IMG/VR virus record: IMGVR_UViG_3300010149_000051
Location: 1-39,117 of that record
Length of the DNA stretch: 39,117 nucleotides
Direction: 5' to 3' (one strand)
DNA from: a virus
Part shown: positions 1 to 39,117 of the stretch, piece by piece
How positions within the stretch are numbered: the first letter of the stretch is position 1
Layout of the letters: the number at the start of each line of letters is the position of its first letter
Program-made: the position numbers and the translations under genes
Notes under the pieces: generated by a model
What the model was told of the DNA's origin: nothing
Seen by the model: the letters and a program-made list of their open reading frames with translations, nothing else
Database searches by the model: none

Positions 1-417
1 AACAAACTCCTCGAGGAGATGAAAAATGATGATTTTTTTAAAGATTTGTTAGTAATTAAAAATAATACAAGATCTCTCACAGAAGATGAGTATATGAAAA
101 ACTTGCTTTCTTATAAATATATTTTAAATCCTATAGGCGTGTTAGAAGCTTTTAATGTAAGATCTTTTGAAGTACTTTATAGTAATAGAATTCTGCTTCA
201 ACAAGTTACAAGAGAGTATAAAAGACATAATAGCTTAATTAAAGGTTTCAATAATTGTATAACTTTTACTGATCTTAATGAATTAAAAAATAAATTAAAA
301 AACACGAGATTAGAAAATAAAAGTTTTTATATTGAAAATAATTTACAAAAAAGGTTAAATACACTAAAGAATGAAAAATTTAATATTAGCTTCAGTTGTA
401 ACAAAAAAGTCGTATGA
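1..417 (+). CDS. Glycosyltransferase, C-terminal part (cut by left edge)
   Basis: The reading frame is open from base 1. The first ATG, at 19, has a GAGGAG directly against it with no spacer, so it is probably internal and the gene probably begins outside the window. The visible 138 codons resemble the C-terminal half of a GT-B glycosyltransferase of the CgeB/GT1 type: a short helix-rich lead-in, then a stretch reading YILNPIG...RSFEVLYSNRILLQ. This is the usual 'R-x-FE-x-L-x-S/A-x-x-x-LL' donor-site segment, and it is followed by a segment typical of the terminal helix. Its last 47 bases overlap the next glycosyltransferase. It would transfer a sugar from a nucleotide-sugar donor; acceptor and sugar cannot be read from the sequence. 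The family call rests on one motif and is only moderate. Confidence 0.45.
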   Translation, partial: NKLLEEMKNDDFFKDLLVIKNNTRSLTEDEYMKNLLSYKYILNPIGVLEAFNVRSFEVLYSNRILLQQVTREYKRHNSLIKGFNNCITFTDLNELKNKLKNTRLENKSFYIENNLQKRLNTLKNEKFNISFSCNKKVV

Positions 418-1225
418 AGAATTTTTATTGTTAGATTATACAATAGAATTATTTCATAAAAATCAAACTATTATTTGGTATCTAAGTACTGATTCTTATG
501 TAAAAGAAAAGTTACACAATAAAGAAAAATACAAAATACAAAATCTAATAGAATCAGATGATGGATCACACGGTACAAGTAATGATTTAAAAAACAGTAT
601 TCATATGAAAATGATGATGACAAAATTTGATGCTTGCGAATTAGCATTAAAAGAAAATAATTATGTAATATTTTTAGATAGTGATACTTTCTTTGTTAGA
701 AGTTTCGAGGATAAATTTTTAAGTCTCTTAGAAAATAAAGAAATTGACTTTATTGTTTCACCACATCATACTGAAAATAAAAAACTTGAGGCTGACGTAG
801 GACATTTTAACGGTGGTTTTTTCGTGGCTAAATCTAAAGAGTGTTTAAAAATCTGGAAAGAAATATCAGTTAATTATAAAAAATTAAATATGTTTTACGA
901 GCAGCAGCCTTTAGAACATGCGATAAAAGAGTTTATGACCTTAAGTGCTCCAATAAATTATAATATTGGCTGGTGGAGAATGAATGAAAACAATACAAGA
1001 TCTAGATATGATACATTAAGACTTGAAAACGATAAAATATATTTTCTCAATAGACCCGCAATATTTTTTCATGCACATACTCTCAAAGACTTAGATTATA
1101 AAAACTACGGTGAAGATATGTTAATTAAGATATATTATTTAATGAAAATTTCTAATAATGCTAATTACAAAAAAATTATGAATAAGATTTCTTATTTAAA
1201 GGTGATAAAAGATGAAGTTTGTTAA
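371..1225 (+). CDS. GT-A-fold glycosyltransferase with DSD motif
   Basis: A 284-aa protein with the layout of a GT-A nucleotide-diphospho-sugar transferase. A beta strand leads into FLDSDTFF, where D103 and D105 form the D-x-D motif that binds the metal and donor diphosphate. About 40 residues later comes HFNGGFF (N147-G149), the acceptor-side turn common in this fold, and a Trp/His-rich C-terminal part (GWWRMN, FFHAHT). No signal peptide or membrane helix is seen, so it should act in the cytoplasm. The ATG at 371 lies inside the preceding gene and has only a weak Shine-Dalgarno sequence, so translation is probably coupled. It overlaps the next gene by 14 bases. The fold is fairly clear; family number, donor and acceptor are not. 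Confidence 0.7.
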   Translation: MKNLILASVVTKKSYEEFLLLDYTIELFHKNQTIIWYLSTDSYVKEKLHNKEKYKIQNLIESDDGSHGTSNDLKNSIHMKMMMTKFDACELALKENNYVIFLDSDTFFVRSFEDKFLSLLENKEIDFIVSPHHTENKKLEADVGHFNGGFFVAKSKECLKIWKEISVNYKKLNMFYEQQPLEHAIKEFMTLSAPINYNIGWWRMNENNTRSRYDTLRLENDKIYFLNRPAIFFHAHTLKDLDYKNYGEDMLIKIYYLMKISNNANYKKIMNKISYLKVIKDEVC

Positions 1226-2021
1226 GTATTTTGAGTTTGAAAATAACGATCCTGTTAAAACTGAAGAAAATCTAATAAATAGTTTAAAGACAAACAAAAT
1301 TGATTCAAAATTTATAATAGCAAATTGCAATTTTGCGTATTTAATTAATACAAAAGGTTTAGAATTTACTCAAAAAGTAATAAACAAATATTTGAGTCAT
1401 AAAAATATTGTATTTATATGCCAGCACATACTAGGTTATAAATTAAATTGGGGTCACGGTCTTGTTTTTTCCCCACATGCATCGCTAAAAGATAGTTTTA
1501 TTCCTATTTCGCATTACTCAATTAATTATAATAAAGATATTATACCTTTTGAAAAAAGAAAATTAACATGTTCATTTGTAGGAAGTTTTAGCACACACCC
1601 AACAAGAAGCTTGCTTTATCAAGTTTATTCAAACTATAACGACTTTTTAATTAAAGACACAGGTGAATGGCATTTTTTAAATAATGAAAAAAAGTTAGAA
1701 AGAGAAGAGTTTTATATAGAAAGCTTAAAAAATTCTAAATTTGTATTTTGTCCTCGAGGAACAGGCCCAGGTTCTATAAGATTTTGGGAAGCTATTGCAT
1801 CAAAATGTATTCCTATATTAATAAGTAATGAAATTAAGGTACCTGAAATTATTAAAAATGATATAATTTTTATAAATCAATATCAAGATATTCTACTTAT
1901 TGATAATTTAATTAAACTTAAAAAAATTAACAAAGAAAGACTATATAGAAATTATTGCAATTTATATAGCAATGAAAATTCTTATAAGTCCATACTAAAT
2001 TTTCTAGAAAAGTCTAATTAA
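1212..2021 (+). CDS. Exostosin-like (GT47-type) glycosyltransferase
   Basis: A 269-aa protein. The C-terminal half reads FVFCPRGTGPGSIRFWEA and then CIPILISNE, which is the exostosin/GT47 signature: an Arg-Gly-rich loop, a Glu (E193) in RFWE that contacts the donor, and a 'P-I/V-L/I' strand. The N-terminal half is a Rossmann-like alpha/beta region containing SFVGSF and a His/Thr loop. The start is supported by AAGG at 1199-1202, nine bases upstream. It is the third gene in the cassette, overlapping the previous gene by 14 bases and the next by one (TAATG). At 269 aa it is shorter than eukaryotic exostosins but normal for viral and bacterial members. Substrate unknown. Confidence 0.65.
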   Translation: MKFVKYFEFENNDPVKTEENLINSLKTNKIDSKFIIANCNFAYLINTKGLEFTQKVINKYLSHKNIVFICQHILGYKLNWGHGLVFSPHASLKDSFIPISHYSINYNKDIIPFEKRKLTCSFVGSFSTHPTRSLLYQVYSNYNDFLIKDTGEWHFLNNEKKLEREEFYIESLKNSKFVFCPRGTGPGSIRFWEAIASKCIPILISNEIKVPEIIKNDIIFINQYQDILLIDNLIKLKKINKERLYRNYCNLYSNENSYKSILNFLEKSN

Positions 2022-2221
2022 TGGAAAAAATTTATATAAAAGGCAGGTCTGATGGTTTGGGCAACAGAATGGAACAATTAATTAACTTAGAATATTTTTC
2101 AAGTATTCATAATTTAAAATTTGTCTACTACTGGAATAACATAGGCGCACAACAAAGAGATAATTTTAAAATAGACTTTAATTCAAAAAATATAGAAATA
2201 AAATATTTTAGTCTCAAATGA
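2021..2221 (+). pseudogene. Truncated glycosyltransferase remnant (GLGNRM motif)
   Basis: Only 66 codons. The N-terminus contains GLGNRMEQLINLEY. A GLGNR/GLGNQ loop right after the first strand is the donor-phosphate loop of fucosyltransferase-like GT-B enzymes, which normally continue for more than 200 residues. Here the frame stops at 2219-2221 and an 82-base spacer with terminator-like and promoter-like sequence follows. None of the three forward frames in the spacer continues the protein for more than a few codons, so this looks like a deletion rather than a simple frameshift. The start is coupled to the previous stop (TAATG) without its own Shine-Dalgarno. A short functional peptide cannot be excluded, but a complete enzyme can. 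Confidence 0.55.
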
Positions 2222-2229
2222 ATTTAATC

Positions 2230-2270
2230 ATACTTTTGTATTAAAAAGTGTATAAATTTTTGTTCTTTTT
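2230..2270 (+). terminator. AT-rich hairpin with U-rich tail
   Basis: ACTTTT (2232-2237) and AAAAGT (2244-2249) are perfect inverted repeats around a six-base loop, and the stem can be extended by a U-G and an A-U pair. The run TTTTTGTTCTTTTTT (2256-2270) follows. This is the form of an intrinsic terminator, but the stem has only one G-C pair, so it would be weak. It lies between the glycosyltransferase cassette and the next promoter, where termination would make sense. Confidence 0.35.
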
Positions 2271-2288
2271 TAAATAGTTTATTATAAT
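2260..2288 (+). promoter_or_regulatory. Sigma70-like promoter before the Cas4-like nuclease
   Basis: A perfect -10 box TATAAT (2283-2288) lies 17 bases after TTGTTC (2260-2265), which matches the first three bases of the -35 consensus. Transcription would begin near 2295, leaving a very short leader before the ATG at 2303. It sits in the only non-coding gap of notable length near the left end, so it is a good candidate host-polymerase promoter for the 2303-7066 genes. In DNA this AT-rich a TATAAT occurs often by chance; spacing and position raise the call. Confidence 0.5.
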
Positions 2289-2302
2289 ATTGACATATTA
2301 GT

Positions 2303-3169
2303 ATGAAAGTAAGCAATATGTCTGAAGATGGATTAAATAAAAAAGTAAAAAATTACGTATCTTTTTCTGAAATAAAGCAGTGGAAAGATTGTGGTTGGCG
2401 TCATAAACTTTTATATATTGACAAAATTGGTACCTTTGAAGATTCGCCACATCTTCATTATGGAACTATAATACACGATGCAGTTGAAAATCTATTAAAA
2501 ACTGGTACAGTTGACTTAGATATTGTAAAGGAAAAAATAGAAAAAACTTGGGACGATGCAGGGTTTGACAGCAGTGACTATATAGTACTACAGGAAAATA
2601 AAGCGATGCTGCAAGGCTGGAAATATAAACACAATAGTTTAAACAACTGGATAGAATGGTCAAATGCTTGCTTAGAAAGGCTTCCTAGTTTTTTAGAAGA
2701 AAACTTTCCAGGATATTCTTTGTTTAACGCAGAAGAACAGTTATTTGAAGATATAGAGTTTAATAATAAAAAGTTTAAAGGTTTTATAGACTGCATTCTA
2801 AAGGTCCCTACAAGCAAAGGTGATAAGTACTGGATAATAGATTGGAAAACATCATCAGGTAGAGGCTGGGCTAAAAGTAAACAGCAAGATATTTCATTTA
2901 TTTCACAGCTAGTTCTATACAAACATTTCTGGGCCAAAAAACACAACATACCTTTAAACAAGATCAATTGTGGCTTTGTTTTATTGAAGAAGGTTAAAAA
3001 GACAGAAAAAACTTGTCAATTAATAAAAGTCCCAACTGGCCCTAAGACTATGGAAAGATCATTGAAGTTAATGAGTAGCATGTTAAAAACTGTTGAACAA
3101 CAAAGGTATCTTAAGAATAGAAATTCTTGTATGTTTTGTGAATTTTACAATACAATGCATTGTTTATAG
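2303..3169 (+). CDS. Cas4/AddB-like PD-(D/E)XK nuclease with Fe-S cysteines
   Basis: A 288-aa RecB-family nuclease. Motifs appear in the expected order: G54-x3-H58, D163 in GFIDCIL, D180-W-K182 in IIDWKTS (the D-x-K catalytic pair), and Q202-L-V-L-Y206, the Q-x3-Y motif of the RecB/AddB/Cas4 group. Four cysteines, C30 near the N-terminus and C276, C279 and C287 at the C-terminus (CxxC...C), match the 4Fe-4S cluster layout of AddB and Cas4. It should be a Mg-dependent DNA exonuclease acting on DNA ends in the cytoplasm. The ATG at 2303 has no clear Shine-Dalgarno; an in-frame ATG at 2318 would remove five residues and is a possible true start. No cas1 or cas2 is nearby, so a role in phage recombination or host DNA breakdown is likelier than CRISPR adaptation. 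Confidence 0.85.
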   Translation: MKVSNMSEDGLNKKVKNYVSFSEIKQWKDCGWRHKLLYIDKIGTFEDSPHLHYGTIIHDAVENLLKTGTVDLDIVKEKIEKTWDDAGFDSSDYIVLQENKAMLQGWKYKHNSLNNWIEWSNACLERLPSFLEENFPGYSLFNAEEQLFEDIEFNNKKFKGFIDCILKVPTSKGDKYWIIDWKTSSGRGWAKSKQQDISFISQLVLYKHFWAKKHNIPLNKINCGFVLLKKVKKTEKTCQLIKVPTGPKTMERSLKLMSSMLKTVEQQRYLKNRNSCMFCEFYNTMHCL

Positions 3170-3194
3170 AATAACAAAAACAGGAGACTAAGTA

Positions 3195-4427
3195 TTGAGT
3201 AAAAAGAAGATAATAGTTTTAAGCGACCATGCCCTTTCAACGAGTGGTGTAGGTGTACAAACTAGACACTTAATAAATGGTTTAATAAAAAAAGGATGCT
3301 GGACTTTTAAACAATTAGGTGCAGCAATAAAACACTCAGATTACAATTTAAAAAAAGTAAACGATGATTTTATTATTAAACCTATAGATGGTTTTGGTAA
3401 TAAAGAACTTATGCGTAACATTCTCATTACAGAAAAACCTGACGCAATTATAATATTTACAGACCCAAGATTTTTTCACTGGCTTTTTGAAATAGAAGAT
3501 GAAATACATCAAGTATGTCCTATTTTTTGGTGGCATGTTTGGGATAATAGACCAGCGCCATTATTTAACAACTGGATGTATGAAGCAACAGACGCAATAA
3601 ATTGTCATTCTTATTTGACTTATCAAATGTGCTCTGAAAGTTTTCCTAAGAAATCTAGGTTTATTCCTCACGCATTACCTGATGATATTTTTTATGAAAT
3701 TTCTAATGAAGAAAAAGTTAATTTTAAAACAAAAGTATTGAGCAAAGATAAAAAAGATTATTTTGTTGCATTTTGGGCTAATAGAAATGCTAGAAGAAAA
3801 AGACCTGGGGACTTATTGCATTCTTGGAAGTTGTTTTTAGATAAAACTAAAAAAAGAGATGCAATCTTAATAATGCATACAGATCCATTCGACAGAGAAG
3901 GTGTCAACATACCTAAAATAATTAAGATGTTAGATATTAAGGATAACGTTGCTATATCAACTGATAAAATTGATTTCGATGAAATGAATATTATGTATAA
4001 TATATCAGACATTACTTTAAATATAAGTTTTGCTGAAGGATTTGGCTTATCTACCTTAGAGTCTATGCAAACAGGTACTCCAATTGTATCTGTAGCAACT
4101 GGTGGTCTAACACGACAAGTAATTGATCACAGAGATAATTCTGAAAATGGCGTTGCTATAAAGCCGACTTTAAAATCACTTGTAGGCAGTCAAAATGTTC
4201 CTTATATATACGAAGATTATGTGCTGCCCGAAGATGTTGCAAATGGTATTTATAAAATGTACTCGCTAAACCATGAAGAAAAGATAGCTTTATCTAAAAA
4301 AGTTAAAAAATACGCTAGAGAAGAATTTTCATATGAAAAAACAATAGACTTATGGCACGATTCTTTAACAGATACAATTAAAAACTGGAAAGAAAATAGA
4401 AACAATATTTGTTTGGAGGAATTTTAA
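3195..4427 (+). CDS. GT-B glycosyltransferase (GT4 type), TTG start
   Basis: A 410-aa GT4-type enzyme. The N-terminal domain carries the glycine-rich acceptor-side loop (STSGVGVQTRHLINGL) and the C-terminal domain the retaining E-x7-E motif: E281 in FAEGFG and E289 in STLES, followed by GTPIVSVATGG. The mid-protein stretch ANRNARRKRPGDLL is basic and could bind the donor phosphates. The TTG at 3195 is chosen because AGGAG (3182-3186) lies eight bases upstream. The next gene begins with no gap and in the same frame. Cytoplasmic, no membrane segment. Possible targets are virion protein, host glycan or DNA; the sequence does not decide. Confidence 0.8.
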   Translation: MSKKKIIVLSDHALSTSGVGVQTRHLINGLIKKGCWTFKQLGAAIKHSDYNLKKVNDDFIIKPIDGFGNKELMRNILITEKPDAIIIFTDPRFFHWLFEIEDEIHQVCPIFWWHVWDNRPAPLFNNWMYEATDAINCHSYLTYQMCSESFPKKSRFIPHALPDDIFYEISNEEKVNFKTKVLSKDKKDYFVAFWANRNARRKRPGDLLHSWKLFLDKTKKRDAILIMHTDPFDREGVNIPKIIKMLDIKDNVAISTDKIDFDEMNIMYNISDITLNISFAEGFGLSTLESMQTGTPIVSVATGGLTRQVIDHRDNSENGVAIKPTLKSLVGSQNVPYIYEDYVLPEDVANGIYKMYSLNHEEKIALSKKVKKYAREEFSYEKTIDLWHDSLTDTIKNWKENRNNICLEEF

Positions 4428-5636
4428 TTGAAAAATATTTTAGTAGTAGGTCCTTTATTATCAATATCAGGATATGGATATCATAGTAGACAAATATTTG
4501 ATTATTTTTTTAATCAAAGCAACGTTAAAGTCTCTTGTGCTATTTTGCCTTGGGGAAATACTTCTTGGTTTGTTAATAAAACTTCTGAAGATGGTTTAAT
4601 TGGAAATATTATAGACACAGCTGTTGATATAAAATCTATATCACATAGCGAATACGATTTAGCAATTCATATACAGCTACCAAACGAATGGAATACAACT
4701 TTTGCGAATAAAAACATAGGTGTTTCTGCCTATGTTGAAACTGATATATGTTCAAAAACATGGATTGATAAAACTTTGTCTATGGATTTAGTAGTAGTAC
4801 CTAGCATTTTTACTAAAGACGTTATATTAAATTCTTCATCTAATATTTCACAAAGAGAACACTTAGATAAAAAAGTAAAAGTTGTTGCTGAATATTATCA
4901 TGTTAATTTCGACAAAGAAGAAAAAAGTGAGTGTTTAAATCTTAATAGTTTGCTTTCTGGTATAAACACAGGATTTAACTATCTTTCAGTCGGTCAACTA
5001 ACTTCAGAGTCTGAGGTCTGTGATCGAAAAAACTTAATTGAAACTTTGAGATATTTTTGTAATCATTTTAAAGACAATAAAGATGTTGGTTTAATATTGA
5101 AAACTTCGATTGGAAGATCAACAACGCACGATAAAGATAAAACTAAAGATATTTTTAGTAATATTATAAAGCAAATAAAAGGAAATTCTGAATATCCTAA
5201 AGTGTATATTATGCACGGCGACTTAGCTATTGATGAACTATACACGCTATATTCACATGATAAAGTCAATTGTTATTTAACTTTAACAAAAGGTGAAGGA
5301 TATGGTCTTCCTTTACTAGAATCAGCGCGATGTGGTTTGCCTGTTATTGCGACTAACTGGTCAGGTCACTTAGACTTTTTAGGAAAAGATTTTCTAGAAG
5401 TTGATTATGATCTAGTACCTATTCCTGATGAAAAAATCGATAACAATATTTTTGTTAAGAATTCAAAGTGGGCAAAAGTTAAAAAAGATAGTGTCATAAA
5501 ACAATTAGAATATTCACATAAAAATCACAACAAGATAAAAGAAAAGTCAAAAGAATTAAGTAGAAAAATTATTGAAAAATTTTGCAAAGAAAAAGTTGTT
5601 AAAAAGTACGATAAAATATTTAAGGAATACATATAG
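4428..5636 (+). CDS. Second tandem GT-B glycosyltransferase, TTG start
   Basis: A 402-aa GT4-type protein. The N-terminus reads VVGPLLSISGYGYHSRQI, the glycine loop of the acceptor domain. The C-terminal domain has KGEGYGLPLLESARCGLPV with E290 and E298 forming the E-x7-E motif. It resembles the gene before it in plan but differs enough that a recent duplication is unlikely. The TTG start at 4428 is supported by GGAGGA (4415-4420), seven bases upstream inside the previous coding end. The previous TAA and this TTG are adjacent and in frame. The C-terminal tail is Lys-rich and helical. Donor and acceptor unknown; it may act sequentially with its neighbour on the same acceptor. Confidence 0.78.
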   Translation: MKNILVVGPLLSISGYGYHSRQIFDYFFNQSNVKVSCAILPWGNTSWFVNKTSEDGLIGNIIDTAVDIKSISHSEYDLAIHIQLPNEWNTTFANKNIGVSAYVETDICSKTWIDKTLSMDLVVVPSIFTKDVILNSSSNISQREHLDKKVKVVAEYYHVNFDKEEKSECLNLNSLLSGINTGFNYLSVGQLTSESEVCDRKNLIETLRYFCNHFKDNKDVGLILKTSIGRSTTHDKDKTKDIFSNIIKQIKGNSEYPKVYIMHGDLAIDELYTLYSHDKVNCYLTLTKGEGYGLPLLESARCGLPVIATNWSGHLDFLGKDFLEVDYDLVPIPDEKIDNNIFVKNSKWAKVKKDSVIKQLEYSHKNHNKIKEKSKELSRKIIEKFCKEKVVKKYDKIFKEYI

Positions 5637-5978
5637 ATGGACTATTTATTATCAAATTATTTAGAAATACTGTGTATTTTGTTTTTTATTTTAGCGATTT
5701 TTTTCGGTTATTTTTGTATAAAATTTGCACTAATTATTGTAAGCATTCAAGATTCTATAGAAGAATGTCTTAATGTTATTGATGAAAAATATGCAAAAAT
5801 AACGGGTATATTAGAAATACCTTTGTTTTTTGATAGTCCAGAAATTAAAAGAATGCTTAGTGAATTAAAAGATGTAAAGCTTTCAATACTTTATATTGCA
5901 AATAGATTAAGCCCAAAAGACTTAAGATTTAAAGAAGAAAAGGAAGATAATGACAAATCAGACAGAAAAAAAGGCTAA
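5637..5978 (+). CDS. Small one-helix membrane protein
   Basis: A 113-aa protein with one strongly hydrophobic segment at about residues 8-36, then a soluble helical region and a charged tail ending KSDRKKG. No cleavage site is evident, so the segment is probably an uncleaved anchor. The ATG directly follows the TAG of the previous gene, with AAGGA (5622-5626) ten bases upstream, and the 3' end overlaps the sigma-factor gene by 29 bases. I recall small proteins with this plan (one N-terminal helix, then an acidic helical pair) near late-transcription genes in marine T4-like phages, but I cannot name a function. The single helix plus a long soluble domain is not the usual form of a holin. Confidence 0.6.
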   Translation: MDYLLSNYLEILCILFFILAIFFGYFCIKFALIIVSIQDSIEECLNVIDEKYAKITGILEIPLFFDSPEIKRMLSELKDVKLSILYIANRLSPKDLRFKEEKEDNDKSDRKKG

Positions 5979-6678
5979 GTCTAAAAAAAAAAGAAATTAT
6001 TATTTTACTAGCGTTACACAAGAAAAAATAATTGAATATCAAAATTGTAATACAAAAAGAAAAAAAGATTCAATTTATAGTGAGCATATACACCCAGCAT
6101 TCACTGAGCTAGTTCACAACCTAGTTTCAGTATACAAATACAAGTCTGCTAATGAAAATATTTTGCATTTAAAGTCTGACTGCGTTGCTTTTTTATTTGA
6201 AACAATTCATAAATGGAACCCAGATAAAGGAACAAAAGCCTTTAGTTATTTCAATGTAGTAGCAAAAAACTGGCTTACTATAAATTCAAGAAGGCTTTTA
6301 AAACATGCTAGAAGAAGTGTATGTATAGATGTTCCAGAAGATTTTACATTAGACGAAAAAAGAAACTTAGCTGAAATTGATATAGTAATGTCACATGAAG
6401 AAGTTATGCTTAAAAAAGAAAGATATAATGCTATTAACGAAATGTTTTGTTATATAAAAGGTCTTCTCAAGGACGATAGAGATATAAGATGTATAAATGC
6501 TATAATACATGTGTTTAATAATATTGATAGCTTAGATTATTTAAACAAACGTGCTGTTTTTGTTTACTTAAGAGAAATTTCAGGCTTAAATAGTCCAGAA
6601 TTGAGCTCTTCTTTGTCTAATATACGCAAGCATTATAGAAAAACTATTGGTCCAAGCAATATGTTTGATTTGTTTTAA
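5950..6678 (+). CDS. 55: T4 gp55-like late sigma factor
   Basis: A 242-aa protein. Residues about 75-115 contain WNPDKGTKAFSYFNVVAKNW, the sigma-region-2-like helix conserved in T4 gp55 and its cyanophage relatives, which binds the polymerase coiled coil and the late -10 element. There is no region 4, as expected, since gp55 recognises only a -10-like box. The protein ends PSNMFDLF, a short hydrophobic/acidic tail like the sliding-clamp-binding ends of T4 gp55 and gp33, through which the clamp activates late transcription. The N-terminus is very Lys-rich and includes a run of ten A at 5983-5992. AGGAAG (5941-5946) supports the ATG. It lies upstream of the virion block it would be expected to switch on. 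Confidence 0.72.
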   Translation: MTNQTEKKAKSKKKRNYYFTSVTQEKIIEYQNCNTKRKKDSIYSEHIHPAFTELVHNLVSVYKYKSANENILHLKSDCVAFLFETIHKWNPDKGTKAFSYFNVVAKNWLTINSRRLLKHARRSVCIDVPEDFTLDEKRNLAEIDIVMSHEEVMLKKERYNAINEMFCYIKGLLKDDRDIRCINAIIHVFNNIDSLDYLNKRAVFVYLREISGLNSPELSSSLSNIRKHYRKTIGPSNMFDLF

Positions 6679-6688
6679 GGATTTAAAT

Positions 6689-7066
6689 ATGGATGATAAG
6701 AAAATAGGAAGCATTTCACAAAAAATGGATAAAAACGACAAAAAAGAAAATCAGATTAGAAACTTTGCTGATATTCTTGACACAATTGATTCTTTAGAAG
6801 ATAAAAAAAAGATGTTGTGGAAGGAAATATATGAGAATGCTTTGGAAGATAGAGAAAAGTCTAAGTTGTTGTTTAATGACGCTTATATTTCTATGCAAGG
6901 TGGTGTTAATGAACATATGAATATCGGTTCGATAATGTCGAAGTACATAGAAAGAATGAGCAAGTCAAACGATCAAATTTTAAAATTAGCTGAGCTAATT
7001 GCAAAAGAAGAGGAAAAGTCTGAAGCAATATCAAGCGATGATATATTTAGTCAAATAAATGGATAA
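6689..7066 (+). CDS. Small helical protein next to late sigma factor
   Basis: 125 aa. The ATG at 6689 is preferred over the in-frame ATG at 6647, which lies inside the sigma-factor gene, because TAAGG (6676-6680) lies eight bases before it. The protein is charged and almost entirely helical. It has a conserved-looking core, LWKEIYENALEDRE through KYIERM and DQILKLAELI, which suggests a helical bundle or coiled coil. It ends in an acidic/hydrophobic tail, SSDDIFSQING. I recall similar proteins in marine T4-like phages without a firm function. Options are a late-transcription co-activator (T4 gp33-like role) or a small packaging protein. The first is suggested only by linkage and the DDIF tail. 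Confidence 0.55.
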   Translation: MDDKKIGSISQKMDKNDKKENQIRNFADILDTIDSLEDKKKMLWKEIYENALEDREKSKLLFNDAYISMQGGVNEHMNIGSIMSKYIERMSKSNDQILKLAELIAKEEEKSEAISSDDIFSQING

Positions 7067-7069
7067 ATT

Positions 7070-9022
7070 ATGTTTATAAAGTCAAGAGTATTATATATTG
7101 TAGGCAATCATGCTGGTGATTCTTTAGCAATAGACGAAGATCTTATTGAAATTGGAATCAAGAATAGATTTTTCAATAAAAATCCTAATATTTTGTCAAC
7201 AAATGCTTACAGTAATTTTTTAAATAAATTACCCTCTGAGACTGTTTTTTCTGTGTCTTTAAAAGCAGAAAACAATAATAATAATGAACATGAATTCTAT
7301 ATTTCGATACCATTTATATCATCTCATTTAGGCCTTCCTGTTAAAGTGAATGAAATAATATGGCTACAAGAAATAGACAGCGTATCTAATACTGAGAGGT
7401 TTTATGATATAAATTCTTGTTATTTAGGTAGAGCACATAGTTTTTTAACAACTGAAGATGCTGGTTATTGTTATCACGATAGAGAAGATAAGATCTTTAA
7501 AGTTGATAGAAAAAACTTTAATCATTCCAGAACTGAAAAAAGTAAAGATGCTAAACAAAGACTTGAAAGTATGAAAAATGCTAGTATAAATACTAGTTCT
7601 ATTTTTGAACACTTAACAGTTAACGATAGCAGTGAATTAAATTTTATAAAAAATAAAAACATTTATCTAAAAGATAAAATAAAAAATTACGCCATAAACC
7701 CATCAGCAAAATTCAATAAAAACCCAGAAGACTTAGTTGTAAAAGGAACTTACAATAATTTAATCTGTCTAAATAATGAAATTGATTCTATCACGAAAAG
7801 CAATAGATATGGTAGTATTGATTTAATTGCTGGACACAGTCAATACGCGAGTGTTTCACCGCCAGAAGAGTTTTCTTTTGACTCAATTGACTTTAAAAAC
7901 AATAGAAGAGCAGAAAAAATAAGAGTGAATAAACATAACGTAGACTTGTTAGGTGTACAATTATGGAATGGTACTCATTATGAAACTGTAAAGTCATCTT
8001 TGTCTTTTGCTAACGAAGGCTTTTTTAAAGAACTAAAGTTTGACGAGTTTGATCAAAATGTGCTAAAAGACAAGTCGGAAAGAAATAAAAACTATACTTT
8101 CGATGCAGCATGCCTAACCATATCAGAGTACAATGAAAAAAGTATAGAAATTCAAAAAAATAATTTACTTACTATGAACGACATTAACGAAAGATATTTA
8201 GAATTTGGATTGCCTTCAAATCTAAAAGATCAAGGCAAGTTTTTTAACATAACAACATCTTCAATTAATCCAGATATTAGCAAAAACTTGCTTGATGCAT
8301 TTCTAGGAGGATCAAATATTACAGGAATAGCTGATAGCATTGTTTTGTCTACACATTTAGGCACATATTCAGAAAACAACAATATAAAGTTAATACAAGT
8401 TAATAGTAATGATAGATATTCATCACAGATATCACTTAATAATTCAGGAAATATACTTCTAGATGGTCATAAAATTTTAATTGGTTCTTATGAAAGACTT
8501 GAGAAAAAAGAAAACGGAAGATCTGCTTTAGTTTATTTAGGTCATAGCAATGAAGCACAAAGCTTAGTCTTAGGCGAACAACTAAAAGCATATCTTGAAG
8601 AAATGCTAGATGTCTCTAGAGAAGATATGGAAATTACAAAAAATCTTTTTTTGAATACGAAAAATTCTATATCTAATAATAACCAAATTCTTGTCGATGA
8701 ATTTAAATTAAATTCAAATAAAACACTTAATAATATAACAAACAGTTTAGCATCCGTGTTACCACTTGGAGCAATGCCTGTCGTAGAAGGTAACATTTTA
8801 GTAGCGCAACTTAGCACTATTTATGCGACAATGACAGGTTTAGTGATTGACATTCAAAATGCGATAGATGCGTTTAGTCAACAATCTACAGAAATTCAAA
8901 ACAGCTTGGAAGAAGCTATAAACAATAAAAAGCTAAAAAGAGAAGAAGAATTATCTTTAAGACTTGAAACAATTGAAAAGAATATAAACAAAATACTTAG
9001 TAAATTTGCTAAAACTTCTTGA
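7070..9022 (+). CDS. Baseplate hub/spike-like protein (gp5-type OB fold)
   Basis: A 650-aa protein. Residues about 75-105, PFISSHLGLPVKVNEIIWL, look like the OB-fold segment found in phage hub/spike proteins (gp5/gpV/VgrG type), where a 'P-x-K-x-G/N-E-x-V/I-W' turn recurs. A second part near 245-265 (GSIDLIAGHSQYAS) and a third near 450-475 (ISLNNSGNILLDGHKILIG) resemble the repeats leading into a spike shaft. The next segment, EAQSLVLGEQLKAYLEEML, is typical of these proteins. Residues about 490-650 are predicted helical, with a hydrophobic centre, and may form a trimeric coiled coil. No lysozyme domain is evident, unlike T4 gp5. It lies immediately upstream of gp25 and gp6, which fits a baseplate role. 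Confidence 0.5.
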   Translation: MFIKSRVLYIVGNHAGDSLAIDEDLIEIGIKNRFFNKNPNILSTNAYSNFLNKLPSETVFSVSLKAENNNNNEHEFYISIPFISSHLGLPVKVNEIIWLQEIDSVSNTERFYDINSCYLGRAHSFLTTEDAGYCYHDREDKIFKVDRKNFNHSRTEKSKDAKQRLESMKNASINTSSIFEHLTVNDSSELNFIKNKNIYLKDKIKNYAINPSAKFNKNPEDLVVKGTYNNLICLNNEIDSITKSNRYGSIDLIAGHSQYASVSPPEEFSFDSIDFKNNRRAEKIRVNKHNVDLLGVQLWNGTHYETVKSSLSFANEGFFKELKFDEFDQNVLKDKSERNKNYTFDAACLTISEYNEKSIEIQKNNLLTMNDINERYLEFGLPSNLKDQGKFFNITTSSINPDISKNLLDAFLGGSNITGIADSIVLSTHLGTYSENNNIKLIQVNSNDRYSSQISLNNSGNILLDGHKILIGSYERLEKKENGRSALVYLGHSNEAQSLVLGEQLKAYLEEMLDVSREDMEITKNLFLNTKNSISNNNQILVDEFKLNSNKTLNNITNSLASVLPLGAMPVVEGNILVAQLSTIYATMTGLVIDIQNAIDAFSQQSTEIQNSLEEAINNKKLKREEELSLRLETIEKNINKILSKFAKTS

Positions 9023-9049
9023 CAAGCTCTTATATTTAATAATTATAAT
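9019..9049 (+). promoter_or_regulatory. Promoter-like TTGACA...TATAAT before the gp25-like gene
   Basis: A perfect -35 hexamer TTGACA (9019-9024, overlapping the stop codon of the previous gene) and a perfect -10 hexamer TATAAT (9044-9049) are separated by 19 bases, longer than the usual 17. They lie in the 53-base gap before the gp25-like gene, the longest gap in the first part of the virion block. Both boxes being perfect is notable, but the spacing would weaken it. The TATAAT-like part could alternatively be read by the phage late sigma factor. Confidence 0.45.
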
Positions 9050-9075
9050 TAAAAAGATTTAACATAGGTTTAATA

Positions 9076-9558
9076 ATGTCACAATATAATTTTAAAAATT
9101 CAGGTCGTAGTATAGAAGAGTTGAATAAAAAAATACGACGGCAAGATTTTTTAGAAAAAGAGCAAAAATTGCCAATTGGTATTGTTTTACCATTAAGAAG
9201 TGGTACTAAGTCAAAAGAAACTCTTTTTTCAATGACACACGATGAAAACGAACAAGTTAAAATAAATTTAAAAAATCTTATATTGACTAAAAAAGGCGAG
9301 TATCTAGGACGTCCTAATTTTGGAACAAATCTAATTGAACTTTATAATACTAGCAATTTAGAAAATATTGATAGCATTGTAATGGATGAAATTAAAAGTG
9401 CTGTTTCTATATTCATGCCTTTTTTAGGGCTACAAAACTTTGAATCGTTTTTTGTAAACGCAACAGAAAACAACTCACCATATTATGACATTACAGTTAA
9501 ATATTTGTTTAATAATATAGAAAACAATGTAAATATAAAGCTGCAAGTTTCGAGGTAA
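9076..9558 (+). CDS. 25: gp25-like baseplate wedge protein
   Basis: A 160-aa protein of the GPW/gp25 family. The core is present: VKINLKNLILTKKGEYLGRP followed by NFGTNLIELY, matching the 'N-x-x-x-L-x-T-x-x-G-E-x-x-x-x-P-x-F-G' pattern (E75 and the PNFG turn). It then has the helix that ends the domain and a beta strand at the C-terminus. Length is close to that of T4 gp25 (about 130 aa) plus a 35-residue N-terminal extension. In contractile tails gp25 sits at the inner baseplate wedge and nucleates sheath assembly together with gp6. The Shine-Dalgarno is weak (AGG at 9066-9068). The gp6-like gene follows after three bases, the conserved gp25-gp6 order. Confidence 0.85.
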   Translation: MSQYNFKNSGRSIEELNKKIRRQDFLEKEQKLPIGIVLPLRSGTKSKETLFSMTHDENEQVKINLKNLILTKKGEYLGRPNFGTNLIELYNTSNLENIDSIVMDEIKSAVSIFMPFLGLQNFESFFVNATENNSPYYDITVKYLFNNIENNVNIKLQVSR

Positions 9559-9561
9559 AAA

Positions 9562-11436
9562 ATGTCAAATCCAAAAATACAAAGTAGACTTAAAAATTAT
9601 CAAAATAAAAACAGAGTTATCAATAAAGACTTTGAAGGATTTAGAAATGAATTATTAAATTACGCAAAAAGCAATTTTAGCAATCAAATTCAAGATTTTT
9701 CTGAAGTGTCTTTAGGCGGCATGTTTTTAGACTTTGCAGCAATCGTAGGTGAGTCATTAAGCTTTTACATCGAACAACAATTTAATGAATTAGATTATGA
9801 AACTTCAACAAATGACTATAACATAATCAATCATTTAAGAAAAGCAGGAGTTAATTTTGGATATGCATCTCCGGCAAGTGTTTTTGTAGATTTTTTTATT
9901 GAAGTACCTGCAGATCAAAGCTCCAGTTTAGATAGCCCGAAGCCAAACAATCTATATTTGCCAATTATTAAGTCAGGAACAAAAATATCTTCAAACGGAG
10001 GTATTAACTTTTTGTTAGAAGAAGACATAGACTTTAGTGATTCTTTCGATAATATATCAGTCTCAGATGTAGATTCAAATAATAACGTAACGTCTGTTAT
10101 ATTGACAAAGAAAGGTATTTGTATATCTGGTGATATCGTTAGCGAAAGTATTACTTTCGATGCTGATGAAGCTGGTAATTTTTTAAGTTATTCGCTTTCA
10201 AATCAAAATATAACTAAAATTCTAAGTATTGATGACAACGATTTTAATTCTTATAAAGAAGTTGAGTTTTTATCGCAAGATACAGTCTACGAAAAAATAG
10301 AAGAAGGTACAGATACATTTTTTGAAGTAAAGCCTGCTTCTTTTAGATACGTTGTTGAAAGAAATTTTGACTCTGGGTTTACAACTATAAGATTTGGAAA
10401 TGGTAGCGGTCAAGTTTTAGAAGACAACATTTTAACAAATCCAGAAGACTATTTATCATTACCCCTTTTAGGAAGAAACTATACTAATAGAATTTCTCTT
10501 GATCCTAAAAGCCTATTAAGCAGTGACAGCTTAGGAGTTTCTCCTGCTGGCAAATCTTTGAACATAAGGTATAAATTCGGTGGTGGCGAATCTCACAACA
10601 TATCAGCAAACAGCATAGATGAAATAATAGACTTGAAAATAATGTACCCAAACATTTCTGATTCAAGTGATGCAACTGTTAAAAGCCAGATAAACATAAT
10701 CAATTCAACAATTGGTGTAGATAATGAAGATGCAGCTATTGGAGGCTCAAATAGCTTAAATCTAGAAGACTTAAGAGATAAAATACCGACAGCACTTAAG
10801 CAGCAGTCTAGAATTGTAAATCATGAAGACCTGTTAGCAAGAATTTACACTATGCCCTCAGATTTTGGCAAAATACATAAAGCTGCAATTGTTGACAATC
10901 CTTATACGAAATCAGCAAAAGATTTATTTGTAATTTGTAAAAATGATAATAATCATTATGTTTCTGCAAATGATGCTATTAAAATTAATTTATCCAAATT
11001 TTTAAATGAATATCGTTTAATTGGTGACAGTCTCAATATTATTGATGTTCCTGTATATAATTTTTCGATATTTCTAAAAGTAAAGATCTCTAGAAATTAT
11101 AATTCTAGCACAGTCATACAGCAAGCTATATCAAAAATATTTCAAGATATGCGATTTGAAACATTACAAATTGGTGAAGGTATAAATATAAATGATATTA
11201 TTTCAATAGTTCTTTCAGTTCCTGGTATAATAACAATTATTTCTAATTACAAAACAATAATAAGATCTAAAACTAACGATGATATTACACAAATACAATC
11301 TTTTTTAAATGTAGACTATAATTCTAATAAATTTTCTTCAAGAGAAAGTTACTTAGATGGTATCGTTTATCCTCCAAGAGGTGGTATATTTGAATTAAAA
11401 TATCCAAGTGCTGATATAGAAATCATTAGTGGTTAA
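9562..11436 (+). CDS. 6: gp6-like baseplate wedge protein (baseplate J family)
   Basis: A 624-aa protein. The N-terminus, with FEGFRNELLNYAKSNFS then EVSLGGMFLDFAAIVGESLSFY and HLRKAGVNFGY, is the standard opening of gp6/baseplate J proteins. The central part is beta-rich, with FRYVVERNFDSGFTTIRFGNG as the J-domain core. The C-terminal region (EDLLARIYTMPSDFGKIHKAAI, then LSKFLNEYRLIG and YNFSIFLKVKI) matches the gp6 wedge-dimerisation part. Two copies per wedge form the inner baseplate ring in T4, so it is the structural centre of this block. GAGG (9552-9555) is six bases upstream of ATG. Length is close to T4 gp6 (660 aa). Confidence 0.85.
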   Translation: MSNPKIQSRLKNYQNKNRVINKDFEGFRNELLNYAKSNFSNQIQDFSEVSLGGMFLDFAAIVGESLSFYIEQQFNELDYETSTNDYNIINHLRKAGVNFGYASPASVFVDFFIEVPADQSSSLDSPKPNNLYLPIIKSGTKISSNGGINFLLEEDIDFSDSFDNISVSDVDSNNNVTSVILTKKGICISGDIVSESITFDADEAGNFLSYSLSNQNITKILSIDDNDFNSYKEVEFLSQDTVYEKIEEGTDTFFEVKPASFRYVVERNFDSGFTTIRFGNGSGQVLEDNILTNPEDYLSLPLLGRNYTNRISLDPKSLLSSDSLGVSPAGKSLNIRYKFGGGESHNISANSIDEIIDLKIMYPNISDSSDATVKSQINIINSTIGVDNEDAAIGGSNSLNLEDLRDKIPTALKQQSRIVNHEDLLARIYTMPSDFGKIHKAAIVDNPYTKSAKDLFVICKNDNNHYVSANDAIKINLSKFLNEYRLIGDSLNIIDVPVYNFSIFLKVKISRNYNSSTVIQQAISKIFQDMRFETLQIGEGININDIISIVLSVPGIITIISNYKTIIRSKTNDDITQIQSFLNVDYNSNKFSSRESYLDGIVYPPRGGIFELKYPSADIEIISG

Positions 11437-11446
11437 AGGAAGTAAA

Positions 11447-13318
11447 ATGATCATCAAAGAAGTAGCAAAAAAAGACACATATGTAACAAATTTGCATTTA
11501 GGGCTAACAGATGCAACGAACTCAAATGTTGGTAAAGCGTCTACTCTTGATTTATTTAAGATTGCTAAAGAAAATAAAAATATTAAAGCAAGAGCATTAT
11601 TAACTATTGAAAATATATTAATTGATCTGGTTAGTAATAAAACGTTTACATTAACTGACTATGAAAATAGCAGTGCCACATTTGTGATAGATAATACGGC
11701 ATCTATAGACGATGGAACTGTCGATGGTTCAGGTCGAGTAATAATTGGTATTGACAGTACATCTGTTGGTATTAATCAGCTGACTAAAATAAAAAATGCA
11801 ATTAACAATACAAACAGCATAAAAATAACAGCAACGATAATATCAAATTCACAAATTCTATTAGAGCAAAACAGTATAGGCGAGAGTGGTGAAAAAAATA
11901 CTACTTTTGATTCAAACTCCAATTTAAAAATTACTAACTTCATAAGAATACAACATTCTGCACTACTAATTAATTTTGATTTAAATAATTTAAGGCAGAA
12001 GTTTGTTGAAAGCTTAAACAATTCAGTTTTTAGCAGTGTTAGTAATTACAAAGTCTTTTTAAAACTTTTTGATGTAGGAAATGCTAGCACAAGACCTAAA
12101 AACTATGATTTAAAGTTAAGCTTGTTAAATAACAACATTGAATTTGAAGAAGGCATAGGCTCTGATGTATACAACTTTTCAGACCTAGGACATACAAATT
12201 TTACTAAAATCAATAATGAAACAAACTGGACAAAAAGTGGTATAGTTGCTTCTTCTGATTGTGTATCTAACTACTATGAATTTAAAGGACAAATTGAAAG
12301 TATTACAAGAGGAAATGAAGATATTTCTTTTGATATAACATCTTACTTTGACGAATATTTAAACAACAATGTTCAGAGTTCAAGTTTTATTCTCTGTTTT
12401 GACTTAGAATATTTGTTTGACAATTTTACATATTTCGTTAAAAGATTTGGCAGCGTTCAATTAAATGACATGATAAGCCATCCTAGGATAGAAATTCATA
12501 TTGATGAAAACAAAGTTCAAAATATCGAGAGTCAAACTAAAAAAAGATACTTTGATAATGAAGAAATATTTTATCTTTACAATAAGATTTCAAAACTAGA
12601 GAATTTTAATGAAAATTATAATGTCAAACTTAGACTAGAATATAAAAATTCTTCCGGGACAAACCTATTAGATGACGGTGCTAGCGGTCATATAATAACT
12701 GGTTTTAACTTTTACGACTTTAAAGGTAAAATCAAACAAGGAATTAAAAAGTTTACTGTGCCAAAAACACTGATTAGTAGGTTTAGCACAAATATACAAA
12801 GTGAAATTCAAAGTAGTGATTCATTAAAGATTAAATTTAACTATTATTATGACAACGAAGCCGGTACAACAATTGATATCAGATCAGAAGACGTTACTTT
12901 TAATAAATCTGAAATTGTATCTTCACTGAATGCTTACAGAAATCTGTCAACTTCGATTAAGTTATTAGAAAAAAACATTGTTACTGATGATTCTTTTCAT
13001 AGAATTGTTGTTGATTTTATTGATATAAACAAAGAACACGATGCAGTTAACATACCTTTAAGATTAACTAGCGAAGATTTAGGCAAAGTATACTATTCTA
13101 TGCATGATATTGACACAGGAAGGACTATAATTGAAAGAAGCGGTGCAGATATAAATGCAAATGAAATCCTGTATGATGGTTCAAGTTATATTATAAACTT
13201 TTTTGCTAGCAAAATATATAAAAACAAAAGAGTTAATTTTAAATTTTATTATAATGATGAAGTTAGTCTTATAGAAAATGTTATTTTTAATAAAAACTTC
13301 AGTATAAGGTTTGATTAA
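11447..13318 (+). CDS. Virion protein with DNRLRE-like domain and inserted module
   Basis: 623 aa from the ATG at 11447, chosen because AAAGGAAG (11435-11442) is correctly placed; an in-frame GTG at 11429 lies inside the gp6 gene and lacks a site. The N-terminus, KKDTYVTNLHLGLTDATNSN with KARALL after it, resembles the DNRLRE/CBM96-like beta domain often found in secreted and virion surface proteins. A separate module at about residues 64-160 (VDGSGRVIIGI...NAINN...IKITATII) interrupts it, after which a second ALLINFDL...KVFLKLFDV half resumes. The rest is beta-rich without a recognised family. It directly follows gp6 and directly precedes the LamG protein, so a wedge or baseplate-periphery location is likely. 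Confidence 0.55.
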   Translation: MIIKEVAKKDTYVTNLHLGLTDATNSNVGKASTLDLFKIAKENKNIKARALLTIENILIDLVSNKTFTLTDYENSSATFVIDNTASIDDGTVDGSGRVIIGIDSTSVGINQLTKIKNAINNTNSIKITATIISNSQILLEQNSIGESGEKNTTFDSNSNLKITNFIRIQHSALLINFDLNNLRQKFVESLNNSVFSSVSNYKVFLKLFDVGNASTRPKNYDLKLSLLNNNIEFEEGIGSDVYNFSDLGHTNFTKINNETNWTKSGIVASSDCVSNYYEFKGQIESITRGNEDISFDITSYFDEYLNNNVQSSSFILCFDLEYLFDNFTYFVKRFGSVQLNDMISHPRIEIHIDENKVQNIESQTKKRYFDNEEIFYLYNKISKLENFNENYNVKLRLEYKNSSGTNLLDDGASGHIITGFNFYDFKGKIKQGIKKFTVPKTLISRFSTNIQSEIQSSDSLKIKFNYYYDNEAGTTIDIRSEDVTFNKSEIVSSLNAYRNLSTSIKLLEKNIVTDDSFHRIVVDFIDINKEHDAVNIPLRLTSEDLGKVYYSMHDIDTGRTIIERSGADINANEILYDGSSYIINFFASKIYKNKRVNFKFYYNDEVSLIENVIFNKNFSIRFD

Positions 13319-16300
13319 ATGATTAGTTCTAAAAACAAATATGAAAACAAAAAAGTTTATAATCAGTTCAAAAACAGTGTAAACTCTTCAAATATTGCAA
13401 ATGTTGAAAACAATCCTAATCTAGAAATAAAAAGCTTTCTGGAATTATACGACCAAAATATTAACGAATACTTTGATAGACTTGACAGTTACGACGGTTT
13501 TTTTTCAACGCAACAAATTGAAAGCATAAATTTTGAAAATTTTGAAGAACACGTATTTTTTGATTCTGCAATAGAAAAAACCAATTATTCTTTTAAGAAA
13601 ATATTTAATGATTTTCCATACGATGGAAGTGAAAGAGAAGTCACAAACTATTTAAACGGTTTAGATGGTTATACTAGATTTATTTTAAAAAATAAACATC
13701 TTAAAAACCTCGGATATTTAAAGTTTGACAACAATCACTATGTTAAAATTGTTGATAGAAACGGATGGCTTTTAAACGATTTCCAGAAAAATATAAAAAT
13801 TGGAATTTTAAATTTAACAAATAATTTTAATTTTTCTTTTGATTTCTGGTTATATCCTTTTACTCCTGAAATAGTAGCAAATCAACAAATAATTTTTCAA
13901 AAAGTATTAAATGAATCAGGATTTAGCGTTTTTTTAGATAATTTTTCTGGTAGCAGCTGTGATTTAAACTTTTTTATTAGTAAAGGTGACATAGAATATA
14001 AGTGTACAACATCTATTGACGTTGATAAGTGGAGTCACGTTAACATATCACTTAACAGCATCTTGGTAGATGATTCAAATCTATTAAGATGTCAATATTA
14101 TATTAATAGTATACCAAAAAAAGCTGTTCATAAAAATACTGGTTGGGGTTTAACTTTTGGAGAAGATTTCAATAATGTTGATATTACGATGGGTGGAGGA
14201 AAATCACATAAAAATGAAGTTACTTCAGCTGAAAGGTTTTATTTTGGTTTAATAGATGAGTTTAGAGTCTATGCAGGTGAAGTCAGATCTAGAGAAACAA
14301 TAGCCTTAGAAAAAGATGAAAACATTTTTAGCAAACAAAGCTTAAAATTGTATTTTAGATTTAATGAGCCTTCTGGCGACTATACAAATAACAATATTAT
14401 TCTAGATCACTCAGGAAATAAACTTCATGGGCTTGTATATAAATCAAATGATAATGTAGAGGAAGACAAGCCTACAATTACTTCTCTTAGATCGAAGCAC
14501 TTAAATGTAAGCACGCCTTTAATTTATGAACTACTAGAAAATAATCCTGTTTTATTCCCCAATTTCAGTCCAGCAATAAATGTGCAAAACATAATAATTG
14601 AAGAAGCAAAAAATTATGACTTAAATAATCCTAATTCTTTTTGGAAGCTTTTTCCTAAAAATATTTTCGTAGAAGGCTCAGACTTTGACAACATAGATGA
14701 AACTTATATAAATAGCACCAAATTTACTGCTAAAAGTAAAGATACTCTTACTAGTATTAGAACTGCTCCTAATCAAAAAATGATTAACTTGTTATCTATA
14801 TGGGCAAGATTTTTTGATGAATTTAAAATATATATTGATTCAATTACAAATATTATTGATGTAAACTATGATAATTTAAATAACGATAAATTGATTGATG
14901 GAGTTTTACTACCATTAGCACTTAAATTGTCTGGATTTAATTTTAGAGAAATATTACCATATCCTATCTTAGAAAAGTTAAAAAATAAAAACTTGACACC
15001 TGAGGAAAGAGTATCAAGTCTTTCAATAAGACAAATTCAAAACAAACTCTGGCAAAGACTATTAATAAACTCAAAAGATATTTTAACATCAAAAGGCACG
15101 ACGTCTAGCATACATTCAGTATTTAATTCTTTCGGCTTAGAATCTTCAAAGTTTATTTCTATTAAAGAATTTAATGGTCAAAACAAATTTAATATTGATA
15201 ATAACTTTTATTCTAAAAAAATTAACTTTAAAGAAATCGATTTTTCTTGCGACAAAGAGCTTTTTAATGAATCTAGACTTGACAATAGAATTTCATTTAA
15301 ATCTCCAACTTACAATAATAACCTAAGCAATAACCCACTAAACATTTCTAATGAATGGGCTGTAGAATGCCTATATAGCTATAGACCTGATAGGACTGAA
15401 GCTTATCCCTTAAAACAATCATTGCTGAGATTAGATAACAATACAAGACCTAATCAATTTATAAGCTTTAAAAATCCTCATATTAATATTGTTTTTGTAA
15501 GAGAAAATAAAAAAAATAAGCATGGAAAAATAAAGTTATTTGTCAATGAAGGTATAATTGAAATTAAAGAAATTGATAAAGTTAATTTGTTAAGTGGCGA
15601 ATTGTTTTATTTAAACTTGCAAAGAAAAAAAATTAAAAACGTTAATAGCGACTTAACGTATTACGAATACATTTTGACTATTTCAAGCGTTTCAGAAAAC
15701 TTTTATTCAAAAAAAGTTCAACAAGCCAAACTAGAAACAAAAATAGACACTAGTTATAAAGATGCTCGACCAAATATTTTTTCTATTGGTTTTTATGACG
15801 CTTATGATATCTCAACTAGCGCTGACTTTATACCTGATATGTCGTATGAAACCAGGTTTGAAGGCAATATTTCTAATTTTAGAATATATAAGAAATCAAT
15901 GAGCAACAATGAAATATTCTTAAAATGCAAAACAATTCCTACAGTTGCTTTAGATGATGGTATCGAATCTGTTATACTTAATATTGACTTATTTGAAAAA
16001 TTAAGTGATATTAAACTTACTGGCTCTGTTTATGAAATAAAATCACTTTTAGATTTAAATCATAGTAAATTAAACGGTTTTAATAAATCAACTTTGTCGA
16101 TTGGGTCTTCTTTAACGTCATATTTTCCTTTTAAATCAAGAAAAATTCAAGGATTGATTCAGAATTCAGAAATAGATTTTCCAAAAAGCAACAATTTTAT
16201 CTATATAAACTCATTTGAAAGCGAAAAATTTAAAAAACAATACGGAAATGAAAATATTTCAAATATTAATCAGGTTAGACCTGACTATTTATATTCTAAC

Positions 16301-16771
16301 GATACCAGACTAAGCATAGACTTTTCTTTAGTTAACTTTCTTAATCAAGATATAACAAAAATAATAAATATAAATAAAACATTTACAGAAAAGCTTTCTC
16401 AAGCGTCAAATCTATTTACAGATTCTTATGTTGACTTAAATAGTCTTAGGGACAAGTATTTTGAAAGACTCGAGAAAGAAATTAATGTAAATGATCTATA
16501 TCAAGTTTACAAATATTTTGACAACGTCTTAGAAGAGCTGCTGTTTGAATGCATACCTTCTAAAGTTAAATATAAAGGATTTAATTTTGTATATGAGTCT
16601 CATGCTCTTGAAAGACACAAATATCAATATAAAATGATTAACAGTAATATTCCTGTTTTTGATGAAACGTTAAAACATAGTTATCATCGAGATCTAAGTA
16701 ATAGTATTGACCATCGTAAAACAGAAGGTAAAAATTCTTCTTTTGTAGAGAAAAACAAAGTGAGTAGATAA
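13319..16771 (+). CDS. Large baseplate/tail protein with two LamG-like domains
   Basis: A 1150-aa protein. Residues about 165-330 form a concanavalin/LamG-like sandwich: FSFDFWLYPF opening strand, DKWSHVNISL in the middle, and FGLIDEFRVYAGE as the closing strand. A second, more divergent one lies at about 675-850, ending GNISNFRIYKKSMSNNEI. Between them, near 590-625, is SKGTTSSIHSVFNSFGLESS. This resembles the 'KGT-x-x-S-I' segment of tail proteins that join the baseplate to fibres (gpI-like position). The ATG follows the previous stop with no gap, with AAGG nine bases upstream. LamG domains often bind glycans, so host recognition is plausible, but a purely structural role is equally possible. 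It may occupy the place of T4 gp7. Confidence 0.55.
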   Translation: MISSKNKYENKKVYNQFKNSVNSSNIANVENNPNLEIKSFLELYDQNINEYFDRLDSYDGFFSTQQIESINFENFEEHVFFDSAIEKTNYSFKKIFNDFPYDGSEREVTNYLNGLDGYTRFILKNKHLKNLGYLKFDNNHYVKIVDRNGWLLNDFQKNIKIGILNLTNNFNFSFDFWLYPFTPEIVANQQIIFQKVLNESGFSVFLDNFSGSSCDLNFFISKGDIEYKCTTSIDVDKWSHVNISLNSILVDDSNLLRCQYYINSIPKKAVHKNTGWGLTFGEDFNNVDITMGGGKSHKNEVTSAERFYFGLIDEFRVYAGEVRSRETIALEKDENIFSKQSLKLYFRFNEPSGDYTNNNIILDHSGNKLHGLVYKSNDNVEEDKPTITSLRSKHLNVSTPLIYELLENNPVLFPNFSPAINVQNIIIEEAKNYDLNNPNSFWKLFPKNIFVEGSDFDNIDETYINSTKFTAKSKDTLTSIRTAPNQKMINLLSIWARFFDEFKIYIDSITNIIDVNYDNLNNDKLIDGVLLPLALKLSGFNFREILPYPILEKLKNKNLTPEERVSSLSIRQIQNKLWQRLLINSKDILTSKGTTSSIHSVFNSFGLESSKFISIKEFNGQNKFNIDNNFYSKKINFKEIDFSCDKELFNESRLDNRISFKSPTYNNNLSNNPLNISNEWAVECLYSYRPDRTEAYPLKQSLLRLDNNTRPNQFISFKNPHINIVFVRENKKNKHGKIKLFVNEGIIEIKEIDKVNLLSGELFYLNLQRKKIKNVNSDLTYYEYILTISSVSENFYSKKVQQAKLETKIDTSYKDARPNIFSIGFYDAYDISTSADFIPDMSYETRFEGNISNFRIYKKSMSNNEIFLKCKTIPTVALDDGIESVILNIDLFEKLSDIKLTGSVYEIKSLLDLNHSKLNGFNKSTLSIGSSLTSYFPFKSRKIQGLIQNSEIDFPKSNNFIYINSFESEKFKKQYGNENISNINQVRPDYLYSNDTRLSIDFSLVNFLNQDITKIININKTFTEKLSQASNLFTDSYVDLNSLRDKYFERLEKEINVNDLYQVYKYFDNVLEELLFECIPSKVKYKGFNFVYESHALERHKYQYKMINSNIPVFDETLKHSYHRDLSNSIDHRKTEGKNSSFVEKNKVSR

Positions 16772-16775
16772 TAAA

Positions 16776-17855
16776 ATGGCAATACAAATAGTAAATATAG
16801 CATCTTCAAGAAACACAATATTTGTTGAGTCTAATAATGTTTTAATTAATGATGGGGTAATTGAAAATCAAAATGACTTAGACTTAATAAGTAATAACAA
16901 TAATACTTCTGATAGCTTTACATATACACAAAGAGGTAATAACAGTCTTTATTCTTTTAAATTTGCTTATAATAGTTTTCTTATAGACGAAGAAGTTACA
17001 ACAACACGTCATCAAGAAGAAATTAAAAGAGAACTTGGTAATGTTGAGAATATCAAACCTTTTTTTGAAACAAAAGAAAAATTTATTAGAAAAAAAGCGT
17101 GCTTAGTAAGAAAAAGCATTGGAAGTTTAAGAGCATTTGATGGAGACCTAACTTATTTAAAAAAAAGCAATAGACCGTTTTATGATAAAGTTAATCCTAT
17201 ACACGCAAGAAATTTTTTACTAGAAGACCTAGATGATCCAGATTTTGAATACCACTTTACATTTAACTATAGTGACTTTTATTTTAGAGGTGGAAGAATA
17301 GATGCATTTTCTAGAATTAGTAAGATCAAAATGGCTGAGGATAGCATTGATCAAATTAGAGGCTTTAAGTTTAACGGCTTTGGAAAAAGCAAAAGTCCTT
17401 TCGGGTTAAATAACACAGTAAATCAATTCTATAAAAAAGAAGACACAGGATTTTTTGCTTACAACGACAATATTGATGATGTTTATCTTGTAAACAATAC
17501 TTTTAAAAAAGTCATAAGTTCTATAAATTATACTTACAATGCTGATACAAATAAGTTTACTGAATCAACATCGACGACTTTTAAACCAGTTTATTCTTCA
17601 GAGGCTAGATTTTTTGACTTCCAAGAAAGTTTGTTACCTCCTTTTAAAGAAAGAACACAAAAAGAAAACTATAGTTGGATAAATTCTAATATTTATAAGT
17701 TTACTAATACTGATATTAATAATAATATATTGTTCAATAAAAGCAAAAATGACGATATTATTGAAGATATTATTTATGCCTCACACGGTAGAGATATAAA
17801 TAAAGAGTATAGTGCTGGTAGAGACTCAATTGGATTTTATGAGAGTATTGATTAA
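16776..17855 (+). CDS. Virion-block protein of unknown function, 359 aa
   Basis: I do not recognise the family. The protein is rich in Asn, Ser and aromatic residues and is mostly beta by eye. It has an Asn-rich stretch around residues 30-45, a basic region around 85-110 (EKFIRKKACLVRKSIG), and a Phe/Tyr-rich centre (FTFNYSDFYFRGGRIDAFSRI). No signal peptide, membrane segment or catalytic motif is seen. It starts four bases after the LamG protein, without a strong Shine-Dalgarno, and its stop overlaps the next ATG (TAATG). The two should be made in fixed ratio and may form one complex. Confidence 0.5.
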   Translation: MAIQIVNIASSRNTIFVESNNVLINDGVIENQNDLDLISNNNNTSDSFTYTQRGNNSLYSFKFAYNSFLIDEEVTTTRHQEEIKRELGNVENIKPFFETKEKFIRKKACLVRKSIGSLRAFDGDLTYLKKSNRPFYDKVNPIHARNFLLEDLDDPDFEYHFTFNYSDFYFRGGRIDAFSRISKIKMAEDSIDQIRGFKFNGFGKSKSPFGLNNTVNQFYKKEDTGFFAYNDNIDDVYLVNNTFKKVISSINYTYNADTNKFTESTSTTFKPVYSSEARFFDFQESLLPPFKERTQKENYSWINSNIYKFTNTDINNNILFNKSKNDDIIEDIIYASHGRDINKEYSAGRDSIGFYESID

Positions 17856-20572
17856 TGCCTAAAAAAAGAATAAAAAACTCAGGTAACATAAGTAAGTCAG
17901 GAACATTGACACAAAACTTTAGAAAAGAACTAAAAGTTGATAGTCACTTGAATAATTTTGTTCTCAGAGACGTATTTCACAGTCAAAACAAGAAAAATCT
18001 AGATAATATTGTTTTTGATGACTCTAAAACAATAGTTTTTAATAGCAAAGTTGTTAATGCTACTCTTGGAATAGAAAAATCTTATATTGAAGGTGATTAC
18101 TTAGAAAACAACAAGCTTGTTAATACACCAAATATTTTAGATCATGACAGTACTTATGAAGTAACAAAGATTGTAAGACCTGAAGATTATAGTCATGTCT
18201 TGTATTCAAACTATAAAAATGAGTTGAATAATGATAGACATGTCCCGTTTATTGAAGATTTTATAGATTATGAAAACATTTCCAGCGAAAATTTTGAAGA
18301 CCTTGTTGATCAAACAACAAGTTTTGAAGAAATTGGTTACAATTTCAAGAAAAAAGTACATGAAATTAAAAGAAACTTTGAAGAAATAGATATTTCTTTT
18401 AACAAAGGTTTTATTAATCTTTCTTTTAATCTAAACAATACAGTTGCTGAATATACAAATCCTACAAACAATGCATTTAAAGATCTTCCTTACGTTAGCT
18501 TTCCAAAATATGACAAAAGTTATAGTAATTCCATTCATCCAACTGATGAATGGACTTTTCTTTCACTGAATAGTAATACATTTTATTTGGACAAAAATAC
18601 AGTAAACAATAAAGATAATTTTTACTTTTTGCAAGATCCAAAGCAAAACTATTTTCAGTCAGCTGATAATTTTAGTAATTATTCACCAATAACAAATAAT
18701 CCTTTTACAAAGTATCCTAATGACGTTGTTGGCGCTAATTTAGACTCTTCAAACAGCAATTTTCCAAGTGATAATGAAAGAATGAGCAGTGTAAGATCGT
18801 TATCAAATCCTATTACAGACTTTGGTTTTCCATTTGATAAAAAGTATAGAGGAAATGATGAAGTAACAGTATCTTTAAGCGATTATATTAGTGAAGATTT
18901 TATTTTAGAAAAAGTTTATGTCGAATTTGACTTAAAAAACTATGCCATATCAACAGAAGAATTTACACCTTGTATAAACTTTTTAAACTTTTTTATATTA
19001 AATCAAAGAAAGTTTGTTGATACTAATAACTTGTCTTATTCTACCAGTTATGATAACGACATTAAACTACAAAAAAAGTACGATGGTTCAATATCTAATG
19101 TTAATTATTTAAAATATTTTGATAATGTTTCTGGTTTAGGATCTTATAAATTAACAAGAGTATCTAGCCCTTTAGCTTCTGAAGATCTTAAATTAGGTTG
19201 GGATGGAAATAGTCATCAACTTTACCCGAGTAGCTATTTCTGGATTGATAATACAAATACTTATGAAACTTATTCATCAAGCTTTAACGAGCACTGTCAT
19301 AGAGAGCTAATAACAAATATAAAAATTGCTAATGTAGGTAATATTATAAATGAAGAAGTTGCAAGTGCTAATAAAAATTATTTCTTTTCCTTAGACGGAG
19401 CTGATGCGATAATTACATCTGATCTTCCAAATTCCAAGCTTAACTCGTGGAATAGCCAAACTGTATATGATAATATATTAACAGACTGGAAAACAGTAAA
19501 AATAACGTCTAAAATAAAAAGTTATAATAAAAATTCATTATTAAAAAGCTTTAGTAAATTTGAAATATATCCTAAGCAAAGCAATAAAAGATCAGGTGTT
19601 GATGTTCAATCAGAAAGATCGATAGAAACTGAATTTGGCATTAACAATGTTGTAGGTGAGCAAGATCATCGATCTCAAAGATTTGACCCGGGTTACAGTT
19701 CTAACGTCAATCATATTACAAACCCCTACATTGTAAAGCCTACAGATGAATTAATATTTGGCTTTAACTTTGCGCCTAGTATGTTATTATCTGATGAGGA
19801 TCCTGTTGCAAATACAAATAATAGATATGCTAATTTAACAGGTAGAGATGTAATTAGTTTAGATTTAAGTAAATTAAAAATAAAACTTTTTGGAAGATAT
19901 GTTAGGGAACACAAAGCATTTGTTCCAAAAAAGAGTGAATTTGAAAACAAAAATATTAAAAAAATCAATGAATTATGCACAAACGTTGTTGATAAAATAG
20001 GTTTTCCTAACCCTTTTCTACTAAAAGGTGCATATTACAATTCTTTTACTTTTGGTTTAGCTCAATATCCAAATGCTTTTACAAATACATCACTTCCTAC
20101 AGGCCAAAACATGTCAGGCGTATTTACAAATACAGTCACAATTCCCCAAACCATACTTCAGGTTCCTTACGGATTAGTTGCGCTTAGCTTCAAGTATTTT
20201 CCGTCGTATGCTTTTGGTGCGCCTGAATATATTATTTATGAAGAATTAGTAGGAAATGATCGTGTATTAGATGACGTTATAAATAAAGTTAGTGGTGGTG
20301 ATTATCATTATAAAAGACATCATTATAACCCATCTCACTTTGGCTTTTTCTCAGATAAATTAAATGACAATAGACACTACGCTTATCTAGATAAAACAAA
20401 TTCTAAAACTACTTTTAATACGACTAAATTTTTTAGATTAAAAGGCTTTTATATACAAAAGGATCCAGCTGCCAATCCTCCTGGTAACGCTGTTGGAGAA
20501 GAACACAAAATAAATAGTTTTAATAAGGATATTCACTCAAGAGTTACAGATTCATTATTCAAAGAAGCTTAA
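17855..20572 (+). CDS. Large virion protein of unknown function, 905 aa
   Basis: Unrecognised in function. The first 300 residues are charged and Asn-rich with little sign of a fold. Near residue 315 comes NPITDFGFPFDKKYRG, followed by VTVSLSDYISEDFILEKVYVEFDL. I recall similar 'FGFPF-x-KKY' segments in very large structural proteins of marine phages, always without a known role. The C-terminal part includes GLVALSFKYFPSYAFGAPEY. It is beta-rich and aromatic, without membrane helices. GAGAG (17841-17845) may serve as ribosome site and the start is coupled to the previous stop. A role in the outer baseplate or side fibres is inferred from position only. Confidence 0.5.
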   Translation: MPKKRIKNSGNISKSGTLTQNFRKELKVDSHLNNFVLRDVFHSQNKKNLDNIVFDDSKTIVFNSKVVNATLGIEKSYIEGDYLENNKLVNTPNILDHDSTYEVTKIVRPEDYSHVLYSNYKNELNNDRHVPFIEDFIDYENISSENFEDLVDQTTSFEEIGYNFKKKVHEIKRNFEEIDISFNKGFINLSFNLNNTVAEYTNPTNNAFKDLPYVSFPKYDKSYSNSIHPTDEWTFLSLNSNTFYLDKNTVNNKDNFYFLQDPKQNYFQSADNFSNYSPITNNPFTKYPNDVVGANLDSSNSNFPSDNERMSSVRSLSNPITDFGFPFDKKYRGNDEVTVSLSDYISEDFILEKVYVEFDLKNYAISTEEFTPCINFLNFFILNQRKFVDTNNLSYSTSYDNDIKLQKKYDGSISNVNYLKYFDNVSGLGSYKLTRVSSPLASEDLKLGWDGNSHQLYPSSYFWIDNTNTYETYSSSFNEHCHRELITNIKIANVGNIINEEVASANKNYFFSLDGADAIITSDLPNSKLNSWNSQTVYDNILTDWKTVKITSKIKSYNKNSLLKSFSKFEIYPKQSNKRSGVDVQSERSIETEFGINNVVGEQDHRSQRFDPGYSSNVNHITNPYIVKPTDELIFGFNFAPSMLLSDEDPVANTNNRYANLTGRDVISLDLSKLKIKLFGRYVREHKAFVPKKSEFENKNIKKINELCTNVVDKIGFPNPFLLKGAYYNSFTFGLAQYPNAFTNTSLPTGQNMSGVFTNTVTIPQTILQVPYGLVALSFKYFPSYAFGAPEYIIYEELVGNDRVLDDVINKVSGGDYHYKRHHYNPSHFGFFSDKLNDNRHYAYLDKTNSKTTFNTTKFFRLKGFYIQKDPAANPPGNAVGEEHKINSFNKDIHSRVTDSLFKEA

Positions 20573-20592
20573 AGACTGAAAAGAGAATTTTA

Positions 20593-21639
20593 ATGGCAGG
20601 ATTTTTAGATAAAAAAAAGAGATTAATAGATTACAAGCTTTCTGAAGCTGGAAGAGAAAAACTAAGCACTGGTAATCTAGATTTTGCTTATTATACTTTT
20701 TCTGATAGGTCTGTTGTTTATAGTCAAAACTTAACTGGAAGTAATGGCTCAATTAAATCAGATTCTTTAGAATCTTTTATGCCATTTGAAGCTGATTCTC
20801 ATTTTAAAATTAAATTAAATCCAGACTTTTCTTTAAGTAGCACATTATCTTTTGAAAATTCAAATGTTACAAAACGTTTAGAATCTAAAGATAATTTTAA
20901 AAAAACCTTATCAGAAAAAATATTAGAGTTTCAATTTTTAGATAATGTTACGGTCAATAATAAAGTTGATAGAGAAGACAATATTTTTAGTTTTAAAAAT
21001 GTTTTTGAAGAATATGATTTTAGAAATCCATTGTTTGTCCAAAAATATCCAACTATTAAACAAGCTTCTGAGTCATTAAAATCTTTGCCAAACATAGGCA
21101 ACGAGGATAAAAGATTTAAACATTTTTTAAAAAATAAAAAGTTGGTTCCGGTAAGTAGCGATGGTTTTCCATTTGAAATACTCGACGAATCTGATGATGT
21201 TGATATTAATTTGATATTTAAAAACTTAGAAATAGAATCCTTAAACCTAGAAGATATTCCAAATAGAGAACAGCTAATAGTAAATGTATTAAACAGCTTA
21301 AATAAAAGTAATAATATTCTAAAGCTTGAATATGAAATACACGAAGACTTCGCAAAAGATAGCGATCAATATCTGTTTGAATTACATAATGCTGTATATG
21401 ACAAACCTAGTTCTGACCCAAATAGAAAAATAGAAAAATTAAAAAAGTTATTTTTTGTTAACCTAGGAAATTTTATAGATAATATACGTCAGGTTGAGTA
21501 TACCGTGTATTTAATAGGCAAGATACTAAAAAAGACTACTACTTTCGCTGAAGATGGTTTAAATCAAGCGAACAATATTACAGTTGCAGAATTTGATGAT
21601 TATGCTTTTGTAAATTTATTTACTTTGGTTGTTGAATAA
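20593..21639 (+). CDS. Virion protein with GFL...GRE-type N-terminal module
   Basis: A 348-aa protein. The first 45 residues (GFLDKKKRLIDYKLSEAGREKLSTG, then FAYYTFSDRSVVYS) align with the start of the 246-aa protein at 32374: the same GFL opening, the same I-x-D/L-x-x-GRE-x-L helix, and the same F-A-x-x-x-F-x-x-D-x-x-x-x-Y-S ending. The rest differs: a charged central region and two helical stretches at the C-terminus (IEKLKKLFFVNLGNFIDNIRQV). The module resembles N-termini I recall in marine phage structural proteins and may be a docking element. AAGAGA about ten bases upstream serves as ribosome site. The stop overlaps the next ATG. Function unknown. Confidence 0.5.
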   Translation: MAGFLDKKKRLIDYKLSEAGREKLSTGNLDFAYYTFSDRSVVYSQNLTGSNGSIKSDSLESFMPFEADSHFKIKLNPDFSLSSTLSFENSNVTKRLESKDNFKKTLSEKILEFQFLDNVTVNNKVDREDNIFSFKNVFEEYDFRNPLFVQKYPTIKQASESLKSLPNIGNEDKRFKHFLKNKKLVPVSSDGFPFEILDESDDVDINLIFKNLEIESLNLEDIPNREQLIVNVLNSLNKSNNILKLEYEIHEDFAKDSDQYLFELHNAVYDKPSSDPNRKIEKLKKLFFVNLGNFIDNIRQVEYTVYLIGKILKKTTTFAEDGLNQANNITVAEFDDYAFVNLFTLVVE

Positions 21640-24600
21640 TGAAAAAAGACATAATAAAAAAAATTGATATAGACGATATAGTCAAAACAGACACAGACTT
21701 AGTTATTCCTTTAGAAATAAAAACACAAAATGCTGTTAATAATAATGTTACACATGTAAAAATTGCAGTATTACCTCAAAAATTTAATACTACATATCAG
21801 CCTAAAGAAAATCTACCTAGAAATATTAATATCAATATAGATCACATTAACAATGATGAATCTCTAGATACAAATGAGATGGGTAGTAATCAAACCCCAG
21901 AGATAATAAGAAAAATATTCTCTAAAAACGTTGTTACAAATCTAATGCAAGATCGGTTTGAAAAAGAAAGAATATATTATCAAAAAAACAATGCGTCTAG
22001 ATTGCAAAAAATATTTGTAAGTATACCAATCAATACAATATTAAACGCTATAGCTTTCGTAGAAGAAATAAACGTTGGATCACAAGACTTTACAGTAGGA
22101 GGAATTCTACCTCATTACTTTTTAATTTACATGTTAGACAAAAATGACAATATTATTCAGTATCAAAAAGTAATGCCTCCAGAAAATCATAAAATTAGTG
22201 ATTACGCAGATGCTGATAGTGAAATAATTTTAGAGTCTTTCTTTGACGATATAATGAGTAATCTTGATATTAACTGGCAAAATCTCGAATTTACAAGCGA
22301 TCGTATCGACATATTAAACGGCCCTTTTCTTACTATAAATTATGACAATTTTTTCGATTTCATATTAAATAATTCAGCGTCTTCTAATAATAGTAATTTC
22401 AAGATAGATTTTATTGTAAAATTAGAATATGAAAATAATTCTTACATAGAAGATTTTATATCTACGTCATCAATAGCTTCTTATAGCAGTTTTGGTGATC
22501 CTAATGCAAAACAAAGAGCAATTAATTCTTTTAAAAATTCTTTTTTGGAAAATTTCGCTAGAGTTAAATTTGACGATGAAAATGAAGAATTGACTAGACA
22601 AAGTGCTTTAAATGTTAGCGATTTCTTTGAAAATAGATTTGTTTATAATTTATATAGATCTTTTGAGGAGCTCAATATAGAAAGCCAAGACGTAGAAATT
22701 ACGCTATCCTACAAAGATAAGTCCTATACTAAGAACATAAGAATAAATAAAGAAAATTTTTACAATTTTTATAGTCAATATTTAAAACTTAACAAAGAAG
22801 AAATTATACAAAAGTCTCTAGAAAATAAAATTAACATGAGCATTGTTTTAAATGACTTGGATGAAAATGTCAAAAAGCTAACGATAGATAAATTTAGTTA
22901 TTTTGATTTTTCTCTAACCGTTTTAAATGAAAACTCTAAAGTTAAAATTCAAAATGCAAAAGGCGCAGAAATAGAGGATTTGTTTTTTGACGACAATCAG
23001 ACAGATGGAAATAGTTTAAAAAGATATAAAGGTAATTCTTTTTTAATGTCATCAATTTTCAATAGCGAAAATAATACTTTTTACATTAATGATATCTCAA
23101 ACAATAATTTATATGAAATATTTTTTGATAATGTCAAAGTTTTTGAAGAAGCAATAATTGAAGAATTTCCTGATACAGAAGAAGACTCTAGCTATTCTGG
23201 TAATATACCAGGCATGTCTAACGTTAATCGACCAGATTTATATCAGCGTGTTGATACTAGTAAAAGACCAAATTTAAGAGGCGCATTTGGAAATTTAAGG
23301 CGACCTACAAGTAACAACTTACTGGAAAAACTAATTCAAAATGATACGTCAAATATTCAAAGAAACATTAAACAATCTATTACTACTAGCCTTAGTAAAG
23401 ATAATAAGCTGAGATTGGGTGTAAATCCAGATGCCTTAAAGACAAATTTAATTACTAACCGCTTAGGTGTTATACTTGACGATGGAACGTCTAGCACAAG
23501 CAGCACAACAAGACAATTATTACAACAAAGAGTAAAGAATAACTTATTTTCTTGCATTAAAGTATATAATACAGACGCTTATCGAAAATGTTTGTTTGAT
23601 TTTTATCGAGTATATAATGATCTAGATGATTTATCTGACTATAAACAAATAGACATAAACAGTTTTATTGAAAAAAACAATCGCGAGAAAGGTACAAATG
23701 TTTCTCTTTCAAGCTGTGTTGTTGAAGTTAAAAACTTTCTTTTTGACAATGATGTCCTTGTTAATCTTGGAAATCCTGGGACTGATGATTCTGTAAAAGA
23801 AAAATTATGTCAATTCTTGGTAGATCTAAAGCCAAAAAAATATCATCACATTATGAGAAAAATAAATAATTACTATTTTAATAGCAGCATAGATAAGGAA
23901 GACATAGTAAACAGCATTGGTAGCCTGATAATGTCTTCCAACGTTGTTAATCCGGTGGTTTTATCTAACTTGAATAACACAACAAATAATGAAAAAATTA
24001 CTATTTCTAAAAAATTTATAAATTCAAATTCAAGCTCAGCAATTAAAACAAAAGTTAATAGAGTTGCATTGGCAAGACCTAAATCATCAAACATCAAGAG
24101 TTATAAAAAAATTAAATCACGTAAAACTATAGACTATCTTTTTGACTTTGATATTAATAATATTGATAGTAAACAAGTTAAAAACAATATAACTTTTGAC
24201 ATAGACAGTTATAGATGTTTTAAGTTAAAAAGAAAAAAGAATAATTTAGAAAATTTATATGAATTAAATCTAGATGTAGAAAATGAACTATCTAAAATTA
24301 TAAAAGAAAGCAAATTTAGCTGCTTAAAGTTTTACAGTTTTTATAGTTTTTCTTTTTATAATAAAAACATCACAAAAGACTTTTCTAATAAAACAGACAT
24401 AAAAATAACACCTAATGGTTGCTTAGTTCATAAAGATTTTATAGATATTATATCAAATTTTAATTACAAAGTTGTTAATAATTCGCTGCTTATTGAAAAG
24501 AAAATAAATAAAACTTTAAAATTCAGTCAAGATTATCATGATTTAGTTGAAACGATATGGAATAGAAAAGAGAGAGTTGAAATAAAATCTATTGTCAACA

Positions 24601-24761
24601 GACTTTTAATCGAAGTAGTTTTAAAGTCAGGCGAAAAAGTTTACTATGCCACTAATTTTGATATTGAATACAATAAAGATTTTAATAGAATTAAAACAAA
24701 AAATAGTAAAAGTGATTTATTTATAGTTATAAATAATCCGAACATTTCTTTAGCGTTCTAA
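21639..24761 (+). CDS. Large virion-block protein of unknown function, 1040 aa
   Basis: No family recognised. By eye there are three parts. Residues 1-500 are alpha/beta with acidic character and several IPLEIKT- or FVSIPI-type strands. Residues about 505-620 are a Pro/Arg/Ser/Asn-rich linker (NRPDLYQRVDTSKRPNLRG) that looks disordered. Residues 620-1040 are helical then beta, containing four or more cysteines (for example LFSCIKVYN, KCLFDF, SSCVVEV, KLCQFLV) close together in sequence. Clustered cysteines are uncommon elsewhere in this block; disulphide or metal binding is possible but unproven. It is translationally coupled to its upstream neighbour (TAATG) and lies 16 bases before the 1962-aa gene. 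Confidence 0.45.
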   Translation: MKKDIIKKIDIDDIVKTDTDLVIPLEIKTQNAVNNNVTHVKIAVLPQKFNTTYQPKENLPRNININIDHINNDESLDTNEMGSNQTPEIIRKIFSKNVVTNLMQDRFEKERIYYQKNNASRLQKIFVSIPINTILNAIAFVEEINVGSQDFTVGGILPHYFLIYMLDKNDNIIQYQKVMPPENHKISDYADADSEIILESFFDDIMSNLDINWQNLEFTSDRIDILNGPFLTINYDNFFDFILNNSASSNNSNFKIDFIVKLEYENNSYIEDFISTSSIASYSSFGDPNAKQRAINSFKNSFLENFARVKFDDENEELTRQSALNVSDFFENRFVYNLYRSFEELNIESQDVEITLSYKDKSYTKNIRINKENFYNFYSQYLKLNKEEIIQKSLENKINMSIVLNDLDENVKKLTIDKFSYFDFSLTVLNENSKVKIQNAKGAEIEDLFFDDNQTDGNSLKRYKGNSFLMSSIFNSENNTFYINDISNNNLYEIFFDNVKVFEEAIIEEFPDTEEDSSYSGNIPGMSNVNRPDLYQRVDTSKRPNLRGAFGNLRRPTSNNLLEKLIQNDTSNIQRNIKQSITTSLSKDNKLRLGVNPDALKTNLITNRLGVILDDGTSSTSSTTRQLLQQRVKNNLFSCIKVYNTDAYRKCLFDFYRVYNDLDDLSDYKQIDINSFIEKNNREKGTNVSLSSCVVEVKNFLFDNDVLVNLGNPGTDDSVKEKLCQFLVDLKPKKYHHIMRKINNYYFNSSIDKEDIVNSIGSLIMSSNVVNPVVLSNLNNTTNNEKITISKKFINSNSSSAIKTKVNRVALARPKSSNIKSYKKIKSRKTIDYLFDFDINNIDSKQVKNNITFDIDSYRCFKLKRKKNNLENLYELNLDVENELSKIIKESKFSCLKFYSFYSFSFYNKNITKDFSNKTDIKITPNGCLVHKDFIDIISNFNYKVVNNSLLIEKKINKTLKFSQDYHDLVETIWNRKERVEIKSIVNRLLIEVVLKSGEKVYYATNFDIEYNKDFNRIKTKNSKSDLFIVINNPNISLAF

Positions 24762-24777
24762 GAATGGAAAAATTATT

Positions 24778-27700
24778 ATGTTACCAAGAACTGGTTATCT
24801 TGCTTCACAACAATCACTTATGGATCAGGCTGAGTCTGAAAATGAAAATGAATCTACCGAAGCTGAGTTAAATGCTTTATCACTCGGCGCTGAAAGTTTG
24901 TCTGGCAGAACAACTGGTAATTTATTTACGCCAGAGGTAAGTATAAACAATACTGTTGCTTCTGTTGTTGGAGGTATGAATACTTACGAAGCAACAGAAG
25001 TAAATAATGATGATTTAGGTAGAGAAAGTAATAGCAACTCACCAATTTCAGCAACAGCAGCGTTAATGGGAGATTACAATCCAGGAACAGATAATCCTGC
25101 ACGAGAAGCTGCTCAACAACCACAACAACAGTTAGAAACGCTAAGAAATGCAAGGCAAGATCGACCTTCTGAAGAAATTATTGAACGCATGCGTACTTTA
25201 GTGGAGCCGCCATCACCTTCAGCAAATGATGGCGAAGTTGATACTGCAATATTTAATTATTATAATGATAGAGCAGACTTGATAGAACTTCAGCAAACAG
25301 AAAGTGAGTCTTTTCTATACGATAATTTATCACTCAGTAGTTTAATAGAAGATTCTGATTCAAAACTTTTGCTTTTATCACACGAAAACTATAAAATTTC
25401 AATGCAACCAGAAAAAGAACTGTTTGGGAAAAAAGTTTTAGTTTCTAACGGATCTTTTATTAGTCCAGAACAGCTTTATTTGTTAAAAAAAGGTTATATA
25501 GAAAATAAACTAGAAAGCTTTAGCAATAGATATTTTCTTAAAGATGACAATTCAAAAAAGAGTCAATCTCTTTATTTACAAAATATTAAACAAAACAATG
25601 CTTTTAAAAAAAATTATATTACAAACATAAACAAGTATTTAAATAATAATTCAAAAAATATAAAAAAGTTTAATTTCGGAAATCAATTATTAAGTTATGC
25701 CAAGGACAATGAATACAGTAACTATTTTGGAAAAGTTGTTAATAAAGTATATAATAACAATACATATAATTCTACGTCTAGCTACACTAACAATAGCTTT
25801 AGCAACATAAACGAAATTACACATCACAATGTTTTTGATAAGTCGTATCATACAAATTTAAAAAGTACTTTAAAAAATTATTATAAGTTGAATTTAAATA
25901 TAGACGAAAATAGTAGTGATAGTTTTTTCTATAGAGACGACATATTAAATTCAAATGCAATCATTATGCAATGTTTGAATTTTTCAGCGTCATCTTTAAA
26001 AAATATTCATGAAGGTAGTTTTACTTCAATTAATTATGACAATACAAGTGATTTAAATTTTAGCCTATACGATACGCTTACAAACAATGCAACACTCAAT
26101 AGGGTTTCTATTCTTCCTTACTCGTTTAATTATGATATATTTAAGTCTAATCATAATAATCTAGATTTTACTTGTGCAGCATATACTAATACTTTAGGAC
26201 TAACAGATATTAAATTAAGTGCTAAAGAACGTAGTTTTAAGAGTAACAGCAATTATGTTTCTGAAAATTATAGTTCAGATAAAATACAAGTTGATCATTT
26301 TAAATTAACAAATATGCTCCAGCGATCTGAAAATTCTCAAAGTAAAAATTATTTGTTTAATTCTTTAAGGCTTGCAAACAACGAATCTACAGTTACTATT
26401 AAATATTTGCTGCAAGAAAATCACAATTGGTTATTTTCTGACCAATTTACAGAAATAAACGACCCAGAGATTTTATTAGACGATCAATTTTTATTTTTAA
26501 AAGATTATAACGAGATACTAGGTATCGACCCAGTAAATTATTTGCAGATGCAATACAATGTAATGGATACTGATGCTGTTATTTGCCAGATGAATCTCAC
26601 GATATCTGGTGAGGGTGGAAATACTTTTATATTAAATTGCTTTGACAATGAAAGTCAATTAAGAAATTACAGTGATTCAGAGACAAGTAATATTAAAAAG
26701 TATCTTAGCTGTCCGACATTTAACATGTTTCAGATGCATCAAGAGCAAGATGGTGTATATACTAAAGATACAACTTTTGATAATTTTTCAAATAATTATC
26801 TCGGTCATAAAAAAAGAAGTTTATCTTGCTATTTTAATAATCAAAGCATAAAAAGCATATTATCTAAGGCGGCGAACAATTCAGATGGAGTTTCACAAGA
26901 GATTGTGTCTTCTAAAATTTTTCCAGGTTTACTTAATTTTAATCAAAAAAAGTTTTCTGAATTGGACTCAAATAGAATAATGTTTGCATACGGTATCAAA
27001 CCAGATAGACATTATAATGATAATATTAATCCAGAAAATTTTTATAAAGATGAGTTATCTTATTTCATTGATAGAACTTGGTCAATCAAACAAAAAGAAG
27101 ACGACGTCTTAAGCGAAAACAAATCCGGTTTTGCCTACTCTCCTAGGAATTTAGATTTTAGACAGATAGGCTACGGAGGCGCTGCTGAAAGATTTAGTGA
27201 TGGGTCTGCATCAGGTCGCAATATATTAGACGAACTTGGAAGTTTTTTTATTGGAACAGAAAGTTTAGGTATAGAAAGCTATAATCAGTCTATACCGAGT
27301 ATTAAGAATGGCGAATATGCGCCTTTTGTTTTACTTAAAAATACAAACAAGGCGTATAACATTAAGTCATCTGATTTAAAAGACAAGTACTTATTAGATG
27401 AAAGTTTAACGACATCAGAAGAGTTATTCTATGATCGAGTACAAATTACATCATCAACAAGATCAAGATATTTAAGTGATGGTAAAAAAAATGTATTTAA
27501 AAAATATCAGAAATTGTCTGCGTGGAAAAGCGAAAAAAATAGCAAAAATAACTGGGTATATTCTGCATTTAAATTAAAAAGAGACTTATTTAGGATTAAA
27601 AAGAAAAAAATTGGAAGCAATAGTTTTTTAAATTTTTTAGAAGAAGTTAATAGAAAAAACAATAAACTGTTCAATAATAATAATAATAAATCAGTCTTTA

Positions 27701-30666
27701 GTTTAATTCATGAGGACAAAGAATTCGAAGGACAAAAATTATATTCTCTTGAAGAGAGTCCATTTTTAATTAAAAAAAGCGACAATGTATTTGTAGAAAA
27801 AAATAATTATAAAAATAGTTTTGATTCAAAAATATTAACAACAAATAGTGGTATTAATCTATTAAGTAACGACGAAGTAAGTGATCTAGAATCATTTACT
27901 AATATAAACGAATTTAAAAACTTTTTAAACGAATATTATCCAGAAAGCTGTCTTAAAAATAGTAGTAGTTTAATTCAAAAAATGTTTACTAATTTAACAG
28001 ACGTCTTTAATAAGTACACTAAAAGTTACATAAAAGATAATAAAGAAAAAACAGGCTTTGAAGATTTGATTGTTAGCTCTTTAATTTCTAATCGTGAAAC
28101 ATTTAATTTTTTATACTATGCCATAATTGAAAACAAATTCAAAGAAAGACAATTAAATGATGAAAGTAGCAATTTACCAGGAGAATTTTACAAATCAGAA
28201 AATTCTAAATCAGAAAATTTATACAATCAATACTTAACAAATATCTTTAAAACTGATAATGTTAAAAAACAGAATACCTTTACTTTAAGAGTTTTAGGCG
28301 ATAAATTCTTGTCAATAAACAAGTTACAAATGACCGGTGGACAAATTGTAAGAGATTCTACCAGATTTATTCATAATAATAGACATAGACGCGGCAATAT
28401 AAGCATAGTTGATGGTAGAATAAAAAACTATTTATTTCCGTATAAAGACTATGTATCTATTATTGGTAATAACATGGGTCCATTAGGGATCCCGGATGCA
28501 AATGCACCGGAGATTAATTTAACATGTAATTTAAAGTTTTTTTCTACTTTGCTTGCACAAACTACTTATAATTATGATGTATACTTACATTCTCAAAGTG
28601 AATCTTTATTTAACACAGAAAATATTGCAAATAACAGCTTAAACATATCTTGCAAATACATTGTTTTACCTGAAGTTGTGGGTGAAGGATATACATCTTT
28701 AATTTTTGATGGTAGTCTATTGAATTTAGGTAGTAGTACAAAAGAGTACAAACTTAGATCTTTTGTTAAATCAAGCATTGGCGCTGATAATGATATCAAT
28801 GGTGACGAATTTTATGAAAGATTGCCTGGAAGTCTTTTGTACGAAATATTTGAAACAGCAAAGTGGGATAAAGATTTTACTTTTGAATTAATTGAAGAAA
28901 AAGAAGAAAACAAAAAAACTTTTTTAGCATCACTAGCTAATCTAGTTGAAGAAATCCTAAATTACACTTTTACTAAAGATTTTTTAAAGGAGACAAAAAC
29001 TACGGATATTCTTAATGATAATATTTTTGATGATATAACAAACATAATTTTAGAATATGTTAAATTATACAAGAGCGAAAGTGATAAAATAAGAGAGCTT
29101 TCTATTTTTAAAAATTTAAATTCTCAAATTAGATCAAGATATACAGACGCATCTATGCAAAGTGATTTTACTTTTATACACTGGGACGATTCTGTAAAAA
29201 ATCAGATAATGTTGTCTTATACAGAAATTCTTGATATGTCTGGGCAAAGAGATTATAATATTAATAACTCTAATGAAAAATTTTCAGAAAGCGAAACAAA
29301 TATTTATAGTAATAGTCAGCAAGTAATTGACAATAAAAACATTCTAAGTCTATTTAAAAAATCAGATTATTTAGAAAGTTTAACGCATGATTTAATATTT
29401 GGATATTTACTAAACTTTGAAGATAATAAAACTAGACTTTTAGACACAAACAGAGAAAAACTAAATTTAGAAGAAGATATTAAAGAAAAAAGTCAAGAAA
29501 TAGTAAATATTCAAGGCGACATAAACTTTACAGACTTCTATTTTAATAGATTTAAAATTTGCAAGGCATCAAAGTTGATGCAAAACAAAGCGTATTACAG
29601 TATTGTTCAAGAAAGCAATATTGATGCTATAATAAGAAATAGAATTAGTAATTCTTTTGATAATTTCAAAATTTTTGAAACTAAAGTTAAATTTGAAAAA
29701 AACAAAAAAGAGTTAGCTGAACATGCTTTAGACAATTATTTTTTACCTAGAGAAGGTTTATCAGAAAGTTTTAATAAAATTGATATCTTAAGGTTTGGAA
29801 TAAATTATAATCTTGCTAATAGTTTAGGCGTAGATAAGATATTGGTGATATCAGTTTATCCTATTAATCACAAATATCCCGAAGTTAGAATTCCACACTT
29901 TGAATTTTTATATACACCTATTCTTACTGATATTATGCCTGCTTATTTAAATACTAGTGTAATTGGCGATTTAAATAATAAATTAGGCTTATATGATATT
30001 AATAGTCAAAGATTTGATTTGAAGTATAGATTAGCTGATGCTGGTGAGCAATTTCGTATTCTTTATACAATCCTACAAAATATTGAAGAAAAAAGAACAT
30101 TGTTAGGATTTGAAAAATCATTGAAAGCTACTTATGCTAATATAGAGCGTATTAAAACTGCAAGAAAAATATCAAATGCAATAAAGTATCTTAACGATTC
30201 TTATAATTCAGTATTTGATGATGCCAATATAAATGAACTGGATATAGACTTTGATAACATTATTTCAGACAAAACTAAAGTTCTTTTTGATGAAATAAGC
30301 GAAAACAGCTTTGACAACATATTCAGTGAGAGTAAAGAAGAAGTTGATGAATTTCTCATTGATCAAAATGGATATTTTGATCTTATTAATAAGAAACAAC
30401 AAATAGAAAAAAATATTCATTCAACAGAATTTTTCAAGAGCTTAGACGAAAATACGTCTAATCTAAAATTCCTGCAACCTATGACTAATGATTCATTTTT
30501 CGACATATTTTCTGTAAGAATATCTAGAGATGCTATTAGAAATGAAATTTCTGACAAATTAGAAAGCTTAACTGATCAATCTAGGAAAAATGAATTGTCA
30601 GAAATTTTAAGTGGAGATGATTTTAGTAATAGTTATTCCTATATAATACAAACAAAAGTTTTTTAA
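24778..30666 (+). CDS. Giant virion-block protein, 1962 aa, unknown function
   Basis: The largest gene in the window, 5.9 kb. Residues 1 to about 170 are low-complexity, rich in Glu, Gln, Asn, Ser and Ala and probably disordered. From about 180 to 1,400 the sequence is Asn/Ser/Tyr/Phe-rich and beta-like, with short poly-Asn runs (near 27,675). The last 550 residues are more helical and charged, with possible coiled coils (for example LNLEEDIKEKSQEIVNI). There is no internal periodic repeat of the kind seen in long tail fibres. Nor is there the long hydrophobic heptad pattern or membrane segment usual in tape measures. Its Shine-Dalgarno is weak. Options are a baseplate scaffold, a tape-measure analogue or an injected protein; I cannot choose. 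Confidence 0.5.
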   Translation: MLPRTGYLASQQSLMDQAESENENESTEAELNALSLGAESLSGRTTGNLFTPEVSINNTVASVVGGMNTYEATEVNNDDLGRESNSNSPISATAALMGDYNPGTDNPAREAAQQPQQQLETLRNARQDRPSEEIIERMRTLVEPPSPSANDGEVDTAIFNYYNDRADLIELQQTESESFLYDNLSLSSLIEDSDSKLLLLSHENYKISMQPEKELFGKKVLVSNGSFISPEQLYLLKKGYIENKLESFSNRYFLKDDNSKKSQSLYLQNIKQNNAFKKNYITNINKYLNNNSKNIKKFNFGNQLLSYAKDNEYSNYFGKVVNKVYNNNTYNSTSSYTNNSFSNINEITHHNVFDKSYHTNLKSTLKNYYKLNLNIDENSSDSFFYRDDILNSNAIIMQCLNFSASSLKNIHEGSFTSINYDNTSDLNFSLYDTLTNNATLNRVSILPYSFNYDIFKSNHNNLDFTCAAYTNTLGLTDIKLSAKERSFKSNSNYVSENYSSDKIQVDHFKLTNMLQRSENSQSKNYLFNSLRLANNESTVTIKYLLQENHNWLFSDQFTEINDPEILLDDQFLFLKDYNEILGIDPVNYLQMQYNVMDTDAVICQMNLTISGEGGNTFILNCFDNESQLRNYSDSETSNIKKYLSCPTFNMFQMHQEQDGVYTKDTTFDNFSNNYLGHKKRSLSCYFNNQSIKSILSKAANNSDGVSQEIVSSKIFPGLLNFNQKKFSELDSNRIMFAYGIKPDRHYNDNINPENFYKDELSYFIDRTWSIKQKEDDVLSENKSGFAYSPRNLDFRQIGYGGAAERFSDGSASGRNILDELGSFFIGTESLGIESYNQSIPSIKNGEYAPFVLLKNTNKAYNIKSSDLKDKYLLDESLTTSEELFYDRVQITSSTRSRYLSDGKKNVFKKYQKLSAWKSEKNSKNNWVYSAFKLKRDLFRIKKKKIGSNSFLNFLEEVNRKNNKLFNNNNNKSVFSLIHEDKEFEGQKLYSLEESPFLIKKSDNVFVEKNNYKNSFDSKILTTNSGINLLSNDEVSDLESFTNINEFKNFLNEYYPESCLKNSSSLIQKMFTNLTDVFNKYTKSYIKDNKEKTGFEDLIVSSLISNRETFNFLYYAIIENKFKERQLNDESSNLPGEFYKSENSKSENLYNQYLTNIFKTDNVKKQNTFTLRVLGDKFLSINKLQMTGGQIVRDSTRFIHNNRHRRGNISIVDGRIKNYLFPYKDYVSIIGNNMGPLGIPDANAPEINLTCNLKFFSTLLAQTTYNYDVYLHSQSESLFNTENIANNSLNISCKYIVLPEVVGEGYTSLIFDGSLLNLGSSTKEYKLRSFVKSSIGADNDINGDEFYERLPGSLLYEIFETAKWDKDFTFELIEEKEENKKTFLASLANLVEEILNYTFTKDFLKETKTTDILNDNIFDDITNIILEYVKLYKSESDKIRELSIFKNLNSQIRSRYTDASMQSDFTFIHWDDSVKNQIMLSYTEILDMSGQRDYNINNSNEKFSESETNIYSNSQQVIDNKNILSLFKKSDYLESLTHDLIFGYLLNFEDNKTRLLDTNREKLNLEEDIKEKSQEIVNIQGDINFTDFYFNRFKICKASKLMQNKAYYSIVQESNIDAIIRNRISNSFDNFKIFETKVKFEKNKKELAEHALDNYFLPREGLSESFNKIDILRFGINYNLANSLGVDKILVISVYPINHKYPEVRIPHFEFLYTPILTDIMPAYLNTSVIGDLNNKLGLYDINSQRFDLKYRLADAGEQFRILYTILQNIEEKRTLLGFEKSLKATYANIERIKTARKISNAIKYLNDSYNSVFDDANINELDIDFDNIISDKTKVLFDEISENSFDNIFSESKEEVDEFLIDQNGYFDLINKKQQIEKNIHSTEFFKSLDENTSNLKFLQPMTNDSFFDIFSVRISRDAIRNEISDKLESLTDQSRKNELSEILSGDDFSNSYSYIIQTKVF

Positions 30667-30675
30667 AGAGCTGTT

Positions 30676-32310
30676 ATGAACAAAACTTCTGATGCTATAA
30701 TTTCAATCAATACAAATAAAAAAAATGAAAGAAAAGTATTTGTAAACTTTGTATACAATAAATATTCAAAAAATGAAACAACACTAAATGATAATATTAT
30801 TTTAAATAGATTGAGGCAAAACAAAAATGATGTTAAAAATAATTTTATAAGACTCACACTTTCTCGAGAGATTGAGTTTGGTCTAGATGATGATTTGCTA
30901 GAGTTTACCCAAGATATTGAAGAAATATTTACTATAGCAGATATCAATAACTTAGATGAGATTGATTTAGCTTACTTTAATAGAATAAACAAATACAATA
31001 AAAAAAGAATATATCGTTTTTTAGAGTTAGACAATCAAGAAATCGAGTCAGGCGTTGAATATTTAACTCCTTATTTTGCTAATGATGAATCACAATTAGA
31101 TATAAGTAATATTAAAAAATCTTTAAAGTCTACATTAAAAATATCCATTCATAAAAATGAAAACTTAAATTTAAAAAAGTTGAATGACAATAAAATTTTT
31201 TCTGATAAATCTTTGTTTGCAAAAAAATTATTAGATGAAAACATCTTGTCAGATCAGTCTGAACGAATTAGCTCAGGTTTTTTGTTTGACATTTTTAAAC
31301 CTTTTAAATCAATCATAAATAATATCGGAGATACACGTAGTTTTAGTAAAATCAATGGTTTGAGATGTGGATTTTTATTAGAAAAATATAAATTAGAAAA
31401 CGATAAATTTACTAAAATTGCAGCAAAGTTTTTTACTAAAAAAAGAGGAGAAAATAATTTAAATAATTTACCGACTTTTATAGAAGATGAAGCTGTAAGG
31501 TATGGACAAACTTACAAATATGTACTAAGTGATGTTTATTTATATTCGTATCCTGATATTGAGAATAGATTTGTTTTAAATTCATATTTGTTTTGTGATG
31601 TTCCTTACGAAACTATAACTGTTGAATGCAGAGAAAACGTGGCGCCTCCACCTCCTATTAATATAAGTTTTATGTATGATGAAAATTTACGACAATTAAA
31701 AATAAACTGGGAAGAACCTAAAAACTACCAGCAAGATGCAAAAGGATATCAAATATTAAGAAGGTATAGTTTGGATGAACCTTTTGAATTAGTTAAGCAA
31801 TTAGAAGGGCATTCTGAGTTTGATGACTACAGACTAAATGAAATTATCTCTATAAACGATACAGTATATACACCTGACGATGTTAAATATGAATACATAG
31901 ATTTTACTTATAAACCTGGCGTTATTTCAATTTACGCGTTAAGGACAATTGATGCTCACGGCTTTGTGTCAGATTATTCTGCGCAAATGGCAATATTATA
32001 TGATCCGTTTGAACAAAAATTAATAGTTGATCTTGTTTCACTTCCAGGCGCAAAAAGAGACTTTCCAAACAGTATCTTGAGAAGCAAAAGTATATTTTTT
32101 AAAAATAAAAACAGCATAGTTGAAAAACTTCCTATTGTTAAGAATCCTAGCAAGATAACTTTACACATAACTCCTGAATTTGCAGCGATAACAAAAAATG
32201 ACAAAAGCGACCTAACGCTTGATGAAGAATATCAGTTTACAATAACCAAGTTAAATAATATGTTAATTTATAAGCAAAATTTTAAAATTAAGAATTTTAT
32301 TATTTCTTAA
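30676..32310 (+). CDS. Virion protein with fibronectin-III-like domain
   Basis: A 544-aa protein. Residues about 322-440 look like a fibronectin type III sandwich. A Pro-rich entry (APPPPINISF) is followed by LKINWEEPKNYQQDAKGYQILRR, the usual 'W-x-x-P...Y-x-(I/V)-x-R' pattern. Then comes a paired-strand region ending ISIYALRTIDAHGFVSDYSA. The segment before it (VRYGQTYKYVLSDVYLYS) may be another beta domain. The N-terminal 200 residues are charged and helical. Such domains are common in virion surface proteins, where they bind carbohydrate weakly or act as spacers. It begins nine bases after the giant gene and is followed by the longest gap in the virion block. No enzymatic motif is visible. 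Confidence 0.55.
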   Translation: MNKTSDAIISINTNKKNERKVFVNFVYNKYSKNETTLNDNIILNRLRQNKNDVKNNFIRLTLSREIEFGLDDDLLEFTQDIEEIFTIADINNLDEIDLAYFNRINKYNKKRIYRFLELDNQEIESGVEYLTPYFANDESQLDISNIKKSLKSTLKISIHKNENLNLKKLNDNKIFSDKSLFAKKLLDENILSDQSERISSGFLFDIFKPFKSIINNIGDTRSFSKINGLRCGFLLEKYKLENDKFTKIAAKFFTKKRGENNLNNLPTFIEDEAVRYGQTYKYVLSDVYLYSYPDIENRFVLNSYLFCDVPYETITVECRENVAPPPPINISFMYDENLRQLKINWEEPKNYQQDAKGYQILRRYSLDEPFELVKQLEGHSEFDDYRLNEIISINDTVYTPDDVKYEYIDFTYKPGVISIYALRTIDAHGFVSDYSAQMAILYDPFEQKLIVDLVSLPGAKRDFPNSILRSKSIFFKNKNSIVEKLPIVKNPSKITLHITPEFAAITKNDKSDLTLDEEYQFTITKLNNMLIYKQNFKIKNFIIS

Positions 32311-32373
32311 GAGTTATTAAAATATATACATATGTATTAATACAATAGAGAAAGAATAATTAGGAGACTTATA
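32311..32373 (+). promoter_or_regulatory. Gap with 12-base palindrome and -10-like box
   Basis: This 63-base gap holds a perfect 12-base palindrome, ATACATATGTAT (32326-32337), and a -10-like TACAAT (32341-32346) with no good -35 at the right distance. A strong ribosome site, AGGAG (32362-32366), lies seven bases before the next ATG. It is probably a promoter region, perhaps a late one or one with an operator at the palindrome, for the last three virion genes. AT-rich sequence makes short palindromes common, so the call is weak. Confidence 0.35.
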
Positions 32374-33114
32374 ATGGGATTTTTAAATCATGCAACTAAT
32401 AATATAATAGTTGATGCAGTTTTAACAGAAAAAGGCAGAGAAATCCTAGCAAGAAATGATGGGTCGTTTGCTATTCAAAGTTTTAGATTAGGTGATGATG
32501 AAGTCGATTATTCTATTTTAGAACAATACGGTATTGTAATTGGTAAAGAAAAAATTGAAAAAAATACTCCAATTTTTGAGGCAATTACAGCACAAAATTT
32601 AGCTTTAAAATACCCACTTCGAAGCTTTTTGACAAATAACACAGAAGATATTTTTGCTATTCCCTATCTCGTATTAGGAGAAAACATTACAACACCAGTT
32701 TCTTTATCTTCTAATTTATCGTCTAAAAAGGATGTAAGAAAATCAATTACTGTTAAAACATTTGTTGATCAAGATCAGGACTTTGTATTAAGCGAAGACT
32801 CGTTAAAAGATACAAGTTTCACGGTAAAGGTTTTTGATAAATTAATCAAGTTAACTGGGGCTTCTTCTAGAGCTGTTAAGAATGATATTGCATACTATAA
32901 GATAGGTGCTCAAGTTTTAGACGAAGATTTTCAAGGTCAGCAAGTTTGTAGCTTTACAGTTACTGCACAAAACGTTGTTAATGCTTCAGCCTTTAAATTC
33001 TTTTCAACAAAAAGTAATAATTCTTTAATTAAAACTCAAATTGAAATTATAGGAAATAATACCAATTCTTCTATTATAATTCCCGTTACAATACAAAACA
33101 ATATAATTACATAA
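32374..33114 (+). CDS. Virion protein with conserved N-terminal module, 246 aa
   Basis: The N-terminus reads GFLNHATNNIIVDAVLTEKGRE, then FRLGDDEVDYS. I recall this module from many marine phage structural proteins, usually annotated as hypothetical. It also opens the 348-aa protein at 20593 in a more divergent form. The remaining 190 residues are beta-rich (KSITVKTFVDQDQDFVLSED, CSFTVTAQNV), consistent with a small sandwich domain. The start is certain from AGGAG seven bases before ATG. It is the first gene after the gap at 32311 and heads a set of three virion genes, so it may be expressed at a higher level than the genes before it. Function unknown; an adaptor in the baseplate or tail is inferred. 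Confidence 0.6.
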   Translation: MGFLNHATNNIIVDAVLTEKGREILARNDGSFAIQSFRLGDDEVDYSILEQYGIVIGKEKIEKNTPIFEAITAQNLALKYPLRSFLTNNTEDIFAIPYLVLGENITTPVSLSSNLSSKKDVRKSITVKTFVDQDQDFVLSEDSLKDTSFTVKVFDKLIKLTGASSRAVKNDIAYYKIGAQVLDEDFQGQQVCSFTVTAQNVVNASAFKFFSTKSNNSLIKTQIEIIGNNTNSSIIIPVTIQNNIIT

Positions 33115-33124
33115 AGGATAAAAG

Positions 33125-34375
33125 ATGACTTTTTTTGAATTTGAAGATGAAGATAGAGTATTAAAAAGATCACAAATAAGGCAATTAGTGGATGTATTAG
33201 CAGCTGACATTTCAGGCTCTAATACTGGTTCTAGTACAAGAAAAAAATATGAAGTTTTTTTAACAGGTTCAGGTACTGACTATGTAACTAGTTCTTTATT
33301 TCATACAGTCTTTGATCAAACTCATACGCTTCAAACTGCAAATGAAATGTTAGATATAACTGTAGGATCGTACGCAAAATATAAAGCTGGGACGTCGACA
33401 ACTGACCCAGAATATTATGTTTGTTTTAAAGATCAAGGAAGTACAGCAATTACAGCAATTACTGCTTCTGTTGATTCGAGCAACAAACCTATTTTTGATA
33501 GTAGTCTATTAATGATGAGAGAGAAATTAAACATTTATAAGCAATACGCACAAGTATTGCTTGGTGACGGAAGTCAATATTTCACAACTCCTTATGATGA
33601 CGATGTTACAAATGACGAAGATGACAGAATTAATCATGCTATTTTTATTAATATTAAAAGACTCTTTACTAGAGACGGTTTAGATAAAGAAAAGTTTTCA
33701 ATGAAAATTGGAAACAAAGCTGGAAATGGAACTTCACCTCAGCCTATTGATGCTGTTTCTCAAACTTCACAGTTAAAATTGATATCAGATACAAATGCTA
33801 AGTCAAGTTTAACAATAACTCCGCAAGGTGGTAGCGTTGGAACTATTGTAAATGATACAAACAATGCTGTAGGTTTGTTATTTTATGAAAATGGTATTAT
33901 AGTTTTAGATGCAGAAAAAGTTTTAGATCCGAGTCAACAAATTACAGGTAATATATCAACAGTAATATCCCCTACAGCTGGTAGTAAAAAAGCTCTTACA
34001 GCTGGTTCTAAGTTTATTCCAGACGTTTGGGTAACTGGCTCAATTGACGATGTAATTGACCATGTAGCAAGTACAAGATTTGGAAGTGCAGATACGTCAG
34101 CAATGGGTCTAATTAATAAGACTTCAATTAATTCAACTATTTATTTTTGTAGAGTTGCTCCTGCTGAAGGTAATTTTTCAACAAATCCAACTTATACAGA
34201 TGCGAGCGGTAGTTTAAGATGCATTGAGGAAAAAGGCGATGATCCATTCTCTTATGTCACAACAATTGGATTATACGATGGCCCAGGAAACATGCTGGCA
34301 GTTGCAAAGACTTCTAGGCCTATTGAAAAAAATCCTGAAGTTGATTTATCTATTAGTGTACGTATTGATTACTAA
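33125..34375 (+). CDS. Virion protein with shared C-terminal module, 416 aa
   Basis: A Ser/Thr/Gly-rich beta protein, with less Asn/Lys bias than its neighbours. The N-terminus (DEDRVLKRSQIRQLVDVLAAD) is helical, followed by VTSSLFHTVFDQTHTLQTAN, a stretch I recall in marine phage structural proteins of unknown role. The final 44 residues (FSYVTTIGLYD...NMLAVAKTSRPIEKNP...RIDY) match the end of the next protein. AAAGGA lies a few bases upstream of ATG, a good ribosome site. Balanced composition and a strong start suggest an abundant virion component. It could be a tail or baseplate shell protein, but no fold can be proven here. Confidence 0.55.
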   Translation: MTFFEFEDEDRVLKRSQIRQLVDVLAADISGSNTGSSTRKKYEVFLTGSGTDYVTSSLFHTVFDQTHTLQTANEMLDITVGSYAKYKAGTSTTDPEYYVCFKDQGSTAITAITASVDSSNKPIFDSSLLMMREKLNIYKQYAQVLLGDGSQYFTTPYDDDVTNDEDDRINHAIFINIKRLFTRDGLDKEKFSMKIGNKAGNGTSPQPIDAVSQTSQLKLISDTNAKSSLTITPQGGSVGTIVNDTNNAVGLLFYENGIIVLDAEKVLDPSQQITGNISTVISPTAGSKKALTAGSKFIPDVWVTGSIDDVIDHVASTRFGSADTSAMGLINKTSINSTIYFCRVAPAEGNFSTNPTYTDASGSLRCIEEKGDDPFSYVTTIGLYDGPGNMLAVAKTSRPIEKNPEVDLSISVRIDY

Positions 34376-34389
34376 GAAAGATTAAAAAT

Positions 34390-37300
34390 ATGTCGTTTAA
34401 GATAATTGAAAATGACATGATTGTCAAAAACAACATTACCCTTGAACCTCATATAACATTTGTCTCTGCTTCTAATGATTGTGAAGATCTTGTAGGTCAT
34501 AATCTTACTAGTTCTGGAATATCTGGTTCAATACCTGTTACCAATATGACACACAAATATTATAAAGATGAACTAAAAGGAACTAGAGTATACGATATTG
34601 ATGACTCAAAATACAACTTTAAAGTAAAGATGGAGTCGTTAAATTCGATTGACGTATTAAACGAAGCACGCAACGGAAATGTTTTTGAACAAGAACTCAA
34701 TGCTAAAGGAATATTTTCTAATAGAAAGCAAGAACACAATTTTGGTGTTGAAAAAGTTAAACAAAGATATTTAATTGATGATGAGAATTATTATAAAAAA
34801 AAATCTATTAAAAATTTATATAAATATTATAACGAAAATTTAGAACATAGACAGTTTAATTCGCATTGGGGATTTTCTAATTACAATACAATTAATTTTT
34901 TCAATATTAACGAAAGCTTAAATGAAAATATTAAAAGTAATAAAACACATTTAAATTGTTTAGCTTATCCTAATTTACTTGATAGTTCTGGTAAGCCTGC
35001 ATATGACTTTGCAAGTGAAGATTTAACTTTTTCTTTTTATATTAATCAAAGAAGAAAAAACAAAAAAAATCACCATTTTAATCCTGGTTGTGTTTTATCT
35101 ATTCCTAAATTGATTTCTATATATATTGTAAAAGGTACAAAAACAGATATAAACGAATTAACAGAAAGTTATAGATTGTTTATAGAAATAGGTGAAAAAA
35201 CACTTATAAATACATCTAATAATATTTTGCTTTCTGATGTGTCGGGGAATACACTATTTGATTTTAACAATTCATCATTACAATCTCAAGAAAATGGACA
35301 TCTTTATTTAAGTTCAGATAATATTATTAATTTTAATTGTTGGCATAATATTTCTATTGTTTTATCAAAAAAGAATGATGACAATTATACTTTACTGTTA
35401 TATAATGATGGTGAATTAATTGATACGCATTCAATAACCAACTTTAATAAAAATGCAAATGATGAAAATAATTTTATTTTAATTGGAAATAAATTTACTA
35501 ATTTAAATGGTAATATTACAAAATATGTAAATGAATTATTCTCAGTAAATGGTGATGGCACAGATAATTTTACAGGACCATACTCTACAAAGTCTATTTC
35601 TTTTGGAAGTCATTCTGTAGACTTTATTAAAGATTACAATGATTCATTTTCGATTGAAATAAAAGATAGCTTACTAGAAACTATTGAATCGGACTATGTA
35701 GATGAAAATACGAGCTGCGCATTAAATGCAGAAATACATGATATTCGAATATACAATACTAACATGGGTTATCTAATAAAAGATAAAATTTGTAAACAAA
35801 ATATTGTAGATTATACAGAAAATAAATTAATATTTGGTTTGCCTGTTTACTACTATGACAATCCTGTTGAAAAACTAGGACTTGTTAATATTCACAGAGT
35901 AAATTCTAGTTCTCAAATTACTTTATCAAATATTCATATAGAAGGTCCGGTTAACAGCTATTTTTCAAATAAATGTTTAGGACACGAAGTTACAATTGAA
36001 AATTTCTTATATGAGTTTAAGCAAAAAATATCACCTAATATTGTATTTGGCGGAAATCTAAAAGCAGATGACTTGCATTCTTCTTTGAATTTAGTGTATG
36101 AAAATGAAGATCTTTCACAAGCTAACTCGACTTTATGCAAAAATTCAAGTAAAGGAATAAGCTTACTAGAAACTTATTATCAAAAAATAAAATCATTTGA
36201 CTCTGAAAATGGGAGTCCTAATAGTCTATCTGAAGATAATTTTGAACTTATTAGAAAACACAATTTTTATTATAGAAACAATATGATCCTACCAAATGAC
36301 AATGGTTTGCAAGATCAAGTCTATGATATTAAAGGATATTATACTAATTATTCAGGTTTTTCACATACAACTTTTGATAACAATAAAGATTATCAACACG
36401 TAAATCTTAATCAAGTTCATAGTGATAAAGTTTTAATGCCGAATAACGTAGACTTTATCACTACAGTTTCTAATGCTGAATTAGTAAATTATTCTGCTCA
36501 AAGCAATAAACTAAAAAAAGAAGAAAATCGAAGAACTTTTTTTATATCTTCTGGTAAAAGCTTTAAAGAATCTTATGATTTATTTACAAATGCTTCGTTA
36601 AATAATTTTCATAAGGATAGTTTTACTTTAAATACAAATTCAAGTATGGCTGGAGCAATAAGATCGCTAACAGGATCTTTGTCTAATGACTTTATTTTTA
36701 TAACTAAAGGATCGAATGGCTTTTTAAAAGATTTGTCAAATCCTGTTGGAAGAAAAATAAATGATGATTTTAGAAATAATGCAATAGGTAATGTATTTCC
36801 GACAGTCAGTACTAAAATTATAGATAATGATCCTACTAATCCAGATAGTGTTGCATACTTTACTTATGAATTGCCATATTTTAATATAACAAAAGATTTT
36901 AGCGAAACTTATTCTAATACTTTATGCATTTCATCTTCAGTTTACAATAAAAATATTGTTAGAGAAAGTGTTAGAATATTTGATACAGCTTTGTCCGGAA
37001 CTGGTAATGTAATTAATATTAGTCTAGCTGATAATGGTTTGGGTTTGTTGCATAGAAGTGATTGTTTAACAAAAGTTGCAGACTGGAACTATGTAGGACA
37101 TATTCTTTATAAGGAAGGTTTTGCAACTATTCTTCATCCCGGGTTAGAGAATTTTTCTCAAACAAATTATAGAATTGAATTTAAGTCTAACGCAGAAATG
37201 AATGTTTATGAATTGAATTTACCTGCAAAAGCTACAGAAGTTAATTTATCTAGAAATACATCTTATATAGAAAATTTAAGACTTGATGATTCTGCATTTA

Positions 37301-37443
37301 ACGCTGACGAGAGTTTTGTATATATTACAGATATAAATCTACATGATGAAGATTTAAATGTAATGGCAACAGCAAAACTAGCAAAGCCTTTTGCTAAAAA
37401 GAATACAGATAATGTATTGTTTAGAATTAAGATGGATTATTAA
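34390..37443 (+). CDS. Large virion protein with LamG-like domain and shared C-terminus
   Basis: A 1017-aa protein. Residues about 205-460 look like a LamG/concanavalin sandwich: LTFSFYINQRR as opening strand, NCWHNISIVLSKK with YTLLLYNDGELIDTHS as the central pair, and NAEIHDIRIYNTNMGY as the closing strand. The following 450 residues are not recognised. The last 44 residues (FVYITDINLHD...NVMATAKLAKPFAKKN...KMDY) match the end of the preceding protein. The ribosome site is weak (AAGAAAGA). Its stop overlaps the next ATG (TAATG), coupling virion and replication genes. The LamG domain makes it a candidate for glycan contact on the host surface, as in the 1150-aa protein, but this is not shown. 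Confidence 0.55.
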   Translation: MSFKIIENDMIVKNNITLEPHITFVSASNDCEDLVGHNLTSSGISGSIPVTNMTHKYYKDELKGTRVYDIDDSKYNFKVKMESLNSIDVLNEARNGNVFEQELNAKGIFSNRKQEHNFGVEKVKQRYLIDDENYYKKKSIKNLYKYYNENLEHRQFNSHWGFSNYNTINFFNINESLNENIKSNKTHLNCLAYPNLLDSSGKPAYDFASEDLTFSFYINQRRKNKKNHHFNPGCVLSIPKLISIYIVKGTKTDINELTESYRLFIEIGEKTLINTSNNILLSDVSGNTLFDFNNSSLQSQENGHLYLSSDNIINFNCWHNISIVLSKKNDDNYTLLLYNDGELIDTHSITNFNKNANDENNFILIGNKFTNLNGNITKYVNELFSVNGDGTDNFTGPYSTKSISFGSHSVDFIKDYNDSFSIEIKDSLLETIESDYVDENTSCALNAEIHDIRIYNTNMGYLIKDKICKQNIVDYTENKLIFGLPVYYYDNPVEKLGLVNIHRVNSSSQITLSNIHIEGPVNSYFSNKCLGHEVTIENFLYEFKQKISPNIVFGGNLKADDLHSSLNLVYENEDLSQANSTLCKNSSKGISLLETYYQKIKSFDSENGSPNSLSEDNFELIRKHNFYYRNNMILPNDNGLQDQVYDIKGYYTNYSGFSHTTFDNNKDYQHVNLNQVHSDKVLMPNNVDFITTVSNAELVNYSAQSNKLKKEENRRTFFISSGKSFKESYDLFTNASLNNFHKDSFTLNTNSSMAGAIRSLTGSLSNDFIFITKGSNGFLKDLSNPVGRKINDDFRNNAIGNVFPTVSTKIIDNDPTNPDSVAYFTYELPYFNITKDFSETYSNTLCISSSVYNKNIVRESVRIFDTALSGTGNVINISLADNGLGLLHRSDCLTKVADWNYVGHILYKEGFATILHPGLENFSQTNYRIEFKSNAEMNVYELNLPAKATEVNLSRNTSYIENLRLDDSAFNADESFVYITDINLHDEDLNVMATAKLAKPFAKKNTDNVLFRIKMDY

Positions 37444-38012
37444 TGACAGAAATAAAATATCTAGGATTAGATATCTCTACATCTATTATAGGAATATGTT
37501 TTTTAGATAGTAACTATAATTTAGTAGATTTACAAGCAATTAATTTAAAAAAAATAAAATGTATATTTCAGAAATCTTTAATTGTAAAAAATGAGTTTAG
37601 CAAAATAAAATATAACTACAATATATCAGAAAATCTAGAAATATCTATAGAAGAAGCCTTCCAATCTTTCAGTAAAGGATTTTCATCAGCAAAAACATTA
37701 TCACAACTAAATAGATTCAATGGAATAGTATCTTACTTAACATATGAAGCATTTGGTAAAACTCCTGAATATATTAATGTTAATAGAGCAAGAAAAAATC
37801 TTGATATTAAAATTGATAGAAAAATTGATAAAAACACAAAAGAACAAGTATTTGAATGGGTGCAAAAAGAAATTAATTTTGATTGGCCCACAAAAATATT
37901 AAAGTCTGGTCCTAATAAAGGTCTTGTAAAAAATGACGAATCTTGTTATGATATGTCTGACGCATATGTAATTTGTAGGGCATTAAAATACAATGATAAA
38001 TCAAACAATTGA
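37443..38012 (+). CDS. RuvC-like Holliday junction resolvase
   Basis: A 189-aa protein of the RNase H-like (RuvC) fold. The catalytic acids are in order: D10 in LGLDISTS on the first strand, E70/E71 in SIEEAF, and D170 and D173 in YDMSDAYV at the start of the last helix. Four acids coordinating two metal ions cut four-way junctions symmetrically. Length is close to E. coli RuvC (173 aa). It lies directly before primase and an SbcD-like gene, consistent with resolving branched replication DNA before packaging, a job done in T4 by the unrelated endonuclease VII. The start overlaps the previous stop by one base and has no Shine-Dalgarno. Another RNase H-like nuclease is the main alternative. Confidence 0.75.
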   Translation: MTEIKYLGLDISTSIIGICFLDSNYNLVDLQAINLKKIKCIFQKSLIVKNEFSKIKYNYNISENLEISIEEAFQSFSKGFSSAKTLSQLNRFNGIVSYLTYEAFGKTPEYINVNRARKNLDIKIDRKIDKNTKEQVFEWVQKEINFDWPTKILKSGPNKGLVKNDESCYDMSDAYVICRALKYNDKSNN

Positions 38013-38994
38013 AAATAGATTAGAATTTCTAGAAAACAATATAAGAAATACATTGTTGTCAAAAGATGGCATGAATTTATCTATCTGGTGTCCTTTTTGT
38101 AAACATAACAACAGAAAGAAATTAAAATTAGCAATTCATTTAGAAAAGTGCTTTTATCATTGTTGGTTATGTGATAAAAAAGGTTCTAACGTTCCTTATC
38201 TCTTGTCGAAAATAGATAAGACTTTAAGTGATAAATCTAAAAAATTATTTAAAAGTAAAAGCTCAAAATCAAATGTTTTAGATTTTGACATAGCAAAACT
38301 CTTCGGCGCTGAAAGTATCTTTGAAGAGATGCAAGAAGAGGCTATTGCTATCCCAGAAGGATTTAAGCTTTTAGCTACATCATTTAATTCTAGTAATCCA
38401 GACATTAAGAGTGTTTTTAAATACGCTTTAAATAGAGGTGTTTCTAAACATAAATTGTGGTTTTTAAGATTAGGATATTCTTTAAATAGTGAATATCAAA
38501 GGTGTTTAATTATTCCTTCTTTGGACGCAAATGGCAAAATAAACTATTTTACAGCACGTAGAATAGATGTTGATACAAGTTGTGGTTATAAATATAAAAA
38601 TGCAAATGTTCCTAAAAAGAACATGATTTTCAATGAAATAAATATAGACTGGAATATTCCGCTTACTTTAGTTGAAGGCCCCTTAGATTTATTAAAAACT
38701 AATGATAATGCTACTTGCCTATTAGGTTCAGTATTAACAGAAGATATGTTGCTATTTAAGAAAATTGTCAAAAACAAAACAGATATTAATCTTGCTTTAG
38801 ACGAAGATGCATATTACAAAGCAATCAAAATAGCAAAACTTCTATCAGCTTATGATGTAAATGTTAATATCGTAAACACAAGAGGTTATCCTGATGTTGG
38901 TGATATGACATCAAATCAATTTGAAAATCTTTTAAAAAAATCAAAAGAATTTAGACTAGAAGATAACTTGTTAAATAAAATTAAACAACTTTAA
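37993..38994 (+). CDS. DNA primase (CHC2 zinc finger and Toprim)
   Basis: A 333-aa primase. A zinc-binding domain at residues 33-60 has C33-x2-C36, C53 and C57-x2-C60 (WCPFC...CFYHCWLC). The Toprim core is at about 222-300, with E228 in LVEGPLD and D270/D272 in ALDEDA, the metal-binding acids. It would make RNA primers on the lagging strand with the replicative helicase, like T4 gp61 (342 aa, nearly the same length). The ATG lies 20 bases inside the preceding gene, without a clear ribosome site. It is not a helicase fusion (no Walker motif), so a separate helicase should be encoded elsewhere. The call is firm at domain level. Confidence 0.85.
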   Translation: MINQTIENRLEFLENNIRNTLLSKDGMNLSIWCPFCKHNNRKKLKLAIHLEKCFYHCWLCDKKGSNVPYLLSKIDKTLSDKSKKLFKSKSSKSNVLDFDIAKLFGAESIFEEMQEEAIAIPEGFKLLATSFNSSNPDIKSVFKYALNRGVSKHKLWFLRLGYSLNSEYQRCLIIPSLDANGKINYFTARRIDVDTSCGYKYKNANVPKKNMIFNEINIDWNIPLTLVEGPLDLLKTNDNATCLLGSVLTEDMLLFKKIVKNKTDINLALDEDAYYKAIKIAKLLSAYDVNVNIVNTRGYPDVGDMTSNQFENLLKKSKEFRLEDNLLNKIKQL

Positions 38995-39002
38995 GGTATA
39001 AT

Positions 39003-39117
39003 ATGTTTAAATGTGCACATATTTCTGATGTTCACTGGAGAAGCTTGAAAAGGCACGATGAATATAGACAAATATTCACTAGAATGTTTGAAAAACTAAA
39101 AAACGAAAAACCTGATA
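39003..39117 (+). CDS. 47: SbcD/Mre11-like nuclease, N-terminal part (cut by right edge)
   Basis: The first 38 codons are visible. HISDVHW carries the D-x-H motif I of calcineurin-like phosphoesterases exactly where SbcD, Mre11 and T4 gp47 have it, right after the first strand. The following RHDEYRQIFTRMFEKL helix also fits. AAGG (38993-38996), overlapping the primase stop, is six bases before ATG. T4 gp47 works with gp46 (SbcC/Rad50-like) in resecting ends for recombination-dependent replication, so a gp46-like gene is expected just beyond the window. Motifs II-V cannot be checked here. Confidence 0.7.
   Translation, partial: MFKCAHISDVHWRSLKRHDEYRQIFTRMFEKLKNEKPD

Follow-up and report, generated by a model that had tools for sequence, protein, structure and literature searches.

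A conserved six-gene cassette between the wedge and fibre genes of uncultured T4-related phages as a putative outer layer of the tail tip

What is encoded by a run of five consecutive, tightly packed genes that lie in the baseplate region of a T4-related phage and resemble no recognised family? The DNA analysed here, referred to as the window, comprises the 39117 bases of an IMG/VR record, with 27% G+C. ORF calling exactly recovered the genes of 359, 905, 348, 1040 and 1962 aa that an earlier note had described. They are all located on the + strand, span positions 16776–30666 and are joined by junctions of -1, +20, -1 and +16 bases, in agreement with the claimed overlaps or gaps of at most 20 bases. 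Two of them are mid-sized (359 and 348 aa), while the note had counted only one. It had further placed the five between a gp25/gp6 baseplate core and a fibronectin-III (FnIII) protein. The baseplate setting was confirmed, but the genes S8 (629 aa) and G7 (1150 aa) intervene after gp6. The FnIII-like gene at 30676–32310 does not lie behind the unit but is its sixth member. The five ORFs are thus A to E of a six-gene cassette, A-B-C-D-E-F, at 16776–32310.

The order in the window is gp6, S8, G7, A-B-C-D-E-F, H and I, which is that of the cassette family, with all genes on the + strand. Upstream, a gp25-like baseplate wedge protein of 160 aa (9076–9558) matched PHROG 261 and 43 (baseplate wedge, E 2.2e-6 and 5.2e-5) as well as Pfam GPW_gp25 (2.9e-5). 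The gp6-like wedge protein of 624 aa (9562–11436) gave a tblastn match of 2e-37 to a 'baseplate wedge protein' of Flavobacterium immuto, and its profile matched PDB 9f4a, 'Baseplate wedge protein gp6', with 3.3e-6. S8 (11429–13318) has homologues at the equivalent site in L007–L015. The wedge-like G7 (13319–16771) forms the upstream boundary of the cassette and carries a LamG (ConA-lectin-like) domain (Laminin_G_3, E=1.2e-9). Homologues of G7 were detected by profile in Microcystis phage Mel-JY01, in immuto and in LR756508, and from its position G7 is a putative gp7-equivalent. Its best PDB matches were pentraxins, but these cover the LamG region only and a pentraxin relationship was rejected. 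The downstream boundary is the adaptor-like H (246 aa, 32374–33114), whose family also occurs in Mel-JY01, immuto and RM378 and, in cultured relatives, has the wedge genes on one side and the fibre genes on the other. It is followed by the fibre-like I (416 aa, 33125–34375) and J (1017 aa, 34390–37443). Both share a C-terminal segment of ~80 residues with five Mel-JY01 paralogues, possibly a common attachment or trimerisation domain; the five paralogues are consecutive. J also has a weak LamG match (4.7e-4) below the Pfam cut-off. The window ends before the capsid genes, and the sheath gene likewise lies outside it.

Relatives of the cassette were reached only via the gp6 profile and then the C profile in IMG/VR. 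In 50,697 named phage records, tblastn found nothing for A, B, D and E and one chance match for C, and no A-F member was found among these records. Single-protein IMG/VR scans with P0005, P0002 and P0001 yielded no relatives either. With gp6, tblastn against the named records found Mel-JY01, four Flavobacterium immuto records and two uncultured huge-phage records. The gp6 profile scan of IMG/VR returned 80 loci, including L007, L009 and L015, which extend into homologues of A and B and, for L015, also of C. In the neighbouring DNA, the whole A-F series was found in G003 and G001 and a version with shorter genes in G002. The C-family scan added 80 further loci on contigs of up to 322 kb. The recurring order is C (about 300–400 aa), D (about 650–1200), E (about 900–2100), F (about 500–700), H and I, with F confirmed by HMM in most loci with sufficient contig extent. 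C-D-E-F was uninterrupted in 64 of the 85 C-bearing contigs, a set that includes near-duplicates or the same contig found twice, and most of the others are cut by contig ends. Together with the fixed order G7-A-B-C-D-E-F-H-I, this counts for a structural cassette, and the contiguous, tightly coupled large proteins of the earlier note are indeed a conserved unit in the baseplate/fibre gene block. As each of the positions A to E is filled by a homologue or positional equivalent in relatives down to 25% identity, the ORFs can be regarded as real genes.

The six members differ in how far they can be traced. A (359 aa, 16776–17855) lies between G7 and B and could be linked to homologues within window-type phages only (24 members including the window). 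B (905 aa, 17855–20572), C (348 aa, 20593–21639) and F (544 aa, 30676–32310) of the window showed homology by HMM to proteins at the same position in distant cassettes. Relatives of B reach about 2900 aa, although part of this length range may stem from fused or mislabelled genes, since the B HMM overlaps G7 in L161 and L162. LamG was detected in the B proteins of L161 and L154 (2.1e-19 and 2.3e-15); for A15, the count was two of 19 members. D (1040 aa, 21639–24761) and E (1962 aa, 24778–30666), the largest protein, are syntenic in complete cassettes. For E, hhalign linked the window-type and other-group families through their C-terminal regions (P=93.6%, E=2e-7), while no link was found for D (P=0.3%), which is therefore equivalent by position only. 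Family F has 66 members, and its FnIII call follows a sequence pattern, as Pfam FnIII was matched in only one of 41 members; a comparison for a shared FnIII between D and F was not significant (P 6.6%). C and H were recovered by one HMM, and the 54-member alignment of C (A13) matched the H family over the N-terminal ~80 residues (hhalign P=95.1%, E=3.4e-8); the two are paralogues.

PHROG and Pfam scans of A-F gave chance-level matches only, in line with the claim that the five genes lack a recognised family. Two candidates were rejected: for family A, weak and short matches to influenza haemagglutinin (E about 0.003) that involved no protein other than this heavily sampled one, and a T6SS VipA match of D (0.002), which occurred in one member only and was taken as noise. 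Compared with G007, identity was 25% for A, 24% for D and 27% for E, while gp6 reached 52% and H 53%. This makes A, D and E the fastest-evolving genes of the block. Such divergence is expected for peripheral parts, but equally fits loosely constrained scaffold proteins.

The place of the cassette could be defined by comparison with phages that lack it. Like the window, Mel-JY01 (PP395634) and vB_FspM_immuto have the order gp25, gp6, one or two genes, a G7-like gene, H and fibre-like I paralogues. Unlike the window, A-F are absent, and G7 and H are only 64 bases (Mel-JY01) and 1271 bases (immuto) apart. In total, 19 cassette-less contigs, which include these two and the 484-kb LR756508, have H close behind G7 at 39–1271 bases, whereas in 17 contigs the distance is 11.1–19.4 kb and is filled by (A-)B-C-D-E-F. 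For two of the 17 (L137 and L138), the profiles did not pick up D and E. In the maximum-likelihood phylogeny of G7, the 24 sequences from cassette carriers are separated from the 16 without a cassette by a single branch, which has 100% support. The cassette state changes once on this tree, and none of 500 shuffles gave a number as low. The tree does not prove whether this was a gain or a loss, given an unknown root and some long branches that join. In addition, cassette carriers are over-represented in the sampling, as C served as bait in one of the scans. On the deepest cassette-side branch (L132, L143) a smaller gene set was found, and L133 has two shorter genes at the position of E, which hints at a stepwise growth of the cassette.

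C-D-E-F-H-I was also found away from G7 and B in many contigs, where its neighbours are PhoH or other genes. A PhoH-like gene is situated directly upstream of C-D-E-F, apart from gp6 and G7, in L134, L150 and L163, and judged by gene sizes L148, L158, L166 and L170 have the same arrangement. The module therefore need not contact the wedge; functionally, C-F may form a tight unit together with H-I, while A-B would be closer to G7.

The reading we favour is that A-F are a clade-specific structural cassette of a large group of uncultured T4-related contractile-tailed phages and putatively form an outer layer of the virion at the junction of wedge and adaptor/fibre; we consider it rather probable. 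An outer baseplate or fibre-attachment layer is suggested by the position between wedge and fibre genes, the C-H paralogy and the LamG-bearing neighbours. It is further favoured by the divergence of A, D and E, by the lack of any transmembrane-like segment in A-F (maximum hydropathy over 19 residues 1.41 or less) and by a separate tape-measure candidate in G007. Points against it are the copies of C-D-E-F-H-I that stand apart from G7 and B, and the failure of profiles to link the window-type D to the D of other cassettes. A-F would form an additional layer between the wedge, made up of gp6 and G7 with its LamG domain, and the adaptor and fibre proteins H, I and J. C would dock like its paralogue H, while F, and probably B, would be surface proteins. 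D and especially E may serve as large scaffolds or levers that widen the periphery of the tail tip and could hold or deploy host-contact parts. The enlarged outer baseplate or host-contact apparatus of the earlier note agrees with this insofar as cassette-bearing and cassette-less states differ exactly at the wedge-to-fibre junction, but not in its beta-rich description of the largest protein.

This description was at odds with the predicted structure. AlphaFold2 was applied to the 1187 aa E orthologue of L128 in place of the window protein, which at 1962 aa was too long. The model (pLDDT 66, pTM 0.65) contained 47% helix and 13% strand and, at moderate confidence, appears unlike a beta-helical fibre. 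Foldseek gave no match at E<=1e-3 for it in BFVD and PDB, and the best Z was 3.9 or less. The model of C had a mean pLDDT of 67 and was confident in the C-terminal part only; for it, BFVD and a renewed check of PDB candidates yielded nothing beyond cystatin at Z 2.0, which was taken as no match. The fold comparison to T4 gp7-gp12 and fibres covered these two models (Foldseek, VIA) at moderate confidence; the absent matches should not be read as new folds. Searches of the A-F profiles against PDB sequences gave no baseplate or fibre match at E<=1, while the gp6 control was found, but divergent relatives could be missed. The claim that the block has no recognisable T4 counterparts therefore stands for PDB-sequence profiles and for the folds of the two models, with divergence as a possible cover for relatives. 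Compared with the T4 outer wedge (gp7-gp12) and long tail fibres, the cassette occupies the same functional neighbourhood beside gp25 and gp6 homologues, but its proteins are larger and lack a profile match to PDB baseplate or fibre proteins.

A more far-reaching reading would take A-F as an undescribed tail organelle, a large and in part mainly helical outer apparatus on the contractile tail of a major group of uncultured aquatic phages. Its proteins would have new folds, and its single origin in the clade would lie in an insertion at the wedge-to-fibre junction together with a duplicated H adaptor. We regard this as a tentative option.

The helical model also bears on the suggestion that the cassette specifies another tail-fibre system of its own, similar to T4 gp34-gp37, in which D and E would be the proximal and distal shafts and C and F the hinges or adaptors. 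The cassette adjoins the fibre genes H-I-J, its sizes form a series like that of a multi-part fibre, C resembles the adaptor-like H, and D and E diverge fast. However, the E orthologue is unlike the trimeric beta fibres, Pfam found neither a collagen-like nor a chaperone domain in A-F, and fibre-like genes, as judged from their sequence, are located elsewhere in G001 (31700–43541). A second fibre system is thus rather unlikely. That A-F are non-virion accessory genes, such as effectors or assembly factors, which lie in the tail operon by chance, is more doubtful still. The cassette is known here from genes alone, and assembly factors occur in tail operons; yet six genes have stayed adjacent and in one order in phages that diverge strongly, C is related to the presumed structural protein H, and the sizes are far above those of typical assembly factors. 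Least likely, the baseplate operon would include an internal tail protein (tape measure or ejected protein) in the form of D or E. E is longer than any other gene, its length ranges from about 900 to 2100 aa and its orthologue is helical, but A-F lack transmembrane-like segments, G007 has a 1254 aa gene at the usual tape-measure position after the sheath and tube genes about 50 kb away, and E is present or absent with the baseplate-side cassette and not with sheath or tube, so that E is probably not a tape measure.

The structural cassette favoured here is carried by phages with contractile tails. The sheath family PF04984 was found in six of eight cassette-bearing records and also in the MAG of L193, under the same contig number. 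The relatives also have gp25 and gp6. With gp25 and gp6 in the window and the sheath seen in relatives only, the window phage is assigned to the T4-type contractile-tailed phages. G001 and G007 suggest T4-type PhoH, terminase, portal, protease and capsid genes, as read from the sequences and not scored against libraries. In Far-T4 phages, an uncultured clade, PhoH has been described close to the structural genes (Roux et al. 2015, PMC4360716), and Far-T4 viruses were linked to marine Bacteroidetes (PMC7198788). In the relatives, an ORF judged from its sequence to be PhoH-like accompanies structural genes, upstream in G001 and G007 and adjoining C in L134 and L150, while there is none within the window. 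The cultured Far-T4 reference RM378 has two proteins of the H family, but no recognisable C, D, E or F; one of them gives a weak C match through the N-terminal domain common to C and H. The two, Rm378p129 and Rm378p127 (L180 15567–18148), flank the 416 aa p128 and are annotated as hypothetical.

An independent C-D-E-F-H-I copy was found in a Halobacteriovorax MAG (L193, PBIO01000013.1, a 109-kb contig), where positions 1–20741 hold a complete C-D-E-F-H-I-J-RuvC-primase-SbcCD-like block. As binning errors are common, this is only a weak hint at Halobacteriovorax, a bacterial predator, as host.

Several carriers have long sheath-like genes. G007 (L185–L187, 153 kb) has three of 1034, 1479 and 1079 aa close together around a tube-like gene of 162 aa (reverse complement, 99408–110910), of which only the first matched the sheath profile. 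Two sheath-like ORFs of about 1000–1190 aa each occur in the jumbo contigs G009, G010 and G011 and in the L193 MAG. All of them are much longer than T4 gp18.

A baseplate/fibre block of a contractile tail is a known kind of locus, to which the cassette is an unusually large, uncharacterised and clade-specific addition. It is the mark of a clearly delimited branch of T4-related phages from aquatic habitats, some of which exceed 300 kb. Should the cassette belong to the virion, a tail type that is widespread would contain several thousand residues of unknown structure in each repeating unit. Across the two sister groups, G7 and H lie either close to each other or 11–19 kb apart, and this matched pair of states opens the question to a direct test.

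Upstream of the tail block, the window contains a run of glycosyltransferase-like genes (371–5636), including paralogues of 410 and 402 aa; a small ORF at 2021–2221 resembles a truncated gene of this type. It is followed by a 242 aa protein (5950–6678) with weak similarity to late sigma factors (PHROG 234, E 0.044), which is kept at the same site in Mel-JY01, immuto and LR756508. Directly before gp25, a 650 aa gene (7070–9022) showed 85.9% identity to contig L005, while the adjoining genes were 99–100% identical. It thus appears to be a hypervariable or recombining gene between near-identical phages.

Follow-up and report, generated by a model that had tools for sequence, protein, structure and literature searches.

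A C-terminal domain common to two adjacent genes of an IMG/VR virus and to their phage relatives, with a possible docking or oligomerising role

Adjacent genes in an IMG/VR virus record of 39,117 bases encode proteins of 416 and 1017 aa that end alike, which raises the question of how two otherwise dissimilar proteins came to share a C-terminus and what that terminus does. A preliminary description of this DNA took the shared end for a small docking module reused on unrelated bodies. Here, the whole record (the window, probably a fragment of a larger genome) was analysed, and the relevant features are collected in Table 1. When the window was searched for the module, it was found in two places only, namely the ends of these two proteins, both of which are probably virion proteins, judging from the position of their genes.

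Table 1. Genes and protein segments discussed in the text, in window coordinates
Feature	Position	Strand	Basis or remark
gp25-like baseplate wedge protein	9076..9558	+	PF04965, E 2.9e-5 (below the curated cut-off); phrog_261 and phrog_43, baseplate wedge subunits
Wedge-protein homologue	9562..11436	+	phmmer match (E 3.5e-48) to L007:5236-7059 of Flavobacterium phage immuto, annotated there as baseplate wedge protein
246-aa protein	32374..33114	+	N-terminal AVLTEKGREILA..F.I..FRLGDDEVDY; family directly upstream of module genes
416-aa protein (P0001), first-gene lineage	33125..34375	+	Inter-lineage homology begins around residue 128-172 (blastp, hhalign)
C-terminal module of 416-aa protein, residues 327-416 and stop codon	34103..34375	+	Alignment, HMM census; best conserved 34241-34375
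1017-aa protein (P0002), last-gene lineage	34390..37443	+	C-terminal domain ~853-1017; weak LamG/ConA-lectin match 275-374
Shared C-terminal domain in 1017-aa protein, residues 853-1017	36946..37443	+	blastp, profile alignment
C-terminal module of 1017-aa protein, residues 928-1017 and stop codon	37171..37443	+	Alignment, HMM census; best conserved 37309-37443

The last 44 residues of the two proteins align without a gap and are identical at 14 of 44 positions. With BLOSUM62, this match scored 75, whereas 20,000 shuffles averaged -40 and never exceeded 18 (z = 8.3); among all ungapped 44-mer pairings between the two proteins the pair of ends scored highest. The gapless match noticed in the preliminary description is thus borne out, and the coordinates that it gave for the two copies, which include the stop codons, proved correct (the best conserved segments in Table 1). 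Its length of 44 residues was an underestimate: the match is real and properly placed, but the module is longer, with ~90 residues clearly homologous. A second conserved block, ~45 residues upstream of the first, belongs to the module (VAPAEGNFSTNPTY / AKATEVNLSRNTSY in the window pair); in relatives, this block follows the pattern E-x-N-x-S-x-N-P, and certain last-gene proteins have a spacer between the two blocks that has grown by some 60 residues. The final DY described for the window pair is one of several endings, of which DF is commoner (62 vs. 32).

A profile search for other phage proteins ending in this way, proposed earlier as a check, found them in abundance, with the module encoded in at least 592 IMG/VR stretches confirmed in a profile-guided scan. 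With the 416-aa protein as query, tblastn recovered Microcystis phage Mel-JY01, four records of Flavobacterium phage immuto, Rhodothermus phage RM378, and a 484-kb uncultured phage; the isolated phages carry five module genes in a row (Mel-JY01), two (immuto), and one (RM378). Ten loci were found in GTDB, in assembled genomes most of which bear a Flavobacteriales or Flavobacteriaceae label, and the carriers are large phages, of which many apparently infect Bacteroidota. Residues 137-416 of the 416-aa protein matched dozens of first-gene proteins in blastp (E down to 1e-27, close relatives excluded), and residues 853-1017 of the 1017-aa protein matched last-gene proteins (E 2.6e-11, over 853-1016). 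As a direct query, the 1017-aa protein matched no phage record and one distant IMG/VR locus, and searches of Pfam and PHROGs with single proteins returned mostly noise. The position of the module is nearly invariant. Of the 187 proteins whose end is intact, 166 have at most 3 residues after the module and 183 have at most 10, and in the four exceptions 14-92 further residues follow it. Most loci hold two module genes and some hold five consecutive ones; successive module genes are always on the same strand (100/100 pairs), and 88 of the 100 pairs are separated by no more than 100 bases. The module marks a widespread, unannotated protein family in large phages, with neither a curated Pfam nor a strong PHROG match for the module, and it can help to annotate tail cassettes in which one gene after another is called a "hypothetical protein."

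Recombination of a small mobile docking tag onto unrelated bodies would agree with the wide variation in N-terminal extensions and inserts, and with the ungapped comparison of the 416-aa and 1017-aa proteins, which showed no comparable similarity beyond the C-terminal part. To that extent, the earlier statement that the rest of the two proteins is wholly different stands, but at the family level it does not. Four consecutive module proteins of Mel-JY01, two of which are large and carry long extensions at the N-terminus, have ~240 aa in common outside the module, at 32-40% identity. The first-gene and last-gene profiles aligned over 125 columns, module included, starting at VGLLFYENGIIVLDAE / VGHILYKEGFATILHP and running to the C-terminal end, with a probability of 99.6 and an E-value of 8e-25 (hhalign; E-values here and below are pairwise, not database-scale). 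In this alignment, VGHILYKEGFATILHP of the 1017-aa protein pairs with VGLLFYENGIIVLDAE in the 416-aa protein. When the first-gene profile was aligned with that of the short last-gene proteins, 216 columns were covered with the module in place (probability 99.8), and 116 columns still aligned after the module had been removed (probability 95.5, E 1.4e-8). The first hhalign runs, with whole bodies, gave no body homology, probably because last-gene proteins containing LamG blurred the alignment; the short, LamG-free proteins resolved it. In blastp, 186 of the 189 bodies were linked, but this result was set aside as proof, since fixed trimming had left remnants of the module in some bodies.

The history of the modules points in the same direction. 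In a tree of 94 modules, which comprised 93 columns, had an unsettled bootstrap, and placed the 1017-aa pair on a long branch, all 39 last-gene sequences fell on one side of a single branch and the first and middle genes on the other. That branch had support of 93/86 and was recovered in 96% of bootstrap trees. The single split indicates an old duplication rather than a tag pasted repeatedly, and the simplest reading is one such duplication followed by later tandem duplications in the Mel-JY01-like lineage. Body-level profile homology, the one-branch split, and the kept gene order make the mobile tag very improbable, and for the families taken together its premise is already contradicted: what was supposed to be a module on unrelated bodies is the most strongly conserved segment of an inherited homologous domain that extends beyond it.

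A distinct neighbor of the module is a Laminin_G_3 / concanavalin A-like lectin domain (LamG, PF13385), which is either N-terminal to it or inserted and is present in 29 of 47 last-gene proteins. In the relatives inspected, LamG lies between the motifs DDGxGNL (~residue 160) and GNVFYxxG (~residue 450), as in Mel-JY01, where it spans residues 266-437. Since these motifs are some 15 residues apart in the short LamG-free proteins, LamG is there an insertion into the shared domain. The 1017-aa protein itself matched PF13385 with an E-value of 4.7e-4 and 20.8 bits, below the Pfam curated cut-off of 27.6, and this weak match (residues 275-374) is located farther upstream.

Homology extending well past the module and a single split between the lineages would also be expected under plain paralogy, in which a domain was duplicated and its end is conserved merely as its structural core, with no common site or partner implied. 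Conservation is, however, uneven along these proteins. The last 44 residues are the best conserved region in both lineages, with mean pairwise identities of 0.59 and 0.50, compared with 0.22-0.45 elsewhere (0.29-0.45 elsewhere in the first-gene lineage, to which the value of 0.59 belongs). Moreover, the end is retained across proteins of 270-1370 aa with variable N-termini and inserts, which suggests an added constraint, and we consider plain paralogy an unlikely explanation.

Our preferred reading, to which we assign a probability of roughly 0.55 as a whole, is that the 416-aa and 1017-aa genes are, as far as their sequences indicate, ancient and heavily diverged paralogues encoding baseplate or adhesin proteins with a common C-terminal assembly domain, the end of which would work like a fibre-docking element. 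Both lineages end in one domain of ~165-220 residues, of which the last 90 are best conserved; this homology, the C-terminal position, the tandem arrangement, the synteny, and the profile match to P2 gpH described below are computed results. The bodies and their inserts (LamG in most last-gene proteins) would reach toward the host surface, and the common C-terminal domain would oligomerise the proteins or dock them at one common place on the baseplate or at the periphery of the tail. Considering the conservation of the last 44 residues and the analogy with collar fibres discussed below, docking or oligomerising is the most likely function. If the end is indeed a docking element, it would be the constant, attaching end of proteins whose lectin-bearing bodies vary, and it would mark the adhesin gene set of these phages.

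The likeliest docking partner may be the 246-aa protein encoded directly upstream. A homologue of it directly precedes the first module gene in all 80 assessable loci, which were ranked by similarity to the first-gene query and therefore lean to the first-gene type; the search that found the loci of RM378, immuto, and the 484-kb phage did not depend on that ranking. The gap between the two genes has a median of 14 nt and is <50 bases in all but one locus. A 348-aa protein of the window (20593-21639) was considered as a member of the 246-aa family and rejected, as the family profile gave no match and the protein matched one RM378 protein alone (E 1e-4). The traits of the Mel-JY01/immuto/RM378 family, i.e., the C-terminal module, the tandem array, and a protein of the 246-aa type directly upstream, were all found in the window. 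The cassette proteins of these three phages and of the uncultured Caudovirales are direct homologues that share the module and the gene order and have fold matches in BFVD; all are annotated as hypothetical in their records, and a survey of the literature on immuto, Mel-JY01, and RM378 found no virion proteome. The cassette in the window also encodes the gp25-like protein and the homologue of immuto's wedge protein (Table 1), and in immuto, annotated fibre and spike genes come after the module genes; the probable virion role is read from these neighbors.

Structures were predicted with AF2 from alignments built without rows from annotated phage records. The model of the 416-aa protein had a mean pLDDT of 63, rising to ~75-87 over the last 40 residues, and that of the last 338 residues of the 1017-aa protein had a mean of 47 and ~77-87 over the last 38, being poor except for the last 48 residues. 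The final three predicted strands (residues 376-384, 390-402, and 408-415 of the 416-aa protein; 976-985, 991-1004, and 1009-1016 of the 1017-aa protein) coincide in the sequence alignment, at an offset of 601 residues. Ends that folded differently would have spoken against the preliminary description; in these models, the two ends are predicted to share both strand layout and register.

Intertwined oligomers, too, would be expected to give long predicted beta-strands and AF2 monomer models of moderate confidence, and the module might instead be a C-terminal trimerisation or intramolecular folding element that serves self-assembly, with no docking on a common partner. Its strict C-terminal position, like that of the ends of many fibres and spikes, and the adhesin-like LamG inserts fit this alternative, and strong C-terminal conservation would also suit a folding core or a trimerisation element. 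On the other hand, the nearly universal upstream neighbor suggests a role between proteins, and the collar-fibre segment that the module matches sits at the attachment end of P2-type fibres; both observations are compatible with oligomerisation. We regard self-assembly alone as a possible explanation, though a less probable one than a docking or oligomerising end on paralogous adhesins.

Among known structures, profile searches of PDB sequences gave nothing usable for the module or the gpH domain, and for the first-gene family just caspase-3 noise (E 0.3-0.8). Foldseek searches of the PDB gave weak matches (E 0.1-1), none of them significant, but both AF2 models picked chains 9MT4_K and 9C39_K, with probabilities of 0.54-0.66 for the model of the 416-aa protein and 0.28-0.57 for that of the 1017-aa protein, at E about 1. 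These entries correspond to the Ounavirinae neck whisker gp31 (Sf14, PDB 9C39 chain K; Bas63, PDB 9MT4), and the best matches cover ~80 residues at an rmsd of 3.1-3.2 (9MT4_K with both models, 9C39_K with that of the 416-aa protein). The 110-aa chain 9C39_K matches the Ounavirinae gene beside the portal cluster, which is probably the whisker gp31 of the Sf14 paper (PMC11821841), the step from gene to name being taken from gene order and length. In the comparison of gp31 with the module, VSHFSLWDDNSKCVATGALSSP is in register with ITTIGLYDDNNELLAVAKLSKP, at an hhalign probability below 9%. Moreover, gp31 is a free neck protein of 110 aa, whereas the module is the C-terminal part of longer proteins. 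Kinship with gp31 is a lead only, not demonstrated.

A stronger link than gp31 is the tail-collar-fibre domain of P2 gpH (PF12571). The final beta-hairpins of the module aligned with the second half of this domain over 30-39 columns (hhalign probability 93, E 3.6e-7), with a score of 48.5; 60 column shuffles, a lenient control, gave no more than 23.9. The final block of gpH, I..IGLYD..G.LLAVA.L...KP.......ELLIKV..EL, aligns with the module, which thereby carries the second-half block (IGLYD..LLAVA...KP) of PF12571. Only 2 of 16 module sequences were listed in a search with the Pfam model, the best with an E-value of 0.08, so that the curated score was not reached; a true gpH scores 135 bits, the cut-off being 23. 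The PHROGs 1162, 30680, 11518, 6202, and 2137 (phrog_1162, etc.) were weak matches of module members and strong matches of a gpH protein. In gpH, the block sits at the N-terminus, after LTxxGxAKLA, whereas in the module proteins it is C-terminal and the first block, LTxxGxAKLA, found no match in the module chains, the likeness to gpH covering the second half only.

The N-terminus of the 246-aa family weakly resembled the first half of PF12571 (hhalign probability 52), scoring 34.2 where 60 column shuffles reached at most 18.8. A collar-fibre domain split over two genes, with its first half at the 246-aa N-terminus and its second half at the C-termini of the tandem adhesins, is a doubtful reading; the two chains would together build a single fold, and one upstream protein would anchor several paralogous adhesins to the baseplate. 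Both halves are short profile matches, one of them weak. For the preferred reading of paralogous proteins with a docking or oligomerising end, the PF12571 match lends the docking idea indirect support by analogy. The collar domain at the N-terminus is the attachment end of P2-type tail fibres, and the module may dock as is thought for that domain, although it lies at the other terminus of its protein.

In some proteins encoded by the last module gene of a locus (L006:25799-27574, from one of the fetched loci with module genes, and others), a loop of the shared domain carries the LamG domain as an insertion between the motifs DDGxGNL and GNVFYxxG. Rare module proteins of four loci (L025, L029, L032, and L079) carry 14-92 residues beyond the module, which makes them useful for finding out what purpose a free C-terminus serves.

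The module genes are followed directly by those for a RuvC-like resolvase, which matches phrog_159 at E 3e-5, and for a primase-like protein, which matches phrog_47 at E 4e-30. Since homologues of the latter are present in 56 of the loci fetched, the neighbourhood on this side looks conserved too.

The 348-aa protein begins with 'MAGFLDKKKRLIDYKLSEAGREKLSTGNLDFAYYTFSD', similar to the N-terminus of the 246-aa family encoded directly upstream of the module genes; the profile of that family did not detect it. phmmer matched it to a protein of Rhodothermus phage RM378 (L008:11761-12378, E 1e-4). The 348-aa protein is possibly a second, diverged copy of the 246-aa-type protein. Both neighbours (p129 and p127) of RM378's single module gene show an 'LT..G..L' N-terminal pattern.

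Locations of the features discussed
Feature	Location	Remark
348-aa protein	window 20593-21639	N-terminus like 246-aa family
RuvC-like resolvase and primase-like protein	window 37443-38994	directly past module genes
Module gene and its two flanking genes, Rhodothermus phage RM378	L008:11761-14342
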